Below are positions 1 to 64,000 of a stretch of DNA of 64,000 bases, piece by piece. Every line of letters starts with the position of its first letter. Position 1 is the first letter of the stretch. The stretch lies in the NCBI GenBank assembly GCA_030737835.1, contig CM060850.1, forward strand, positions 17,420,739 to 17,484,738. Direction: 5' to 3'. The stretch comes from Acorus gramineus. Taxonomy: Eukaryota > Streptophyta > Magnoliopsida > Acorales > Acoraceae. The position numbers and the translations under genes were made by a program. The notes beneath the pieces were generated by a model. It did not search any database and had not been told where the DNA came from. It saw only the letters and a list, made by a program, of their open reading frames with translations.

Positions 1-769
1 ATAGGTGACATAGGCTCTTGGGACTGACTAGGCTGTTGGTCACCCTTGGTCCACCGATAGTCTCTCCCCACTCCGTAGGTCGTTTGGCCACTCCCACATT
101 CAGCACAATCCGTCTACCAAATCAGGAGGTGCCTACTGATGGGAGCCCCTGCACGGGACGACCTTTCTAACGCTGAGGTAGTCTCTACACGGATCCAACG
201 AAGGGAACAGAACAGCCTATCCATCGCATATGATCCACTCGGATCCGCCGACAGCACATCTCTACAACTCTAATGTCTTGAATTCTTCAGAATTCCACCA
301 GCGCGCATAACCAAAATGCGGGGAATACATAAGACAATAATGAAGAAAAGAGACCTTGGGAGGGCAACCTGAGGTCCCGATGTAGGACATCCCGCCAACC
401 AAACAAGGAACACAGAGTACCCTAACCCGGGTCTCAATGTTAACCTCGCAAGGCCCCCTTATATTCCCCAAGGCATGCTAACAATATTAAAGCTTGCATT
501 TAATTAAATAAATCAAACTAATAGGACGCATGCATAGGTCGGGGCTTTCCTAGCATGATAACGAGGTGACATGATGCACGGCTCATGCACATATCCTAAG
601 GGTGCAAGTCCCTAACATACAAGTCTAGGGTGGCATGCATTCTACACATTAATCATGCTTGCATGGATTACAATATAACAGTTAATATTAACTATGTGCC
701 CCAGGGGAGGACGGTACACGCCCAAGTGCATGTAGCGCCTCCCAAACTGGGTTGGGTTGTCCCACTCAC

Positions 770-805
770 CGGAAGTCGGGTCGTCGCGCGACCGTCCGTC
801 AAGAT
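770..805 (-). other. Exon-like 36-nt leader segment in LTR copy C
   Basis: On the minus strand the segment follows CCTGTCTTGCAG and is followed by GTGAGTGGG, which are strong acceptor and donor matches. Its core GGTCGCGCGACGACC is itself palindromic. The same segment occurs in the same order in the other LTR copies at 7165-7201, 13256-13289, 36989-37024 and 59674-59709. Confidence 0.55.
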
Positions 806-2054
806 CTGCAAGACAGGGTATCAACTTGGTGAGTAAAATCCACAAATACCACAAAATACATAAAAACATACAAATAAACACCCAACACTCGGGCAAACGT
901 GCATACGGCCCGTACGCACGCTAGCCCGAGCACCCCGACTCACTCCCGCACCCTCAGCAACCACCCGCACGGTCACCCGCCCCCGGATGCACCGCCGCGC
1001 CTCAGCCCGCGCACCCAGGCGCACCGCCGGGCCCCTGCCCGCACGCCTGGACATGCTGCCGAGCCACCCGGGTGCACCGCGCGCCCACTGCGCCCCATCG
1101 CAGCAGCCCGCGCGCACGCCGCACGCCCCGCGCGCACACCAAACACCCCGCGCCCAACGCCTCACCCCGCGCGCACCCCACGCGCACCTCCACTGCCCTC
1201 GCCTCGCTCCGCGCGCACCTCACGCGCATCACCGGCTCACACCATCCGCTCGACCAGCCCCGCACCGGTGCACCCGCGCGCACTACGCCCCAGCGCAGCG
1301 CCCCGCACGCGCACCTGCCCGCGCGCATCCGCTGCTCACCTCACCGCGCGCACGCCTGCGCCTCTGCCCAGCGCCCCGCGCGCATGCTCCTGCACAGCTC
1401 AGCGCCCAGCACCCCAACGCCCAGCACACCCAGCACGCAACACAGCCAGCACGCCCACGCCTGCGCCACCCGAGCGCACGCCCGCGCGCACGTCCGCGTG
1501 CACGAGCCCAACCTGCTGCGCTGCTTGCTGCCTGTGCTGCTGCCTGTGCTGCTGCCCTACCCGAGACAGCAACCCCCTCTGTCCGAGCACCTCCACCACC
1601 AACCACCGGCCACCCATGGCCTCCGACCGCCCCCAACCACCTCCGACAGCCACCCACAGCCGCCGACCACCACCCAACCTCAAAACCACCCTCCTAACAA
1701 GCATCTAAGCCAAAAAGAAGAGGAAAAAGAGCTTACCAAGGAAAGGAAGGGATGTTCGGTTGCTCTCCGCGCACCGAAACGCCTCTCCAAGGGTTTCCAC
1801 CACCAAGACCTCTTCCCACCTCCGAAATGGCTCCGATCTGAGGAGAAGAGAGGGCGGAAGAAAGGGCTAGACACGCCGGAATTCGAATTTGAAACCACCG
1901 GGGTGTAGATCGGGACCGGATCTACACTTTCTATGCTTTAGGTTTTAAGGTTTGAGAACTCTAGGGGGCTCAAAAGCTTGAAAAAGAGAGAGGGGGAGAG
2001 AGAAAAAGCTTTTGGGAAGATGATGGATAGTACATGGCAAACTTTTTAGCTTTC

Positions 2055-2212
2055 TTAAATAGTCAACTCAACTTAACTTAGGGCTAATCAAGATTAATTA
2101 GGCTTAAGGGCTAGATTAGGTGAGTTAAGTGGCCTTTGACTTGGGTCAACCCAACCACACAAAAAAACAAAAAGGGTTGACCAAGTCATGGGCCCACTTT
2201 GACCGAGTTGAC
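2055..2212 (-). promoter_or_regulatory. Variant U3 promoter: TATA-like box with W-box cluster
   Basis: On the minus strand a TATA-like TATTTAAG lies near 2055-2062. Six TTGAC cores occur within about 150 bp: GTCAA on plus at 2062-2066 and 2145-2149, and TTGAC on plus at 2136-2140, 2177-2181, 2199-2203 and 2208-2212. TTGAC followed by C or T is the binding core of WRKY factors. The sister LTRs lack this segment and instead have TATAAAAGG directly after the conserved GTATCCGGG stretch. Stress responsiveness is inference only. Confidence 0.45.
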
Positions 2213-2490
2213 TCTCCCAATGACTTCTCGCTCGGTAAAAACCCAGATACGCCCCGGAACTGCGAAATTTCAGAAACGTTGCCGGAATTCGATGAAAATT
2301 TCATGAGTGGCTTAGAATGGCACCAGGACACATAATATGCAGTTAGATTTCCAATCGGAGTCCTCTAGCTCAGGACGATAGCTAACAGTCCAAAATTTTA
2401 GCGGTTCCGATCGAAAAATGAAAAAAACTAAAAAACTACCAAAATGCTCCAATGGTTACCAGCAGGTCAAAAAGTGACACATATATAACA

Positions 2491-5400
2491 TGAACTAGCT
2501 CCACCGGGTTCCGATGAGACCACCATCAAGGCTAGAGCTGAGGCATATACTAAGGCATCATCGACATGGAAGGAGGCCGATTCTCGAGTGAAAGCCTATA
2601 TCGCTTCTTCGATTGTTTCAAATATCCGTAAATATTTGAAGCCGTTCATTACAGCCAAGGAATATTGGGACTTCCTTAGAAATTTCTATACACAGACCGA
2701 TGGTGCTCAGGAATTCTATCTACATCAGACCATTTCTACTTCTTATCAAGGGAAACTTTCTATTCGTGATTTTTATTCTCTTTTGTCTGATTACTGGGAT
2801 CAACTCGCACTTATGGATTCTCAGATGGAGGGTATTTTTTTGATACGCTATCGTGAGTACCGTAATCGTCAGCGATTATACCAATTCTTGATGCGTCTTC
2901 GTCCTGAGTTCGAGGCTATTTGTGCACAGATTCTTCATCGCTCTCCCAAACCGTCTCTCAATACGGTTCTTTTTGAGTTGGTTGCTGAGGAGAAGCGTAT
3001 TTGCACTGTTGTCACTCCGCCTATCGTTGATCACAGTTCTGTCAATGTTGCACATCATCAAGACAATCGCTACACTCGGGTCACTTGCTATTATTGTCAT
3101 AAATTTGGACACGTGCAATCTGAATGTCGTAAGCGTGCTCGTGATGGTGCTCCTCTTGTTTATGTACCTCGCACTTCAGCTCCTGGAGCACTTCCTCTAG
3201 CACCTCGTCTTGATCCTACAGCATCACGTGCATCAGCACCTCAGGCAACATCTACTGTTCCTCCACGTCGTTTTCATCCTCAACCTGTAGCTGCTATTGC
3301 ATCTGATTTTCCTACTGATCCGCCGACATATTCTTCCTCTCAGATCAATGCGAGTCTTACGCAGCTCCATCTTCAACAACAACAGCTCCAAGATATGCTT
3401 CGCTCTATGACTGGTAGTGATTCATCTGCTCCCTTTTCTGCTTCTACTGCGGTGACAGGTAACCTTACTTCCTCATGGATTCTTGACTCTGGGGCTTCCC
3501 ATCATATGACTTCTCAGGCATCCTTTATTAGTCGTCCTACTTGCGTGTTTCCCACTTTTGTTATTCGTACGGTAGATGGGACTCCTCTGTCTGTGTCGAG
3601 TTCTGGTTTTTTTGCTTATCCTTCTCATCGATTTAAACTTTCTGAAGTTTTTCATGTTCCTGGTCTATCATTAAATTTGCTTTCTGTTGGTCAAATTACG
3701 GATCATGATTGTCTCATTACTTTTGATTCTTCTACTTGTTTTGTACAGGATTGTGGTACATGGAAGCAGATTGGGACAGGCTCTAGACGCGGTGGGCTCT
3801 ACTACATGGATCATCTTCATATTCCTTCATCTTCTGCAGCTTCTGCTCGCTTGATTTCTTCTTCTCCTTTCTCTTTTGATGTATGGCACCACCATCTTGG
3901 CCATCTCTCTCCTCCAAGACTTCGTTATCTAATAAGTACTGGTGTTTTAGGCTTCTTTATAAAAACTGAGCTTCAACCATGTGTTGGTTGCAAGTTGGCA
4001 AAATATTTGGCTCTTCCATTTCTTACTAGTAAACGCATTTCTGCTTCTCTTTTTGATCTAGTTCACTCTGATGTTTGGAGTCCCTCCCCTATTCCTTCTA
4101 AAGGGGGTAACCGTTATTATGTTATTTTTATTGATGATTTTTCTCGCTTTACCTTGATATATTTGATGCATAGTCGTTCTGAGTTGTTACCAATCTATAA
4201 ATCTTTTGCTACAATGGTTGAAACTCAATTTTTCAAACACATCAAGGTGTTTCGCTCTGATTGTGGGGGAGAATATTGTTCTCGTGCTTTTCGTGATTTT
4301 TTATCCTCCCAAGGCACTCTACCACAGTTTTCCATTCCTTATACTCATCAGCATAACGGGGTTGCTGAGCGTAAACACCGTCATATCCTCGAAATGACCC
4401 AGTTGTTACTCCTCTTTGCTTATGTTTCTGTTCAGTTTTGGGGTGAGGCTGTTCTTACAAGTGTGTATCTCATCAATCGCACTCCTTTGTCTATCACTAC
4501 TGGCATCTCCCCCTTTCAGCGTCTTTATCATAGTCCTCCTGATTATTCTCGTCTTCATGTTTTTGGATGCACGTGTTTTGTCCTACTTCCTCCTCTTGAG
4601 CGTACCAAGTTGTCTCCTCGTTCCACTATGTGTGTCTTTCTTGGGTACAGTAATGAGATCAAAAGATATCGATCCTATGATCCTGTTGCTCGTTGTCTTC
4701 GGACATCTTGTCATGTCACATTCTTTGAGAATCATTCATACTACGCTCTTCGCTCACCTCCTGTTCCTCTTCCCCCATTCACGGTTGAGGAAGTCACATT
4801 TTTGGACTTTTCTATTCTTGATTTCTTGTCTTCATCTTCTACTCCTCAGTCATCTATTCTGTCTGTACCTGACCACTCTTCCTCGTCAATCCCATCTTCA
4901 CCCTTGCCGTCTTCGTCAACTTCTTTTCTGGATGATTCATGTGGGACGGTCCTATCTATTCCTACAACTATTCCTGATGCTGCCTCGCCAGAAGATGATT
5001 CTGCTTCCGCACTAGTTGCTCCTCGTTGCAATCCACCTCGCGCTCGTCGACCTCCTCAACGACTTCACTTGGTTGCCTCTAATTTTTTTTCTCCTAGTTT
5101 TCAATGTTTTCTTTCAACTGTTTCCACTCATTGGGAGTCCCAATCATATTGTGAGGTTGTCGGCATTCCAGAATGGGAAGATGCTATGGCAGATGAGCTT
5201 AGTGCATTACAAAGCACTCATACGTGAGAAATTGTACCACTTCCTCCAAGGAAGAATCCTATCAGCTGTAAGTGGGTTTATAAGATCAAGACCAACTCTG
5301 ATGGTTCAATTGAGCGTCACAAGGCTCGTTTGGTTGCCTGTGATTTCACTCGGTAGCATGGTATTGATTATCATGAGACATTTGCCCCTGTAGCGAAGAT

Positions 5401-5698
5401 GATGACTATTCGTACTTTGATTTCTGTTGCTTCTGTTCATCAATGGCCCACTTATCAGCTTGATGTCAAGAAAACTTTTCTTTATGGTGATTTATCAGAG
5501 GAGGTTTACATGACTCCTCCTCCAGGTCTTCCTCATCCATCTGGTCATGTATGTCATCTTCACCACGCTCTCTATGGTCTCAAGAAGGCTCCTCGTGCTT
5601 GGTTCGCTCGATTCACTGATGCTATCTGTGCTGTTGGGTTTGTTCTGAGTTCCTCTGATCCAGCTTTATTTGTTCACACCTCTGGTCCTCATCGTACT
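2491..5698 (+). pseudogene. Copia A gag-pol, 5' and middle part
   Basis: One frame stays open from 2491 to a TGA at 5225-5227. It encodes the C-terminal part of Gag, a zinc knuckle (CYYCHKFGHVQSEC, about 3088-3129), the aspartic protease motif LDSGASHHM (about 3481-3510), a pre-integrase HHLGH domain (about 3889) and an integrase core with the catalytic D, D and E in HSDVW, RSDCGGEY and NGVAERKH. The same frame resumes after the TGA with reverse transcriptase fingers (SCKWVYKIK, then LYGLKKAPRAW) and has a further TAG near 5354. At 5698 the inserted gypsy element breaks it. Gag and pol are fused in one frame, as usual for copia. The premature stops make it a pseudogene. Confidence 0.92.
5694..5698 (+). 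repeat. Target-site duplication GTACT, left copy
   Basis: GTACT directly precedes the LTR start TGTTATATATG at 5699 and is repeated directly after the element end GCGTGACA at 15044-15048. Five base pairs is the usual LTR-element duplication size, so this fixes both ends of the inserted element. Confidence 0.95.
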
Positions 5699-5961
5699 TG
5701 TTATATATGTGTCACTTTTGACCTGTTGGTAACCGTTAGAGCGCCCTGGCGGTTTTTAAAATTTTTAGGGTTTTCAATCGGAACCGCTTATTTTCAGACT
5801 GTTAGCTATCGTCTGAGCTAGAGGACTCCAATTGGAAATCTGACCGCATATTTGGTGTCCTGGTGCCATTTTAGACCTCTCACGAAAATTTCATTGAATT
5901 CCGGCATCGTTCACGAAAATTTCGCAGTTCCGGGGCGTATCCGGGTTTTTAAGTGACTTGT

Positions 5962-5968
5962 TATAAAG
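5962..5968 (+). promoter_or_regulatory. TATA box of LTR copy A
   Basis: TATAAAG lies about 264 bp into the LTR, after the conserved GTATCCGGGTTTTTAAG. The 3' LTR has the stronger TATAAAAG at 12043-12050. This would put transcription start near 5990-6000, making U3 short (about 0.3 kb) and R plus U5 nearly 3 kb. Confidence 0.6.
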
Positions 5969-7164
5969 GAAATCAAATAAAAAAAATCACTATTCATCGT
6001 CTCTCCCGTCGTGATTTCCTCTCTCCCCTCTCCGTTTTTCTTCCGTTTGAGCCCCCTCCACCCCTCGAAATCGAAAACCTAAAGCACGGGAAGTGTAGAT
6101 CGGGTCCCGATCTACGCTCCGGTGTCTTCAAATCCGAATTCCGGCGACTTTAGCCTCCCCGACCTCCCCTTTTCGTCCTCTGATTTGGCCCATTCCGAGG
6201 GATAAGCTAGATCGGGGCGTGAGAAGGCTTTTGGGAAGGGTTTCGGCGCGTGGAGATCCACCGGACGCCTCTTCCTCCCCTCGGTAAGCCTTCTTTCTCT
6301 CCTTTTTCTTGCTTAGATGAATGCTAGGGGGAGGTTTTTGTGATTGGGGGTGGTCGGCGGCTGTGGGGGTCGTCGGAGGGTGGTCGGAGGTGGTGGGAGG
6401 TGGTCGGGAGTCGGTGGGTGGTGGTTTGGGTGGTCTCGGGTAGCTGGTGGTGGCGCTCGGGCAGGGGCAGGTCGTCCGGGCCAAGCAGCAGCAGCAGCAG
6501 CAGCCAGGCGGCGCCAGGTCGGGTGCGCGCGGGCAGGCGCGCGTGCGTGCGCGGGCGCGCGTACGCGCGGCGTGCGCGCGAGGGCGTGCGGGCCTGGTGC
6601 AGGGTGCTGGTCGGCCTGGGCGAGCAGGGGCTGGGCCTGGGCGAGCAGGGGCTGGTGCTGGGCGAGCAGAGGCCGAGCTGGGCGGCTGGTGCGCGTGGAG
6701 CAGGTCGCGCGGGTGCGCGGACGGCGTGCGCGAGGCCGCGGCGTGCGCGAGGCCGTGGCTGAGGGTGCGGATGGCGTGCGCGAGGCCGTGGCGTGCGCGA
6801 GCCGTGACTGAGGGTGCGGATGGCCGTGCGCGAGGCGTGCGCGAGGCATGCGCGAGGTGCGGCAAGGCGTGCGAGGTGCGTGCGAGGTGGCGGAGGTGCG
6901 CACGGGGTGCGCGCGAGGCGGGGCACTGCGTGCGGGGGCGCGCGGGGTGCTCGCGGACCGGCGCGAGGCGTGCGGGGCCCGCGGCGGCGCGTCCGGGCGG
7001 TGGCCGACCGTGCGGGTGGTTGCCGGGGGCCGTGCGGGTGGTTGCCGAGGCCGCGGGTAGTTGTTGGGGAGGTGTTGGATGCTTGTTGTGGGTTTTGGGA
7101 TGTTTAATTATGTATTTAATGATAGCTGTGGATTTATACTTACCAAATAATACCTGTCTTGCAG

Positions 7165-7201
7165 ATCTCGACGGCTGGTCGCGCGACGACCCCGATCACT
7201 G
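7165..7201 (+). other. Exon-like 37-nt leader segment in LTR copy A
   Basis: It is preceded by CTGTCTTGCAG and followed by GTGAGTGGG. A first donor (TCG then GTAAGC at 6294) lies upstream and an acceptor (TTTTTCCCCAG, ending 8544) downstream, so a three-exon untranslated leader can be drawn inside the LTR. Transcript data are needed to prove splicing. Confidence 0.55.
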
Positions 7202-7512
7202 GTGAGTGGGACAATCCAACCCAGTCGAGAGGTGTTATACGCACTTGGGCGTATACCGACCTCTCCTGGGGCGTCATGGATGAATATTAACTTGCAATAA
7301 TATGTAATCCATGCTTGTATGATTTATGTGTAGAATGCATGCTTCCCTAGTCTTTGCATGTTAGGGACTTGCCCCTTAGGATATGCATATGAGCCTTGCA
7401 GCATGTCCCCTGTTTACATGCTAGGAAACCCGGCCTATGCATGTGTCCTACTAGTTTTATTTATTAAATTAAATACTAGTATCTGTTGAATTGCATGTTA
7501 TAGTGATTATTT

Positions 7513-7890
7513 TAGGGGAGGGGCCTTGCGAGGACAGCGGTGAGACCCGGGTTAGGGTACACCGTGTTCCTTGTTTGGTTGTCGGAGCGTCCTATAACGG
7601 GAACTCACGCTGCCCTCCCGAGTTGCTTTCCCCCAAGAATATTTCACCATGTTATAACCTTATGCATGTTCCCCGCATCGTAGTTATGCGCCCTGGTGGG
7701 TTCTGAGGAATTCAGAACGTTAGAGTTGTATGTTTGGTATGATTATTAGCATGAGTAGTGAATATTATAGGGGAGGGACCTTGCGAGGACAGCGGTGAGA
7801 CCCGTGTTAGGGTACTCCGTGTTCCTTGTTTGGTTGTCGGGGTACCCTGTATCGGGAACTCACGCCGCCCTCCCGAGTTTCTTTCCCCCA
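7513..7890 (+). repeat. Two copies of a roughly 110-bp LTR module
   Basis: Both units run from GGGCCTTGCGAGGACAGCGG through GTTCCTTGTTTGGTTGTCGG to CCCTCCCGAGTT (about 7513-7630 and 7771-7890). The same pair is at about 13603-13715 and 13860-13975 in the 3' LTR, and single diverged copies occur in the internal regions at about 11010-11130 and 62220-62350. No function is known to me. Confidence 0.85.
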
Positions 7891-8957
7891 GTGATATTCC
7901 AACACTGCTTTTGATTGTACTGTTTCCCCGCATCTTGGTTATGCACGCTGGTGGAACTCTGAAGAGTTCATGACATTTGAGTTGGAGAGATGCGTTGTCG
8001 GCGGATCCGAGTGGATCATATGCGTATGGATTAGGCTGTTCTGTTCCCTGCATTGGATCCGGTAGAGACTACCCCCAACGTTAGACAGGGCCTTCCTGAC
8101 AGAGGGCTCCCATCAGTAGGCACCTCCTGATTTGGTGACGGACTGTGCTGAATGTGGGAGTAGACCAGGCGGCCTACGGAGTGGAGGGAGAGACTATCGG
8201 TGGACCAAGGGAGACCAACAGCCTAGTCAGTCCCAAAATCCTATGTCACCTTTGGAAAGGTGAGGGTGAGGGTGAAGTGGGTTGGCGATGAGCGACCCGC
8301 TGGTTTTGTTTGTGAATGATTGTAAGTCCCAAAATCCTGAGTCCCCTGTTGAGGGGTAAAGGTGAGGGTATGATCTGGATTATGGAAGTTGTGGTTTAGA
8401 ATGGATTAATGTTTATGTTGTTCCTGCCCCTTTGAGGCGGGACGAATAGCTGGATTAATATGTTGTGGTCAATATTGTCTGTGATGCATGGGTTGTGCCG
8501 TTCACTGAGCGTGTGGCTCACCCCTCGCATATGTTTTTCCCCAGTTGCCACTGAGCCTGAGCTGGAGCCGGAGCAGCAGTTGGAGCTTTCCGAGGGATTT
8601 CTTCAGTAGCGGAGCAGCGCTACGTCCGCGAGTACCAGAGGCTATCAGCATCCCTTTCCTTGGCTGTATGTATCTTGTTTCCGTGCTGAGCACGTGTTGT
8701 ATATATTCAGTTGTTATTTGTGTATATTGGCTCTCACAGGACGTATGATTGAGTATCGAGTCTGTAGAATGTTTATTCACAGATTCAGTCTTTTGCTTCC
8801 GCATTTGGTGTATATATTATGTCAGCCCTTTTGATATGTGTTGTCATTTTATTTGTGGTTTAGAGTATATGCATTTGACCTCCTGTGTAGGTTTCTGATA
8901 TGATATATATACATTTGCCGCGTCCCGGGGTTGGCCGCCCTGGGGCGTGACAAAAGT

Positions 8958-8969
8958 TGGTATCAGAGC
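8958..8969 (+). other. Primer binding site, initiator Met tRNA
   Basis: TGGTATCAGAGC lies five bases after the 5' LTR end. It is the standard plant LTR-retrotransposon primer binding site for reverse transcription. Confidence 0.95.
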
Positions 8970-9071
8970 CTGGTCCTGTCAGAGCCAATAGTCTTCCTTT
9001 CGTAGAGATGAGTCCTAGGATTTCGAGATGAGTATTCTGATCCTAGTGTCTGGTTTTCTTAGGGTGCTGAT

Positions 9072-10605
9072 ATGCCTCCTCGCAGAGGACGGCGCGGACG
9101 AGGTCCCTCTCGGTCTTTGGAGGTTTCCGGACCTACCAGAGACGAGGATGCTACCGGAGAGCCCTTGACGCAGGAGCCTCCTGCTTGGGAGCGTGCTTTC
9201 GCTCGGTTGGCTGATTTGGTGGAGACACAGACGCGGATGTTGGCAGAGCAGGCTAGGGAGATTCAGGAGCTGAGGGCGACCCGCGAGGCAGTTCCGCCGG
9301 TCCCCTTGGTGGTAGATCCGCCTGTGGTACCTGATGTACCCCCAGTTCCTGTGGCAGTTCCGGCGGTGGGAGTTGAGGATCCCCTGCAAAGGGAGGAGGA
9401 GCTAGAGGCGGCAGCGCGGGTGCAGCAGAGCGGCCTCAGCGCCTTTCTGAAGCTCCATCCTCCCGAGTTTCATGGGCAGTCGGCAGATCCTCTTGCGCCA
9501 GAGCGTTGGTTGAGGGAGGTGGACAATTTTCGCGGCCATGCTTTGCACCGATCGCCAGCGAGTCGCCCTGGCCACTTTCATGCTGAAGGGTGACGCCGCC
9601 GACTGGTGGGCTACCCGAGTGGAGGACATCCCAGAGGGAGTGGCGCGGCTCACTTGGGCGAGTTTCCGGAGGCATTTTCTGGATGAGTATTTTCCGTTCT
9701 CGACGCGACAGCTAGTGGAGCGGGAGTTCGAGCAGCTGACTCAGGGCACCATGTCCGTCGCTGACTACTCTACGCGCTTCACGAGTCTGTCCAGATTTGC
9801 TCCAGCCTTGGTGACGGATGAGGTCACGAGGTGCCGGCGATTCGAGCTGGGTCTCAGCAGCGCTATCCGGGTGCATGTCACTGCCCACGCTTTCACGAGG
9901 TACTCCGACGTAGTGTCTCGGGCGAAGACCGTCGAGAGAGACCTCGGGATTCAAGTGCGGGCTCCGACCCCTTCTTCAGATCAGGGTCCTTCCGGGAGTC
10001 GGGACCAGGGGCAGCGCAAGAGGAAGAGGCCCCGCTTCGAGCAGTCAGCGGCTGCCTCTCCTCCAGCAGATGCGGTGCCAGTATGGGATCCGGCGCCCAT
10101 TGCAGCAGTGCCCATCCAGTCCTGGCAGCCGGAGAAGCGGCGCTGTTTTCATTGTCAGCGCATCGGGCATATCAGATACAATTGCCCAGATGCTGACCGA
10201 CCCCGAGTGCCACCTCAGCAGCCGCCGTTCTTGCAGCAGCAGCTTCCGCGCCAGCAGCAGCAGCAGCAGCCTCAGCGCCAGCAGCAGCCAGTGCAGCCGG
10301 CGAGGCGTGCTCCTGTTCCTCAGCCGCGGTTGGTGCAGGGCAGAGTTGCAGCGCTTACGGCCGAGGAGGCGCAGCCTTCGGGTGTCATGGTTCGAGGTAT
10401 CATCTTGTGTTCCCAGCTTTCTAGTATAAGGATAGTTGTGTGTGTAATTGGTGGTTATTATGCAAGTGTGTGGGGTATCTGGATGAGTGAGTGTCAAGAG
10501 CGGTTGTTTGGGTTAAGGAAGCCGGTTTATCGTCCTGGCAGTGAGTTCCCATCAGTAGGTACCGCCGATGCAGTCGGAGGGGTACTGAATTTGGGAGTAT
10601 GCTAG
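9072..10605 (+). pseudogene. Gypsy-type gag polyprotein, frameshifted
   Basis: The ATG at 9072 opens an Arg/Gly- and Pro-rich N-terminus with a helical stretch (AWERAFARLADLVETQTRML), then the gag core (FLKLHPPEFHG). The frame is lost near 9533 by one extra base and continues one frame over from about 9538 with GDAADWW, FRRHFLDEYFP and FTRYSDVVSRAKTVERDL, all typical of plant Ty3/gypsy Gag. A CCHC knuckle (CFHCQRIGHIRYNC) is at about 10143-10184, followed by a Gln/Pro-rich tract. The recognisable Gag ends near 10395 at MVRG; the frame then runs into LTR-like sequence and stops at 10605. Protease, which should follow, is missing. The frameshift suggests this copy no longer makes full Gag. Confidence 0.9.
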
Positions 10606-11165
10606 GTAGGGGCTACCCGGTAAGAGGTTATTGAATGGTGTCGCGAGCGTGGAATCGCTCTCCCCTTCGTTGGATCCGCGTAGTACAGCCCCGGCGTTAG
10701 ACAGGCTCCCGGTCAGAGGACCAGGCGAGCTACGGAGCGGGGAGAGGCTACCGGTGGACCAGGGGTAGAGAGCAGTCTAAGTCTCTCCCAAAGTCCCAAA
10801 ATGTCTCCTTTCGGGAGTGAGGGTGTGGATGAGGCGAAGGCGGGTCGCTCGTGACCCAATTTCTGATTCGACCGTTCCCGATGACGTCGGGTCTGGTCTT
10901 GTAATCGATGTTGAATGACATCGTTGGGAGATCATCTAGATGTAGATGATCCGGAAGAGTTAGTGGTGTTCTTTTAAATGATGTCTTCTTCCAGTGTTCC
11001 TTTCTGGATTAAGGGGCCTTGTGAGGTCGGCGTTGGAACCCGGGCTAGGGTACTTCGTGTTCCTTGTTTGGTTGTCGGGGTATCCTATATCGGGATTCCA
11101 TGGTGCCCTCCCGAGGTTTCTTTTCCCAGGCAAGGGATACCATGGAAGCATCAGATAGATGGAAG
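10530..11165 (+). repeat. LTR-like segment replacing pol
   Basis: Where protease and reverse transcriptase should be there is sequence resembling the LTR: CCCATCAGTAGGTACC, GTTGGATCCGCGTAG, GGCGTTAGACAGG, GGTGGACCAGGGG and then the 110-bp module (GTTCCTTGTTTGGTTGTCGG, about 11060-11080). Order is scrambled and divergence from the LTRs is clear. The same segment occupies the same place in the minus-strand element at 62180-63290. Confidence 0.75.
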
Positions 11166-11510
11166 ATCCAGTGCGAGTTTTGGTTAGAGGATTAAGGCCT
11201 TTTTGGCTGAGGGATTTCTGGTGAAGGCATATCTGTGGACCCGGGTAAGACGCTTGCTATGTCGAATTGGCGTAGACCGTCGAGCCCCGCATGGATTCGG
11301 AGCTTCCGGAGTTTGGCGAGTTATTGCAGGAGGTTTGACGAGGATTCTCGAAGATAGCTGTTCCTCTTAACCGCCTTACTCGGAGGGATATCCGGTTCGA
11401 GTGGTCCCCTTCTTGCGAGGAGAGCTTCCTGGAGTTTACTCGGAGGCTCACCTCAGCGCCAATTCTTACCTCTCCGTCTTGGAGTGGTGGGTTCGCAGTT
11501 GGGTAAAGGT
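11166..11510 (+). pseudogene. Reverse transcriptase/RNase H remnant
   Basis: With frameshifts and stops this reads CEFWL, SGEGISVDPG, then a stretch matching the end of gypsy reverse transcriptase and the start of RNase H, including FEWSPSCEESFLEF. The better preserved counterpart is on the minus strand at 61857-62170. The catalytic YVDD region is absent, so it cannot be active. Confidence 0.75.
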
Positions 11511-11514
11511 GTGT

Positions 11515-11765
11515 CCGCGATCCTGCTCACGTCATCCCGTTCGAGCCGCTCGTCTCTGAGCCGGACAGTCATTCGTGGAGCAGTCGATTGAGATCATGGA
11601 CCGCCGCGTGAGGAGGCTCTGCACCAAGACCGTTTAGTTGGTCGAGGTGCGATGGCAGCACCGTTCCGGTGTTAAGGACACTTGGGAGCTCATGGAGGCC
11701 AGGTTCGACGCGTATCCGCATCTTTCCCCTCCTAGATGTTTTTGGCGAATTTTGGGGACAAAATT
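11515..11765 (+). pseudogene. Integrase C-terminal remnant
   Basis: Fragments match the last part of gypsy pol: RRLCTKTV, VEVRWQHRSGVKDTW in the counterpart at 61602-61790, and the terminal FGDKIS-like stretch just before the purine tract. The DDE core is missing. A stop lies in the middle (TAG near 11634). Confidence 0.65.
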
Positions 11766-11782
11766 TCCTAAGGGGGGAATAA
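11766..11782 (+). other. Polypurine tract of the gypsy-type element
   Basis: TCCTAAGGGGGGAATAA directly precedes the 3' LTR start at 11783. It primes plus-strand synthesis. The minus element has CCTAAGGGGGGAAGAA in the same place (61591-61606). Confidence 0.85.
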
Positions 11783-14700
11783 TGTTATATATGTGTCACT
11801 TTTAACCTGTTGGTAACCGTTAGAGCGCCCTGGCGGTTTTTAAAATTTTTAGGGTTTTCGTCGGAACCGCTTATTTCAGACTGTTAGCTATCGTCTGAGC
11901 TAGAGGACTCCGATTGGAAATCTGACTGCATATTTGGTGTCCTGGCGCCATTTTAGACCTCCACGAAAATTTCATCGAATTCTGGCATCGTTTGCAAAAA
12001 TTTCTCAGTTCCGGGGCGTATCCGGGTTTTTAAGTGACTTGTTATAAAAGGAAATCAAATAAAACAAAAATCACTATTCATTGTCTCTCCCGACGTGATT
12101 TTCTCTCTCCCCTCCTCCGTTTTTCTTCCGTTTGAGCCCCCTCCACCCCTCGAAATCGAAAACCCAAAGCACGGGAAGTGTAGATCGGGTCCCGATCTAC
12201 ACACCGGTGTCTTCAAATCCGAATTCCGACGACTTTAGCCTCCCCGACCTCCCCTTTTCGTCCTCTGATTTGGCCAATTCCGAGGGATAAGCTAGATCGG
12301 GACGTGAGAAGGCTTTTGGGAAGGGTTTCGGCGCGTGGAGATCCACCGGACGCCTCTTCCTCCCCTCGGTAAGCCTTCTTTCTCTCCTTTTTCTTGCTTA
12401 GATGAATGCTAGGGGGAGGTTTTTGTGATTGGGGGTGGTCGGCGGCTGTGGGGGTCGTCGGAGGGTGGTCGGAGGTGGTGGGAGGTGGTCGGGAGTCGGT
12501 GGGTGGTGGTTTGGGTGGTCTCGGGCAGCTGGTGGTGGCGCTCGGGCAGGGGCAGGTCGTCCGGGCCAAGCAGCAGCAGCAGTAGCAGCCAGGCGGCGCC
12601 AGGTCGGATGCGCGCGGGCAGGCGCGCGTGCGTGCGCGGGCGCGCGTACGCGCGGCGTGCGCGCGAGGGCGTGCGGGCCTGGTGCAGGGTGCTGGTCGGC
12701 CTGGGCGAGCAGGGGCTGGAGCTGGTCGGCCTGGGCGAGCAGGGGCTGGTGCTGGGCGAGCAGAGGCCGAGCTGGGCGGCTGGTGCGCGTGGAGCAGGTC
12801 GCGCGGGTGCGCGGACGGCGTGCGCGAGGCCGCGGCGTGCGCGAGGCCGTGGCTGAGGGTGCGGATGGCGTGCGCGAGGCCGTGGCGTGCGCGAGCCGTG
12901 CTGAGGGTGCGGATGGCCGTGCGCGAGGCGTGCGCGAGGCATGCGCGAGGTGCGGCAAGGCGTGCGAGGTGCGTGCGAGGTGGCGGAGGTGCGCGCGGGG
13001 TGCGCGCGAGGCGGGGCACTGCGTGCGGGGGCGCGCGGGGTGCTCGCGGACCGGCGCGAGGCGTGCGGGGCCCGCGGCGGCGCGTCCGGGCGGTGGCCGA
13101 CCGTGCGGGTGGTTGCCGGGGCCGTGCGGGTGGTTGCCGAGGCCGCGGGTAGTTGTTGGGGAGGTGTTGGATGCTTGTTGTGGGTTTTGGGGTGTTTAAT
13201 TTATGTATTTAATGATAATTGTGGATTATACTTACCAATAATACCTGTCTTGCAGATCTCGACAGCGGTCGCGCGACGACCCGATACTGGTGAGTGGGAC
13301 AATCCAACCCAGTCGAGAGGTGTTATACGCACTTGGGCGTATACCGACCTCTCCTGGGGCGCCATGGATAAATATTAACCTGCAATAATATGTAATCCAT
13401 GCTTGTATGATTATGTGTAGAATGCATGCTTCCCTAGTCTTTGCATGTTAGGGACTTGCACCCCTAGGATATGCATATGAGCCTTGCAGCATGTCCCCTG
13501 TTTACATGCTAGGAAACCCGGCCTATGCATGTGTCCTACTAGTTTTATTTATTAAATTAAATACTAGTATCTGTTGAATTGCATGTTATAGTGATTATTT
13601 TAGGGGAGGGGCCTTGCGAGGACAGCGGTGAGACCCGGGTTAGGGTACACCGTGTTCCTTGTTTGGTTGTCGGAGCGTCCTATAACGGGAACTCACGCTG
13701 CCCTCCCGAGTTGCTTTCCCCCAAGAATATTTCACCATGTTATAACCTTATGCATGTTCCCCGCATCGTAGTTATGCGCCCTGGTGGGTTCTGAGGAATT
13801 CAGAACGTTAGAGTTGTATGTTTGGTATGATTATTAGCATGAGTAGTGAATATTATAGGGGAGGGACCTTGCGAGGACAGCGGTGAGACCCGTGTTAGGG
13901 TACTCCGTGTTCCTTGTTTGGTTGTCGGGGTACCCTGTATCGGGAACTCACGCCGCCCTCCCGAGTTTCTTTCCCCCAGTGGTATTCAACACTGCTTTTG
14001 ATTGTACTGTTTCCCCGCATCTTGGATATGCGCCCTGGAGGAACTCTGAAGAGTTCATGACATTTGAGTTGGAGAGATGCGTTGTCGGCGGATCCGAGTG
14101 GATCATATGCGTATGGATTAGGCTGTTCTGTTCCCTGCGTTGGATCCGGTAGAGACTACCCCCAACGTTAGACAGGGCCTTCCTGACAGAGGGCTCCCAT
14201 CAGTAGGCACCTCCTGATTTGGTGACGGACTGTGCTGAATGTGGGAGTAGACCAGGCGGCCTACGGAGTGGAGGGAGAGACTATCGGTGGACCAAGGGAG
14301 ACCAACAGCCTAGTCAGTCCCAAAATCCTATGTCACCTTTGGAAAGGTGAGGGTGAGGGTGAAGTGGGTTGGCGATGAGCGACCCGCTGGTTTTGTTTGT
14401 GAATGATTGTTAGTCCCAAAATCCTGAGTCCCCTGTTGAGGGGTAAAGGTGAGGGTATGATCTGGATTATGGAAGTTGTGGTTTAGAATAGATTGATGTT
14501 TATGCTGTTCCTGCCCCTTTGAGGCGGGACGAATAGCTGGATTAATATGTTGTGGTCAATATTGTCTGTGATGCATGGGTTGTGCCGTTCACTGAGCGTG
14601 TGGCTCACCCCTCGCATATGTTTTTCCCCAGTTGCCACTGAGCCTGAGCTGGAGCCGGAGCAGCAGTTGGAGCTTTCCGAGGGATTTCTTCAGTAGCGGA

Positions 14701-15043
14701 GCAGCGTTACGTCCGCGAGTACCAGAGGCTATCAGCATCCCTTTCCTTGGCTGTATGTATTTTATTTCCGTGCTTGGCACGTGTTGGTCTATGTTCAGTT
14801 GTATATTTGTGTATATTGGCTCTCACAGGACGTATGATTGAGTATCGAGTCTGTAGAATGTTTATTCACAGATTCAGTCTTTTGCTTCCGCAATATTGTG
14901 TATATATTATGTCAGCCCTGTTTGATATGTGTTGTCATTTTATTTGTGGTTTAGAGTATATGCATTTGACCTCCTGTGTAGGTTTCTGATATGATATATA
15001 TACATTTGCCGCGTCCCGGGGTTGGCCGCCCTGGGGCGTGACA
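11783..15043 (+). repeat. 3' LTR (copy B) of the 9.3-kb element
   Basis: 3261 bp, TGTTATATATG to GCGTGACA, collinear with 5699-8952 over its whole length with few differences. It has TATAAAAG at 12043, a first donor at 12369, the GC-rich block at about 12540-13160, a 34-nt exon-like segment at 13256-13289 bounded by TTGCAG and GTGAGT, both 110-bp modules, and a third acceptor ending at 14631. Confidence 0.95.
13256..13289 (+). other. Exon-like leader segment in LTR copy B
   Basis: Preceded by CTGTCTTGCAG and followed by GTGAGTGGG, as in copy A, but three bases shorter. Splice signals are intact although the segment itself has small deletions. Confidence 0.5.
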
Positions 15044-16006
15044 GTACTATCCTGCTGCTTTATGTTGATGACATGATCATCATCGGAGATGATTCGTCTC
15101 ATATACAGTCGGTCAAGCAACATTTTCAGCGTCAGTTTGAGATGAAAGATCTTGACAAACTTTGATATTTTCTAGGCTTGGAAGTTGCTTCTGCTCCGCG
15201 TGGTTATCTTCTCTCCCAACGCAAGTATACTGCTGACTTGATCGACCGTGCCTGTCTGACTGATGATCGCATTTCTCCCACTCCTATTGAGCTTCATGCT
15301 AAGTTCCGACCTGACGATGGAGAACCACTTTCTGATGTTACTCATTATAGACAGCTTGTTGGAAGCCTCGTCTATCTCACTGTCACTCGTCCTAACATTG
15401 CCTATGCTGTGCATAATTTTAGTCAGTTTGTCCCTGCCCCTCGTACTGTTCATTATGCAGCAGTTCTTCATATTATATGCTATCTACGTGGCACTATATC
15501 TCGTGCTCTACTATTACCATCTTCTTCTACTCTTGAACTTCGCGTTTATACTGATGTTGATTGGGCAGGAGATGTCACAGATCAAAAATCCATGACTGGT
15601 ATGTGTATTTTTTGGTGACTCTCTTATATCTTGGAAGGCCAAGAAACAAGACATTGTTTCTCGTTCGAGTGTTGAGGCTGAATATCATGCTATGGCATCT
15701 GCTACTGCTGAGGTTGTTTGGCTTCGGCGCCTCCTCTCTGACATGGGCGTCATTCTATCTGTGTCTACTCCTCTATATTGTGACAACAAGAGCGCCATTC
15801 AGATTGCTAGCAATTCAGTTTTTCATGAACGTACGAAGCACATCCAAATCGATTGTCACTTTGTTTGTCAACATTTTATTGTGAGCACTATATCACTCCC
15901 ATATATTTCCTCTTCTCTTAAGTTATATGACTTTTTCACAAAGTCACATACACTTCAGCGACATGGTTTCTTGTTGAGCAAACTCTCGGTGTATGATCCA
16001 CCATGA
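15044..16006 (+). pseudogene. Copia A reverse transcriptase 3' part and RNase H
   Basis: The frame interrupted at 5698 resumes here with LLLYVDDMIIIGDD, the catalytic reverse transcriptase motif, then YFLGLEV, the connection region (LVGSLVYLTVTRPNIAYAV) and RNase H (YTDVDWAGD, EAEYHAMA, CDNKSAIQIA, FHERTKHIQIDCHF). A TGA lies near 15164 and a frameshift near 15615, so it is dead. The normal copia stop is at 16004-16006, just before the purine tract. Confidence 0.92.
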
Positions 16007-16019
16007 GTTTGAGGGGGGG
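16007..16019 (+). other. Polypurine tract of copia A
   Basis: GTTTGAGGGGGGG immediately precedes the 3' LTR. The copia at 34109 has the matching GAGTTTGAGGGGGGC on the minus strand. Confidence 0.85.
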
Positions 16020-16141
16020 TGTTAAATGTATATATATGTTAGGGTTAATGGTAGATTAGTCTTTTCCTTGTTTCCCTTTTTGTACTATGAATATTGGATA
16101 CAAATCTTAATAATATTCTTGATCCATTCTCTTCATATTCT

Positions 16142-16145
<4 letters not shown>
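16020..16145 (+). repeat. 3' LTR of copia A, 126 bp
   Basis: It runs TGTTAAATGTATATATATG to CATATTCTAACA, with the TG...CA ends and a purine tract before it. Its partner 5' LTR is off the window to the left. It resembles the 123-125 bp LTRs of the copia at 34109-42539. Confidence 0.85.

Positions 16146-16208
<63 letters not shown>
16146..16208. repeat. Compound microsatellite (AT)n(GA)n
   Basis: About 35 bp of alternating AT are followed by about 28 bp of alternating GA, directly after the copia LTR and before the foldback element. Confidence 0.95.
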
Positions 16209-16209
<1 letters not shown>

Positions 16210-19200
16210 GATTACATGCGGTTGAATGGCTGGTGTGGATTTATTGTGAACCCTCTGATCAAAGAAACTATGATCTGACGGTTAGAAAAAAAAACCATTC
16301 AAACCGCTTGAAACAGGTCAACCAGTTTCAACCTTACCACTCTCTCTCCACTCTTAAAATAAATTTTGGATATGAATATTTTTTTTTAAACCTCTATCAC
16401 CTCTCTCGCCAGAATCTTGTATTTTATTTTTTCAAATCTTTCCCATCTCTCTCACTAGAATCCAAATGTTTTTCAAACCCCTCTCATCTCTCACTAGATC
16501 TGAAATATGATCTCCCTTCACCAGATCTGAAACAACCACCCCCACTGTCAAATCCTCCACACCAGCAACCCCCCCCCCCCCCCCGCCACCACCTCTGCTG
16601 CGACGCCCCGCCCGACCTCCCTCGGCTACCAGCACCTTGCAACGACACCCCCACCTTTGCTACGTCTGTAAGTATTTTTTCAATTTTTTGTAGTAGGTAC
16701 TTATCATCTTTGATGTTTTTCTTATTTGTTCTTAGATCTATTTTTTTTCAGATTTATTTTCAATTTAGGTTTTTCTCTATTTGTTTTCAGACATAGGGTT
16801 TTTTTTTCCTGAAATTTATTTTCAGATATAGGGTACATGTGGCCTTCTGTAAATGTTGAGCCAGCACTCTCTTCGACGCAACTATTAGGGAGTATCCATT
16901 CTTTTCTAGAAATTTGTTATTTCCCTTGGTGGAGTACAATGAAGAGATTTTTATTTCCAAAAATGGCAGTTATTAAGGAGTACATTATTTTTTCCGATTC
17001 TTGAATATGCCATCTTATGCAAAAAAAAGTTTTTCTATCTAACAAAAATTTATACCCCTTAATTTATTTGATATGATTTCTTAATTTATTGAATGAAAGA
17101 ATGATCTTAGACATTTGTTGCCCTATGATTTGTTTTCGCTGGATTGGGTTCTTTCTCTATGTTGTTGAGTTAAATAAGTTTACATGTTCAAATTGTTAGT
17201 ATTATTGCTGGATTGGGTTCTCTCTATTCATAAATCCAGATTGTAACAGATGCAAAGGTTTCATAGTGTCATTCATAATGGGGGATTTTAGTTGTGTTTT
17301 ATTTTTCCGTTGGCAGTTGAAGTAGCTTTTGCATGTGTGTCTAGTATGTTTTGACTTTCCATATGGGCTGTTCAAACTGTCAAAGGTTTTTTAGCGTTGT
17401 TACACTCAGATTCATTTCCGGCTTCAATTCCAGCCCTATATGCGTCAATAGATTCCTATCAACGCATATGCTTAAGTTAACCAGGGATATACTTTGAAAG
17501 AATTTTTTTACATGTTCTATAAATGTATCCATGTAATTCATTGGAGTATATACTTCATGATTTATAAAAATATGTAACTCATTAGATGAAGTATACTATT
17601 TTTAAAAAATTTAAAATATATGTAAATTTGAATTAAGGCTAGAAGTGGAGCTAGATGTAACATTATCCAAGGTTTTTACATCTTCAAAAAAATCTCATAT
17701 AAACATCAACCTTATATCAAAAAACCTTTGACAGTTTGAACAGCCCATATAAAAAGTCAAAGAGTGCTAACTTGCAGAGTCCGTTTAACAGCTCATTTTG
17801 TAGCCCCATATGCTATGATAATGTAATATATATTGCACTATCATAGTATATACTGCACTACAATAGTATATACTACAGTCCATTTTTTTATCATGAAAAA
17901 AATAAACTAATGTATCTCATTATATACTTCATTTTATATAACAGCACGCACTTCAAATGGTGAGTACATAATTTTATATAAAAAAAAAGAAAAACGGGAT
18001 GAACTGTAATTGAGGTTACAATGGGGTTACGTGTATCTTTTTCCAAAGTAAAAAATATAGAAGAGCTACTTCAACTGCCAACCGAAAAATAAAAACACGA
18101 CTAAAATCCCCCATTATGAATGACAGTATGAAACCTTTGCATTGTTACAATCTGGATTTGTGAATAAAGAGAACCCAATCCAGCAATAATACTAACAGTT
18201 TGAACATGTAAACTTATTTAACAACGGCATAGAGAAAGAACCCAATCTAGCAATAATACTAACAGTTTGAACATGTAAACTTATTTAACTCAACAGCATA
18301 GAGAAAGAACCAATCCAGCGAAAACAAATCATAGGGCAACAAATGTCTAAGATCATTCTTTCATTCAATAAATTAAGAAATCATATCCAATAAATTAAGG
18401 GGTATAAATTTTTGTCAGATAGAAAAACTTTTTTTGCATAAGATGGTATATTCAAGAATTGGAAAAAATAATGTACTCCTTAAGAACTGCCATTTGGAAA
18501 TAAAAATCTCTTCATTGCAATCCACCAAGGGAAATAACAAATTTCTAGAAAAGAATGGATACTCCCTAATAGTTGCGTGTTGCGTGGAAGAGAGTGTTGG
18601 TGCTTCATATTCAGAAGGCCACATGTACCCTATATCTGAAAATAAATTTCAGGAAAAAAAACCCTATGTCTGAAAACAAATAGAGAAAAACCTAAATTGA
18701 AAATAAATTTGAAAAAAAAAATAGATCTGAGAACAAATCAGATACACATCAAAGATGATCAGTATCTACCAAAAAATTGAAAAAATACTTACAGACGCAG
18801 CAAAGGTAGGGGTGTCATTGCAAGGTGCTGGTAGCCGAGGGAGGTCGGGTGGGGTGTTGCAGCAGAGGTGGTGGCGGAGGGGTTGCTGGTGTGGAGGATC
18901 TGATGGTGGTGGGGGTGGTTGTTTCAAATCTAGTGAAGGGAGATCATATTTTCAGATCTAGTGAGAGATGAAGGGGTTTGAAAAACATTTAGATTCTGAT
19001 GAGAGAGATGGAAGAGATTTGAAAAAAATTCAAAATTCTGGCAAGAGAGGTGAGAGGTTTGAAAAAAAATTCAGATCCAAAAAAATTTTTAGGAGTGGAG
19101 AGAGAGTGGTAAGGTTGAAACTGGTTGACCTGTTTCAGGTGGTTTGAATGGTTTTTTTTCTAACCGTCAGATCATAGTTTCTTTGATCGGAGGGTTCACA

Positions 19201-19235
19201 ATAAATCCGCACCAGCCATTCAACCGTCCGTAATC
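16210..19235. mobile_element. 3-kb foldback (long inverted repeat) element
   Basis: The left arm starting GATTACATGCGGTTGAATGG matches the reverse complement of the right end (GATTACGGACGGTTGAATGG). Pairing continues through nearly the whole unit: 16530-16660 with 18800-18900, 16860-17070 with 18395-18600, 17155-17330 with 18060-18310, and 17350-17395 with 17718-17760. The central spacer is about 320 bp. The right arm has an extra stretch of about 270 bp at about 17770-18050 and a 67-69 bp tandem duplication (18174-18240 and 18241-18310). No transposase gene is seen. Its transcript could form a long hairpin. Class is uncertain: foldback, or a non-autonomous MULE or hAT with long arms. Confidence 0.85.
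18174..18310. repeat. Tandem duplication in the foldback right arm
   Basis: Two copies of a 67-69 bp unit (CCCAATCCAGCAATAATACT to GCATAGAGAAAGAA). The left arm has only one copy, so the duplication happened after the inverted repeat formed. Confidence 0.9.
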
Positions 19236-20811
19236 ATTTCTCTATGTATGTATAAAATCACCTAACACATCATATAAAATATGTATTTAATTTTTTTAAG
19301 TATCAATTTTTTTATAGTATATAGTTGTAGATAAATATATATATTTTTATTAATAAAAAAATATAGTTCAAAATATATTCAATTCAAATTGGGTACATAG
19401 AATTGGATGAATGATTAACATTTTCCTAATAAAAAATCTTGGAGGGGGCTCTATACCCACCCCACCAAATGAGAACCCATCAATTTTAAAAAATTAAAAA
19501 TAGATCTTTATGTTCACATGAAACAATGAAAACCCCGACCCTCTCACCCCCTCTCAAGGCTTTTTTGAGGTGATGACTCCATGTCTCTAATCGCTTTCAT
19601 TTACAACCATATATATATAGATTTTTAAAAATTTGAATATCTCAAAAGTATTTTAATGGGTTCGTTTTGTTTCGCCCAACTAACTTTTGAGATAAACTAA
19701 TATTAAAACTCACATCTAAACGCCCTAAGCATACTCCCCAACTATGATTCACATGTTATACTAACCATCACCCATCAAGAACCCATATTAGGAACAAAAG
19801 ATTGAGACCCACACGACAATTTTATTTTCATATTTCTGATGATCAAACTCAAAACATTTTTCTTCTTTTCCACACAAAAATTTTCAATTTCTAAAAGCCT
19901 TCCTTTTCAACTGCAAAATCATAAGCACCTCTTAAATTTCACCTAACAAATAAGACTCAAACTCAAGATCTACCTTTAACACAAATAAACCCCTAAACCA
20001 TTTTACTATGGCCAATGAGACTATATGAGTATTAAAATACAAATTATTTAAATTTAGAACACAGAAGTCATAGAACTATCATTTCCAAACCCAAAAAGAG
20101 ACCCCTTGCATGGAAGGAGAGAAGGTGTCACTACTTTCTCGACTTGACGGCAACAAGAGATTAGTTTGTCGGCGACCAGAGGCAGGGCATGGTGGTTGAG
20201 AATGTCGACAAGAAGATAGGCCGACGGCGAGAGCTCGAGGAGGAGGATGATGCGTTCAGGATAGAGAGAGAGATTGTAGAGTGGGTTAGGTGGGATTTCA
20301 CAGTCAGTTTAGTATATTTAAGTCCGTCAATTATCCCAAAATAATCTATATTCGATTCGAAAATTTGAAAAATTATCCGATATTCGAAAATCCGTAACTG
20401 TTTCCAAAATATTTGGAATAAGATATGGAAATGGTGGTATCCGATCTGAAAAATATCCGTATCCAAAATTTATTTTGTATTATTATTTATTATATTAATA
20501 TATTTATATTTTTAGGGTTAGAATTTTTTTTAAATTATACTTTAAACAATGTAATCTACTTATAATTTTTATAAATTTATGTTATATTAGTAATTATTAG
20601 ATTTTCTAAATATTTCATATATTAGATATATTATTTTTATTTTACAGATATTTTGGATATTTATCCGAATTTGAATTTTTTAGATCAAATACGGATATTT
20701 AATTTAAATATCTATTGGATATCAGATACGGATATTTGTTTCAATATCTAGATCGGATATGAATACCCATATGAGTCTATCTGATCCATATCTGCTCTAT
20801 TGATAGGCTTA
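19236..20811. other. AT-rich intergenic DNA, no gene seen
   Basis: No convincing coding stretch on either strand. About 20335-20790 holds short recurring GGATATT and TATCCGAA-like words, probably an old degenerate repeat. Nothing further can be supported. Confidence 0.6.
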
Positions 20812-21662
20812 AGGCCCCATTTGATTCGTGTTATTCTGTGATGGATTTTGATTCCATGTGAGATTATCAGGAAAGTGTGTGAAATCTAATGTTTGGTTAG
20901 TAGTAATTTTGATGGTAATTGTGGGCCCTATTGGAATTAGAATCAAGGCATGTAGAAAAATAGGGTGGAATCAAATTCCCATCATTTTTTATGATAATCT
21001 CAAATTCCACTATGAATCTTAAACTAAATTATTATTCTACATTTTAAAAATTAATTATATTAATATCTATATCTCTTCTAAAATAAATAACCTCCTCTTT
21101 TTTTTTATATATCCACTGTCTCCTCTCTGTTTTTTTTCTCTTTATTCCCTCTACAAGATTTAGAACATCTATCAAACATCATGTATGATTCGATTACATA
21201 TGAATTTTTTTAAAAATATTATTTAATTTTTTCAAGTCAATATAATTTTTCAATTCTATGCAAGATCATTCAAATCCACATCCAGCCATTCAACAGCACT
21301 CATTTGTATATAATCTCTTTTATTATGTGTTTAATTATATAATCAGTTGTTTTATTTATTTGCATTCATTAAATATTTATAAAAATATCTATAAAAAATT
21401 ACTTATTTTTTATAATTGTGATATAAGGTAAAGAAATAAATTTTTCAAGCCTATGTATAATAGTAAGGATATTTTAGACATTTAAAGTAAATTCATTTTA
21501 TTATTTCTTATGTATGAATCAAATACTGAAAAATAAATCTTTGCATAAATTTATTGGCGAATCAAACAGTTTGACGAAATCTGGATTTCTGATAAAATGA
21601 TTCCTGATAAAATAATTCTTGATAAGATAAATCTATCCAGAAAAATGACACAAACTAAATGC
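20812..21662. mobile_element. MITE-like element, about 850 bp
   Basis: The left end CATTTGATTCGTGTTATTCTG is closely matched by the inverted right end (CATTTAGTTTGTGTCATTTTT, read on minus from about 21660). The interior is AT-rich without coding capacity. Target duplication is unclear. It abuts the point where a copia 5' LTR should be, so it may have replaced or interrupted that LTR. Confidence 0.4.
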
Positions 21663-22172
21663 ATAACACGTTATCAGCACGACGACGCTCTTGTCTAATT
21701 CGCTAAAGAGGTTTGTATTTTGGTCAATTTATGATGCTCAAATCATCATGATTTTATCTTATATTTTGTGTACAACATGATATGCAATTTTATGATTTTT
21801 TTTCTGACAAAGAAAAATGAGTTTTCTTACTCTATGCTACATAATTAAATATACTTATGTGTCGTTATATTCTTTTATAGATTTGTTTTAAGAAGGCATT
21901 TTTTTAATGCATTTCTTATGGTATATATATATATACATACATACAAGTATCCCACTTTCTGCATATTCTCTGTATATTTCATTAATTAGCACAATCGAAT
22001 CTTCTTACACAGGCTAGTGTTTAGAAAATGCTTGTAATGACTTTCTGCTTGCTTGTCAAATTGACACAACCTTTCTTTTTGGAAACACATATTGAAAAGT
22101 AGCTTTTGGAATAAAGCTGCTTTTAAGATGATTTAAGACAATCGAATCATATGCTGTAACGAACCAGGAGTT

Positions 22173-22493
22173 CTATGATTCAGATATTTTTATGGTTGTA
22201 TAATACAATCTAGATGAGAGAGCATGAAGTTTCTCTAATATATGCTTTCGGCCTGAAACAATTGAAGTAATACATAAATACTCCATATTGTTTTCACTTA
22301 TAGTCTCAATATGATATCCATTAATACGGATATCCTTAAAACGTAGCAGATTTCTTCTAGATCTTGCTGAATATAATGCATCATTAATACAAAATTTTGT
22401 ACCACCTAGTAATATTATATTTGCTTTTCTGGAGCCTTCAATTAATTTTGTAGTACCAGAGATGGTATTAACATTTGCATTAATTAATGTCAA
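22173..22493 (-). pseudogene. Copia B protease/pre-integrase fragment, inverted
   Basis: Minus-strand open frame of 106 codons with NVNTISGTTKLIEGSRKANI, RRNLLRFKDIRINGYHIET and YLCITSIVSGRKHILEKL. These are the segment between the protease and the integrase zinc domain in this copia family. It lies opposite to the neighbouring reverse transcriptase, so an internal inversion has taken place. Confidence 0.8.
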
Positions 22494-22509
22494 CGTTGAA
22501 CAATATTTT

Positions 22510-23795
22510 TTATTTCGTAGGATCGTATGCGTTGTAGCGCTGTTTGCCAGACAGATGTCACCGACATTTATATGAAAGTTCCTGAATGACTAAAATTGCC
22601 TGAAGCAAAGCCACGAAACATGTACTCAATCAAGCTAAAACGATCCTTGTATGGATTAAAGCAATCTGAATGAATGTGGTATAACCGTCTTAGTGAGTAC
22701 TTAATAAAAGAAGGATATGTCAATGATCTAATATGCCCATGTGTATTTATTAAGAAAACGGAACTCGGATTTGCCATTATTGCAGTATATGTTGATGATA
22801 TTAATCTAATTGGGACTCCTGAAGAGCTCAAAAAGCTTCTGAATATCTGAAAAAGGAGTTTGAAATGAAAGATCTTGGAAAAATAAGATACTGTCTCGGC
22901 TTGCAGATTGAGCAAAGTTCAAATGGGATACTTGTTCATCAAACAACATATGTTGAAAAAATCCTGAGTGTTTTAATATGGACAAATGTCATCCATTAAG
23001 TACTCCTATGGTAGTAAGATTACTTGACCCAAAGAAGGACTCTTTTCGTTCAAAAGAAGATACTGAAAATCTTCTTGGTCCTGAAGTACCATATCTTAGT
23101 GCAATTGGTGCCTTATTATATTTGGCCCAATGCACTAGACCTGACATTGCATTTTCAGTTAATTTATTGGCCAGATTTAGCTCTGCACCAACTTGAAGGC
23201 ATTGGAATGATGTGAAGCACATTTTTTGTTATCTTCGTGGAACATCAGACATGGGTCTATTCTATGCAAAGGATTCAATAATGGTGCACAACTAAAGGGT
23301 TATACAGATTAAAGATATCTTTCAGATCCTCACAAAGCTCGCTCACAAACAGGCTATGTATTCACTTGCGGTGGCACAAAAATCTCTTGACGATCTACGA
23401 AACAGACTTTGGTTGCCACGTCTTCTAACCACTCTAAGATTCTTACACTGCACGAAGCAAGCCGGGAATGCGTGTGGGTAAAGTCTTTGGTTGATCATAT
23501 TTGTACTGCATGCGGACTATCTCTCATTACAGATGTTCCAACAATTATATATGAAGACAATGCAGCATGCATTGCTCAAATCAAATGGGGATATATCAAG
23601 GGTGATAGAACGAAGCATATTTTTCCAAAATTCTTTTACACTCATAAGCTCCAGCAGAGACATGAAATTGATGCTCAACAAATTAAGTCAAAGGACAATC
23701 TTGTAAATTTGTTCACTAAAGCTTTGTCGACGTCAACATTCAAGAAGCTGGTGCATGAAATCGGGATGCGACGAGTTTGCGACCAAAATTCTTGA
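22510..23795 (+). pseudogene. Copia B reverse transcriptase and RNase H, degenerate
   Basis: Reading across stops and frameshifts gives DIYMKVPE, SIKLKRSLYGLKQS, AVYVDDINLIGTPEEL (catalytic YVDD), [34 protein letters not shown] and RNase H (LVATSSNHSKIL-like, YEDNAACIAQIKWGYIKGDRTKHI, FTKALSTSTFKKLVHEIGMR). Stops lie near 22592 and 22673 and frames change near 22845 and 23290. It is clearly inactive. It ends 250 bp before its 3' LTR. Confidence 0.9.
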
Positions 23796-24047
23796 AATCT
23801 TGTATTTATGAGGGGGAGTAATTTTTTATGACATTTTGAGAACTGTACTCTTTTTCCTTCGCCTAAGTTTTGTCCCATTGGGTTTTCCTGGCAAGGTTTT
23901 AATGAGGCAGTGTCAAACGCATACACCATTATACGATTAAGTTACATTGTACTCTTTTTCCTTTGCTTTGATTTTTTTTCCATTGGGTTTTTCAAGCAAG
24001 GTTTTAATGAGGCAATTATCTTAGCGTAGTGGTCATCCAAGGGGGAG

Positions 24048-24320
24048 TGTTGTGAATATAGTGGATAACCACTACTCCTCAAAGCCATAACATCCCCCAC
24101 TCTTCAACTCCATAACCTCCACTATTAATCACCCCACTATCTACCACCTCACCTCTATAGACTTGTAAATCTCCCTTTTGGAATTCCTCCATGCACCCTA
24201 TAAATAGAGGGGTTTCTCATGTATTCCACAACCAACAAAAGAAGAATAAATACCTCTCTCTACTTCTCTATTTGCTTGTGTATTTTGTTTATGTAGTTAT
24301 ATTTTATTTACTTTATAACA
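24048..24320 (+). repeat. 3' LTR of copia B, 273 bp
   Basis: It follows the purine tract CCAAGGGGGAG and runs TGTTGTGAATATAGTGG to TTTACTTTATAACA. It holds its own TATA box at 24199-24206. The 5-bp flank to the right is GGCCT; no matching left copy was found because the left end is disrupted. Confidence 0.85.
24197..24206 (+). promoter_or_regulatory. TATA box in the copia B LTR
   Basis: CCTATAAATA, followed by GAGGGG, is a strong plant TATA box. It points toward the REM gene, whose start codon is about 465 bp downstream, so it could serve that gene. Confidence 0.65.
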
Positions 24321-24637
24321 GGCCTAAGTATATTTTTGTCCAGGTGGATTTGGATATTTGGAAAAATTACTAGGGTGGGTTTCCGAAGAAACGGGTTGAA
24401 TCTAACCGCCACAATCTTGGAATCTCCAAAACAGAACTCGAACAGGGGAACGACTCCTTTGGGGTTCCCACTCGTCAATTTTTGGAGCTGTCACTTGTCA
24501 ATTCCGGACTTAACAGGATTTTTTTCTGGAACTAATTAACAACAACTTCTGAGAAAACCCAAAGTAGATGTGATTTGGGCATTTTAAAGGCTTTATGGAG
24601 CTTCTCTTCTCTACTTGAAACAGTTGGAGATTGTTAT

Positions 24638-24640
<3 letters not shown>

Positions 24641-24669
<29 letters not shown>
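24641..24669 (+). repeat. (GA)n tract abutting the REM start codon
   Basis: Fourteen to fifteen GA repeats end at the ATG of the B3 gene, in the presumed 5' untranslated region. GA tracts there can bind BPC/GAGA factors in plants; this is inference. Confidence 0.9.
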
Positions 24670-24672
<3 letters not shown>

Positions 24673-27653
24673 TCAACCAAACCCCAGTTTGTGAAGGTTC
24701 TCTTGCCTGGTCTCACCTCTCAACATTTGGTATTTCCATATTTATTCTCTTCTGTTATTTTTCCTTTTTGGGTTAAGTGGTTAACTTGTTCTTCTTTTTA
24801 AGTTTGCAGTATTCATCACCTTGCACTTCGGTGAGATTGTGGAAATATTAGTTTGGGTGATCTGAACTTCTTCAACGTTGTCTTACTTAGAAGGAAAATG
24901 TTAATTTTCAGTCATTTTTACTGTCATTTTTAGAAGCAAACCGTGCATATTTTTATTTATTTTTCATTAAATTCATTCTCTTATATAAAAACAAAAAATG
25001 TTATTCATACTCATCCGAATGATTGAATGCATATGTTTTTACTTCTTTTGCACGTAGTGGAGTTTATACTGTAGACTCTTATATATTGTGTTAGACGATT
25101 TCATATACTTCATGAGTGATGTAAAACATATATAGTGTTAAACAATTTCAGATAAAGTCCAAATCTTGTAGTCCTTTTTTTGTAAGTTAATAACACTACA
25201 TAAATTCATCTAAATCTCCAGGTGTAGTCGTTCAGATCTGCCCCTCTTCAGTATCCCCAGAATTAAAGAATGTGTTAGTATTCCCACATGATACTTACAA
25301 GGCAACTCAAATATAGCAATCTTTTTCCTTTCTTTTGAATTCTTCTACTCTTTTCAAGAAGCTAGATATATGCAGCTTGTTGAAACTTCCTAGAGAACAT
25401 CTACAAATCAAAATATATATGAATTCAATATGTATCGAATAAACCTTATTTTAATGTTTATATATGCTTTAATTGCTCTGCTTCTCCAGGGAATTCCACC
25501 AGCATTTTGGAAGAATATAAATGGGCTATCTTCTGGAAATGTCTCACTACTTGGTCCAAGTGGGAGTATATGGCCTGTCAATTTGGCCATAAAGGAGGGG
25601 CGCATGTATTTTGAGAATGGTTGGCAAGAATTCGTGAGAGATCACTCTCTAAAGTGCGGGGAGATTTTACTCTTCAGATATGATGGGAACGCGCGTTTCA
25701 CAGTGCTAGTATTTGATTCAAGCGCATGTGAGAGAAAGGATTGTCATAGTGTAAGACCTTGTCGAGAAGTTGTTAAGTCCAAGACATCTAAAGGCGCAAA
25801 GAGTGCGAGGCAAATGGTTCCTTCTTCTCCAGGTTAATCCTTTGGGCTCAAAGTCGTTTACTCAATAATACTAATAGAGCCCTTTCTTGGTTCCTTGGCT
25901 TCATTTCCTTATAAAACCTGATAGCCAAGATAATTCTGGATAATCACTTAAAACTATTATGAGGGATGTTGAAAATGCTTATCAGAGTTTATCTATGTCA
26001 AAAGATTAAAAACATTCCATGTCATTTTAAATAAAACATCTTCTCCAACACGCTCATACGTCTCACAACACGTCATATCGCGCACACATTTGTCGTACAT
26101 ATTCTCAAACACAAACAATTGATATAGGGAATGGATTGTCATTTAAAAAGCTATAAATCAATATTCACCTCTTATCAACCACTTATCTCCAATTTATCCC
26201 AAGTGTATCAAATAACATAAAAGTGATGTTTATTTTTGCCAACGAAAAAAAAAATGACAACTAACAAAAATAGCTCATTCTGCATGGAATTTGTATTCTA
26301 CACTGGTATGACCATCAACGAGGAAAATAGCTCTATGGTGATTTCCAAACAAGGGGAATAAGATTTAAAGGCATGCATAGGTATCTCAAAAATCACAGTT
26401 GATTTTTCAAATCATTACTATATTCGTTGTTTTTTTTATCTTCAATGAGAAATAAAAGGAAATTTCGGCTGGTCAGAGTATAGTACTATATCTTTTGATA
26501 TTTTGATCTCTGTACCTACTTATTTAGATATCTTGAAGCGTCTAGATCACAGAAAACAACATGCAAGGATCAAGGAAAGGGGGAACGCATTTGAAGAGGC
26601 TTGCTCATTCAATTCGAACCATCCTACTGTCGTCGTAATCATGCGGGAATCCTATAAGAAACGCATGGTAAACCTTTTGTTTTGGCAAGTATTATTTGAT
26701 TCATGATTCGTTAAACACTATGCATTCATATAATCTTGATTCGTTAAACCTCCCTTTTTGTTTTCTTAATTCATGTCATTAAGGCATGATCTACGCATTT
26801 AGGTAGAGTATTTTTGTTAAACTTGATACCTTATTCATCACAATTGAAACTTTGTTTTCTGTTATTGGAGAGGACAAACTGATGACACGCCCTTATCCCA
26901 TTTTTTTTAATGTCTCATGACTCTCATCCTTATTACTATTTAATCTTAAAATTCCTCGGTTGATTGGCTAAGGCCCCTTTTGGGACCTCTAAATTGATTA
27001 AAATAATCGATATGAAAATGCTGCTTTCAACCATCTTTTTCATAATAGTCGTTTTCTTGACTAAAAAAAATATAAAGACCAAAATTTGAAACAAAAATTA
27101 AAGTTGAAATATCCCCATTTGGAACCGACTTTCCAAAAACTGACTGTGCAAAAGAAAATTCCTTCTGACAGTTTGTTAGTTCCAAACAAGGCCTAAGCCC
27201 TGAACCAGGACCCCTCAATAAAGATGGGTACCCTTGCCAACCAGTCAAGATGTGATTTGGTAGCCATCCAATATATAGCCCCTAACATGTTCAAATTTCC
27301 AAATCACAAACCCTGTGCAAACTGAATTCCACAGCGGTTGTGAAATGGAGCATCTTTGTATGCACTTGAGAATCAAGACCATGGTGCTTAAGACTGACAT
27401 AATGCCAATGATGCAGTGGCTACCAAGGCACTTTTCAAAGGCATATCTTCAGAAAAATAGTACCGAGATGCGGCTTGTAGTTCCCAAAGCCGGGGAATGG
27501 TCAATAGGTGTCTTACAGTGTAGACCTGGGAGGTGTATTCTGTCCAGTGGGTGGCTAAAATTCTCTGAGAGTAATGGCCTCAAGGTTGGAGATTCATTGG
27601 TGTTTGAGCTTGTTCACAAGACCGAGATGCATGTGCACATCTTTCGCGCATAG
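24670..27653 (+). CDS. REM/VRN1-like protein with two B3 DNA-binding domains
   Basis: Four exons are proposed: 24670-24729, 25490-25832, 26528-26667 and 27417-27653. All introns start GT and end AG, phases agree and the joined length is exactly 260 codons, giving 259 residues. The start MSTKPQFVKVLLPG is the usual opening of a REM B3 domain. Domain 1 covers about residues 6-97, with IPPAFW, LLGPSGSIWPV, FENGWQEFVRDHSLKCGE and LLFRYDG. Domain 2 covers about residues 167-259, with HPTVVVIM, LPRHFSKAYL, LSSGWLKFSESNGLKVGDSL and FELV. A basic linker lies between them. Known REM proteins such as VRN1 are nuclear DNA-binding proteins acting in flowering and reproduction; the target of this one is unknown. 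No break is seen. A copia LTR with a TATA box lies 350 bp upstream. The exon 2 end (CCAG then GTTAAT) is the least certain border. Confidence 0.85.
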
Positions 27654-29780
27654 AATGTCCTTTTTGAAATGGTCGCTTCTTTCTGCGTGACATGTTCGAA
27701 ACACAGATGACACGGGAGTGCTCAGCCAAAGTTTGTATATATTGCTTGTCTACGTGTATATTGTTTTTCAATGTGGGTCTTAACCAGGTTTGCTTTGTAT
27801 ATAGTCTGCAGAATGTATATGTTGACTGTAAGTATTACTTGTCTCTGTAAGTCCTTGTTTTGATGTTTTTGTGAAAATTCACACTGAAATGAACAGCTTT
27901 CCTACAGTTTTATAAGGTCAGGCTTTCATGCCAACTGCCACAACTTTGATAAAATTTTGTGATATTGGAGGATAGGTGTCAATGGATATTAAAATGAAAA
28001 AATTGATCATTTTTTACATGACAATAACCAGAGATTCACACTCGAAACCTATAGGGAGCAGACCTTCAGAATAATTGATGCTTCTTTGTTTTTTGGATGG
28101 AAGGCTCTATGTTGGGGCATTTACATGCTGTCTATATTGTAAGACAGTAAGATGTACAAAAACAGCCTATCTTAGTAGGCCCTATTTACAAAATCTATAC
28201 ATTGTTTGATACTATACCTCAAAGGGCTTATGATGTTGCAATTCTTCCTGATGTATATTGATCCTTCGTATTCTAGCCACCTAAAGAGTATAGCTTTACT
28301 CTTTCAACCAGCCCCCATTACTAGAAGAGGATTTGTAGTGACCAATACATAAGCCATTCCTGCTGCATTAGTGTCATAATCTGAACAATTGATGCTTTTG
28401 ACAAATGGAAAAGTAAGAAAACTAGTAGAGGCATGAAAATATATTAATTTTTTTTTTATAAATAAAATGGGTGAAAGAAGGGTGGCAATGTATTGAAAGC
28501 ATGTGTTTGTATAACCTATTATTATTTGTTTTGTATAGTGTATGGAGAGGACCTCATTTAAACTGATTGAATGAGATGAAGAGTAAACTGCAATATGCAA
28601 CACTTGGTCACCAACTCTACCTAGTATACACCAAGTGACAATCTTTTCTGAGACTTTCATCCAGTCAGTCTGCAGGCGATAACTTTCAAAGGCTTCAAAA
28701 ATACACTAATTGTGAATGATTTGGCTCAAGTTTTGAACACACAATTAAGCAATCACATAAAATCCACAATTCTGTAATATAATAGTTATAGAATGCTCAA
28801 ATGTTATTTATATTCGTATATCTCCAGTGGATCAAAAATGGTGGCTCGAAAGAAACTATCAACAATACAGTGTGATCAATATTTTTGGCAAACTATAACA
28901 AAAAAAACATGGTATAGCACAGGCCTGAAAATTAGCAGAATTAAAATTTGACATGCATACTTGGGAACCATATCAATGATGGAGAAAAGTCAAGACCAAG
29001 AAACAAAAAATGCATCAAGCACACATTGATCATATCAAGGTTTTTCAGCACCAATACTACACAACAAAACATGGAAGCACCAATACACAGTGATATGACT
29101 TCTGAATCTATATCCCGCATTAGTTGTCGCCTATTTTTCAAGATGTGCACTTGAAAAATGGAAGCTATCTTTGATTTGAACAAAAAGAAATGAAACCTGT
29201 CAAAGGTTAGCAAAATCTCCCCAAACACAGACAAGGGCCGCATGTCTAACAAAATATTTTGTGATATATGACTGGCCACACCCCCACGGCTGGATTAAGC
29301 AGCATCCCTACCTTTTAGGTCCTGCACAAAGTGCATGATGGAATGTATCAACACTGAATGCAATATGCTTGTATATGATATGAATTATATAGAGTAAAAT
29401 CTTAGTACTGTCACCTAGAGATGATACCAAGCTTATAAATGGGAAAATAAAACATTTGAAACTTCATAGGTCAATTAAAACTTCTTAGAAAAGAAAAAGA
29501 AAATGAAGCATAATGGTTGTTTTAGGTATGTAATGATTCAAAAATCAAGAGCTTTATTTTATACTCATTCTTTTATTCCATTTATAGCGCCGCAACTGAA
29601 CAAGGTGCAACAAACTCACAAACAGCAAGACAAAAATAGACATAGAAGAATTAAAAAAAAAAAAAAAAATTGGGTAGGTAAGCTAGAAAATTATCAACTG
29701 GTGTGTTATGTCTATTTTGCAAGTAAAACTGATGAGGAAAATGAAGCATCATTTTCAAGTGTTCTAAGAGGTGATAATGG
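27654..29780. other. Intergenic DNA, no gene seen
   Basis: Probably includes the 3' untranslated region of the REM gene (first few hundred bases). The rest is AT-rich, with only short low-complexity frames on both strands and a 17-base A run at about 29654. Confidence 0.6.
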
Positions 29781-30290
29781 TCAATTCTTCAGCGGGATTT
29801 CTTCTATATTTTCTTCATTGGACATGCCATCAGTAGTGACTCTAGTTTTTGCTTGTTCTGCGGATTTATGGGGAGATCCTTCAGTGAGCCTTGCTCTTGT
29901 AGAATTGATATTTTCATCAGGGTTACAGTCGATCTTTTCATCATTCTGTGGGCTTCCATCCACAGAGGAAGATTCTGCCATTTTTTGTTTTCTTATGATG
30001 TTGTCTTTTTTCTTGGACGAAAAAGGCTTCTCGCATGCTGTGAAGTGTGATCCACACAAGTAGCTGAAAACAATCATCTCCTCAACTTCCAAGGAGTTAT
30101 CTGATACAAATGCACTCCATCCCTCATGAAAATCCAAGAAGCCATCTACCATTGAGACTTTGACATTCCAACACTCTCCCCTTGATTTTTCAAGAAAAGT
30201 GTTCTTATCGACCATAAGAAAAAGATACATACAGCTCCCATTGCAGTCCATCCCGTTTTTCTTATCAGTAGTCCAAAAGGAAATAGACAC
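29781..30290 (-). pseudogene. B3-domain (REM) gene fragment
   Basis: A minus-strand open frame encodes the second half of a B3 domain (CWNVKVSMVDG, FHEGWSAFVSDNSLEVEE, IVFSYLCGSHFT) followed by a Lys/Ser-rich, acidic tail. The first half (strands carrying the LRIP-like motif) is not seen upstream in the same frame, and the stretch between SHFT and CEKPF is shorter than usual, as if about eight codons were lost. It lies 2.1 kb from the intact REM gene in the opposite direction, so it is probably a decayed duplicate. An unseen upstream exon would change this view. Confidence 0.6.
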
Positions 30291-31272
30291 AACATCTCAT
30301 CCTACATAGGAGAAGTAGATATTAAAGTAATACAAGTCCATAAAATTTAACAGAGCAAATTTCTCCATTTAGGCAAATTTACCTAGAATGCTAATCAAGA
30401 ATTCTTACCATTAAATGGTTTGTTTCTTTCTCTCATGGAAACCTCAAAGAAAACATATGCATATCGATGCCTTCACAATTAATAATAAATGTGGAAACTA
30501 AATTGAAAATCTACAATGAATGAGTTCACTACGAAATATATACAATGTAAGTATAAACACGACCACTTGGTTTTTTATAAAAAATGTTGTAGTACTGCAT
30601 AAACACTGCACTCAATACATAACTACTCCCATATATAACATTATAATGGAGCTTTTCCTCAGAAAAAAAAATTATAATGAAGTTGAGGAGTCTGCAAGCT
30701 TCCTTAGAAGTTGATTAAGTGACTCCAAGATTCTTTCCAAAATGCAGATATTAAAAACTACAACATTATGACATTCAAGAAATTGAAATAAGAGCCGCAA
30801 CTTATATTTCTATGGAAATAAACAACGAGAGACCAGTATATGGACGAGTCATATGGTTCTCTTCAATTTGGCGATGACAAAAATCAACAACAAAAACTTC
30901 ATGATTTGTTTGAAAACGGACTGTGTTCCATTCAAATGTATCATGCTTGAAGGGATAATTTTAACAATGATGATATTTGGGGATCATGCTGTTTAATTTA
31001 AGAGGTATATCTTGCAAGCTACATTGCAGATTGGAGAATTCCAAACGCAAGAATGCCAGAAAATTCAAGCATCTTGGTATTTTATGGCAGACATTCTTAG
31101 GAAAGAAACTGAAGAATACGATTATCTTTTAAAAGGATCAGAGAATGTTGTGTGGTACTGAGGAAAGATTTTGTATTTCAATGCTTCAAATTTGAACTAT
31201 TTATCATTCATGTTTACTTTATCAAAGCTAATCCTTCTTCTCTATCTTGTACCTTTATGCAACACAACATTC
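30291..31272. other. Non-coding DNA between B3 fragment and retroposons
   Basis: AT-rich; no domain recognised on either strand. If the B3 fragment is a real gene, its missing upstream exon should be here. Confidence 0.5.
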
Positions 31273-31405
31273 AAGTGTCTAGACCGTCCATTTTCTGTGA
31301 GACCAGCGACAAACAAGCGAATGTAGTTTTTCCAGCTTGAGCGTAAGGTCAGCCACGGGGAATCTCTTCGATATCAAAAAAAAAAAAAAGTGTCTAAACC
31401 GTCCA
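31273..31405 (+). mobile_element. 97-bp poly(A) retroposon with 18-bp target duplication
   Basis: AAGTGTCTAGACCGTCCA at 31273-31290 recurs as AAGTGTCTAAACCGTCCA at 31388-31405 (17 of 18 identical). The 97 bp between them ends in about 13 A. This is the signature of target-primed reverse transcription by LINE machinery. The insert body matches no SINE or RNA that I recognise, so it may be the 3' tip of some transcript. Confidence 0.7.
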
Positions 31406-31477
31406 GTTAACCAAAAAGGCACAATATAGAAAAATTCATTTGGTTGGTTAACGGGAGAATATCAAGCATCATAGTTC

Positions 31478-31887
31478 CTTAGAGCATCTCCAATAGATAT
31501 GTTAGCTAAACAACATGTTAAAGTGTCATGTCAGCACTTTATACCTCAACTACACACTCATTTACTACATTCATATTTATTTGGTTTTTGTTGCTCCAAT
31601 GGACTAACTAAATAAACTAGTTAAAATAAGAGTGGGCCCCACCTCTCTACCCACTCAACCTCCCAAATGTATTTTTTAAATTCTTTTAATGAGAACAATC
31701 AGGTGGGGCCCATCCACATTTGGCTAGCTAAAACACTAGCCACAGTTAACTTAAAAGATAACATATGACAGGTGGGGCCCACATTTAGCTTTCTTTTAAC
31801 AATTGCATTGGAGCAACATTTTTACATGTTTTGTAAAAATCTAGCACTAACTAGTTAGTTAACATGTCCATTGGAGATGCTCTAAGG
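31478..31887. mobile_element. MITE with GAGCATCTCCAAT terminal inverted repeats
   Basis: The left end CCTTAGAGCATCTCCAATAG and the right end CATTGGAGATGCTCTAAGG are inverted copies, giving a unit of about 410 bp. The interior has GTGGGGCCCA-like stretches and no coding potential. This terminal repeat is common among plant MITEs. The size of the target duplication could not be settled because the ends are themselves palindromic. Confidence 0.8.
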
Positions 31888-32023
31888 AGAACAGAGCACA
31901 AACACTCTAGAGCTTATATCAGTGTGGTAATTTAGCTGTCCTATGAAGAACAATACCCGCTTACTTATATTTAGGAAAGATGTGATTCCAAGGGCAGAAA
32001 ACAAAAAACCTAAAGGTAATAAA

Positions 32024-32159
32024 AGCTCTCATCACTCTAATCCAAGGGGACTTGGGTCCATAGCTCAATGGTTGAAAAGAGAATTTCCAATCAATAGGTC
32101 ATAGATTCGAGTCCCAACATGAATTTACACACAAAAAAACAGCCCTCATCACTTTAATC
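32024..32159 (+). mobile_element. tRNA-related SINE-like retroposon with 19-bp target duplication
   Basis: The 98-bp body (32043-32140) contains a polymerase III A-box-like TAGCTCAATGG and a B-box-like GATTCGAGTCC spaced as in a tRNA gene, and ends ACAAAAAAAC. It is flanked by AGCTCTCATCACTCTAATC (32024-32042) and AGCCCTCATCACTTTAATC (32141-32159), 17 of 19 identical. It is either a very short SINE or a retroposed tRNA-like molecule. A working tRNA is unlikely: the anticodon arm is not convincing. Confidence 0.7.
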
Positions 32160-32398
32160 TTGCAAAAGTACCCATTATTTGTCAAATGTACACCTAAAGG
32201 CTTGTCAGTTCTGTTGAAGGTTAGATAGAGTTCAAAGAATTTTCAGTTTTTTTTTTTTTTGGTAAGAGACCAGTTATATAGCTGTTGTAACTATGCAAAT
32301 GTACAAGAAATGAGCATTTACAAAATCCCCTTTAATGTGAAGGGCTATGGAAGTCAGCACACAATCACAATTAAAGGGAAAGACTCATCATGTGAAAT

Positions 32399-34108
32399 TC
32401 AATACATTAAGGGGAAGCAAAATTGGATGCATAAAGCTACTCTGCCTCCTCGGGGCTTTGCTTTTTTTCTCTGGTAGAGTACCCCAAGCCGGTCTTTGTG
32501 TAAGGCTTCTTCAAGCTCGGTCCAGATGTCTTGGGCTGAGATGGTTTTAGATCCCATTGGGATCTGCCTGGCTGCCAGCAGATCTGCCGGAGCGTTGGCT
32601 TCGCGGTAAGTGTGGGAAATTGACAAGTCTTCAAAACAACTAAGAATGTCCATGGTTTCAATGAGGTCACGCCGTGAGGTCCATGGAACTGTTCCCCTGC
32701 CCTGCAACCAACAGACTATGGTGGTGGAGTCTGTTTCAAACAGAACCTTTTTGAGATTGAGTTGCGCACACATGAGCGCACCACTCTTAACTCCGAGGAG
32801 CTCCAAGTGGTTGATGCTAGCAAGGGGAACACGTGCCATTGTTCCAGTAACAAGATGTCCTTGAGAATCCCAAATAATAGCACAAAACCCCGCCCGGTCA
32901 TCAGATGAGGACCCATCTGAGTTGCACTTGAACCAGGGAGCAGGGGGTGGCTGCCATGTGAAGAAGATATCTTGATACCTTTTTACGTGAAAGGGGATCC
33001 TCAGGTTCTTGGCCACTTTCTCAATGCCTGGGCTGGGTTCCACAAAAAGAGAATACTTGGAAAGCCGAATTCTAGAGGTGGTGATGGTCTCACATAGCAC
33101 CGCAGACTTGTGCTTGGACTATGAACCGAAGATCCTAGAACAATGCTCTCTCCAGATGAGACCAATAGAGGTGGCAAAGAAGACTTTGACAGCCTTTAAC
33201 AAAGGCAACTGAAGGTGTAGTTTCTCAATGCATTCAACCCAGTCGGGAAGAGTCCGGCAGATGGCACGAGGAAGGCCCAATGTTGACAAGAGAGAAAGCC
33301 ATATGAAGGATGAATAACCACATTTGAAGAACAGATGGTGTACTTCATTAGAACCCTTAAAGCATAGTGGGCATTGGGTCAAATGAAGAAGCCCCTGTTC
33401 TTGTAGGCGTTGTAGAGTGGGAAGCTTATCAAGCAGAGCCAACCAGTGGTATATGAGTGGCGAGGGATTTGGACAGGATCCGAAGCCCAACCCTTCCAAC
33501 CAACAAAAGGCTTGTGCACTCGCAGGAAGTTCCAACCTACTTTTGGTGGCAAATCCCCTGTTTTTTATCCCATCCAGATGGGAATGTAAGCACGAGATCC
33601 ACCCACGCCAATCATGAGGATGTCCTCCCATATAGCATTATGACAAGCAGGCCACCAAAGAGTAGATGTCCATGTTCCATTGACAAGAAGTTTACATACT
33701 GAAGTGGAATCCGCTGGACCCAATGAATCGCCATGGGAGGAGGGAGAAGGTTCTATAAAGCAGAGCCATTAACCCAAGGATCAAACCATAGGTTGGTATC
33801 ACGACCAAAGAACAGCAACACATTGGACTTCAATTTGACCCAATTGTGACAGGCTAGAATCTTCAACCATGCCCAGGAAGAAGAGCTCGTGGGTCGGATA
33901 GCCCAAATAGAGTTGTGTTTCACGTATTTTGCATGAATCCATTTTGCCCAGAGAGAATCCTCACCAAAAACAATCTCCCAGAATCGGGTGGCCAAAGCAG
34001 CCTCATTCCAGAGCTTGATTCTTTTCAACCCAAGGCCTCCTTCATCCATTGGTTGGCAGAGGTCAGCCCAAGAGACATGGTGAGCACAAGAGGCCTCATG
34101 TTTGCGCC
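32399..34108 (-). pseudogene. LINE ORF2 C-terminal part: RT tail, zf-RVT, RNase H
   Basis: From the right: MDEGGLGLKRIKLWNEAALA, the conserved end of plant LINE reverse transcriptase, at about 34049; the zf-RVT region around 33119-33631 with CPLCFKGSNEVHHLFFKC; and RNase H at about 32399-33000 with candidate catalytic residues D in KCNSDGSS, E in NHLELLG, D in FETDSTT and D in NAPADLLA. Frame changes occur near 33750 and 33110. Several plant L1 lineages carry such an RNase H domain. Confidence 0.88.
34104..34108 (-). repeat. Target-site duplication GCGCC, left copy
   Basis: GCGCC flanks the copia element on the left; the identical right copy is at 42540-42544. Removing one copy restores the LINE sequence. 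Confidence 0.93.
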
Positions 34109-34231
34109 CGTTAGAGTCAGAGAATGAAATAATGGAATACTTGTATTGAACTTAGGGTTTAATCCCTTTATAAAAAGTACACATAGGATTACATGTATAA
34201 TATACTATGACATAACACATATAATCTAACA
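34109..34231 (-). repeat. 3' LTR of copia C, 123 bp
   Basis: It is collinear with 42415-42539. On plus it reads CGTTAGAGTCAGAG to ATCTAACA; the outer TG has mutated to CG. It directly abuts GCGCC. Confidence 0.9.
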
Positions 34232-34244
34232 GCCCCCCTCAAAC

Positions 34245-35673
34245 TCATGGTGGATCATAGAAGGTGAGTTTGCGAATGAGAAACTGAAATTGAGGAACTC
34301 GATGTGACTTCATAAAGAAATCAGCAAGCTGCTCTACGGAGGAAATATGTGGAAGCGATACTGTCTTTGCAAGGAAGTGCTGACGAATGAAGTGACAATC
34401 GATCTCAATGTGTTTAGTCCTCTCATGAAAGACTGGATTGCTGGCTATCTGAATAGCAGACAAGTTATCACAGTGAAGAGGAGTAGGACCAGTCATAGTG
34501 ACTCCTAAGTCCACCAAGAGACGTCTGAGATGAACAATCTCCTTGGTGGTGATGGCCATGGCTTGATACTCAGCCTCGGTGTTGGAAAGAGAAACAACCT
34601 CCTGTTTCTTGCTGCGCTAGGAGATGATGGAATCTCTAAAAAATATGCAGAAACCAGTGGTGGAGCGTCTAGTGGTCAGGTCTCTAACCCAATAAGCATC
34701 AGTGTAAGCCCTGAGAACCAGAGTTGAAAAGGATGATAGATAGATCGATCTAGTGATAGTACCGCCCAAATATCTAAGAATACACATAAGAGCACCATAA
34801 TGCACTGATAGAGGAGCCGAGACAAACTGACTAACAATATTGACGGCATGAGCAACGTCAGGTCTAGTGATGCAGAGATACACAAGCTGACCCACTATTT
34901 GTCTATGTTAAGTAGGATTTGGGAGAAGCTCACCATCCGTAGGATGAAGCTTCACATGAAGCTCGAGAGGGGTATCTGCACTGCGAGTATCTGAGAGAGC
35001 AGCATGCTCGAGAATATCAGCTATATACTTTTGTTGAGAGAGTAGAATACCACAATCACTATGTGCAATCTCGAGACCAAGGAAGTAGCGAAGAGTACCG
35101 AGATCTTTCATCTGAAACTGTCGACTGAGGTGATTCTTGACCAGAGTAATACTAGCAGAGTCATCGCCAGTGATAATCATGTCGTCAACATATAGAAGAA
35201 GAATAACCCGGGCATGTGATGAGGATCACACAAACATAGAGTGATCCTGGTGGCTATCAACAAAACCAGCTGCAAGAATAATGCTACGAAAACGCTCAAA
35301 CCAGGCACGAAGAGCCTGTTTGAGACCATAAATAACCCGTCAAAGACGACAAACATGCTAAGGAGGAGTGCTGATACCTGGAGGTGGTTGCATATAAACA
35401 ACCTCAGATAAATCATCGTGAAGAAAAGCATTCTTCACGTTCATCCGAAAAAGAGGCCAGCGACGAACAGCAGCAACAGCAAGAAGGGTGCGAACAGTAG
35501 TCATTTGAGCAACGGGAGCAAAGGTCTCCTCATAATCAATACCATACTTCTGTGTGAAACCTTTAGCAACAAGACGAGCCTTATGGTGTTCAATGGATCC
35601 ATCAGAGCGATGCTTGATCTTGAAAATCCATTTGCAACTGATAGGTGTAACACTATCTGGAAGGAGAACAACA
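34245..35673 (-). pseudogene. Copia C reverse transcriptase and RNase H
   Basis: On minus it begins with [15 protein letters not shown] at the solo LTR border, then [30 protein letters not shown] (catalytic YVDD near 35185), RYFLGLEIAHSD, LVYLCITRPDVAHAV, and RNase H with AYTDAYW, EAEYQAMA, CDNLSAIQIA and FHERTKHIEIDCHF. It ends FYDPP and stop, as copia A does. Stops lie near 35210, 35355, 34906 and 34615. Confidence 0.9.
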
Positions 35674-35678
35674 TCTCA
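35674..35678 (+). repeat. Target-site duplication TCTCA, left copy
   Basis: TCTCA precedes the solo LTR start and is repeated right after its end at 39489-39493. Confidence 0.92.
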
Positions 35679-36988
35679 TGTTATACCTGTGTCATTTAGA
35701 GCAATTTTGGTTAAGCCTTGGTCGCATCTGGGTCATTCATGGACCCTTTTCTTTTTCGATCGGAGTCACTAAAATTTTGGCTTTTAGCCACCTGCGGGAG
35801 TTGGAGTACTCTGATTGAAAATCTAACTGCATATTATGGGTCCTGGTACTGTTTCATACTACCCATAAAAATTTCATCAAATTCCGGTAACGTTTTGAAA
35901 AATATGCAGTTCCGAACCGTATCCGGGTTTTGAGAGTTCCTGGTTGGTCGAATAGTGTGAGATATTTTTGGGATGTGGTGACCCTTGGTAACCTTACCCC
36001 CACCTTGCTTGGGGATGAAGAAACCATTGGTTATTTGATATGTGAGTGGGTGAGCCTAACCCTAACCTCACCCCCCCTTAAGGTCACCCCTAGGCACTAT
36101 TTGGGCATGAAAATGACTTTTTTGCCCTCTCTCTCTCCCCCTCTCTCCCATTTCGTGGAACACCTTCTCTCCCTCTCTTGGTCTCTTTTTTTCTCCTCTT
36201 TGTGTGTGAAGAAGGAGGAGGAAGAAGCAATTGAAGGAAAAGATGAAGAAGAAGCACAAGAAAGAGTGAGAAAGGGTGAGTATGTGTTGTTGTTGTTGTT
36301 GTTGTTTCTCTTCTCTCTATCCCTTTCTCATGCCCCTTTGCACCCCTGTTTTCTGCCATGAAGGGCTTGAGGAGATGCTGATGAGGTGGTGGTAGTGGTG
36401 GTGGTGATTGAGGTGGTCGTGGGTGTGTCGAGAACCCCGCATCTCCCCATTTCCCTCCCCCTGTTTTGGTAAGGCAGCACTCTGTATTTTAAAGATCTCA
36501 GTGCATCTAGTATTTAGAGACACATTTTTAGGATTATGTCTTCATATGATATGATCATCTATGTGTCTAGTTGTTATATATGAAATTTGGGCTCATTATG
36601 ATATATGTGGTGTAAGTTAGAACCTGTTTTGCATGGCCTGTCCAGATTCGCGTAGGAATTGACCTGCTTCTGGAAATAATTTATTTCAGGCTTGTAGAGG
36701 CAAAATTAGGTTCTAATGTCTTCATGGATTATGATCCCCGCATATCAGAGAATGTGCATGTTTTATTTCATAATTTTTGGAAGTGTATTGGGTGTTGTGG
36801 AGATCAATTAGTAGGGCTGGTTGCAGCAGGTTTGGCAGTTTTGTTTGGTTGAGTGTCAAGGAGTTGTTTGCATGTGTCTTGTGTGATAATATGGAAGTAT
36901 CAGGGGTTAGGGTCTTCATGAAGTAGGCTTATATGTGTGGTAGGAGGTTCCATAATTTAATTATGGATCATTGGTTGTGTTTTGCAGA

Positions 36989-37024
36989 TCTCGTAGATCG
37001 GACGCGCGGCGATCCGGGTATCGG
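36989..37024 (+). other. Exon-like 36-nt leader segment in the solo LTR
   Basis: Preceded by TTGTGTTTTGCAG and followed by GTGAGTGG. Within it ATCTCGTAGATCGGACGCGC resembles the segment in the other subfamily. Its retention in a diverged LTR argues for a function. Confidence 0.55.
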
Positions 37025-38724
37025 TGAGTGGTTTGATCCAATCCCCCCCCCCTCGGGATGCGCTCGACGCGCGTAGTCGCGCGTCACGCATCGATGGGGC
37101 CCCCTAGCCATACTACTTGTGTAGATAAGTAGTATGGCCATGCTTAAACTATAATATGTTAGATATCTTGCATGCTAGGCTTATATGGCATGTATTGTAT
37201 CCATGTATGTATGATTGTATTGCATGCGCCCCTCTAGTATGGGCATGTATTTCTGTAATGTGTATGGATGTATAGAATATGGCATGCCTTAGGTAGTATT
37301 GTAATACTACTCCCACCATATTAATTGGAATATCTAGTATGATTCAGTCTGGGTTAATAACGGAAACCTGTCTAATATTCCCTTGCGATATGACTCGAGG
37401 GCGTGGTGTAGTTGTTGCGCCCATGCTAATGGGGCAAAGCTATGACCAGCTTCGACCAGCTTCATGAGATGATGATCTCTCTCGCCCTCTCCCTCTGCAC
37501 GAACTGAGTAAGTAGATGCGATTTCCTACTCGACTCAGGTTTGTTTGGAATATTGGCATGCACCTGTTAGTGCGCGAGATCGCGCTTGACCCTTTCTTTT
37601 AAGTTGGTGATATCCACCGCATGCTTAAGTTATGCCTTGTGTGCTTATATGATTAATGGCCACGTATGCATGTTTAAGTGGGCCATACCATGTATGCATG
37701 TTGTATGATTTGTTGTTTATGATGTAAATCCATGTTAGGGGTCACCCTTATGGTCAATTATTAGATGATTGTGCATACGGTTCATGCACATAGCTAGATA
37801 TAATTCTCCTGGATATATATATATGCGCATGTTAAAACTGATAGGCCTATCTGAAATAGGCGTGGGTATGACCCGCTGTCGGGTTGTACCTTATTAGTTA
37901 GAGCGCTAGCGATGTAATCGCCCCGTGCATCCGAGCGATGCACTCGTTTGGAATTCAGGAGAATTCATTATCTTATCGGTTTTGTTAAGCCGGTAGTTGG
38001 GGCATTAAGCTAGGCCTACCCATGCTAGGCGTGTATATGAACCGCCTGTTGGGTTATGTGCCTTGGGATTATTTCTGCGTGAGAGCAGAGGCAACCCCCT
38101 TGTGTCCGAGCGACGCAACCGTGTGGGAGTACAATAGTATTCGCTATCATCGATATGTGATTATCGAGAGTAGTTGTTTTTCCATTGGGTTCGCTTTGCG
38201 AACATGGAGTGTTTCCTCCCAATGTCATCCATGTTGAAGCAGCCCAGGTTGTAGCTGTCCTGACAGAGGGCCCCCACCGGTAGGTACTATTGATGCATGC
38301 GGCAAGATGTACTGATCGTGGGGGTATACCAGGTAGAGGCTACCTGGGAGAGGGCTAACGAATGATATTGCGAGCATGGAATCGTTCTCCCCTTCGTTGG
38401 ATCCGATGTAGGAACTTCCCGGCGTTGGAAAAGCTGTCCTGACAGAGGGCTCCCATCCGTAGGTACCACCGAGGCATTCGGAAGCGTACTAATCGTGGGA
38501 GTATACCAGGTAGTGACTACCCGGGGAAAGGGCTACCGGTGGACCAAGGGTGTAGAGGAGTCTAATCTCTCCAAAAGTCCTATGTCACCTGTAAAGGGTG
38601 AGGGTGAGGATGAGGTGAAGACACGTCACGTGACCCATTCGTGGTTCGTCCGTTCCCATAGTTGTTGGGTCCAGTTGCGTATCGATGTTCAAAGACATCG
38701 TTGGGCAGTTATCTCGATGTAGAT

Positions 38725-38954
38725 GATCTAGTAGTGTTGTGTAGACAAGTAATTCCAGGTCTCGTCGACCAACGGTATGGTCTCTCCCCAAAAGTCCCAA
38801 GAGTCTTCCTCCGGGAGTGAGGGTGAGGGTGAGGTTGGTGATCCAGTAGTGTTGTGTGGACCAGTAATTCTGTGTCTTTTTGACCAACAGTATGGTCTGC
38901 CCCCAAAAGTCCCAAGATTCTTCCTCTGGGAGTGAGGGTGAGGGTGAGGTTGGT
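38725..38954 (+). repeat. 115-bp tandem duplication in the solo LTR
   Basis: Units 38725-38839 and 38840-38954 both run from GATC(T/C)AGTAGTGTTGTGT to GTGAGGGTGAGGGTGAGG. The G-rich end repeats GGTGA and could form a G-quadruplex. Confidence 0.9.
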
Positions 38955-39493
38955 CGCGCCGCCACGTGACCTTGTTATCCATTGGGTTTCTACCCATGTT
39001 TTTCCTTGAAAGGAAATTGTGTTAGCATTGAACTGTGTAATGGTGATTGGTTTCCAGCCACTCACTGAGCTTATAGCTCACCCCTCGCATACTGTTTCTT
39101 TTCAGGGGCAGTGTTGGGCGTGGAGCTGGAGCTTCCCTGTGGCGTGATCTTATGGGCGTGGAGCGTTCTTCCGACAGGTGACGAGTGCGAGGCTGTCAGC
39201 AGTCCTAGAGACATTTTATGTATTGTAAATCGTGCATGTGGCACAGGTTGTATTTTATTTGGACTAGACTTGGCTCTCATAGGACAGTGATTGTGTATTC
39301 GAGTCTGTAATAATGTTTTTGGTTTACAGACATTGTTTCTATATTATGCTTCTGCTTTTCAGTCAGTTATCATTATCTTTGCTTTGCCACCTTGTGTGTT
39401 GTTGTTGGAGTCTTTATTGACCTCAGGTATTGATAGCTGATATTTCATTATTGCCACGTCTCGGGGACGGCCGCCCTGGGGCGTGACATCTCA

Positions 39494-41230
39494 GGTCTGT
39501 GTCTGCTCAAATGTCTGAAACTCCTAAGCCATGGCCCGCTTCTACTCAGGGTACTCGACTGTCTCTCAAAAGGATCAAGGCTCACGATGGGCATGTGTAG
39601 CGGTGAGATAGGCCTGAAATTGTGAAGAGTAGGTACTCACCGATGCAAAGCCAAATCGATCAGGTGGTCCATAGTCAAAACTGAAGCGGGCAGGTGGATG
39701 ACGCTCACACTAAGGGTAGCGAGTCGAGGGACGAGGATCCACATCAGAGGGAGGTGCGTCAGCCGTAGAAGACGGAGCATCAGCGGAGTCATCAACAGGA
39801 GGAGGTAGAGGAGACACAATAGAAGGAGAACTAGGAGGACCATGGGAGTTGGATGTAGGAGAGCCAAGAGGAGATAAAGAACCAGAGGAGTGAGCAGTAG
39901 GAGTGCCAAGAGGAGACTCAGGGAGAGCAGAACTAGGAGCGGCCTCAAGCACAATAGACGGCCTGGGAAGAGGTAGAGACTCAATAGGAGAGACCTGAAC
40001 AAGAGAAGGCACAGGAGGAGGGGAGGCAGTGGGTGTAGAAGAAAAATAGGGAACGTCCTCGACAAATGACACATGATGAGCGAGCCAAAATCGATCTCCA
40101 ACAGGATCGTAGTAGCGATATCCCTTGCGTTCGAAACTAATCCCCAAGAATACACACTTGACTGACCGAGCGGCCAACTTGGTGCGTTGATGAGAAGGGA
40201 GAAGCATGAAACAAGTACACCCAAAAGTGCGAAGTCTACTATAATCAGGTTTGGAGGAGTAAAGGCGATCATGAGGAGTCATACCAGAGAGGACAGAGGA
40301 GGGAGTGATATTAATAAGATGAACAGATAGAAGAGCAGCCTCAGCCCAGAATTTGGAACGAGTCGTCTCAAGAATATGGTGATGTTTTCTTTTAGCAACA
40401 CCATTCTGTTCATGAGTATAGGGGCAGGATTGCTGAAAGAGAGTACCATGAGAATGAAGAAGAGAACGCATCGTGGAAGAGATATATTCACGAGCACAAT
40501 CAGACCTGAAGGTCTTGATACGAGTCTGAAACTGGGTGTGAATCATAGTGGTAAAGACCTCATATATCTTTGGAATCTCAGATCGATGACGCAATAAATA
40601 AATCCAAGTAAAGCGAGAATAGTCATCAATAAAACTGATGTAATATAAAAAAACCACTCTTCGATGTGATATGAGAAGGACCCAAGATATCAAAATGAAC
40701 AATCTCAAATGGACTAGAGGACTGATGACTACTATAATGGAATGGAGTAGCAACAAATTTGGTCAATTTACAGCCCTCACAAACAGAAAGAAGAGAAAAG
40801 GAAACATGACCTAAATCACCAGACTGAGTAAGGTCTTTAAGTCGAGACTCAGAAACATGACCTAACCTTTTATGCCACAAGTCAGTATTAGAGGTGACAT
40901 ACGACCAACACTAATCCTCTACCCTGAACATGGATCCTGCACAAAACACCCAAAAGAGGTAAAGGTAACGGTGAATCCAGAATCACACAATCGACTAATA
41001 GACACAAGATTCATACAAAGATTAGGAGCATGCAAAACAAAGGATAATGAAAGACAACCAGTGGGATGAGATGTGGTGGTGATCAATCCACACTGCGTGA
41101 TGACTAAAGGAGATCAATTAGCAGTATGAATTGAAGGTAGGTATGAGGGTGGAGGTGAGCATGCAGTGAGGACAGAACTATCAGGTGTCATGTGATGTGA
41201 GGCACCCAAATCAAAGATCCAATAAGCAAG
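39494..41230 (-). pseudogene. Copia C protease, pre-integrase and integrase
   Basis: On minus, right to left: the protease motif IFDLGASHHMT (the usual S changed to L, so catalysis is doubtful) near 41200; pre-integrase MWHKRLGHVSESRLKDL near 40880; integrase with FDILGP, FIDDYSRFTWIY, FRSDCAREY and NGVAKRKHHHILE (usual E changed to K in VAER); then GCTCFMLLP and a Pro/Ser-rich linker ending near 39710. Frame changes occur near 41080 and 40650. The coding line continues toward reverse transcriptase up to the solo LTR. Confidence 0.88.
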
Positions 41231-42401
41231 AGTACCCATAGTAGAAGACAAGGCAAAGGGAGTAGAAGAACCAGAAAGTGACTGCTGTAGAATCAGGTGG
41301 TCTAGGCACTGACTGATTTGGGCAAGCGTATCCGAATGTTGCTTAGCAGTCGTAGTGGCAATAGGAGTAAGCTGATGTCCTCGACTTTGTGGTATATGAT
41401 GTTTCTTAGCTGGTCTTCGTCTTTTCGGTCTATGGCGCTTCATAGCATGAGCGGCCCCCAGGATGCCCTCATAGATAAATTGCGTGTCGGAGGAGAATTC
41501 ATATCTAACTTCTTTTTTTTTTAGGTTAAAAACCAAACGATGATGTCGGGGATGAAAAATCGATCGAAATGGACCCTTGGAAAACCTTAATCGGACCTCC
41601 GGAGAGAAAGTTATGACCGATTTAGTGATTCGAAGTCTCAGGGAGGCATCAGAGAGCAGCCGGTGGCGGCAGAGGGCGGACGGAGGTGCCGGAGGGCGGC
41701 CGGAGGTGACTTGAGGGCGGATCTGGGCCATATCAGGTGCTGGGCCAATTCACGGATCTGGGTCAGGTTTTGGGCTTGGTCGCTGATCCGGGTTGGACGC
41801 ACAGAGTCTGGTCAGTCGCTGGGCTGGGTCACGGACAGGTGCTGAGCCGGGCTAGCTGGTCGCGGGCGGATCCGGGACAAGCGAGTCATGCGCGCGAGCA
41901 AATTCGGGATGCGGGAATAGGCTGGCACGAGCTAGCCCAACAGATCCCGGGAAATTAGGGCAGGACGCGCACGAGGCAGGGGCACGACGGACGCACTGCA
42001 GGGCGCTCGACAAGGCTAGGCAAGGCAGGTTAGGGCACTAGGGCAGAGCTCGCGGTAGGGCAGGGCCGCTGCAAGGTGTGCGCGATAGGGCTAAGCTCAG
42101 CAAGGCAAGGCGCGCATGGTAGGGCTAAGCGCGGCAAGGCAAGGCGCGCGGTAGAGCATGGCGCTGCAGGGCAGGGCGCTCAATAGGGGCGGTAGGGCTA
42201 CGCGAGCAACAGCAGGGGCGGCGCGCGCAGCGACAGGGGTTGTGCTAGCAACGGTAGGGGCGGCGCGTGCAGCGGCAGGGGGAACAACGGTAGCGGCAAC
42301 AACGACGGCGATGACGGATGACGGCGACGTTGACGGCAACGACGACAGCAGTGATGAAGGATTCCAAAAAAAGAAAAAAAAATTATGGTTTTTGAGGTGG
42401 T
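41231..42401 (-). other. Copia C leader and residual gag, GC-rich
   Basis: Between the protease and the primer binding site no gag core or zinc knuckle is visible. The stretch at 41640-42360 is rich in GGCAAGGC and GGGCGG words and looks like an expanded untranslated leader. Gag has been lost or replaced. Confidence 0.6.
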
Positions 42402-42414
42402 GGCTCTAATACCA
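42402..42414 (-). other. Primer binding site of copia C
   Basis: On minus it reads TGGTATTAGAGCC directly after the LTR end CTCTAACA. This is the initiator Met tRNA site with one change. Confidence 0.9.
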
Positions 42415-42539
42415 TGTTAGAGTTAAGAGAATGAAATAATGGAATCCTTGTATTGCACTTAGGGTTTAATCCATTTATATACAAGTACACATAGGATTAT
42501 ACGTGTAATATACTGTGACATAACACATATAATCTAACA
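42415..42539 (-). repeat. 5' LTR of copia C, 125 bp
   Basis: On plus it reads TGTTAGAGTTAAGAG to ATCTAACA. It matches 34109-34231 with scattered differences and borders GCGCC at 42540-42544. Confidence 0.92.
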
Positions 42540-42544
42540 GCGCC

Positions 42545-44453
42545 AAATGAAGTTGCGAATGTGCTTTTCAATAGTAGAGATTGTCTTTGCAGGAAGCTTA
42601 AAGGTGCTTGACCAGTAGATATGGAAGCTATTTAGGACTGTACGAGCGAGCCCAAGACATCTTGCAAAAGAGAGGAGCTTACTCGGCCAAGCTTATGTGT
42701 GTTTCATGATCTTCTCAACAATGGGAGTCCACATGCCATGCGAGAGTGCCATGATACAGGGGCAAGCCCAGATATTTGACTGGCAGCCTTGAGGAGGGGA
42801 TTTGAAGGATGGCCGAGAAGTCTTCATCAGCTAGCCCTCCGATGAAGAGTTGGCTCTTTGAATGGTTAAGATGAAGACCAGACCACTTAGCAAACTGATC
42901 AAAAAGACTTTTTAGACAGTGAGCAGAGGAAGACTTAGTATTCGTGAAGACCATGAGATCATCTGCAAAGTAGAGGTGGCTAATGTTCAGGCTATTCTCA
43001 ATGAAGAGACCTAGGCGTCCCGAGTGACTGCACGGTTGATAAGGGAGGATAGACCTTCCATACCAATAACAAAGAGTAGTGAGGATAAAGGATCTCCCTG
43101 TCTCAACCCGCCCGAGGAGGAGAAGAATCCACAAGGGAAGCCATTAATAAGGATTGAGAATCTAGGTGTCCCAACACATTCCATAACAAGACTTGTCAAG
43201 TAATCAGATAATCCGAGTCCTGTAAGGGCTTCTTTGAGGTAAGGCCAATGGATGGAATCAAAAGCTTTTGAAAGATCCATTTTAATGCAAGCCCGACCTC
43301 AGTTGTGTTGTTTGTGCAAGATGGAGATTAGTTCATAAGCAAGGAGGATACTGTGAGAAATCTTCCTTCCCTTAATAAAAGCTGATTGATTGCCACTGAT
43401 CAGTGACGGAAGTACCGCTTGCATTCTAGACACCATGATCGTTGTGATTAGTTTGTATATTGTGTTGCAGAGGGAGATTAGCCTATACTGATCAAGAGAG
43501 TCGGCAGTATGAGACTTTGGTATGAGAGTTATAAAGGATGTATTTAATTGCTTGAGAAGTTTCCCATCACTGAAGAAGGACTGAATTGCAAGGATCACGT
43601 CATTCTTGATAAAGGGTCAGCACTTCTTGTAGAATGAAGCTGGAAAGCCGTCCGAACCAGGGCTACTCTCCCCTTTCATGGCTTTCAGTGATGTCCAGAT
43701 CTCCTCCTCGGTGACTAGAGAGCACAACTTCACATTGGCTTCAACTGAGAGAGTGTTGCAAAAGGGGATTGGTGGAATGGCAATGGCAGATTCCTTGTTG
43801 AAGAGAGCCTGAAATGATGAATTGTTTCTCGCTTGACAATATCTAGGTCATCTGATAGGTCCCCATTTGGTAGCTTGACTTTTCGAAATGTATTTTGGCT
43901 TTCCTGGCAGCCACTGAGGCGTAGAAGAAGGCAGAGTTGAGTCACCTAGTTGAATGCTGTTTTGCCTCGATTTCGGCTGGATAAAGGACTCTTCATCAAA
44001 GACCAATTTAACATATTTCATGCGAGCCTCCTTCTCTTGTAGGATAATAGCTTGATCTAGAGGGGAATTATGGAGAAGATTTTGGATCCTCTCAAGGAGA
44101 TCCCTACCTCTTTTAAGCTTGTAATGAATATCACCAAAGACCTCAATGTTTCACTTTTTGAGAGCCAATTTGACTAGTTGAAGTTTTTTTGCCAATCGAT
44201 ACTGCGGAGTACCCTCCACCTTAGTGAGCCATGCATTTTCAACTACTTCAGTAAAGGTGGGATGATTGAACAACATATTAAAGCATTTAAATGGTTTGTG
44301 CCCAGATGTTACCTCAGAGGTGAGACGGACAAGGAAGGAAGAGTGGTCTGAGAGGCCAAGAGCAAGGCATTTAGTGAAGCTCTCCGGATAGGCGTTCAAC
44401 CACAAGGAATTGAGTAGAGTGCGGTCAAGCGTTGATGTGATCCTTTCTTGCAC
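42545..44453 (-). pseudogene. LINE ORF2: endonuclease end and reverse transcriptase
   Basis: On minus: endonuclease end with SDHSSFLVRL near 44340; the spacer helix region near 43940; reverse transcriptase with FITLIPKS and QYRLISLCNTIYKL (about 43500), GNQSAFIKGRKI, MDLSKAFDSIHW (about 43270), GLRQGDPLSSLLF (about 43110), the catalytic YFADD (about 42970), LNHSKSQLF and VKYLGLPL. Frames change near 43940, 43610 and 43050, so it is inactive. It continues across the copia insertion at 34108. Confidence 0.9.
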
Positions 44454-44454
44454 T

Positions 44455-44720
44455 CAATCATGTGCGTTCAACCACATGACATCTATCTATGGCCGGCGTT
44501 TTCTCTGGGACGATCTCAAAGCTATTGCACATAACTCGCATGACAAGCCATGGCTTATTGGTGGGGACATGAATGAGGTCCGTTTCACACATGAGAAAGT
44601 TGGAGGTCGCCCACCCACCCTTCGAAGACTCAGGAAGTTCAATCAATGTATAAATGACTACAACCTTCAAGATATGACAGCTATGGGGCACACTCTATCC
44701 TGGACAAACCTTCAGCAAGA
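44455..44720 (+). pseudogene. LINE endonuclease piece in inverted orientation
   Basis: On the plus strand, HMTSIYGRRFLWDDL, KPWLIGGDMNEVRF and the GGRPPT and LSWTNLQQE stretches are the middle of an L1 endonuclease (catalytic GGDMNE). In LINE order this piece comes directly before the minus-strand endonuclease end at 44453. Inverted 5' pieces of this kind arise by twin priming during LINE insertion. Confidence 0.8.
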
Positions 44721-44733
44721 AGGAATTTTCATT

Positions 44734-45590
44734 TGGTGACACTGACTCCATCAAAATTCTCCTCATATATACAGAAAAGCTAACTACAAGGGTAGGAGCC
44801 AGAGTTCATGGAATGTCAGGCTATGGGAGAATTTTACATATCCTGATGGAAAAGGTAAATGGACAGAACCATCTATGGGCAATTTAAGTAGTGCATTTTT
44901 GCTAATATTTCATGTATTCTAAAAACTTTTTATAGAAAGGTTGGAACAATCTATTAAAGAAATTGTCTGTCCCTCATTCAAAGGGAGAGTGGGAGACGAT
45001 TGACATTAATATGTGAAATAACTTGAATGGTACCCACAATTAGACCAGCATTTGAAAGTATCAAATGCATAAAACAAAAAAGGCCAGTATTTCTCGTGGT
45101 AGCTATAGTTCAAGATGCTGATTAAGTTGGGATGGACAGAAACGGAATAGGTTCGATCTACCTACAAGCAGACACAGCTGGAATCACCTCAAATTTAATC
45201 AGAGATATCTGAAAGCAGGGGAAAGGTTCTTCATGGCAAGCAAAGAATAAAAAGAAATTGATGCCGATGCATAATAATCAAGTCTCACTTAAACATTCTA
45301 AAAATTAATGATGCCATTTTGACAGTTAAAGCCGGGGGACAATATGTTATCAAGTGGGTGATGTCATTTGGTGGTTAAAGCCAAATGGATAAGATGCCAC
45401 TTATGAGCAACGCCACCATCACTTAGCATGCCTGGCCGTACAAGCTAAAACTCAGACCGAACAGGTGAACCCTATGAATCAACTAAAGAAATTTCTTGTA
45501 TTGAACGCGGTAAAGTAGAATTACAAGTTCATTACAGATAAAAAGGAAACAAAAAAACGCTTTACAAAGAGCCAAAAAAACGCGAGAGAC
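44734..45590. other. Non-coding DNA, no gene seen
   Basis: No recognisable coding or repeat structure apart from the likely 3' untranslated region of the minus-strand gene to the right. Confidence 0.5.
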
Positions 45591-45593
45591 CGT

Positions 45594-46876
45594 TCAAACT
45601 CCCCTGGGACGAGGGCGATACTGGAACGGGATCTCTGGATAGACTCCCGGGATGAACCCTTCCCGCCTGTCGATTGTGTCCGGGTGGATCCTCCGCGGGT
45701 CACCCTCTGGAAGCAGGGCGGACTCCCAGCCCTGACGATAACTCTGAGCAAATGTTATCCATAGCCAGGAGTCCAGGTTGTGCTCGTGTTGGGCCATGGC
45801 CACCGTATCTGCCATGATGCGGGTCTGCAGAGAGGTCACCGTCCGCGCAAGCTCGTCCCGCTCCGCCTGAACCGTGGACAGCTGCAGGATCGCTCCTTCC
45901 AACTCCGCCTCCTCAGCTCGCGCAGCAGCTGCCAGGGTAGGCGCTCTCGGTCCAGCCGGCAGACTCGCAGAAACCTCATCCTCCTCCGAGCTCGTGGGCC
46001 AATGGTCAGGGTCATCCTCCACAACAACCTCCTGTTTCCCCCTTCCTGGCGAAGTAGAGGGGGAACGGCACCTTCGGCGACTCCCGGAGTCATGACGATG
46101 GGAGCTCGAGCCCGCTCTGCTAGCCTCCGCACCTGTCAGGACAGGGGGCACCCGGCACGAAGCGAACCTCGCCAGCAGCTCCCCAGCATCGGACATGGAT
46201 GTATCAAAACCCACCCATTGAAAATTATCTGGTCCCCAGAAAAACGGCTGAGCCTGCAGCACCACTTCGCGAACGAAACGTACGCGAGAGGCGGACAGGC
46301 ACGAATTGGGATCGATACGTCCTGCATGCAACAATAACATGCAAAATCACGTACGAGGAGCAAAAAAGAATGAAAGGGAACGGAGACTGAGCCACAGTAC
46401 TTACGGGCATCTCCAAAACTTGTTGGCACGGGGGGCGCTCCAGCAACAGGACACTGCCAGGGTCCCCTTACCACGACGACCTCCTGCTTCCAGCCTCGAT
46501 CTGTGTCAGGCAGGCCTTGGACGAGGTAGCGACCATCCCTCGGGTTTAGGCGGAATCGGTCCTCCCCGGGACAAGCAGCAAGGGTGTAGCAATAGAGGAC
46601 CTCGGCGAGCCCGAGACCATACCCTCTCGTCACGTTCAAGAAGAGGACGGCAGCGAGGATGCGGAACACATTCGGGTGGACCTGCATTGGTGCCAACCCG
46701 CAGAAGGAGAGGAAGGTAGGGATGAGAGGGTGCAGTGGGAACCGGATCGCGGTCTGGTGACACTCGGAGAAGTACGCCTCTCCCTCCCGTAGACCTCCTC
46801 CGGTCCGGACGTGATCGCCATCGGGAGTCCTCCTCATGGTGACCCCTCTTGGTAGTGGGATCTTCTTCTCAACCAT
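45594..46876 (-). CDS. Two-exon gene with a plant putative gypsy-type transposon-like domain
   Basis: Exon 1 is 46876-46405 and exon 2 is 46321-45594, joined across an 83-bp intron with GTAAGT donor and TGCATGCAG acceptor; phases agree and give 399 residues. The N-terminal half (FRFPLHP-like IRFPLHPLIPTFLSFCGLAP, VHPNVFRILAAVLFL) resembles the plant family described as putative gypsy type transposon (Transposase_28). The middle is Ser/Arg-rich (GSRRRCRSPSTSPGRG) and acidic. A coiled coil follows (about residues 300-340, LQLSTVQAERDELARTVTSLQ), then a Trp-rich end (SWLWITFAQSYRQGWESALL). A TATA box lies 75 bp upstream. Its function is not known; it may be a gag-like or host gene with a transposon-derived domain. 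The LINE ends about 870 bp away. No stop or frameshift is seen. Confidence 0.72.
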
Positions 46877-46948
46877 GGCGGGCGGTCGGCGAAGGCAGAC
46901 GGAAGTTGAAGGAGGCTGAAAACTAGGGTTACGTCATACGGTTCGTCG

Positions 46949-46957
46949 ATTTATAGC
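46949..46957 (-). promoter_or_regulatory. TATA box of the transposon-domain gene
   Basis: On minus it reads GGGCTATAAATC, about 75-80 bp before the start codon at 46876. This spacing fits a short 5' untranslated region of about 45 bp. Confidence 0.6.
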
Positions 46958-47165
46958 CCCCAGTCTTGTTGCTTCTGTTATTCATAAAATCAATCATACA
47001 AACATTAAAATTTCTTTATTACTCATTTTTGTAACTGGAGCTTCAACAAATATTTTTCCACTTAAAAATGGGATCAGAAGGTAATCAAACTTCATTTGGT
47101 CATCATTAATTTTAAAATAATTCCATCGTTAGACATAGCAAAATATTAAAACAGAATGGCATTGC

Positions 47166-47640
47166 ATGATCAACAATTTCCCAGGGAATAATACCATGCA
47201 CATCACTTGAAACTTTAATAGATAAAAAAAAAAAAAACTAATCAGTTATCTAAATTTTATATTTATCAATATCTACAATTGAAACAAACATCCATTTCCT
47301 GTATTGTAAAGCAGGCGAAAGAACAATGACAAATAAATTAAAGGAGAATCATAAACAAACAATTTAACATATTATCGCAGCCATCCATCTCCCTTTTATA
47401 TGGATGATCAACATATTCCCAGTGAACAATTCCATGCACATCACTTAAAACTTTAACAGATAATTTTTTTTTATCAGTTTTCAAAATTTTATATTTATCA
47501 ATCCACATTTGAAACTTGCATCCACTTCCTCTATCAGAAAGTAGGAGAAAGAACAATGACAAATAAATTAAAGGGAAATCATAAACAAACAATTTCACAG
47601 ATTATTACAACCATCCATCTCCCTTTTCCAAGCGTGACTG
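47166..47640. repeat. 238-bp tandem duplication with an exon-like segment
   Basis: Two units (about 47166-47403 and 47404-47640) share GATCAACA(A/T)TTCCCAG, CCATGCACATCACTT and AAAGAACAATGACAAATAAA. On minus, each has a TTTCTGATAG-like acceptor followed by a frame with GSGCKFQMWIDKYKILK. That fragment faintly recalls a GRF-type zinc finger end (C..F.W.D). The assignment is weak; it may be a captured exon. Confidence 0.6.
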
Positions 47641-49439
47641 AGGACAATAGCTTGAGTATCATATCTCCTAGTGTTTGAGAAAAAAAATCTACTAAAATAT
47701 TTGTTCAGCATCACTCTAAATTTAAAGCAAGACATTTGTGATTAAGAAACCCTTTTTATTCTCAAGTTTCCGGGCACATAAATTGAAAGAATTCTGGTAC
47801 ACTCAGTCCTATTTTTAGCCATATTTTTAGCATCATAGCCTAATTTGATAATAGAATATGTGATGGGTTAAAGAGATGAGTGACGGAACAAGTAGTTAAA
47901 TAACAACTTATCATATTTATTATACAACATGTTTGTTATACAAAAAAAAGGATAAAGTGTGGACTATTATTGAGATTTAAACAAAAATTGGGATTCTTTG
48001 TTCCATGCAAAGTCCAGAACTAAACTTGTCCCGATTTTTCAAACTTAGATAAGGACAAAATCTATGAACTTTTTATCTCCAAGAATTGGGATAGTTATCC
48101 TAAAAATCTTATCCCCTTTGCCAAACTACACATATACATTTGGAAAATGTAAGCCAGTGTCCCACATGCAGTCCCACATGTATGCCTTACATGCTTTGGT
48201 TATTTTAGATGTGTATCTTTCATAAAGCAAAGCATATATTTTCACAAAATTGAAATATATACTCCACATGAATTATATGGAAATGCCTACAAAAGAAGTG
48301 AAAACTTACATGCTTAGTTTTAATAAGGTATATGCTTCATTTGAAATTTATAGGAAAGCACGTGGGAATGTAAATGGGACTATGTATAATAGTGCCCACA
48401 TGCATTTATATGGATGCGTACACATTTACATTCATTGTTTATTTATATATTTAACTGTTTTACATAAATCCGGAGTCACAAAAAGAGTTTTGTTAATCTC
48501 AATTTTTTTTTATTGTCTCAAATGTAATCATGTATATCTCTTCACTTATTGTAATGAGTTATGTACCTCATTGAAATTTTTTTATATTTTTTGTAAATTA
48601 AAATATATCATTTAATTCATAAGAGTGTATATTTCATCATTTATAAAATTACACATCAATGGGGTGTATGAATTCTTAAAAAATAAAAACATGGTGGACT
48701 GCAATCGGGATTGGAAAAGAGTACGGGTGTAAGTGTAACCGTTAAAAAAAAAAGGATGAGGCCCACAACCTTAAAGAAACTCTCAAGCTACTTTCATTAA
48801 CTACTATTTCATGCCTTCATAATTAACAGCCAGTCCAAAGAGTAACAAAAAAACAAGATGACAACAACAAGACTAACACAAACAAAACATAGATACTCCA
48901 AACAAAAAGAAAGAAAGAAAGAAAGAAAAAGAACATTAAAAAAGTAAACAATGAAAGAAAACCATCTGACACAAACCCATAAACCACCAATAAAAAAAAA
49001 AAACAAAAACCCATAAACCGAAAGCACAAAAAAAACCCTAAAAAATTCCAACCCACACAAAAAACCAAAACCAGAAACAAAAAAACAAAGAAGTAATTTA
49101 TAAAAAAATTACCTTAAACGTCTTCCTCTGTCTCCCTTTCATCTCTCTCTGTCCATGCAAATGCGGCGAGTCTCCTCTGCTTTTCTCATTCTATGGGTAT
49201 GCAATTTGTGGGGTCTGTTTCAGTCGAATCAATGTTGGGTCTTTGGGATTCTTTACACCAGAAAATAAAAAAATGCTGGGTCTGTGGGATTCTATTAAAA
49301 GTGGGGTCGCTTCTATTAAAAGGGTTTAGGTGGTGGGCCCTCGGATATTCATGGAGATAGTTTCGAGAGATCTGAGGGAAAGAGTTCTTTTGTCTAATGC
49401 TTTTGATATTTATTGGAAAAATTCTAAAAACCCCTTGTA
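47641..49439. other. AT-rich intergenic DNA
   Basis: No coding sequence recognised. It includes a (GAAA)n run at about 48906-48930 and several short low-complexity stretches. Confidence 0.6.
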
Positions 49440-49683
49440 AACCGGTTGAAATCCATATTATCCCTTGAATTTTATTAAAGTTATTGTAACCCCTCAAAAC
49501 ACATATGTAAATTTAAATAACTCTCTGAGTTAAACTTCCATTGATAAATGATAAATATTATGAATATTTTATTTAGTTAACCTTGATTGAAAACATAATA
49601 TATCAAAAATTCTTTCATAATGTGTTAAAAATGTAGAAAATCTTCTGTAAATGACGAATTGATAGATGATAAATATTTCATTT
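49440..49683. mobile_element. Left part of a palindromic MITE
   Basis: TTGAAATCCATATTATCCC, GAGTTAAA, TTTAGTTAACC and TTCTGTAAATGACGA match, inverted, the right part at about 53550-53775 (GGAGTTATTGGATTTCAA end). The MULE-like element at 49684-53482 separates them. Confidence 0.7.
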
Positions 49684-52600
49684 CAGTGCTGCTACCTAGG
49701 CCCCATAAATTAAGCCCCATTTGTGAGCCCCAATAAGTGGCACTCTTTTATTAGTTCCCTATTTTACTTTTTCAAACCACCAAAATGTCAATGACAAAAC
49801 TACCCTTCTTATAATTTTAAAAATTACCTCCAACTAGTTAATATCCTCATTAAAATCGTAACCGAATCCCACAAATGGGGGCACCATTAATTCCTCTCCC
49901 CGAAGTAACATATTTAAAAAAAATTTGAATGTTAGGGTTCCGATTTGGGCAAAACCATACGAACGAAAAAAAAAGAAAAAAAATTAGGCGATCAAGATTT
50001 CAATCCATCTGATTCTCTTCCCCAACAAACCGTCAACAATTGCAAATAAAAAAGGATAGATTTCTTTTGTCAATCGAAACATAACTGTCGCTTTGTATTT
50101 GTTTTTTTTTTTTTTGACAAAAAAAACAGGTCGTTTGTATCCGATAAAGAGGTCGCGTTTTTTTTTTTTTTGCACTTCTTATTAGACGAAATCTTTTATT
50201 TTCAAAATAATATATAAAACGATTTCCTTCGATTATCTCGACTCCTGTTAATCTGATTGTATCTGATATCCATTTGAAGAATCATTGTTTCAAATACTTG
50301 CATCTGAAATCCAAAAAAAAAAATGATTTGAAATCAGTGATTCAGATACATGCATCTGAATAAAAAAAAAATGTGTATCAAGATACATTGTCATTAATCT
50401 CTAATATATTATGAGATTGTTTTCTGATACATTGTCTTCGTCTGCCAATGTATCAAGATTAAAGGAAAAATGAAATTACATTTTTCGATTGTTTAGGGTT
50501 TTCTCGTGTGCATATTTCGCTTCTGATGAAACAAAAACATAAGTCAGATACATGTATCTGAAAAATTTATATAATGTGCAATTGTTTCATGATTCAGTGA
50601 AACAAAATCTGGTTAACTGAGCAATTAATAGTAGCCAAATGAAATGTTTGAAATATCATATGCATGTAGATCATGAATTATTATATTATCTTTGATAATT
50701 AACATGCATTGTTTGATGAATATATCTTATTTTTTTGTAAACAATCCATGTATCTTAATCAACTGTACATGTATCTGAAAACCTGTTATCAAATAAATAT
50801 GAATCTGAAGCAATTATGTAGCAACAGAGAACCTAATAGTCACATTACAAGCTATTAACAAGTAGCCATGAATCAGAATGTGTTGTGTATTAAAAACTTC
50901 AATCTTATATTTTGGATTACTCAACTGTTTCTGTAAATCCCTTGATGAAAATAGATTAATGCTCTTGTAAAAATTGTATGTATCTGAATCAATTGTATCT
51001 GAAATTGTTATATAAAACATGGTTAAATCCTTTGGCTATATCTGAAAAAACAAACATTTGATAGCATTTATTTGTGTGCAATCTGGCTGTTCATATGTAT
51101 CTGAAATATAGATGGTATATATAGTTTTGATCTCTTTTATATTTGTTTAGAAACTCTTGATTTCATTTTTAAGATACACATGTATCTTAATACACAAAAA
51201 GACAGTGTTTGACTACTGTTCATATAGAAAATACAATGTCATGTGTATGATACTGTATTAGGCATTTTAACTGCATCTGGATGTTGTACAAATTATGCAA
51301 AAGCAAAAAAAGACAGAGTTGCTGAACAAAAAAGAAACTGGGCATACTATCTCGATTACAGATCTACAGTACACAGAATATTTGAAACATTTGCAGCAAT
51401 AGAGTTGAGCCAAAGGCATTCAGACAATCTCTTCTACATTTTGCTGATCAGCCACAACAAACAATTCTTCAACAAACTGGTTTTCACATAACATGGATCA
51501 TTGATGTCATCCAAATGAATTGAGTCTTCACATGTGTCCACAAAATCACCATCATTGCCTGGTGAAAAAAAAGAACATCAACCACATGTTATCAATTAAG
51601 ATACAATAATGTATCTGAAAATCCAAATGAACAAATATGATCTACATGCTACTCAGAACTGTATAGAAAATTCATAAAAGGTCTTCAAAATGCCAACAAT
51701 AAGCAATTACATATTAATCAGCTATATATTAATCAAATCCATAAAAATAAAAATAACAACCTTAAAAAAATGGGCTGAATTCAAATTCAGATACAGATGT
51801 ATCTAGAATTTGAATTAACAAATACACATTCCATACAAGTGAATGTCTAGTGTATTTCAAAATCTTCAATCTGAATGAGTCGAATAATACTGATATAAAG
51901 CTAAAAAATATGATGAATGACACATTATGCATAATTATACACAAACACACAATCATAAACGATTGTACAGATCATACTTGGTACACAACAATGCATGAAA
52001 ATCAAGATACAGCCCATGTATCTGAATTTAAAATAAAATTCAGATTCAATTAATGTATATAATGATTCAAAGTAATGACGAAAAATCAATAAAATGAAAT
52101 AATGTGTTCAGATCGAAAAAGTACTCGCTTGATTGATTCTCCACTGTTTTCACCATGAGCAGGAGGCATTCAGAGATGCTCCAGAGAACTCCATTATGGA
52201 ATTTATTCAAGTCCTTCATTGACCAGTCATACGATTACAACAAGATGAAGAAAAATGATGATGATGTCATGTCCATCATCCAATCATTCGACCATAAATC
52301 CGACAGTTTCAACATTGGTGGGAAGCTAATAAAAATTGAGTCTTCCAAATGAATTACACAGAATATTTGAAACGTTTCCAGATCACATGCATCATGGATG
52401 TCTTCCAAATGAATTGAGTCTTCACATGTATCATCCATACAATTGTCATCACTGTCTGCTAAAAAATTAGAAAGTTGTCACATGTTATATAATTAAGATA
52501 CAGTACTGTATCTTAACAAGAAATAAATAATTTCATGGTTTACAAGCTAATTAGTAAAACACACATAGATTTTCAATTAAAGTCATTCAAGCCTTTATAT

Positions 52601-53482
52601 ACATACGACAATAAGCAATTGAATATTAATCAGATAGGCATCAATCAAATCCATATAAATAATAAATCAAATTTCAATTGGGCTGGAAAACAACGTCATG
52701 ACACACATGTATCTGAAATTGGAATTAACATCTACACATTTGATATTACCGAATATTAAATCTAATGGGTTGATTACCAATCATTCAAAGTTATAAAATA
52801 TGCTGAGTGACTTAATATAAATAAATGTACATATACACACCACTAAAAAACTGATTATACAGGCTTGAATGTAAAACACAAGAACGCATCAGAATTCAGA
52901 TACACCACACGTATCTTAATTTAAATTAAATTATGTATAAAAAAAATTATATGATGATTCAAAGGAACTGTTAAAAAAATCAGATCAAATTCAATTATTC
53001 AGATCGAAAACAATCTAACCTGAATGGATCGCCATTGTTTCCACCACAATCGTGTAATTCTTATATTCTCAACCGATCAAACTGAAAAAAATAACGATTA
53101 CGATGTTTGTTTTCATTTTCACCAAAATTCTAAATCGTCAATTTTTTAGTGTTTCGATTGGCCTAACCTGAACATTTGCACCACAAACAGATCGCACAAA
53201 AACAAAAACGAAACTCGTTTTTCTCTTCTCTTCTTCGCCGATCAAATATAAATGAAAAAAAAATTGAAACTCGTGATTTTTTATTTTTTTAAACATGCAA
53301 TTGAATTCGCATATTCCAAAAATGGAAGTGATCTCCATATCATAACTAACCCCGTAATTATTAGACCGGTTATGGAAACAACGAACAGATTAATTGTAAG
53401 GGGGTAATATAGAAAATTCACACTTGCCACCTCATGGGGTTTAGGATGGGATCTACCAATTGAAGCCCAAAAATCATTATTC
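49684..53482. mobile_element. MULE-like non-autonomous element, 3.8 kb
   Basis: It is flanked by perfect 9-bp copies ATTTCATTT at 49675-49683 and 53483-53491; 9 bp is the typical Mutator-type duplication. The ends share degenerate inverted similarity (CCCCAATAAGTGGCA left, CCCCATGAGGTGGCA inverted right; CTATTTTAC and CTATATTAC). No transposase is recognisable. The interior has more than fifteen TGTATCTGAA-like words and a large direct duplication. It could be a Pack-MULE, as some frames look like gene scraps (for example a minus-strand TCEDSIHLEDIHDACD near 52400), but no parent gene is recognised. Confidence 0.6.
51490..53050. repeat. Direct duplication inside the MULE-like element
   Basis: About 51490-52160 and 52395-53050 are diverged copies in the same order: CCAAATGAATTGAGTCTTCACATGT, AATAAGCAATT, ATTAATCAAATCCATA-like, TTCAGATCGAAAA and a CCACTGTTTTCACCA-like end. 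Confidence 0.7.
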
Positions 53483-53491
53483 ATTTCATTT

Positions 53492-53775
53492 AGTTAACTT
53501 TGGTTGAAAACATAATATATCAAAAAAAAATTTATAATGTGTTAAAAATGTGAAAAACCTTCTGTAAATGACGATTTTTTTCGTATTTATAACACATTGT
53601 AGGAAATTTTTAATATACTGTGTTTTTAGTCATGGTTAACCAAACAAAATATTTGCATAATATTATTCATCTATTAACAAATATTTAACTCAGTGGATTA
53701 TTTGGATTTATATAAGTGTTTAGAGGGTTAGATTGACTTCCGGAAAAGTCAAGGAGTTATTGGATTTCAAACAGA
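53492..53775. mobile_element. Right part of the palindromic MITE
   Basis: It starts with a second copy of TTTAGTTAAC...TTCTGTAAATGACGA (also at 49580-49665), then a small loop and the inverted arm ending GGAGTTATTGGATTTCAA. The target therefore already had a partial tandem repeat of the MITE arm. Confidence 0.7.
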
Positions 53776-55224
53776 CACAAACGGTTGCGTAATGACTCGT
53801 GGGGCACGAGACCACTGAGACACAACAGAATGTGAGCGAAGTGGGGAAGCGTTGCACACATGGACTTGCCACGAACGCAATCAGTTGCAAACAAGAGAGA
53901 GTGAGCAGTTGGCACCTAGTGGGCCGTTATGCCACGGAAGCTGGTGGTTGCAAGGATGCGGTTGGCGAGGTGCGTGCGTGGGCAAAGAAGTGGTGCGCAA
54001 GGGCCACACGTGAGGCACGATTGATCAGGTTGACAGTTAAACCCTGCGTGGGTAAACAGTTATGTAACCGTGCAACAGTTACACCCCTGCGTGAGCAAAT
54101 TTAGTTTTGTATGCTTATATAAGTCTGGGCATGCGATTGAAGCAGCCAGACCGGATAGTGTATTCCTTATTTGAGTGAATTAAGGAAAAAAAGGGGTGTT
54201 TGCCTGAAAACAGTGTGTTCCTTGTGTGCCATAGGGTGTGAGAGAGCAAAAGGGTTGGCTGACTAGTGAGTGTCACTAGGCCACACAAGCAAGAAAACCT
54301 AGTTCAAAATTTGACCCCCCATGAAGGATTATACAAAAATCATGGTTACTCAGGTAATTATAATAATTTTTTTTTTTATCCCTGAAGGATCTGAAAAAAA
54401 AAGAAAGAAAAAAAAAGAATTCATGTATCCCAGCAGGAACATGTAAAAATTATGATTAGCTAGTTTTACCATCATAAAGATAAATACCTCGCTGGCAAAG
54501 GTCCATCGACCATTATGCCTCAAATATGCTCCAGTAGTAGCAATATCAAGAGAAATATTCTTATTATTATCAATTTCCATATCTTCTCATTGTTGAATAA
54601 TGAGCTTTGATAATAATAATAATAATCATGAAAGCCGATATATTGATTCTAGCATCTTTGCCTGAAACAAATAAATTTTATTTTATTTTAAGCTATGAAC
54701 ATGATCATGTTCAAGGGATAAATCATGGTTAATATAACCACAACAAGTGTAGAGATAACAAGTTATCAGAAACCACCAGAAGTGGAATAAAAACAAGGGA
54801 CATATTTGCATAACAAACCCCTAAAATGCAAAGGAAAATTATTGTCATCTATGTGGTATTTAATAATATAATTTTTGTCCCAAACCTAAAGTACATCCAA
54901 ATTACGTACCTTAAGTACGCTTAAACTCTTGATCAATTATGTACCTGATGTACGATTAAACCTTTGTCGATTTTATATTTATGTCTTTATTTTTTCTTTG
55001 TTATATGAAATGCAATTTACATTTCTGCATTTATCTTATTACTTCTCACATCTTTCATAGAAATAAATTATGAAAAATTTAATATTATGTCTTGAATATT
55101 ACAAAATTGTTTGTAAGCTCTAGAAGAGCAAACATCATATGATCATGGATTACATAATGATGCTTCAAACAATTAAAAATTCAATTGCATACCTATCAAA
55201 GAACCAGAAGATTCTTTCATCCAA
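53776..55224. other. Intergenic DNA with no identified gene
   Basis: About 53790-54300 is less AT-rich, with GTGGGGCACGAG-like stretches and a TATATAAG near 54116; it may be an LTR or promoter fragment, but no partner was found. A minus-strand frame near 54480-54580 (SLDIATTGAYLRHNGRWTFA) ending at a GAG|GTATTT donor looks exon-like but is unidentified. Confidence 0.4.
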
Positions 55225-56774
55225 TTATGGGTATTATTTTTTTTGGGTTGTCATTTTAATGAAACAATATTCCTGCCGTTAGGAGGAGGGAAGAATGTAT
55301 CTGAAGTACGATCCGTTCCTGAAGAACGACAAGAATTATCGTGGAATACATCCACTTTGTCTGATCTAGAACCCTGTACCGCTCAATGCGAAAATGAAGT
55401 ACGAAGGATATTGCAGCTTCAAGAGCTTGCAAATCAAATTACTGATGCATTCAATGATGCAGCCAAAGTTACCAAATCACATGTACCAGCTGCAAATGTG
55501 CCAGCCCGAATAGATGTCACAAGAGGACAAATTACAAATTTGGCGGCAAATGAATCTACTGCACGCCATAAGCGTGGAAGACCTATAGGTTCTAAAGATT
55601 CAACTCCCCGGAAGAGGAGATCAAATGAAATACCATGCCCTAAGAATGCTCCAGAAGAAGTTATACATAATGCTCCACTTTCTCTAAAACTCCAGAAGAG
55701 TATAATGTCCCCGAAGTGACACGAGTCCCAAAAGTGACTATACAAACTCTTGAAGAGGAAAAGGTACCTAATAATAATGAGATCTCTATATTTTATGCCC
55801 ATTCAAGAGAAATGTGGAATCGTACAGAAATGATCATCGATGACATTTTTTCATTCACAGTAGCTACTGAAATTTTAAAGGGCGATAATGATAATGAACC
55901 ACATAGCATAAATGAATGTCAACAAAGAAATGATTGGCCAAAGTGGAAAGATGCAATTCAAGCAGAATTAAGTTCACCAAAGTGGAAAGATGCAATTCAA
56001 GCAGAATTAAGTTCTCTTGAAAAACGTGGTGTATTTGGACCTATAGTACAAACCCCAAAAGGTGTTAACCCTGTAGATTACAAATGGGTGTTTGTAAGAA
56101 AACGAAATGAGAAAAATGAAATCACTAGATATAAGGCACGTCTTGTGGCACAAGGTTTTCTGCAGAAACCTGGGATTGACTATGAAGAAACTTACTCACG
56201 AGTCATGGATGCAATAACGTTCCATTTCCTAATAAGTCTCGCAGTTTCTGAAAAACTCGATATGAGACTAATGGACGTTGTAACAGCTTATCTATATGGG
56301 AATTTAGATGCTGATATTTATATGAAAATCCCAGAAGGATATAAATTTACTGAAGCAAAATCAAAGAGTGTATTCAATAAAACTAAGACGTTCATTGTAC
56401 GGCTTAAAGCAATCAGGAAGAATGTGGTACAATTGTCTTAGTGAATACTTGATAAAAGCTAAATATGAAAACAATCCCATTTGCCCATGTGTCTTTATAA
56501 AGAAATCCAATAAGGGATTTGCTATTTTAGCAGTTTATGTTGATGACATGAATTTAATTAGGACTCCTGAAGAGCTCAATGAAACTGCAAAATGTCTAAA
56601 GAAGGAATTCGAAATGAAAGACCTCGGAAAAACTAAATATTGCAGATCGAACAAAATTCTAGTGGAATATTGATCCACCAATCAAAATATATAGAAAAGG
56701 TATTGCAATGCTTTAACATGGATAAAGCGCACCCTCTAAGTACACCCATGGTCGTTCGATCCTTGGACGTTAAG
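55225..56774 (+). pseudogene. Copia fragment D: integrase tail, linker, reverse transcriptase
   Basis: The order is a pre-linker motif CHFNETIFLPLGG, a Lys/Arg-rich KRGRPIGSKD linker with LANQITDAF before it, then reverse transcriptase: NDWPKWKDAIQAELSS, YKWVFVRKRNE, ARLVAQGFLQKPGIDYEE, MDVVTAYLYG, SLYGLKQSGRMWYN, AVYVDDMNLIRTPEEL (YVDD at about 56540) and [17 protein letters not shown] 39-bp tandem duplication repeats PKWKDAIQAELSS. Frames change near 55715, 56375 and 56640. It is cut at 56774 by a gypsy LTR; the rest may continue beyond the window. Same family as copia B. Confidence 0.9.
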
Positions 56775-56907
56775 TGTCACGCCCCAGGGCCGGCCGTCCC
56801 CGGGACGCGGCAAGTGTATATATGATATCAGTATAAACAGGAGTTCAATAACATACTCACACAACAGCAAAAATGACAACACAGACAACAAAAGCAGGGC
56901 TGACATG
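56775..56907 (-). mobile_element. Fragment of gypsy-type LTR 1 (3' end)
   Basis: On plus it begins TGTCACGCCCCAGGG, the inverted LTR end, inside copia D. After 133 bp (GGGCTGACA) a second identical LTR end starts. The expected target copy for this insertion is TTAAG (56770-56774); the partner is off-window. Confidence 0.8.
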
Positions 56908-57555
56908 TCACGCCCCAGGGCGGCCGTCCCCGGGATGCGGCAAGTGTATATATAATATCAGAATCTACACAGGAGGTCAATAATATATCATACACAAGCA
57001 ACTAGAATGACACACATGCAACAAAGGGGCTGACATGATATATACACCAAATGCGGAAGCAAAAGACTGAATCTGTAAATAAACATTCTACAGACTCGAT
57101 ACTCAATCATCTGTCCTGTGAGAGCCAATATACACAAATACAACTGAACATATACAAACACGTGCCAAGCACGGAAATCAAATACATACAGTCAAGAAGG
57201 GATGCTGATAACCTCTGGCACTCGCGGAACGTGGCGCTGCTCCGCTACTGAAGGAATCCCTCGGAAAGCTCCAACTGCTGCTCCGGCTCTAGCTCAGGCT
57301 CAGTGACCACTGGGGAAAAACATATGCGAGAGGTGAGCCACACGCTCAGTGAACAGCACAACCCATGCATCATAGACAATATTTACCACAATTCCATTAT
57401 TTATCCAACCTCCAAGACATAACAACATAATCCAGTGGTTCGTACCTCGCCGAACCACCACACCCTCACCCTCACCCATCAATGGGTGACATAGGCTATT
57501 GGGACTGATAAACATCCAACCACAAATCCAGTAGGTCGCTCATCGCCAACCCACT

Positions 57556-57586
<31 letters not shown>

Positions 57587-58037
57587 ACCACGGGTGACAT
57601 AGGATTTTGGGACTGACTAGGCCGTTGGTCACCCTTGGTCCACCGATAGTCTCTCCTCCACTCCGTAGGCCGCTTGGTTTTCACCCACAACTTCGGCCCA
57701 GTCCGAAACCAAATCAGGAGACGCCTACTCATGGGAACCCTTGGAAGGGACGACCTTTCTAACGCTGGGGCAGTCTCTACCGGATCCAATGAAGGGGACA
57801 GAACAGCCTATCCATACGCATATGATCCACTCGGATCCGCCAACAACACATCTCTACAACTCAAATGTCATGAACTCTTTAGAGTTCCTCCAGGGCGCAT
57901 AACCACGATGCGGGGAAATAAGTATAATAAAAGCAAGGTTGTAATATCATTGGGGGAAAGAACTCGGGAGGGCGGCGTGAGTTCCCGTTATAGGATACCC
58001 CGACAACCAAACAAGGAACACGGAGTACCCTAACCCG
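56908..58037 (-). mobile_element. Fragment of gypsy-type LTR 2
   Basis: It starts TGTCACGCCCCAGGGCGGCC and is collinear with the 3' 1.1 kb of the family LTR, including the inverted TTTTTCCCCAG acceptor (about 57310) and one 110-bp module. It stops within CCCTAACCCG where LTR 3 begins. It appears to be inserted into LTR 1 and is itself interrupted by LTR 3. Confidence 0.85.
57475..57595 (-). repeat. GGGTGA-repeat stretches (G-quadruplex potential)
   Basis: On minus the strand carries runs of GGGTGAGGGTGAGGGTGA (especially about 57551-57592, five or more G3 runs). Such runs can fold into G-quadruplexes. The same unit recurs in all LTR copies. Confidence 0.8.
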
Positions 58038-58559
58038 TGTCACGCCCCGGGCGTCCCCGAGACGCGGCAAGTGTATATAAAATATCAGAATCTACACAGG
58101 AGGTCAATAATATCATACAAATGACACACAGACAACAAAAGCAGGGCTGACATGATATATACACCAAATGCGGATAACTAAAGACTGAATCTGTAATCAA
58201 AACACACTACAGACTCCATACATAATCACATGTCCTGTGAGAGCCAATATACATACAAAGACGTCCAAATACAACACAAACGTGTGCCCAAGCACGGAAA
58301 ATAATACATACTGGTACAAGGGATGCTGATAGTCTCTGCAACTCGCGGGACGTGGCGCTACTCCGCTACTGATGAAGTCCCTCGGGGAGCTCCTCCTCTA
58401 GATCCGACTCAGATGACACTGAAGAAAAAGATTATGCGAGGGGTGAGCCACACGCTCAGTGAACGGCACAACCCATGCATCACAGACAATATTGACCACA
58501 ACCAGCTATCCTTATTATCCACAATTCATATTACTTAATCCACAAACGATAGCACAACT

Positions 58560-58905
58560 CAAAGCCGTGGGTTGCTCAATCGCCAACCCACTACACCCTC
58601 ACCCTCACCCTTCAATGGGTGACAAAGGATATTGGGACTGGCTACACATAACCAGCGGGTCGCTTCCACCAACCCGCCACACCCTCACCCTCACCCTTCA
58701 ATGGGTGACATAGGATATTGGGACTAACTGCACCAAAAACCAACAGGTCGCTTCCGCCAACCCGCTACACCCTCACCCTCACCCTTCAATGGGTGACATA
58801 GGATTTTGGGACTTACAAGCATCCAATCACAACTCCAGTGGGTCGTTCATCGCCAACCCACTACACCCTCACCCTCACCCTTCAATGGGTGACATAGGAT
58901 TTTGG
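58560..58905 (-). repeat. Minisatellite of about 85-95 bp units in LTR 3
   Basis: Four units each contain CCAACCCACTACACCCTCACC-like sequence, CCTTCAATGGGTGACA and GGATATTGGGACT or GGATTTTGGGACT. Expansion of this array partly explains why this LTR is longer than copies A and B. Confidence 0.9.
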
Positions 58906-59673
58906 GACTGACTAGGCTGTTGGTTACCCTTGGTCCACCGATAGTCTCTCCTCCACTCCGTAGGCCGCCTGGTCTACTCCCACATTCAGCACAGTCCGTC
59001 CTAAATCAGGAGGTGCCTACTGGTGGGAGCCCTCTGTCAGGAAGGCCTGTCTAACGCTGGGGTAGTCTCTACCGGATCCAACGAAGGGAACAGAACAGCC
59101 TACCCATCGCATATGATCCACTTGGATCCGCAGACGGCACATTATAACAACACTAATGTTCTGAATTCCTCAGAACCCACCAGGGCGCATAACTACGATG
59201 CGGGGAACATGCATAAGGTTATAACAAGGTGGAATATCGTTGGGGAAAGAAACTCGGGAGGGCAGCGTGAGTTCCCGTTATAGGACACCCCGACAACCAA
59301 ACAAGGAACACGGTGTACCCTAACCCGGGTCTCACCGCTGTCCTCGCAAGGCCCCTCCCCTATAATATTCACTATAACATGCATTTTAACATTTACTAGC
59401 ATTTAATTTAATAAATAAACTAGTAGGGCACATGCATCGGCCGGGCTTCCTAACATGGAACCAGGGGACATGCTGCATGGCTCATACACATATCCTAAGG
59501 GTGCAAGTCCCTAACATGCAAAGTCTAGGGTAACATGCATTCTACAATTTAATCATGCTCGCATGATATACATATCATTGCAGGTTAATATTTATCCATG
59601 ACGCCCCAGGAGAGGTCGGTATACGCCCAAATGCGTATGACCCCTCTCTACTGGGTTGGATTGTCCCACTCAC

Positions 59674-59709
59674 CGGTATTTGGGTCGTCGCGCGACCGTC
59701 CGTCTAGAT
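59674..59709 (-). other. Exon-like 36-nt leader segment in LTR copy D
   Basis: On minus it is preceded by TGTCTTGCAG and followed by GTGAGTGGG, with the same GGTCGCGCGACGACC core as copies A-C. Confidence 0.55.
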
Positions 59710-60609
59710 CTGCAAGACAGACATTCAATATGGTGAGAAACCACACAATTTATACATAGAAATGCCTAGAAATACCCAAAACTCGGATAAGCATGCATAC
59801 GGGCTCGCACGCATGCGAGCACGCGCGTACGCACGCGAGTCCGAGTGCCCCGACACCTACCCGAACCCTCGGGCAGCCATTCGCATGGCCCCCTGCATGC
59901 GCACGCACGAATGCGCACGCACGCACACACCCCGGCACCATCGGCGCACTGCCGCACGCTTGCCCGTGAGCCCAGACGCGCACCCGCACGCATGCGCACG
60001 CTCGCGCGCGCTCACGTGCACCGCGCGTCCAGCCCGCGCCCCTCGCGCAGCACCCCGCGCACTGCCCCAGCACGCCCCAGCATGCCCCAGCACGCCCCAG
60101 CGCGCGCACGCACGCGCATGCACGCGCGCGCGCGCACTGGTTCCCTGCCCAGCGCCCAGGCGCACTGCCCAGGCGCACTGGCCGCGCGCGCGCACGCGCA
60201 CGCCCGCGCGCCCCGCGCGCACTCCCGCGCACACCCCCGCTCACGCCAGAACCCGCGCGCACCCGCGCGCCCGTTCCGCGCGAACCCGCGCACCCGCGCG
60301 CACGCACCCGCGCGCGACTGCGCCCGCCAGCGCCCAGCACCCTCGGCCAGCACCCGGTACCCGCGCCCAGCGCTCAGCGCCCAGCACCCGGGACCCTCAC
60401 CCAGCGTCCACGCGCACGCCCGCGCAACACGCGCCCAGCGCGCCTGGCAGCACGCGCTCAGGCTGGGAGCTAACCTGCCAGCCTGCCCGCGCTGCTGCCC
60501 GCGTTGCCTGCCTGCGCGCGTCGCCAAGTGGCCCGAGCACCGCTCGCCTGCACGCCCGGGGCACTGCCCGCCTGATGCCCGAGCGCCCCTGCACCCCCCG
60601 AGCGCACGC

Positions 60610-60637
60610 CCGCGCGCGCGCGCGCGCGCGCGCGCGC
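60610..60637. repeat. (CG)n tract with Z-DNA potential
   Basis: About 28 bp of uninterrupted CG dinucleotides lie within a kilobase of GC-rich, alternating purine-pyrimidine sequence. This is rare in plant DNA because methylated CG decays to TG. Confidence 0.9.
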
Positions 60638-61314
60638 ACGCGCTCGCGCGCCCAGCAAACTGGTGCCCTGCTCCCAGCCTACCCAGCTAGCCCTACCAGC
60701 CTAGCACCCGACTAGCCCTGCACGCCCAGCACCAGGCACGCCCAGCGCCAGCCCGAGCGCACGCCCGCGCGCACGCACGCGCGCGCCCTGCCAGCGGCCC
60801 TGCCTGCTGCGCCTGCTGCTGCTGCCCTGCCATCCTGCCCGAGCCCGAGCTCCTCTACCACCCACCTCCGACCACCACCACAGCCTCCGACCGCCTCCCA
60901 CAGCCCTCCGACGGCCACCCACCGCCGCCAACCGCCTCCCAACCACAAAACACCCCCCTAGCATACATCTATGCAAGAAAAAGAGGGAAAGGGGGCTTAC
61001 CAAGGGGAGGAGGGGAAGTCCGGTGGCTCTCCGCTCGCCGAAACCTTTCTCAAAGGCTTTCCTACGCCCCGATCTACCTCCACCGCCGAGATGGCTCAAA
61101 TCAGGGACGAAGAGAGGGCGGACGGACGGGCAAAACTCGCCGGAATTGGGATTTGAAAACACCGGAGTGTAGATCGGGACCCGATCTACACTTCCCGTGC
61201 TTTAGGTTTTAAGCTTTGAGGGCTCTAGGGGGCTCAAACGGAAGAAAAACGGAGGAGAGGAGAGAGAGAGAGCAAGTCGTAGGGATGATGAATAGTAAAA
61301 AGATATTTTTGATT

Positions 61315-61323
61315 CCTTTTATA
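61315..61323 (-). promoter_or_regulatory. TATA box of LTR copy D
   Basis: On minus it reads TATAAAAGG, about 270 bp into the LTR, in the same place as in copies A and B. Confidence 0.6.
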
Positions 61324-61601
61324 AAACGCGCGACTTAAAAACCCGGATACGCCCCGGAACTGCGAAATTTTTGCAAACGATGCCGGAATTCGATGAAATT
61401 TTCATGAGAGGTCTAAAATGGCACCAGGACACCAAATATGCAGTTAGATTTTCAATCGGAGTCCTCTAGCTCAGACGATAGCTAACAGTCTGAAATTATG
61501 CGGTTCCGATCGAAAAACCCTAAAAATTTTAAAACTGCCAGAAATGCTCCAACGGTTACCAGCAGGCTAAAAAGTGACACATATATAACATTCTTCCCCC
61601 C

Positions 61602-61850
61602 TTAGGAAATTTTGTCCTCAAAATATGCCAAAACATCTAGGAGGGGAAAAGATGCGTCACACCTGGCATCCCTGAGCTTCCATGTGTCCTTGACACCGGA
61701 ACGGTGCTGCCATCGCACCTCGACCAGCTGGACGGTCTTGGTGCAGAGCCTCCTCACGCGGCGGTCCATGATCTCAATCGACTGCTCCACGAATGACTGT
61801 CCGGCTCAGAGACAAGCGGCTCGAACGGGATGACGTGAGCAGGATCGTGG
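61602..61850 (-). pseudogene. Integrase C-terminal remnant (minus element)
   Basis: MDRRVRRLCTKTVQLVEVRW and QHRSGVKDTW match the C-terminal tail of gypsy integrase, ending EDKIS before the purine tract. The catalytic core is absent. Confidence 0.7.
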
Positions 61851-61856
61851 ACACCT

Positions 61857-62170
61857 TTACCCAACTGCGAACCCACCACTCCAAGACGGAGAGGTAAGAA
61901 TTGGTGCTGAGGTGAGCCTCCGAGTAAACTCCAGGAAGCTCTCCTCGCAAGAAGGGGACCACTCGAACCGGATATCCTTCCGAGTAAGGCGGTTAAGAGG
62001 AACAGCTATTTTCGAGAGTCCCTCGTCAAGCTTCCTACAATAACCCGTCAAACTCGAGAAGCTCCGAATCCTTGCGGGGTTCGACGGCCTACGCCAATTC
62101 GACATAGCAAGCGTCTTACCCGGGTCCACAGATATGCCTTCACCAGAAACCACTCAGCCCAAAAGGCCTT
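61857..62170 (-). pseudogene. Reverse transcriptase/RNase H remnant (minus element)
   Basis: A minus-strand frame of 98 codons contains VSGEGISVDPGKTLAMSNW, RSFSSLTGYCRKL, LNRLTRKDIRFEWSPSCEES and ILTSPSW. This is the region after the YVDD motif in gypsy pol. It has no catalytic residues. Confidence 0.82.
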
Positions 62171-63295
62171 AACCTATAACCAAACTCGCACATGATCTCT
62201 CATCTATCTGATGCTTCCATGGCATCCCTTACCTGGGAAAAGAAACCTCGGGAGGGCACCATGAAATCCCGATATAGGATACCCCGACAACCAAACAAGG
62301 AACACGAAGTACCCTAGCCCGGGTTCCAACGCCGACCTCACAAGGCCCCTTAATCCAGAAAGGAACACTGGAAGAAGACATCATTTAAAAGAACACCACT
62401 AACCCCTCCGGATCATCTACCTCTAGATGATCACCCAACGATGTCATTCAACATCCTTCTCAAGACCGGACCCAACCTCTAGGGGAATGGTCGAACAGCA
62501 ATTTGGGTCACGAGGCGACGCGTCTTTGTCTCATCCACACCCTCACTCCCATCAGGAGACATTTTGGGACTTTGGGAGAGACTTAGACTGTTCTTCACCC
62601 CTGGTCCACCGGTAGCCTCTCCTCCACACCGTAGGCCGCCTGGTCCGCTCCCACAATTCAGCACAGTCCGAAACCAAATCAGGAGGTGCCTACTGAGGGG
62701 AGCCCTCTGTCAGGAAGGCCTCTCTAACGCTGAGGAGTCCCTACTCGGGTCCAACGAAGGGGAGAACGATTCCATACTCGCGACATCATCCATTACAGGA
62801 CCGAACCCAACATCATCGGGAATGGTCGAATAAACCATTTGGTCACGAGCGACCCGTCTTCGCCTCATCCACACCCTCACTCCCGAAAGGAGACATTTTG
62901 GGACTTTGGGAGAGACTTAGACTGCTCTCTACCCCTGGTCCACCGGTAGCCTCTCCCCGCTCCGTAGCTCGCCTGGTCCTCTGACCGGGAGCCTGTCTAA
63001 CGCCGGGGCTGTACTACGCGGATCCGACGAAGGGGAGAGCGATTCCACGCTCGCGGCACCATTCATCAATCCTCTTCCGGGTTAGCCCCTACCTGGTATA
63101 CTCCCACGATCAGTACCCCTCCGACTGCATCGGCTGTACCTACGGATGGGGCCTCCTGCCAGGACGGCTACAACCCGGCCTCTTTAACTCGAACAACCAC
63201 ACTCATTACCCGCTCATCGAGATAACACACACACATGCTCAACAGCAACCAACACACATATATATTCATAGGCAGCTAGGGAACCAAAACATTAC

Positions 63296-63662
63296 CTCGA
63301 ACCATGACGCCCGAAACCTGCGCCTCCTCAGCCGAAAGCGCTGCAACCCTGCCTTGAACAAACTGCGGCAGAGGAGCAAGAGCACGCCTCACCGGCTGCA
63401 GCTGCTGAGGTAGCACACGGGGTCGGCCAGCATCAGGGCAATTGTATCTGATATGCCCGATGCGCTGACAATGGAAACAACGCCGCCTCTCTGGCCGTCA
63501 GGACTGGATGGGCACTGCCGCAATGGGCGCTGGATCCCACGCTGGCACCACATCCACTGGGGGAGAGACAGCAGCTGACTGATCGAAACGGGGCCTCCTC
63601 CTCTTGCGCTGCCCCTGGTCCCGACTCCTGGAAGGACCCTGATCTGCAGAAGGGGTCGGAAC
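63296..63662 (-). pseudogene. Gag C-terminal part (minus element)
   Basis: It encodes the basic DQGQRKRRRPRF stretch, a stop (TGA in place of TGG near 63504), the CCHC knuckle CFHCQRIGHIRYNC (about 63440-63485) and GRVAALSAEEA, ending at MVRG like the plus copy. At that point a GAG|GTAATG donor-like site (63291-63295) opens the LTR-like segment; the plus copy has GAG|GTATC at 10396. Confidence 0.85.
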
Positions 63663-64000
63663 TGTTATATATGTGTCACTTTTAACCTGCTGGTAACCGT
63701 TAGAGCGTCCTGGCAGTTTTAAAAATTTTTAGGGTTTTTGGTCGGAACCGCATAATTTCAGACTGTTAGCTACCGTCTGAGCTAGAGGACTCCGATTGGA
63801 AATCTGACTGCATATTTGGTGTCCTGGCGCCATTCCTGACCTCTCACGAAAATTTCATTGAATTCTGGCGTCGTTTGCAAAAATTTCCCAGTTTCGGGGC
63901 GTATCCGGGTTTTTAAGTCGCGCTCTACTTAAAAGGAATCAAAAAAATATCAAAGCACTATTCATTGTCTTCCTCGTCGAGATCTCTCTCTCCCCTCTCC
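63663..64000 (+). mobile_element. Start of a plus-strand giant LTR inserted in gag
   Basis: TGTTATATATGTGTCACTTT begins at 63663 in the middle of the minus-strand gag and runs to the window end, matching the first 340 bp of copies A and B. The 5 bp before it, GGAAC (63658-63662), should recur after the element beyond the window. Confidence 0.9.

Follow-up and report, generated by a model that had tools for sequence, protein, structure and literature searches.

The LTRs of a retrotransposon family in Acorus gramineus carry an intron, here intron 1, which, as read from the genomic copies that lack it, is spliced at exactly the sites bounding 6284-7164, and RNA that had lost this intron and still held intron 2 was reverse-transcribed. 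These LTRs probably contain a multi-exon leader, in which the removal of three spliceosomal introns would provide an ATG-free lead-in to gag and separate RNA pools. The window, that is the whole stretch analysed, comprises 64,000 nt of assembly GCA_030737835.1 (contig CM060850.1, positions 17,420,739-17,484,738, forward strand), and all coordinates given here are positions within it.

A gag-only element with long LTRs

The element is bounded by a 5' LTR (copy A, 5699-8952, plus strand; 3254 bp, TG...CA) and a 3' LTR (copy B, 11783-15043, plus strand), which pair in a self-BLAST with 97.5% identity. The earlier note had set the LTR at 5962-8600 and had counted A and B as separate copies; the self-BLAST pair replaces the first figure and makes A and B the two LTRs of one element. 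The target-site duplication GTACT stands on both outer flanks (left 5694-5698, right 15044-15048), and the plus strand also holds a primer-binding site (TGGTATCAGAGC, 8958-8969), which we take to be of the initiator-tRNA-Met type, and a polypurine tract (AAGGGGGGAA, 11770-11779), so that the paired TG..CA LTRs, the duplication, the primer-binding site and the polypurine tract that characterise an LTR retrotransposon are all present.

The gag gene (9072-10400, end approximate, plus strand; PF03732) is split over two reading frames in this element; its second open piece matched PF03732 with E 1.5e-18 in a Pfam profile search, and PF19259 fell slightly short of its cutoff (28.7 versus 29.1 bits). 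In the four stop-free pieces scanned within 11188-11790, the only trace of a pol domain was a sub-cutoff remnant with some likeness to the border between reverse transcriptase and RNase H (11339-11503, plus strand), weakly matched by Pfam PF17919 (E 0.009) and, again weakly, by PDB retroviral reverse transcriptase chains (E 0.0025-0.0031). The element may resemble the Tekay/Del chromovirus lineage; no chromodomain matched in the four internal pieces scanned by Pfam. It appears to be a gag-only element, of Ty3/gypsy type as judged by its gag, with no pol present to show the order of reverse transcriptase before integrase. With gag as the sole domain between its LTRs it falls within the definition of a TR-GAG, which allows gag and optionally protease between the LTRs and no other domain, an assignment for which the four stop-free pieces within 11188-11790 were profile-scanned and the shorter pieces of 10605-11187 were judged by eye only. 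TR-GAGs are non-autonomous LTR elements with gag as their only domain (PMC6022998); this likeness concerns the coding content, and LTR introns are unmentioned in the available text of that source.

The predicted leader lies on the plus strand of copy A. Exon 1 (5989-6283, predicted) has no ATG and is found elsewhere in the genome joined precisely to exon 2; its start at 5989 is predicted from ACTATTCAT and from a TATA-like motif close to 5962. It is followed by intron 1 (GTAAGC...TTGCAG, 6284-7164; 881 nt, 71% GC), exon 2 (7165-7201; 37 nt, 34-37 nt in relatives), predicted intron 2 (GTGAGT...TTTTTCCCCAG, 7202-8544), which at 8502-8531 contains a conserved TGAGC/GCTCA palindrome and a branch-point-like motif, CTCAC, and predicted exon 3 (8545-8665), which again has no ATG. 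Probable intron 3 (GTATGT...GGTTTTCTTAG, 8666-9062) extends across the LTR boundary, takes in the primer-binding site and stops 9 nt upstream of the gag ATG; it was absent from the list in the earlier note and is added here. The order TATA box, donor, 37-nt exon and acceptor described there for copy A is borne out, with all signals present in the sequence and exon 2, donor 2 (GTGAGT, 7202) and acceptor 2 (CAG ending at 8544) exactly where it had put them; donor 1 had been placed at 6294 and belongs at 6284.

The same order had been claimed for three other copies, and we recovered it in each: in copy B (donor 12369, exon 2 13256-13289, acceptor 2 14631), in the visible part of copy C (1-2490, minus strand, truncated at the start of the window; GT of donor 1 at 1736, exon 2 805-770) and in the 3' LTR copy D (56775-61590, minus strand; donor 1 61000, exon 2 59709-59674), where tandem duplications of the 3' part give two acceptors, ending at 58419 and 57310. 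The window also contains the start of LTR E (63663-64000, plus strand; locus L012), which runs past the window end, and a very diverged solo LTR, F (35679-39488, plus strand; duplication TCTCA), with exon 2 at 36988-37023 and acceptor 2 ending at 39105. A pair of F-like matches 9.2 kb apart was considered as an autonomous partner and rejected, the stretch consisting of nested fragments; three ORFs scanned in it had no Pfam domain, and the partner was not found.

Intron 1 is lost exactly at its splice sites

The exact exon 1-exon 2 junction gave 30 matches in the host genome and 2 in the reversed control; judged by eye, about 4 of these seem to be chance matches, leaving about 26 losses of intron 1. 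The first ten, all mismatch-free, were opened, and every one proved to be a family LTR whose gap matches intron 1 exactly, GT through AG; the beginning of intron 2 was retained in 10/10 and acceptor 2 was found in 9/10. A complete element with the duplication ACCAT lacks intron 1 in both LTRs. The earlier note had proposed that introns within the LTR are restored in both repeats by each transposition, which this element supports for intron 1.

Four further copies carry one extra G at this junction, and precisely such a junction is expected from a relative that still bears the intron and whose donor is shifted downstream by one base (TTGG|GTAAGG). The extra-G pattern had 5 matches and 1 in the reversed control. 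One match, L032, was unrelated to the family; another, L037, a truncated LTR, was included in our first tree and left out of the second, on account of its long branch, and of the 38-copy survey described below. Because the losses are exact and the subfamily with the shifted donor has the matching shifted junction, we conclude that intron 1 was spliced and that the spliced RNA was reverse-transcribed. The proposal that introns lie wholly inside the LTR thus holds for intron 1, seen as precise GT..AG excision in LTR copies; for intron 2 it is backed by conservation, with no processed copy.

Introns 2 and 3 and the competing explanations

Genome-wide, the motif spanning acceptor 1 and exon 2 had 4,214 exact matches and none in the reversed control. 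In the 38-copy survey donor 1 (GTAAG) and acceptor 1 (TTGCAG) were each kept in 25/25 intron-bearing copies, donor 2 in 37/38 copies and the GT of donor 3 in 34/36, the base before it being T in most; acceptor 2 had its CAG, sought within a 26-nt range, in 36/36, and acceptor 3 (TTTTCTTAG) was present in 11/11 copies where the primer-binding site was seen. A pyrimidine tract closes the acceptor-2 block; its sequence differs from copy to copy, the CAG being constant. The earlier note had proposed comparing splice dinucleotides with their neighbours, and across 20 fetched intron-bearing copies the outcome was mixed: the splice windows were invariant or nearly so, but 12-16% of nearby windows were equally conserved, and the copies had been chosen by identity over acceptor 2 and exon 3, a sample biased for those signals. 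Taken alone this test is weak and modestly informative.

The diverged LTR F retains exon 2 with both splice sites as well as acceptor 2, with local alignment scores of 39 for exon 2 (shuffled maximum 29, n=300) and 50 for acceptor 2 (shuffled maximum 29, n=200); donors 1 and 3 were not recovered in F, their local scores of 21 and 24 lying within the shuffled nulls. Local alignment was used in place of a global MAFFT alignment of A and F, in which exon 2 was misaligned, 0.51-0.99 of windows were at least as conserved as donor 1, acceptor 1, donor 2, acceptor 2 and donor 3, acceptor 2 had the lowest identity among the splice sites, and the branch-point block alone stood out (0.025 of windows).

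The predicted exons of the 38 copies contain 7 ATGs in total, and 33/38 copies have none. Pooled over the 38 copies, 186 would be expected by single-base frequencies, and the shuffle means (about 2.7 ATGs per three-exon copy) scale to roughly 100, figures that overstate independence given that the copies are kin; copy by copy, dinucleotide-preserving shuffles put the absence of ATGs at P 0.04-0.16. Introns 2 and 3 of copy A together place 50 ATGs upstream of gag. Two genome searches for copies lacking intron 2 each returned 0 matches, and a genome-wide search for the gag exon joined to a non-G base, as loss of intron 3 would leave it, returned 0 against 633 gag starts. The 0/633 is below what neutral decay would suggest, a figure assuming that the leading H in the pattern was matched as written. 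Since no processed copy was found, the case for introns 2 and 3 rests on conservation and ATG scarcity, from which we infer that they too are spliced. The suggestion that splicing parts a gag mRNA from the genome gains from the ATG-poor exons and the conserved acceptor just before gag, and it is likely that leader splicing would yield an mRNA from which gag can be translated, with replication left to the unspliced RNA.

The rival that survives best, although we consider it unlikely, is that intron 1 alone is real, with acceptor 2, the palindrome and donor 3 kept for packaging, dimerisation or polyadenylation, and gag translated from RNA that retains them, through leaky scanning, reinitiation or entry at an internal site. 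The contrast between about 26 exact losses of intron 1 and none of intron 2 in either search fits this explanation, as does the TGAGC/GCTCA palindrome within the acceptor-2 block, which LTR F retains. Against it, the same block has the CTCAC motif followed by the tract that varies around a constant CAG, the acceptor before gag is kept wherever the primer-binding site was seen, and gag translation would face the 50 ATGs of introns 2 and 3.

We think it improbable that the LTR simply captured a host-gene promoter and first exons, with inherited splice signals whose splicing is incidental to the element. The layout is indeed gene-like, with a CT-rich exon 1, a strong donor and a small exon 2, but the splice signals and ATG-poor exons persist in copies that share 80-97% identity with A and, to some extent, in F; an origin by capture would moreover be compatible with present use.

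It is very improbable that intron-less LTRs are ancestral and gained intron 1 afterwards. The first tree, with L037, had 2 changes of intron state, and the second, with L035b added and L037 removed, had at least 3; in the second a single clade of intron-bearing rows was rejected (p 5e-66), and intron-less copies stood beside intron-bearing sisters (L036 with L035b and L041 with C, support 100/100 and 98/99). The tree alone leaves the direction of change unfixed, but such pairs would require recombination or more than one gain at a single site, homologous intron ends are recognisable in A, C, D and L035b, and the acceptor that precedes exon 2 is shared by LTR F.

Motifs of the GT and AG kind occur often, but chance splice-like motifs or precise deletion by recombination can be set aside almost entirely, given exact junctions in two donor variants, the 30 versus 2 matches, and the lack at the junctions of the CAG that would remain if the CTTG repeats at the two ends of intron 1 had mediated a deletion. 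The loci examined gave 12 splice-type junction counts, which come from 10 separate sites, and none of the repeat-mediated type, a comparison biased by their retrieval with the splice-type pattern.

Proposed mechanism and known systems

The explanation we favour is a host-gene-like multi-exon 5' leader built into the LTR of a gag-only, Ty3/gypsy-type element. Transcription would start near 5989, three spliceosomal introns (6284-7164, 7202-8544 and 8666-9062) would be removed, and a leader with no ATG, about 460 nt long, would be joined directly to the gag start, the fully spliced RNA presumably serving as gag mRNA. Because the primer-binding site lies in intron 3, this RNA would be barred from reverse transcription, translation and replication would each draw on an RNA pool of its own, and introns 2 and 3 would stay. 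Whether the primer-binding site in the last leader intron acts as a switch is a tentative idea to which we give a little less than an even chance: full splicing would make gag mRNA and remove the start of reverse transcription, loss of intron 1 alone would escape and be fossilised, and introns 2 and 3 would never be lost. If true, this would be a natural retrotransposition-indicator system, present thousands of times in one genome.

Introns in LTRs should vanish whenever spliced RNA is reverse-transcribed, and their survival in thousands of copies bears on how the element separates its templates for translation and replication. Both intron-1 states occur in one family, making splicing, RNA choice and intron loss legible from DNA, and long LTRs dismissed as non-coding can hide gene-like leaders.

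Plant LTR elements are described in a review, in the text available, as generally without introns, with Ogre and EVADE named as exceptions (PMC12786077, PMC7730604). Ogre, a Ty3/gypsy element of legumes, loses a spliceosomal intron from a fraction of its transcripts (PMC6317226), as a plant gypsy element comparable to ours, but that intron is internal, between gag-pro and RT, whereas those predicted in the Acorus element lie in the LTR and across its border. In the barley copia element BARE1, spliced and unspliced RNA pools split translation from replication (PMC3735527); two such pools are proposed for the Acorus element, but the BARE1 intron, of 104 nt, interrupts coding sequence, and once it is spliced out gag alone is expressed, whereas here the leader would be spliced. 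Gag-only mRNA also arises by splicing in the EVADE short-gag RNA and in sunflower Tyran and Varan, the spliced gag mRNA of the latter two being truncated (PMC12786077, PMC7730604); the EVADE intron takes out the protease region, unlike the leader introns proposed here. R-U5 leader splicing has no mention in the available text of PMC2657110.

A literature phrase search found no description of LTR-resident introns in the text available, its only match being by title, on conjugative elements. In IMG/VR, gag tblastn gave 124 pattern matches, none confirmed as relatives, and the exon-2 pattern and the acceptor-2 motif had 0 matches each; Rfam gave 0 matches at the gathering threshold. Among animal retroviruses, HIV-2/SIV splice the leader (TAR), and HTLV and foamy viruses have splice donors in R; terms for HIV-2/SIV leader splicing were absent among the literature matches listed. 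These viruses would share with the Acorus element splicing within or from R-U5, but have one leader intron or donor only, whereas the Acorus element would have an exon-intron-exon series in a 3-kb LTR.

The element and its splice signals

The window is filled with nested plant LTR retrotransposons. One of these, inserted within a copia element, is bounded by LTRs at 5699-8952 (copy A) and 11783-15043 (copy B) with 97.5% identity, and has a GTACT target-site duplication on its outer flanks, a primer-binding site at 8958 reading TGGTATCAGAGC and a polypurine tract at 11770. The earlier note had treated A and B as separate copies; both are real, but they are the two LTRs of this single element. 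Since gag is its sole clear domain (PF03732, E 1.5e-18; split over two frames in this copy), and the one trace of pol is a weak match at the RT-RNase H border (PF17919, E 0.009, below the cutoff; PDB RT chains, E 0.0025-0.0031), the element is, judged by domain content, gag-only and non-autonomous, in keeping with the definition of TR-GAG (PMC6022998).

All the splice signals claimed for these LTRs were found in the order proposed, and at the coordinates proposed, except that donor 1 of copy A lies at 6284, not 6294. Intron 1 (6284-7164) is 71% GC, contains GCGTGCGCGAGG-like repeats and has long open frames on each strand; exon 2 (7165-7201) and predicted intron 2 (7202-8544) follow. In copy D, a further LTR of the family, the 3' end is tandemly duplicated and two acceptors are therefore present; three tandem copies of the LTR end lie within 56775-58041 (at 58038, 56906 and 56775), each with GTGACA. 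Copy F, a far diverged solo LTR (35679-39488, TCTCA duplication), keeps exon 2, with TTGCAG ahead and GGTGAGTGG spanning its donor (local alignment score 39; shuffle maximum 29, n=300), as well as acceptor 2 (score 50; shuffle maximum 29, n=200), with a branch-point-like motif and a TGAGC...GCTCA palindrome, while neither donor 1 (local score 21, null maximum 32) nor donor 3 (local score 24, null maximum 36) was alignable to it. The palindrome, TGAGC-N5-GCTCA at 8502-8531, just 5' of acceptor 2, has the same stem in F and an altered loop.

The earlier note had proposed weighing the splice sites against neighbouring sequence. In 20 LTRs fetched among 40 scored matches to a 101-nt acceptor-2/exon-3 query, GTAAG at donor 1, TTGCAG at acceptor 1 and GTGAGT at donor 2 are invariant (20/20), but 12-16% of neighbouring six-base windows are equally conserved, which leaves the comparison with modest informative value; since acceptor 2 and exon 3 lay within the query, this set is not a fair test of them. 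Mean conservation in these LTRs is 87% for exon 1, 82% for intron 1 and 87% for exon 2. Donor 1 and acceptor 1 are each kept in 25/25 cases in a set of 38 copies, and the acceptor-1/exon-2 31-mer has 4,214 exact matches in the genome searched for family copies (398.6 Mb, 137 contigs) versus 0 for the reversed control.

LTRs without intron 1

Reverse transcription of spliced RNA would be expected to yield LTRs with exon 1 fused to exon 2. The exact junction pattern, with at most one mismatch, has 30 genome matches versus 2 for the reversed control, about four of the 30 being chance-like when judged by eye. The first 10 matches, all mismatch-free, were opened, and every one is a family LTR from which the GT-to-AG stretch is absent with zero bases gained or lost, exon 2 and then the start of intron 2 coming directly after the junction. 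Donor 2 is intact in nine of the ten (L042 reads AT), and acceptor 2 lies downstream in nine (the exception is L043). Two of these loci belong to L048, a complete element whose LTRs (2312 and 2298 bp, 96.6% identity; duplication ACCAT) both lack intron 1, and other matches spaced 5-14 kb apart may be further LTR pairs. As genomic copies, these LTRs show that intron 1 is spliced, and that RNA which had lost intron 1 and still carried intron 2 was reverse-transcribed, regenerating both LTRs. The proposal that the LTR introns are spliced thus holds for intron 1; for introns 2 and 3, 0 processed copies were found.

Allowing one extra base in the pattern gave 5 genome matches versus 1 for the reversed control. 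One (L032) is unrelated, and the other four are family LTRs joined TTGG|ATCTTG: two solo (duplications CAGAG and TACCA), one 5' LTR with a primer-binding site and one truncated. In an intron-bearing relative, L035b, the donor lies one base later (TTGG|GTAAGG), so that exact splicing predicts the TTGG|ATCTTG junction, as observed; imprecise intron loss as the source of the extra G was therefore dropped. The truncated LTR, L037 (359-1390), lies within gag of another copy.

A tree was built from 38 LTRs, with L037 left out; the sample is uneven in that intron-less LTRs were found via the junction and most intron-bearing ones via likeness to A. It requires at least three changes of intron state and rejects a single clade of all intron-bearing LTRs (p 5e-66). 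L036, without intron 1, is sister to L035b, which has it (support 100/100); an earlier tree, which included L037 but not L035b, required 2 changes. Because the intron ends are homologous in A, C (another family LTR), D and L035b, and the same acceptor is present in F, repeated loss of intron 1 appears much likelier than repeated gain. Recombination between LTRs could also lie behind the changes of intron state. A deletion mediated by the CTTG repeats that lie at both ends of intron 1 would keep CAG in its product; the observed junctions have none, which counts against such an origin.

Predicted introns 2 and 3 and the proposed gag leader

Between acceptor 2 and gag there are ATGs that would precede gag. 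A predicted intron 3, with donor GTATGT at 8666 and acceptor GGTTTTCTTAG ending at 9062, 9 nt 5' of the gag ATG, would take these out, and with them the end of the LTR and the primer-binding site. The donor GT is present in 34/36 copies. Among 10 gag-bearing copies examined at acceptor 3, TTTTCTTAG|GGTGCTGATATG is found in 8/8 of those matched within four mismatches, the remaining two (L035 and L035b) keeping TTTTCTTAG and differing directly 3' of it; with L048, whose site is identical to those eight, the total is 11/11.

Copy A has 0 ATG in its predicted exons (462 nt up to the gag ATG) versus 59 in its introns. Dinucleotide-preserving shuffles gave P values of 0.039 (A), 0.050 (B), 0.162 (C) and 0.037 (D), so a single copy is weak proof by itself. 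The predicted exons of 38 copies hold 7 ATGs, with zero in 33/38, against 186 expected from single-base frequencies, a generous figure, or roughly 100 from a dinucleotide-shuffle mean of ~2.7 per three-exon copy; the copies being related, this scarcity is suggestive and does not amount to a formal test.

Genome searches for a copy without intron 2 gave 0 with a gapped pattern and 0 with a fixed-length pattern allowing one mismatch, and gag starts with a non-G base before them numbered 0, versus 633 gag starts in the genome. The alternative, in which intron 2 is no true intron, we consider unlikely. Donor 2 is kept in 37/38 copies, and acceptor 2 reads CAG in 36/36 (sought over a 26-nt range). 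If introns 2 and 3 are both spliced, as we favour, the full leader of ~460 nt would feed gag translation. RNA minus intron 3 would have no primer-binding site and could not serve as a template for reverse transcription. Splicing of intron 2 is probably coupled to that of intron 3, which would account for occasional losses of intron 1 and none of introns 2 and 3.

Leader splicing occurs in HIV-2/SIV. A phrase search of the literature, with subscription papers mostly outside its reach, returned nothing relevant on introns within LTRs. Among plant elements, an intron lies between gag-pro and RT in Ogre (PMC6317226) and within the coding region in BARE1 (PMC3735527), and splicing is described in EVADE (PMC12786077) and in Tyran and Varan (PMC7730604). 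A 2025 review describes introns as generally absent from plant LTR elements and names Ogre and EVADE as the exceptions (PMC12786077).

Shared modules and other repeats

The LTR and internal region of the A/B element have building blocks in common. One module, ~115-230 bp long, has two copies in intron 2 (7501-7728 and 7756-7984) and another after gag (11012-11128), and a second module is common to the LTR (8046-8279), the post-gag region (10532-10951) and the LTR of F (38257-38728). The F LTR and the internal region of A are 67% identical over 480 aligned columns. Elsewhere in the window there are an inverted repeat (16202-17330 and 18061-19243; ~90% identity, arms ~0.7 kb apart) and a direct repeat of ~0.7 kb (51480-52155 and 52374-53046; 69% identity).
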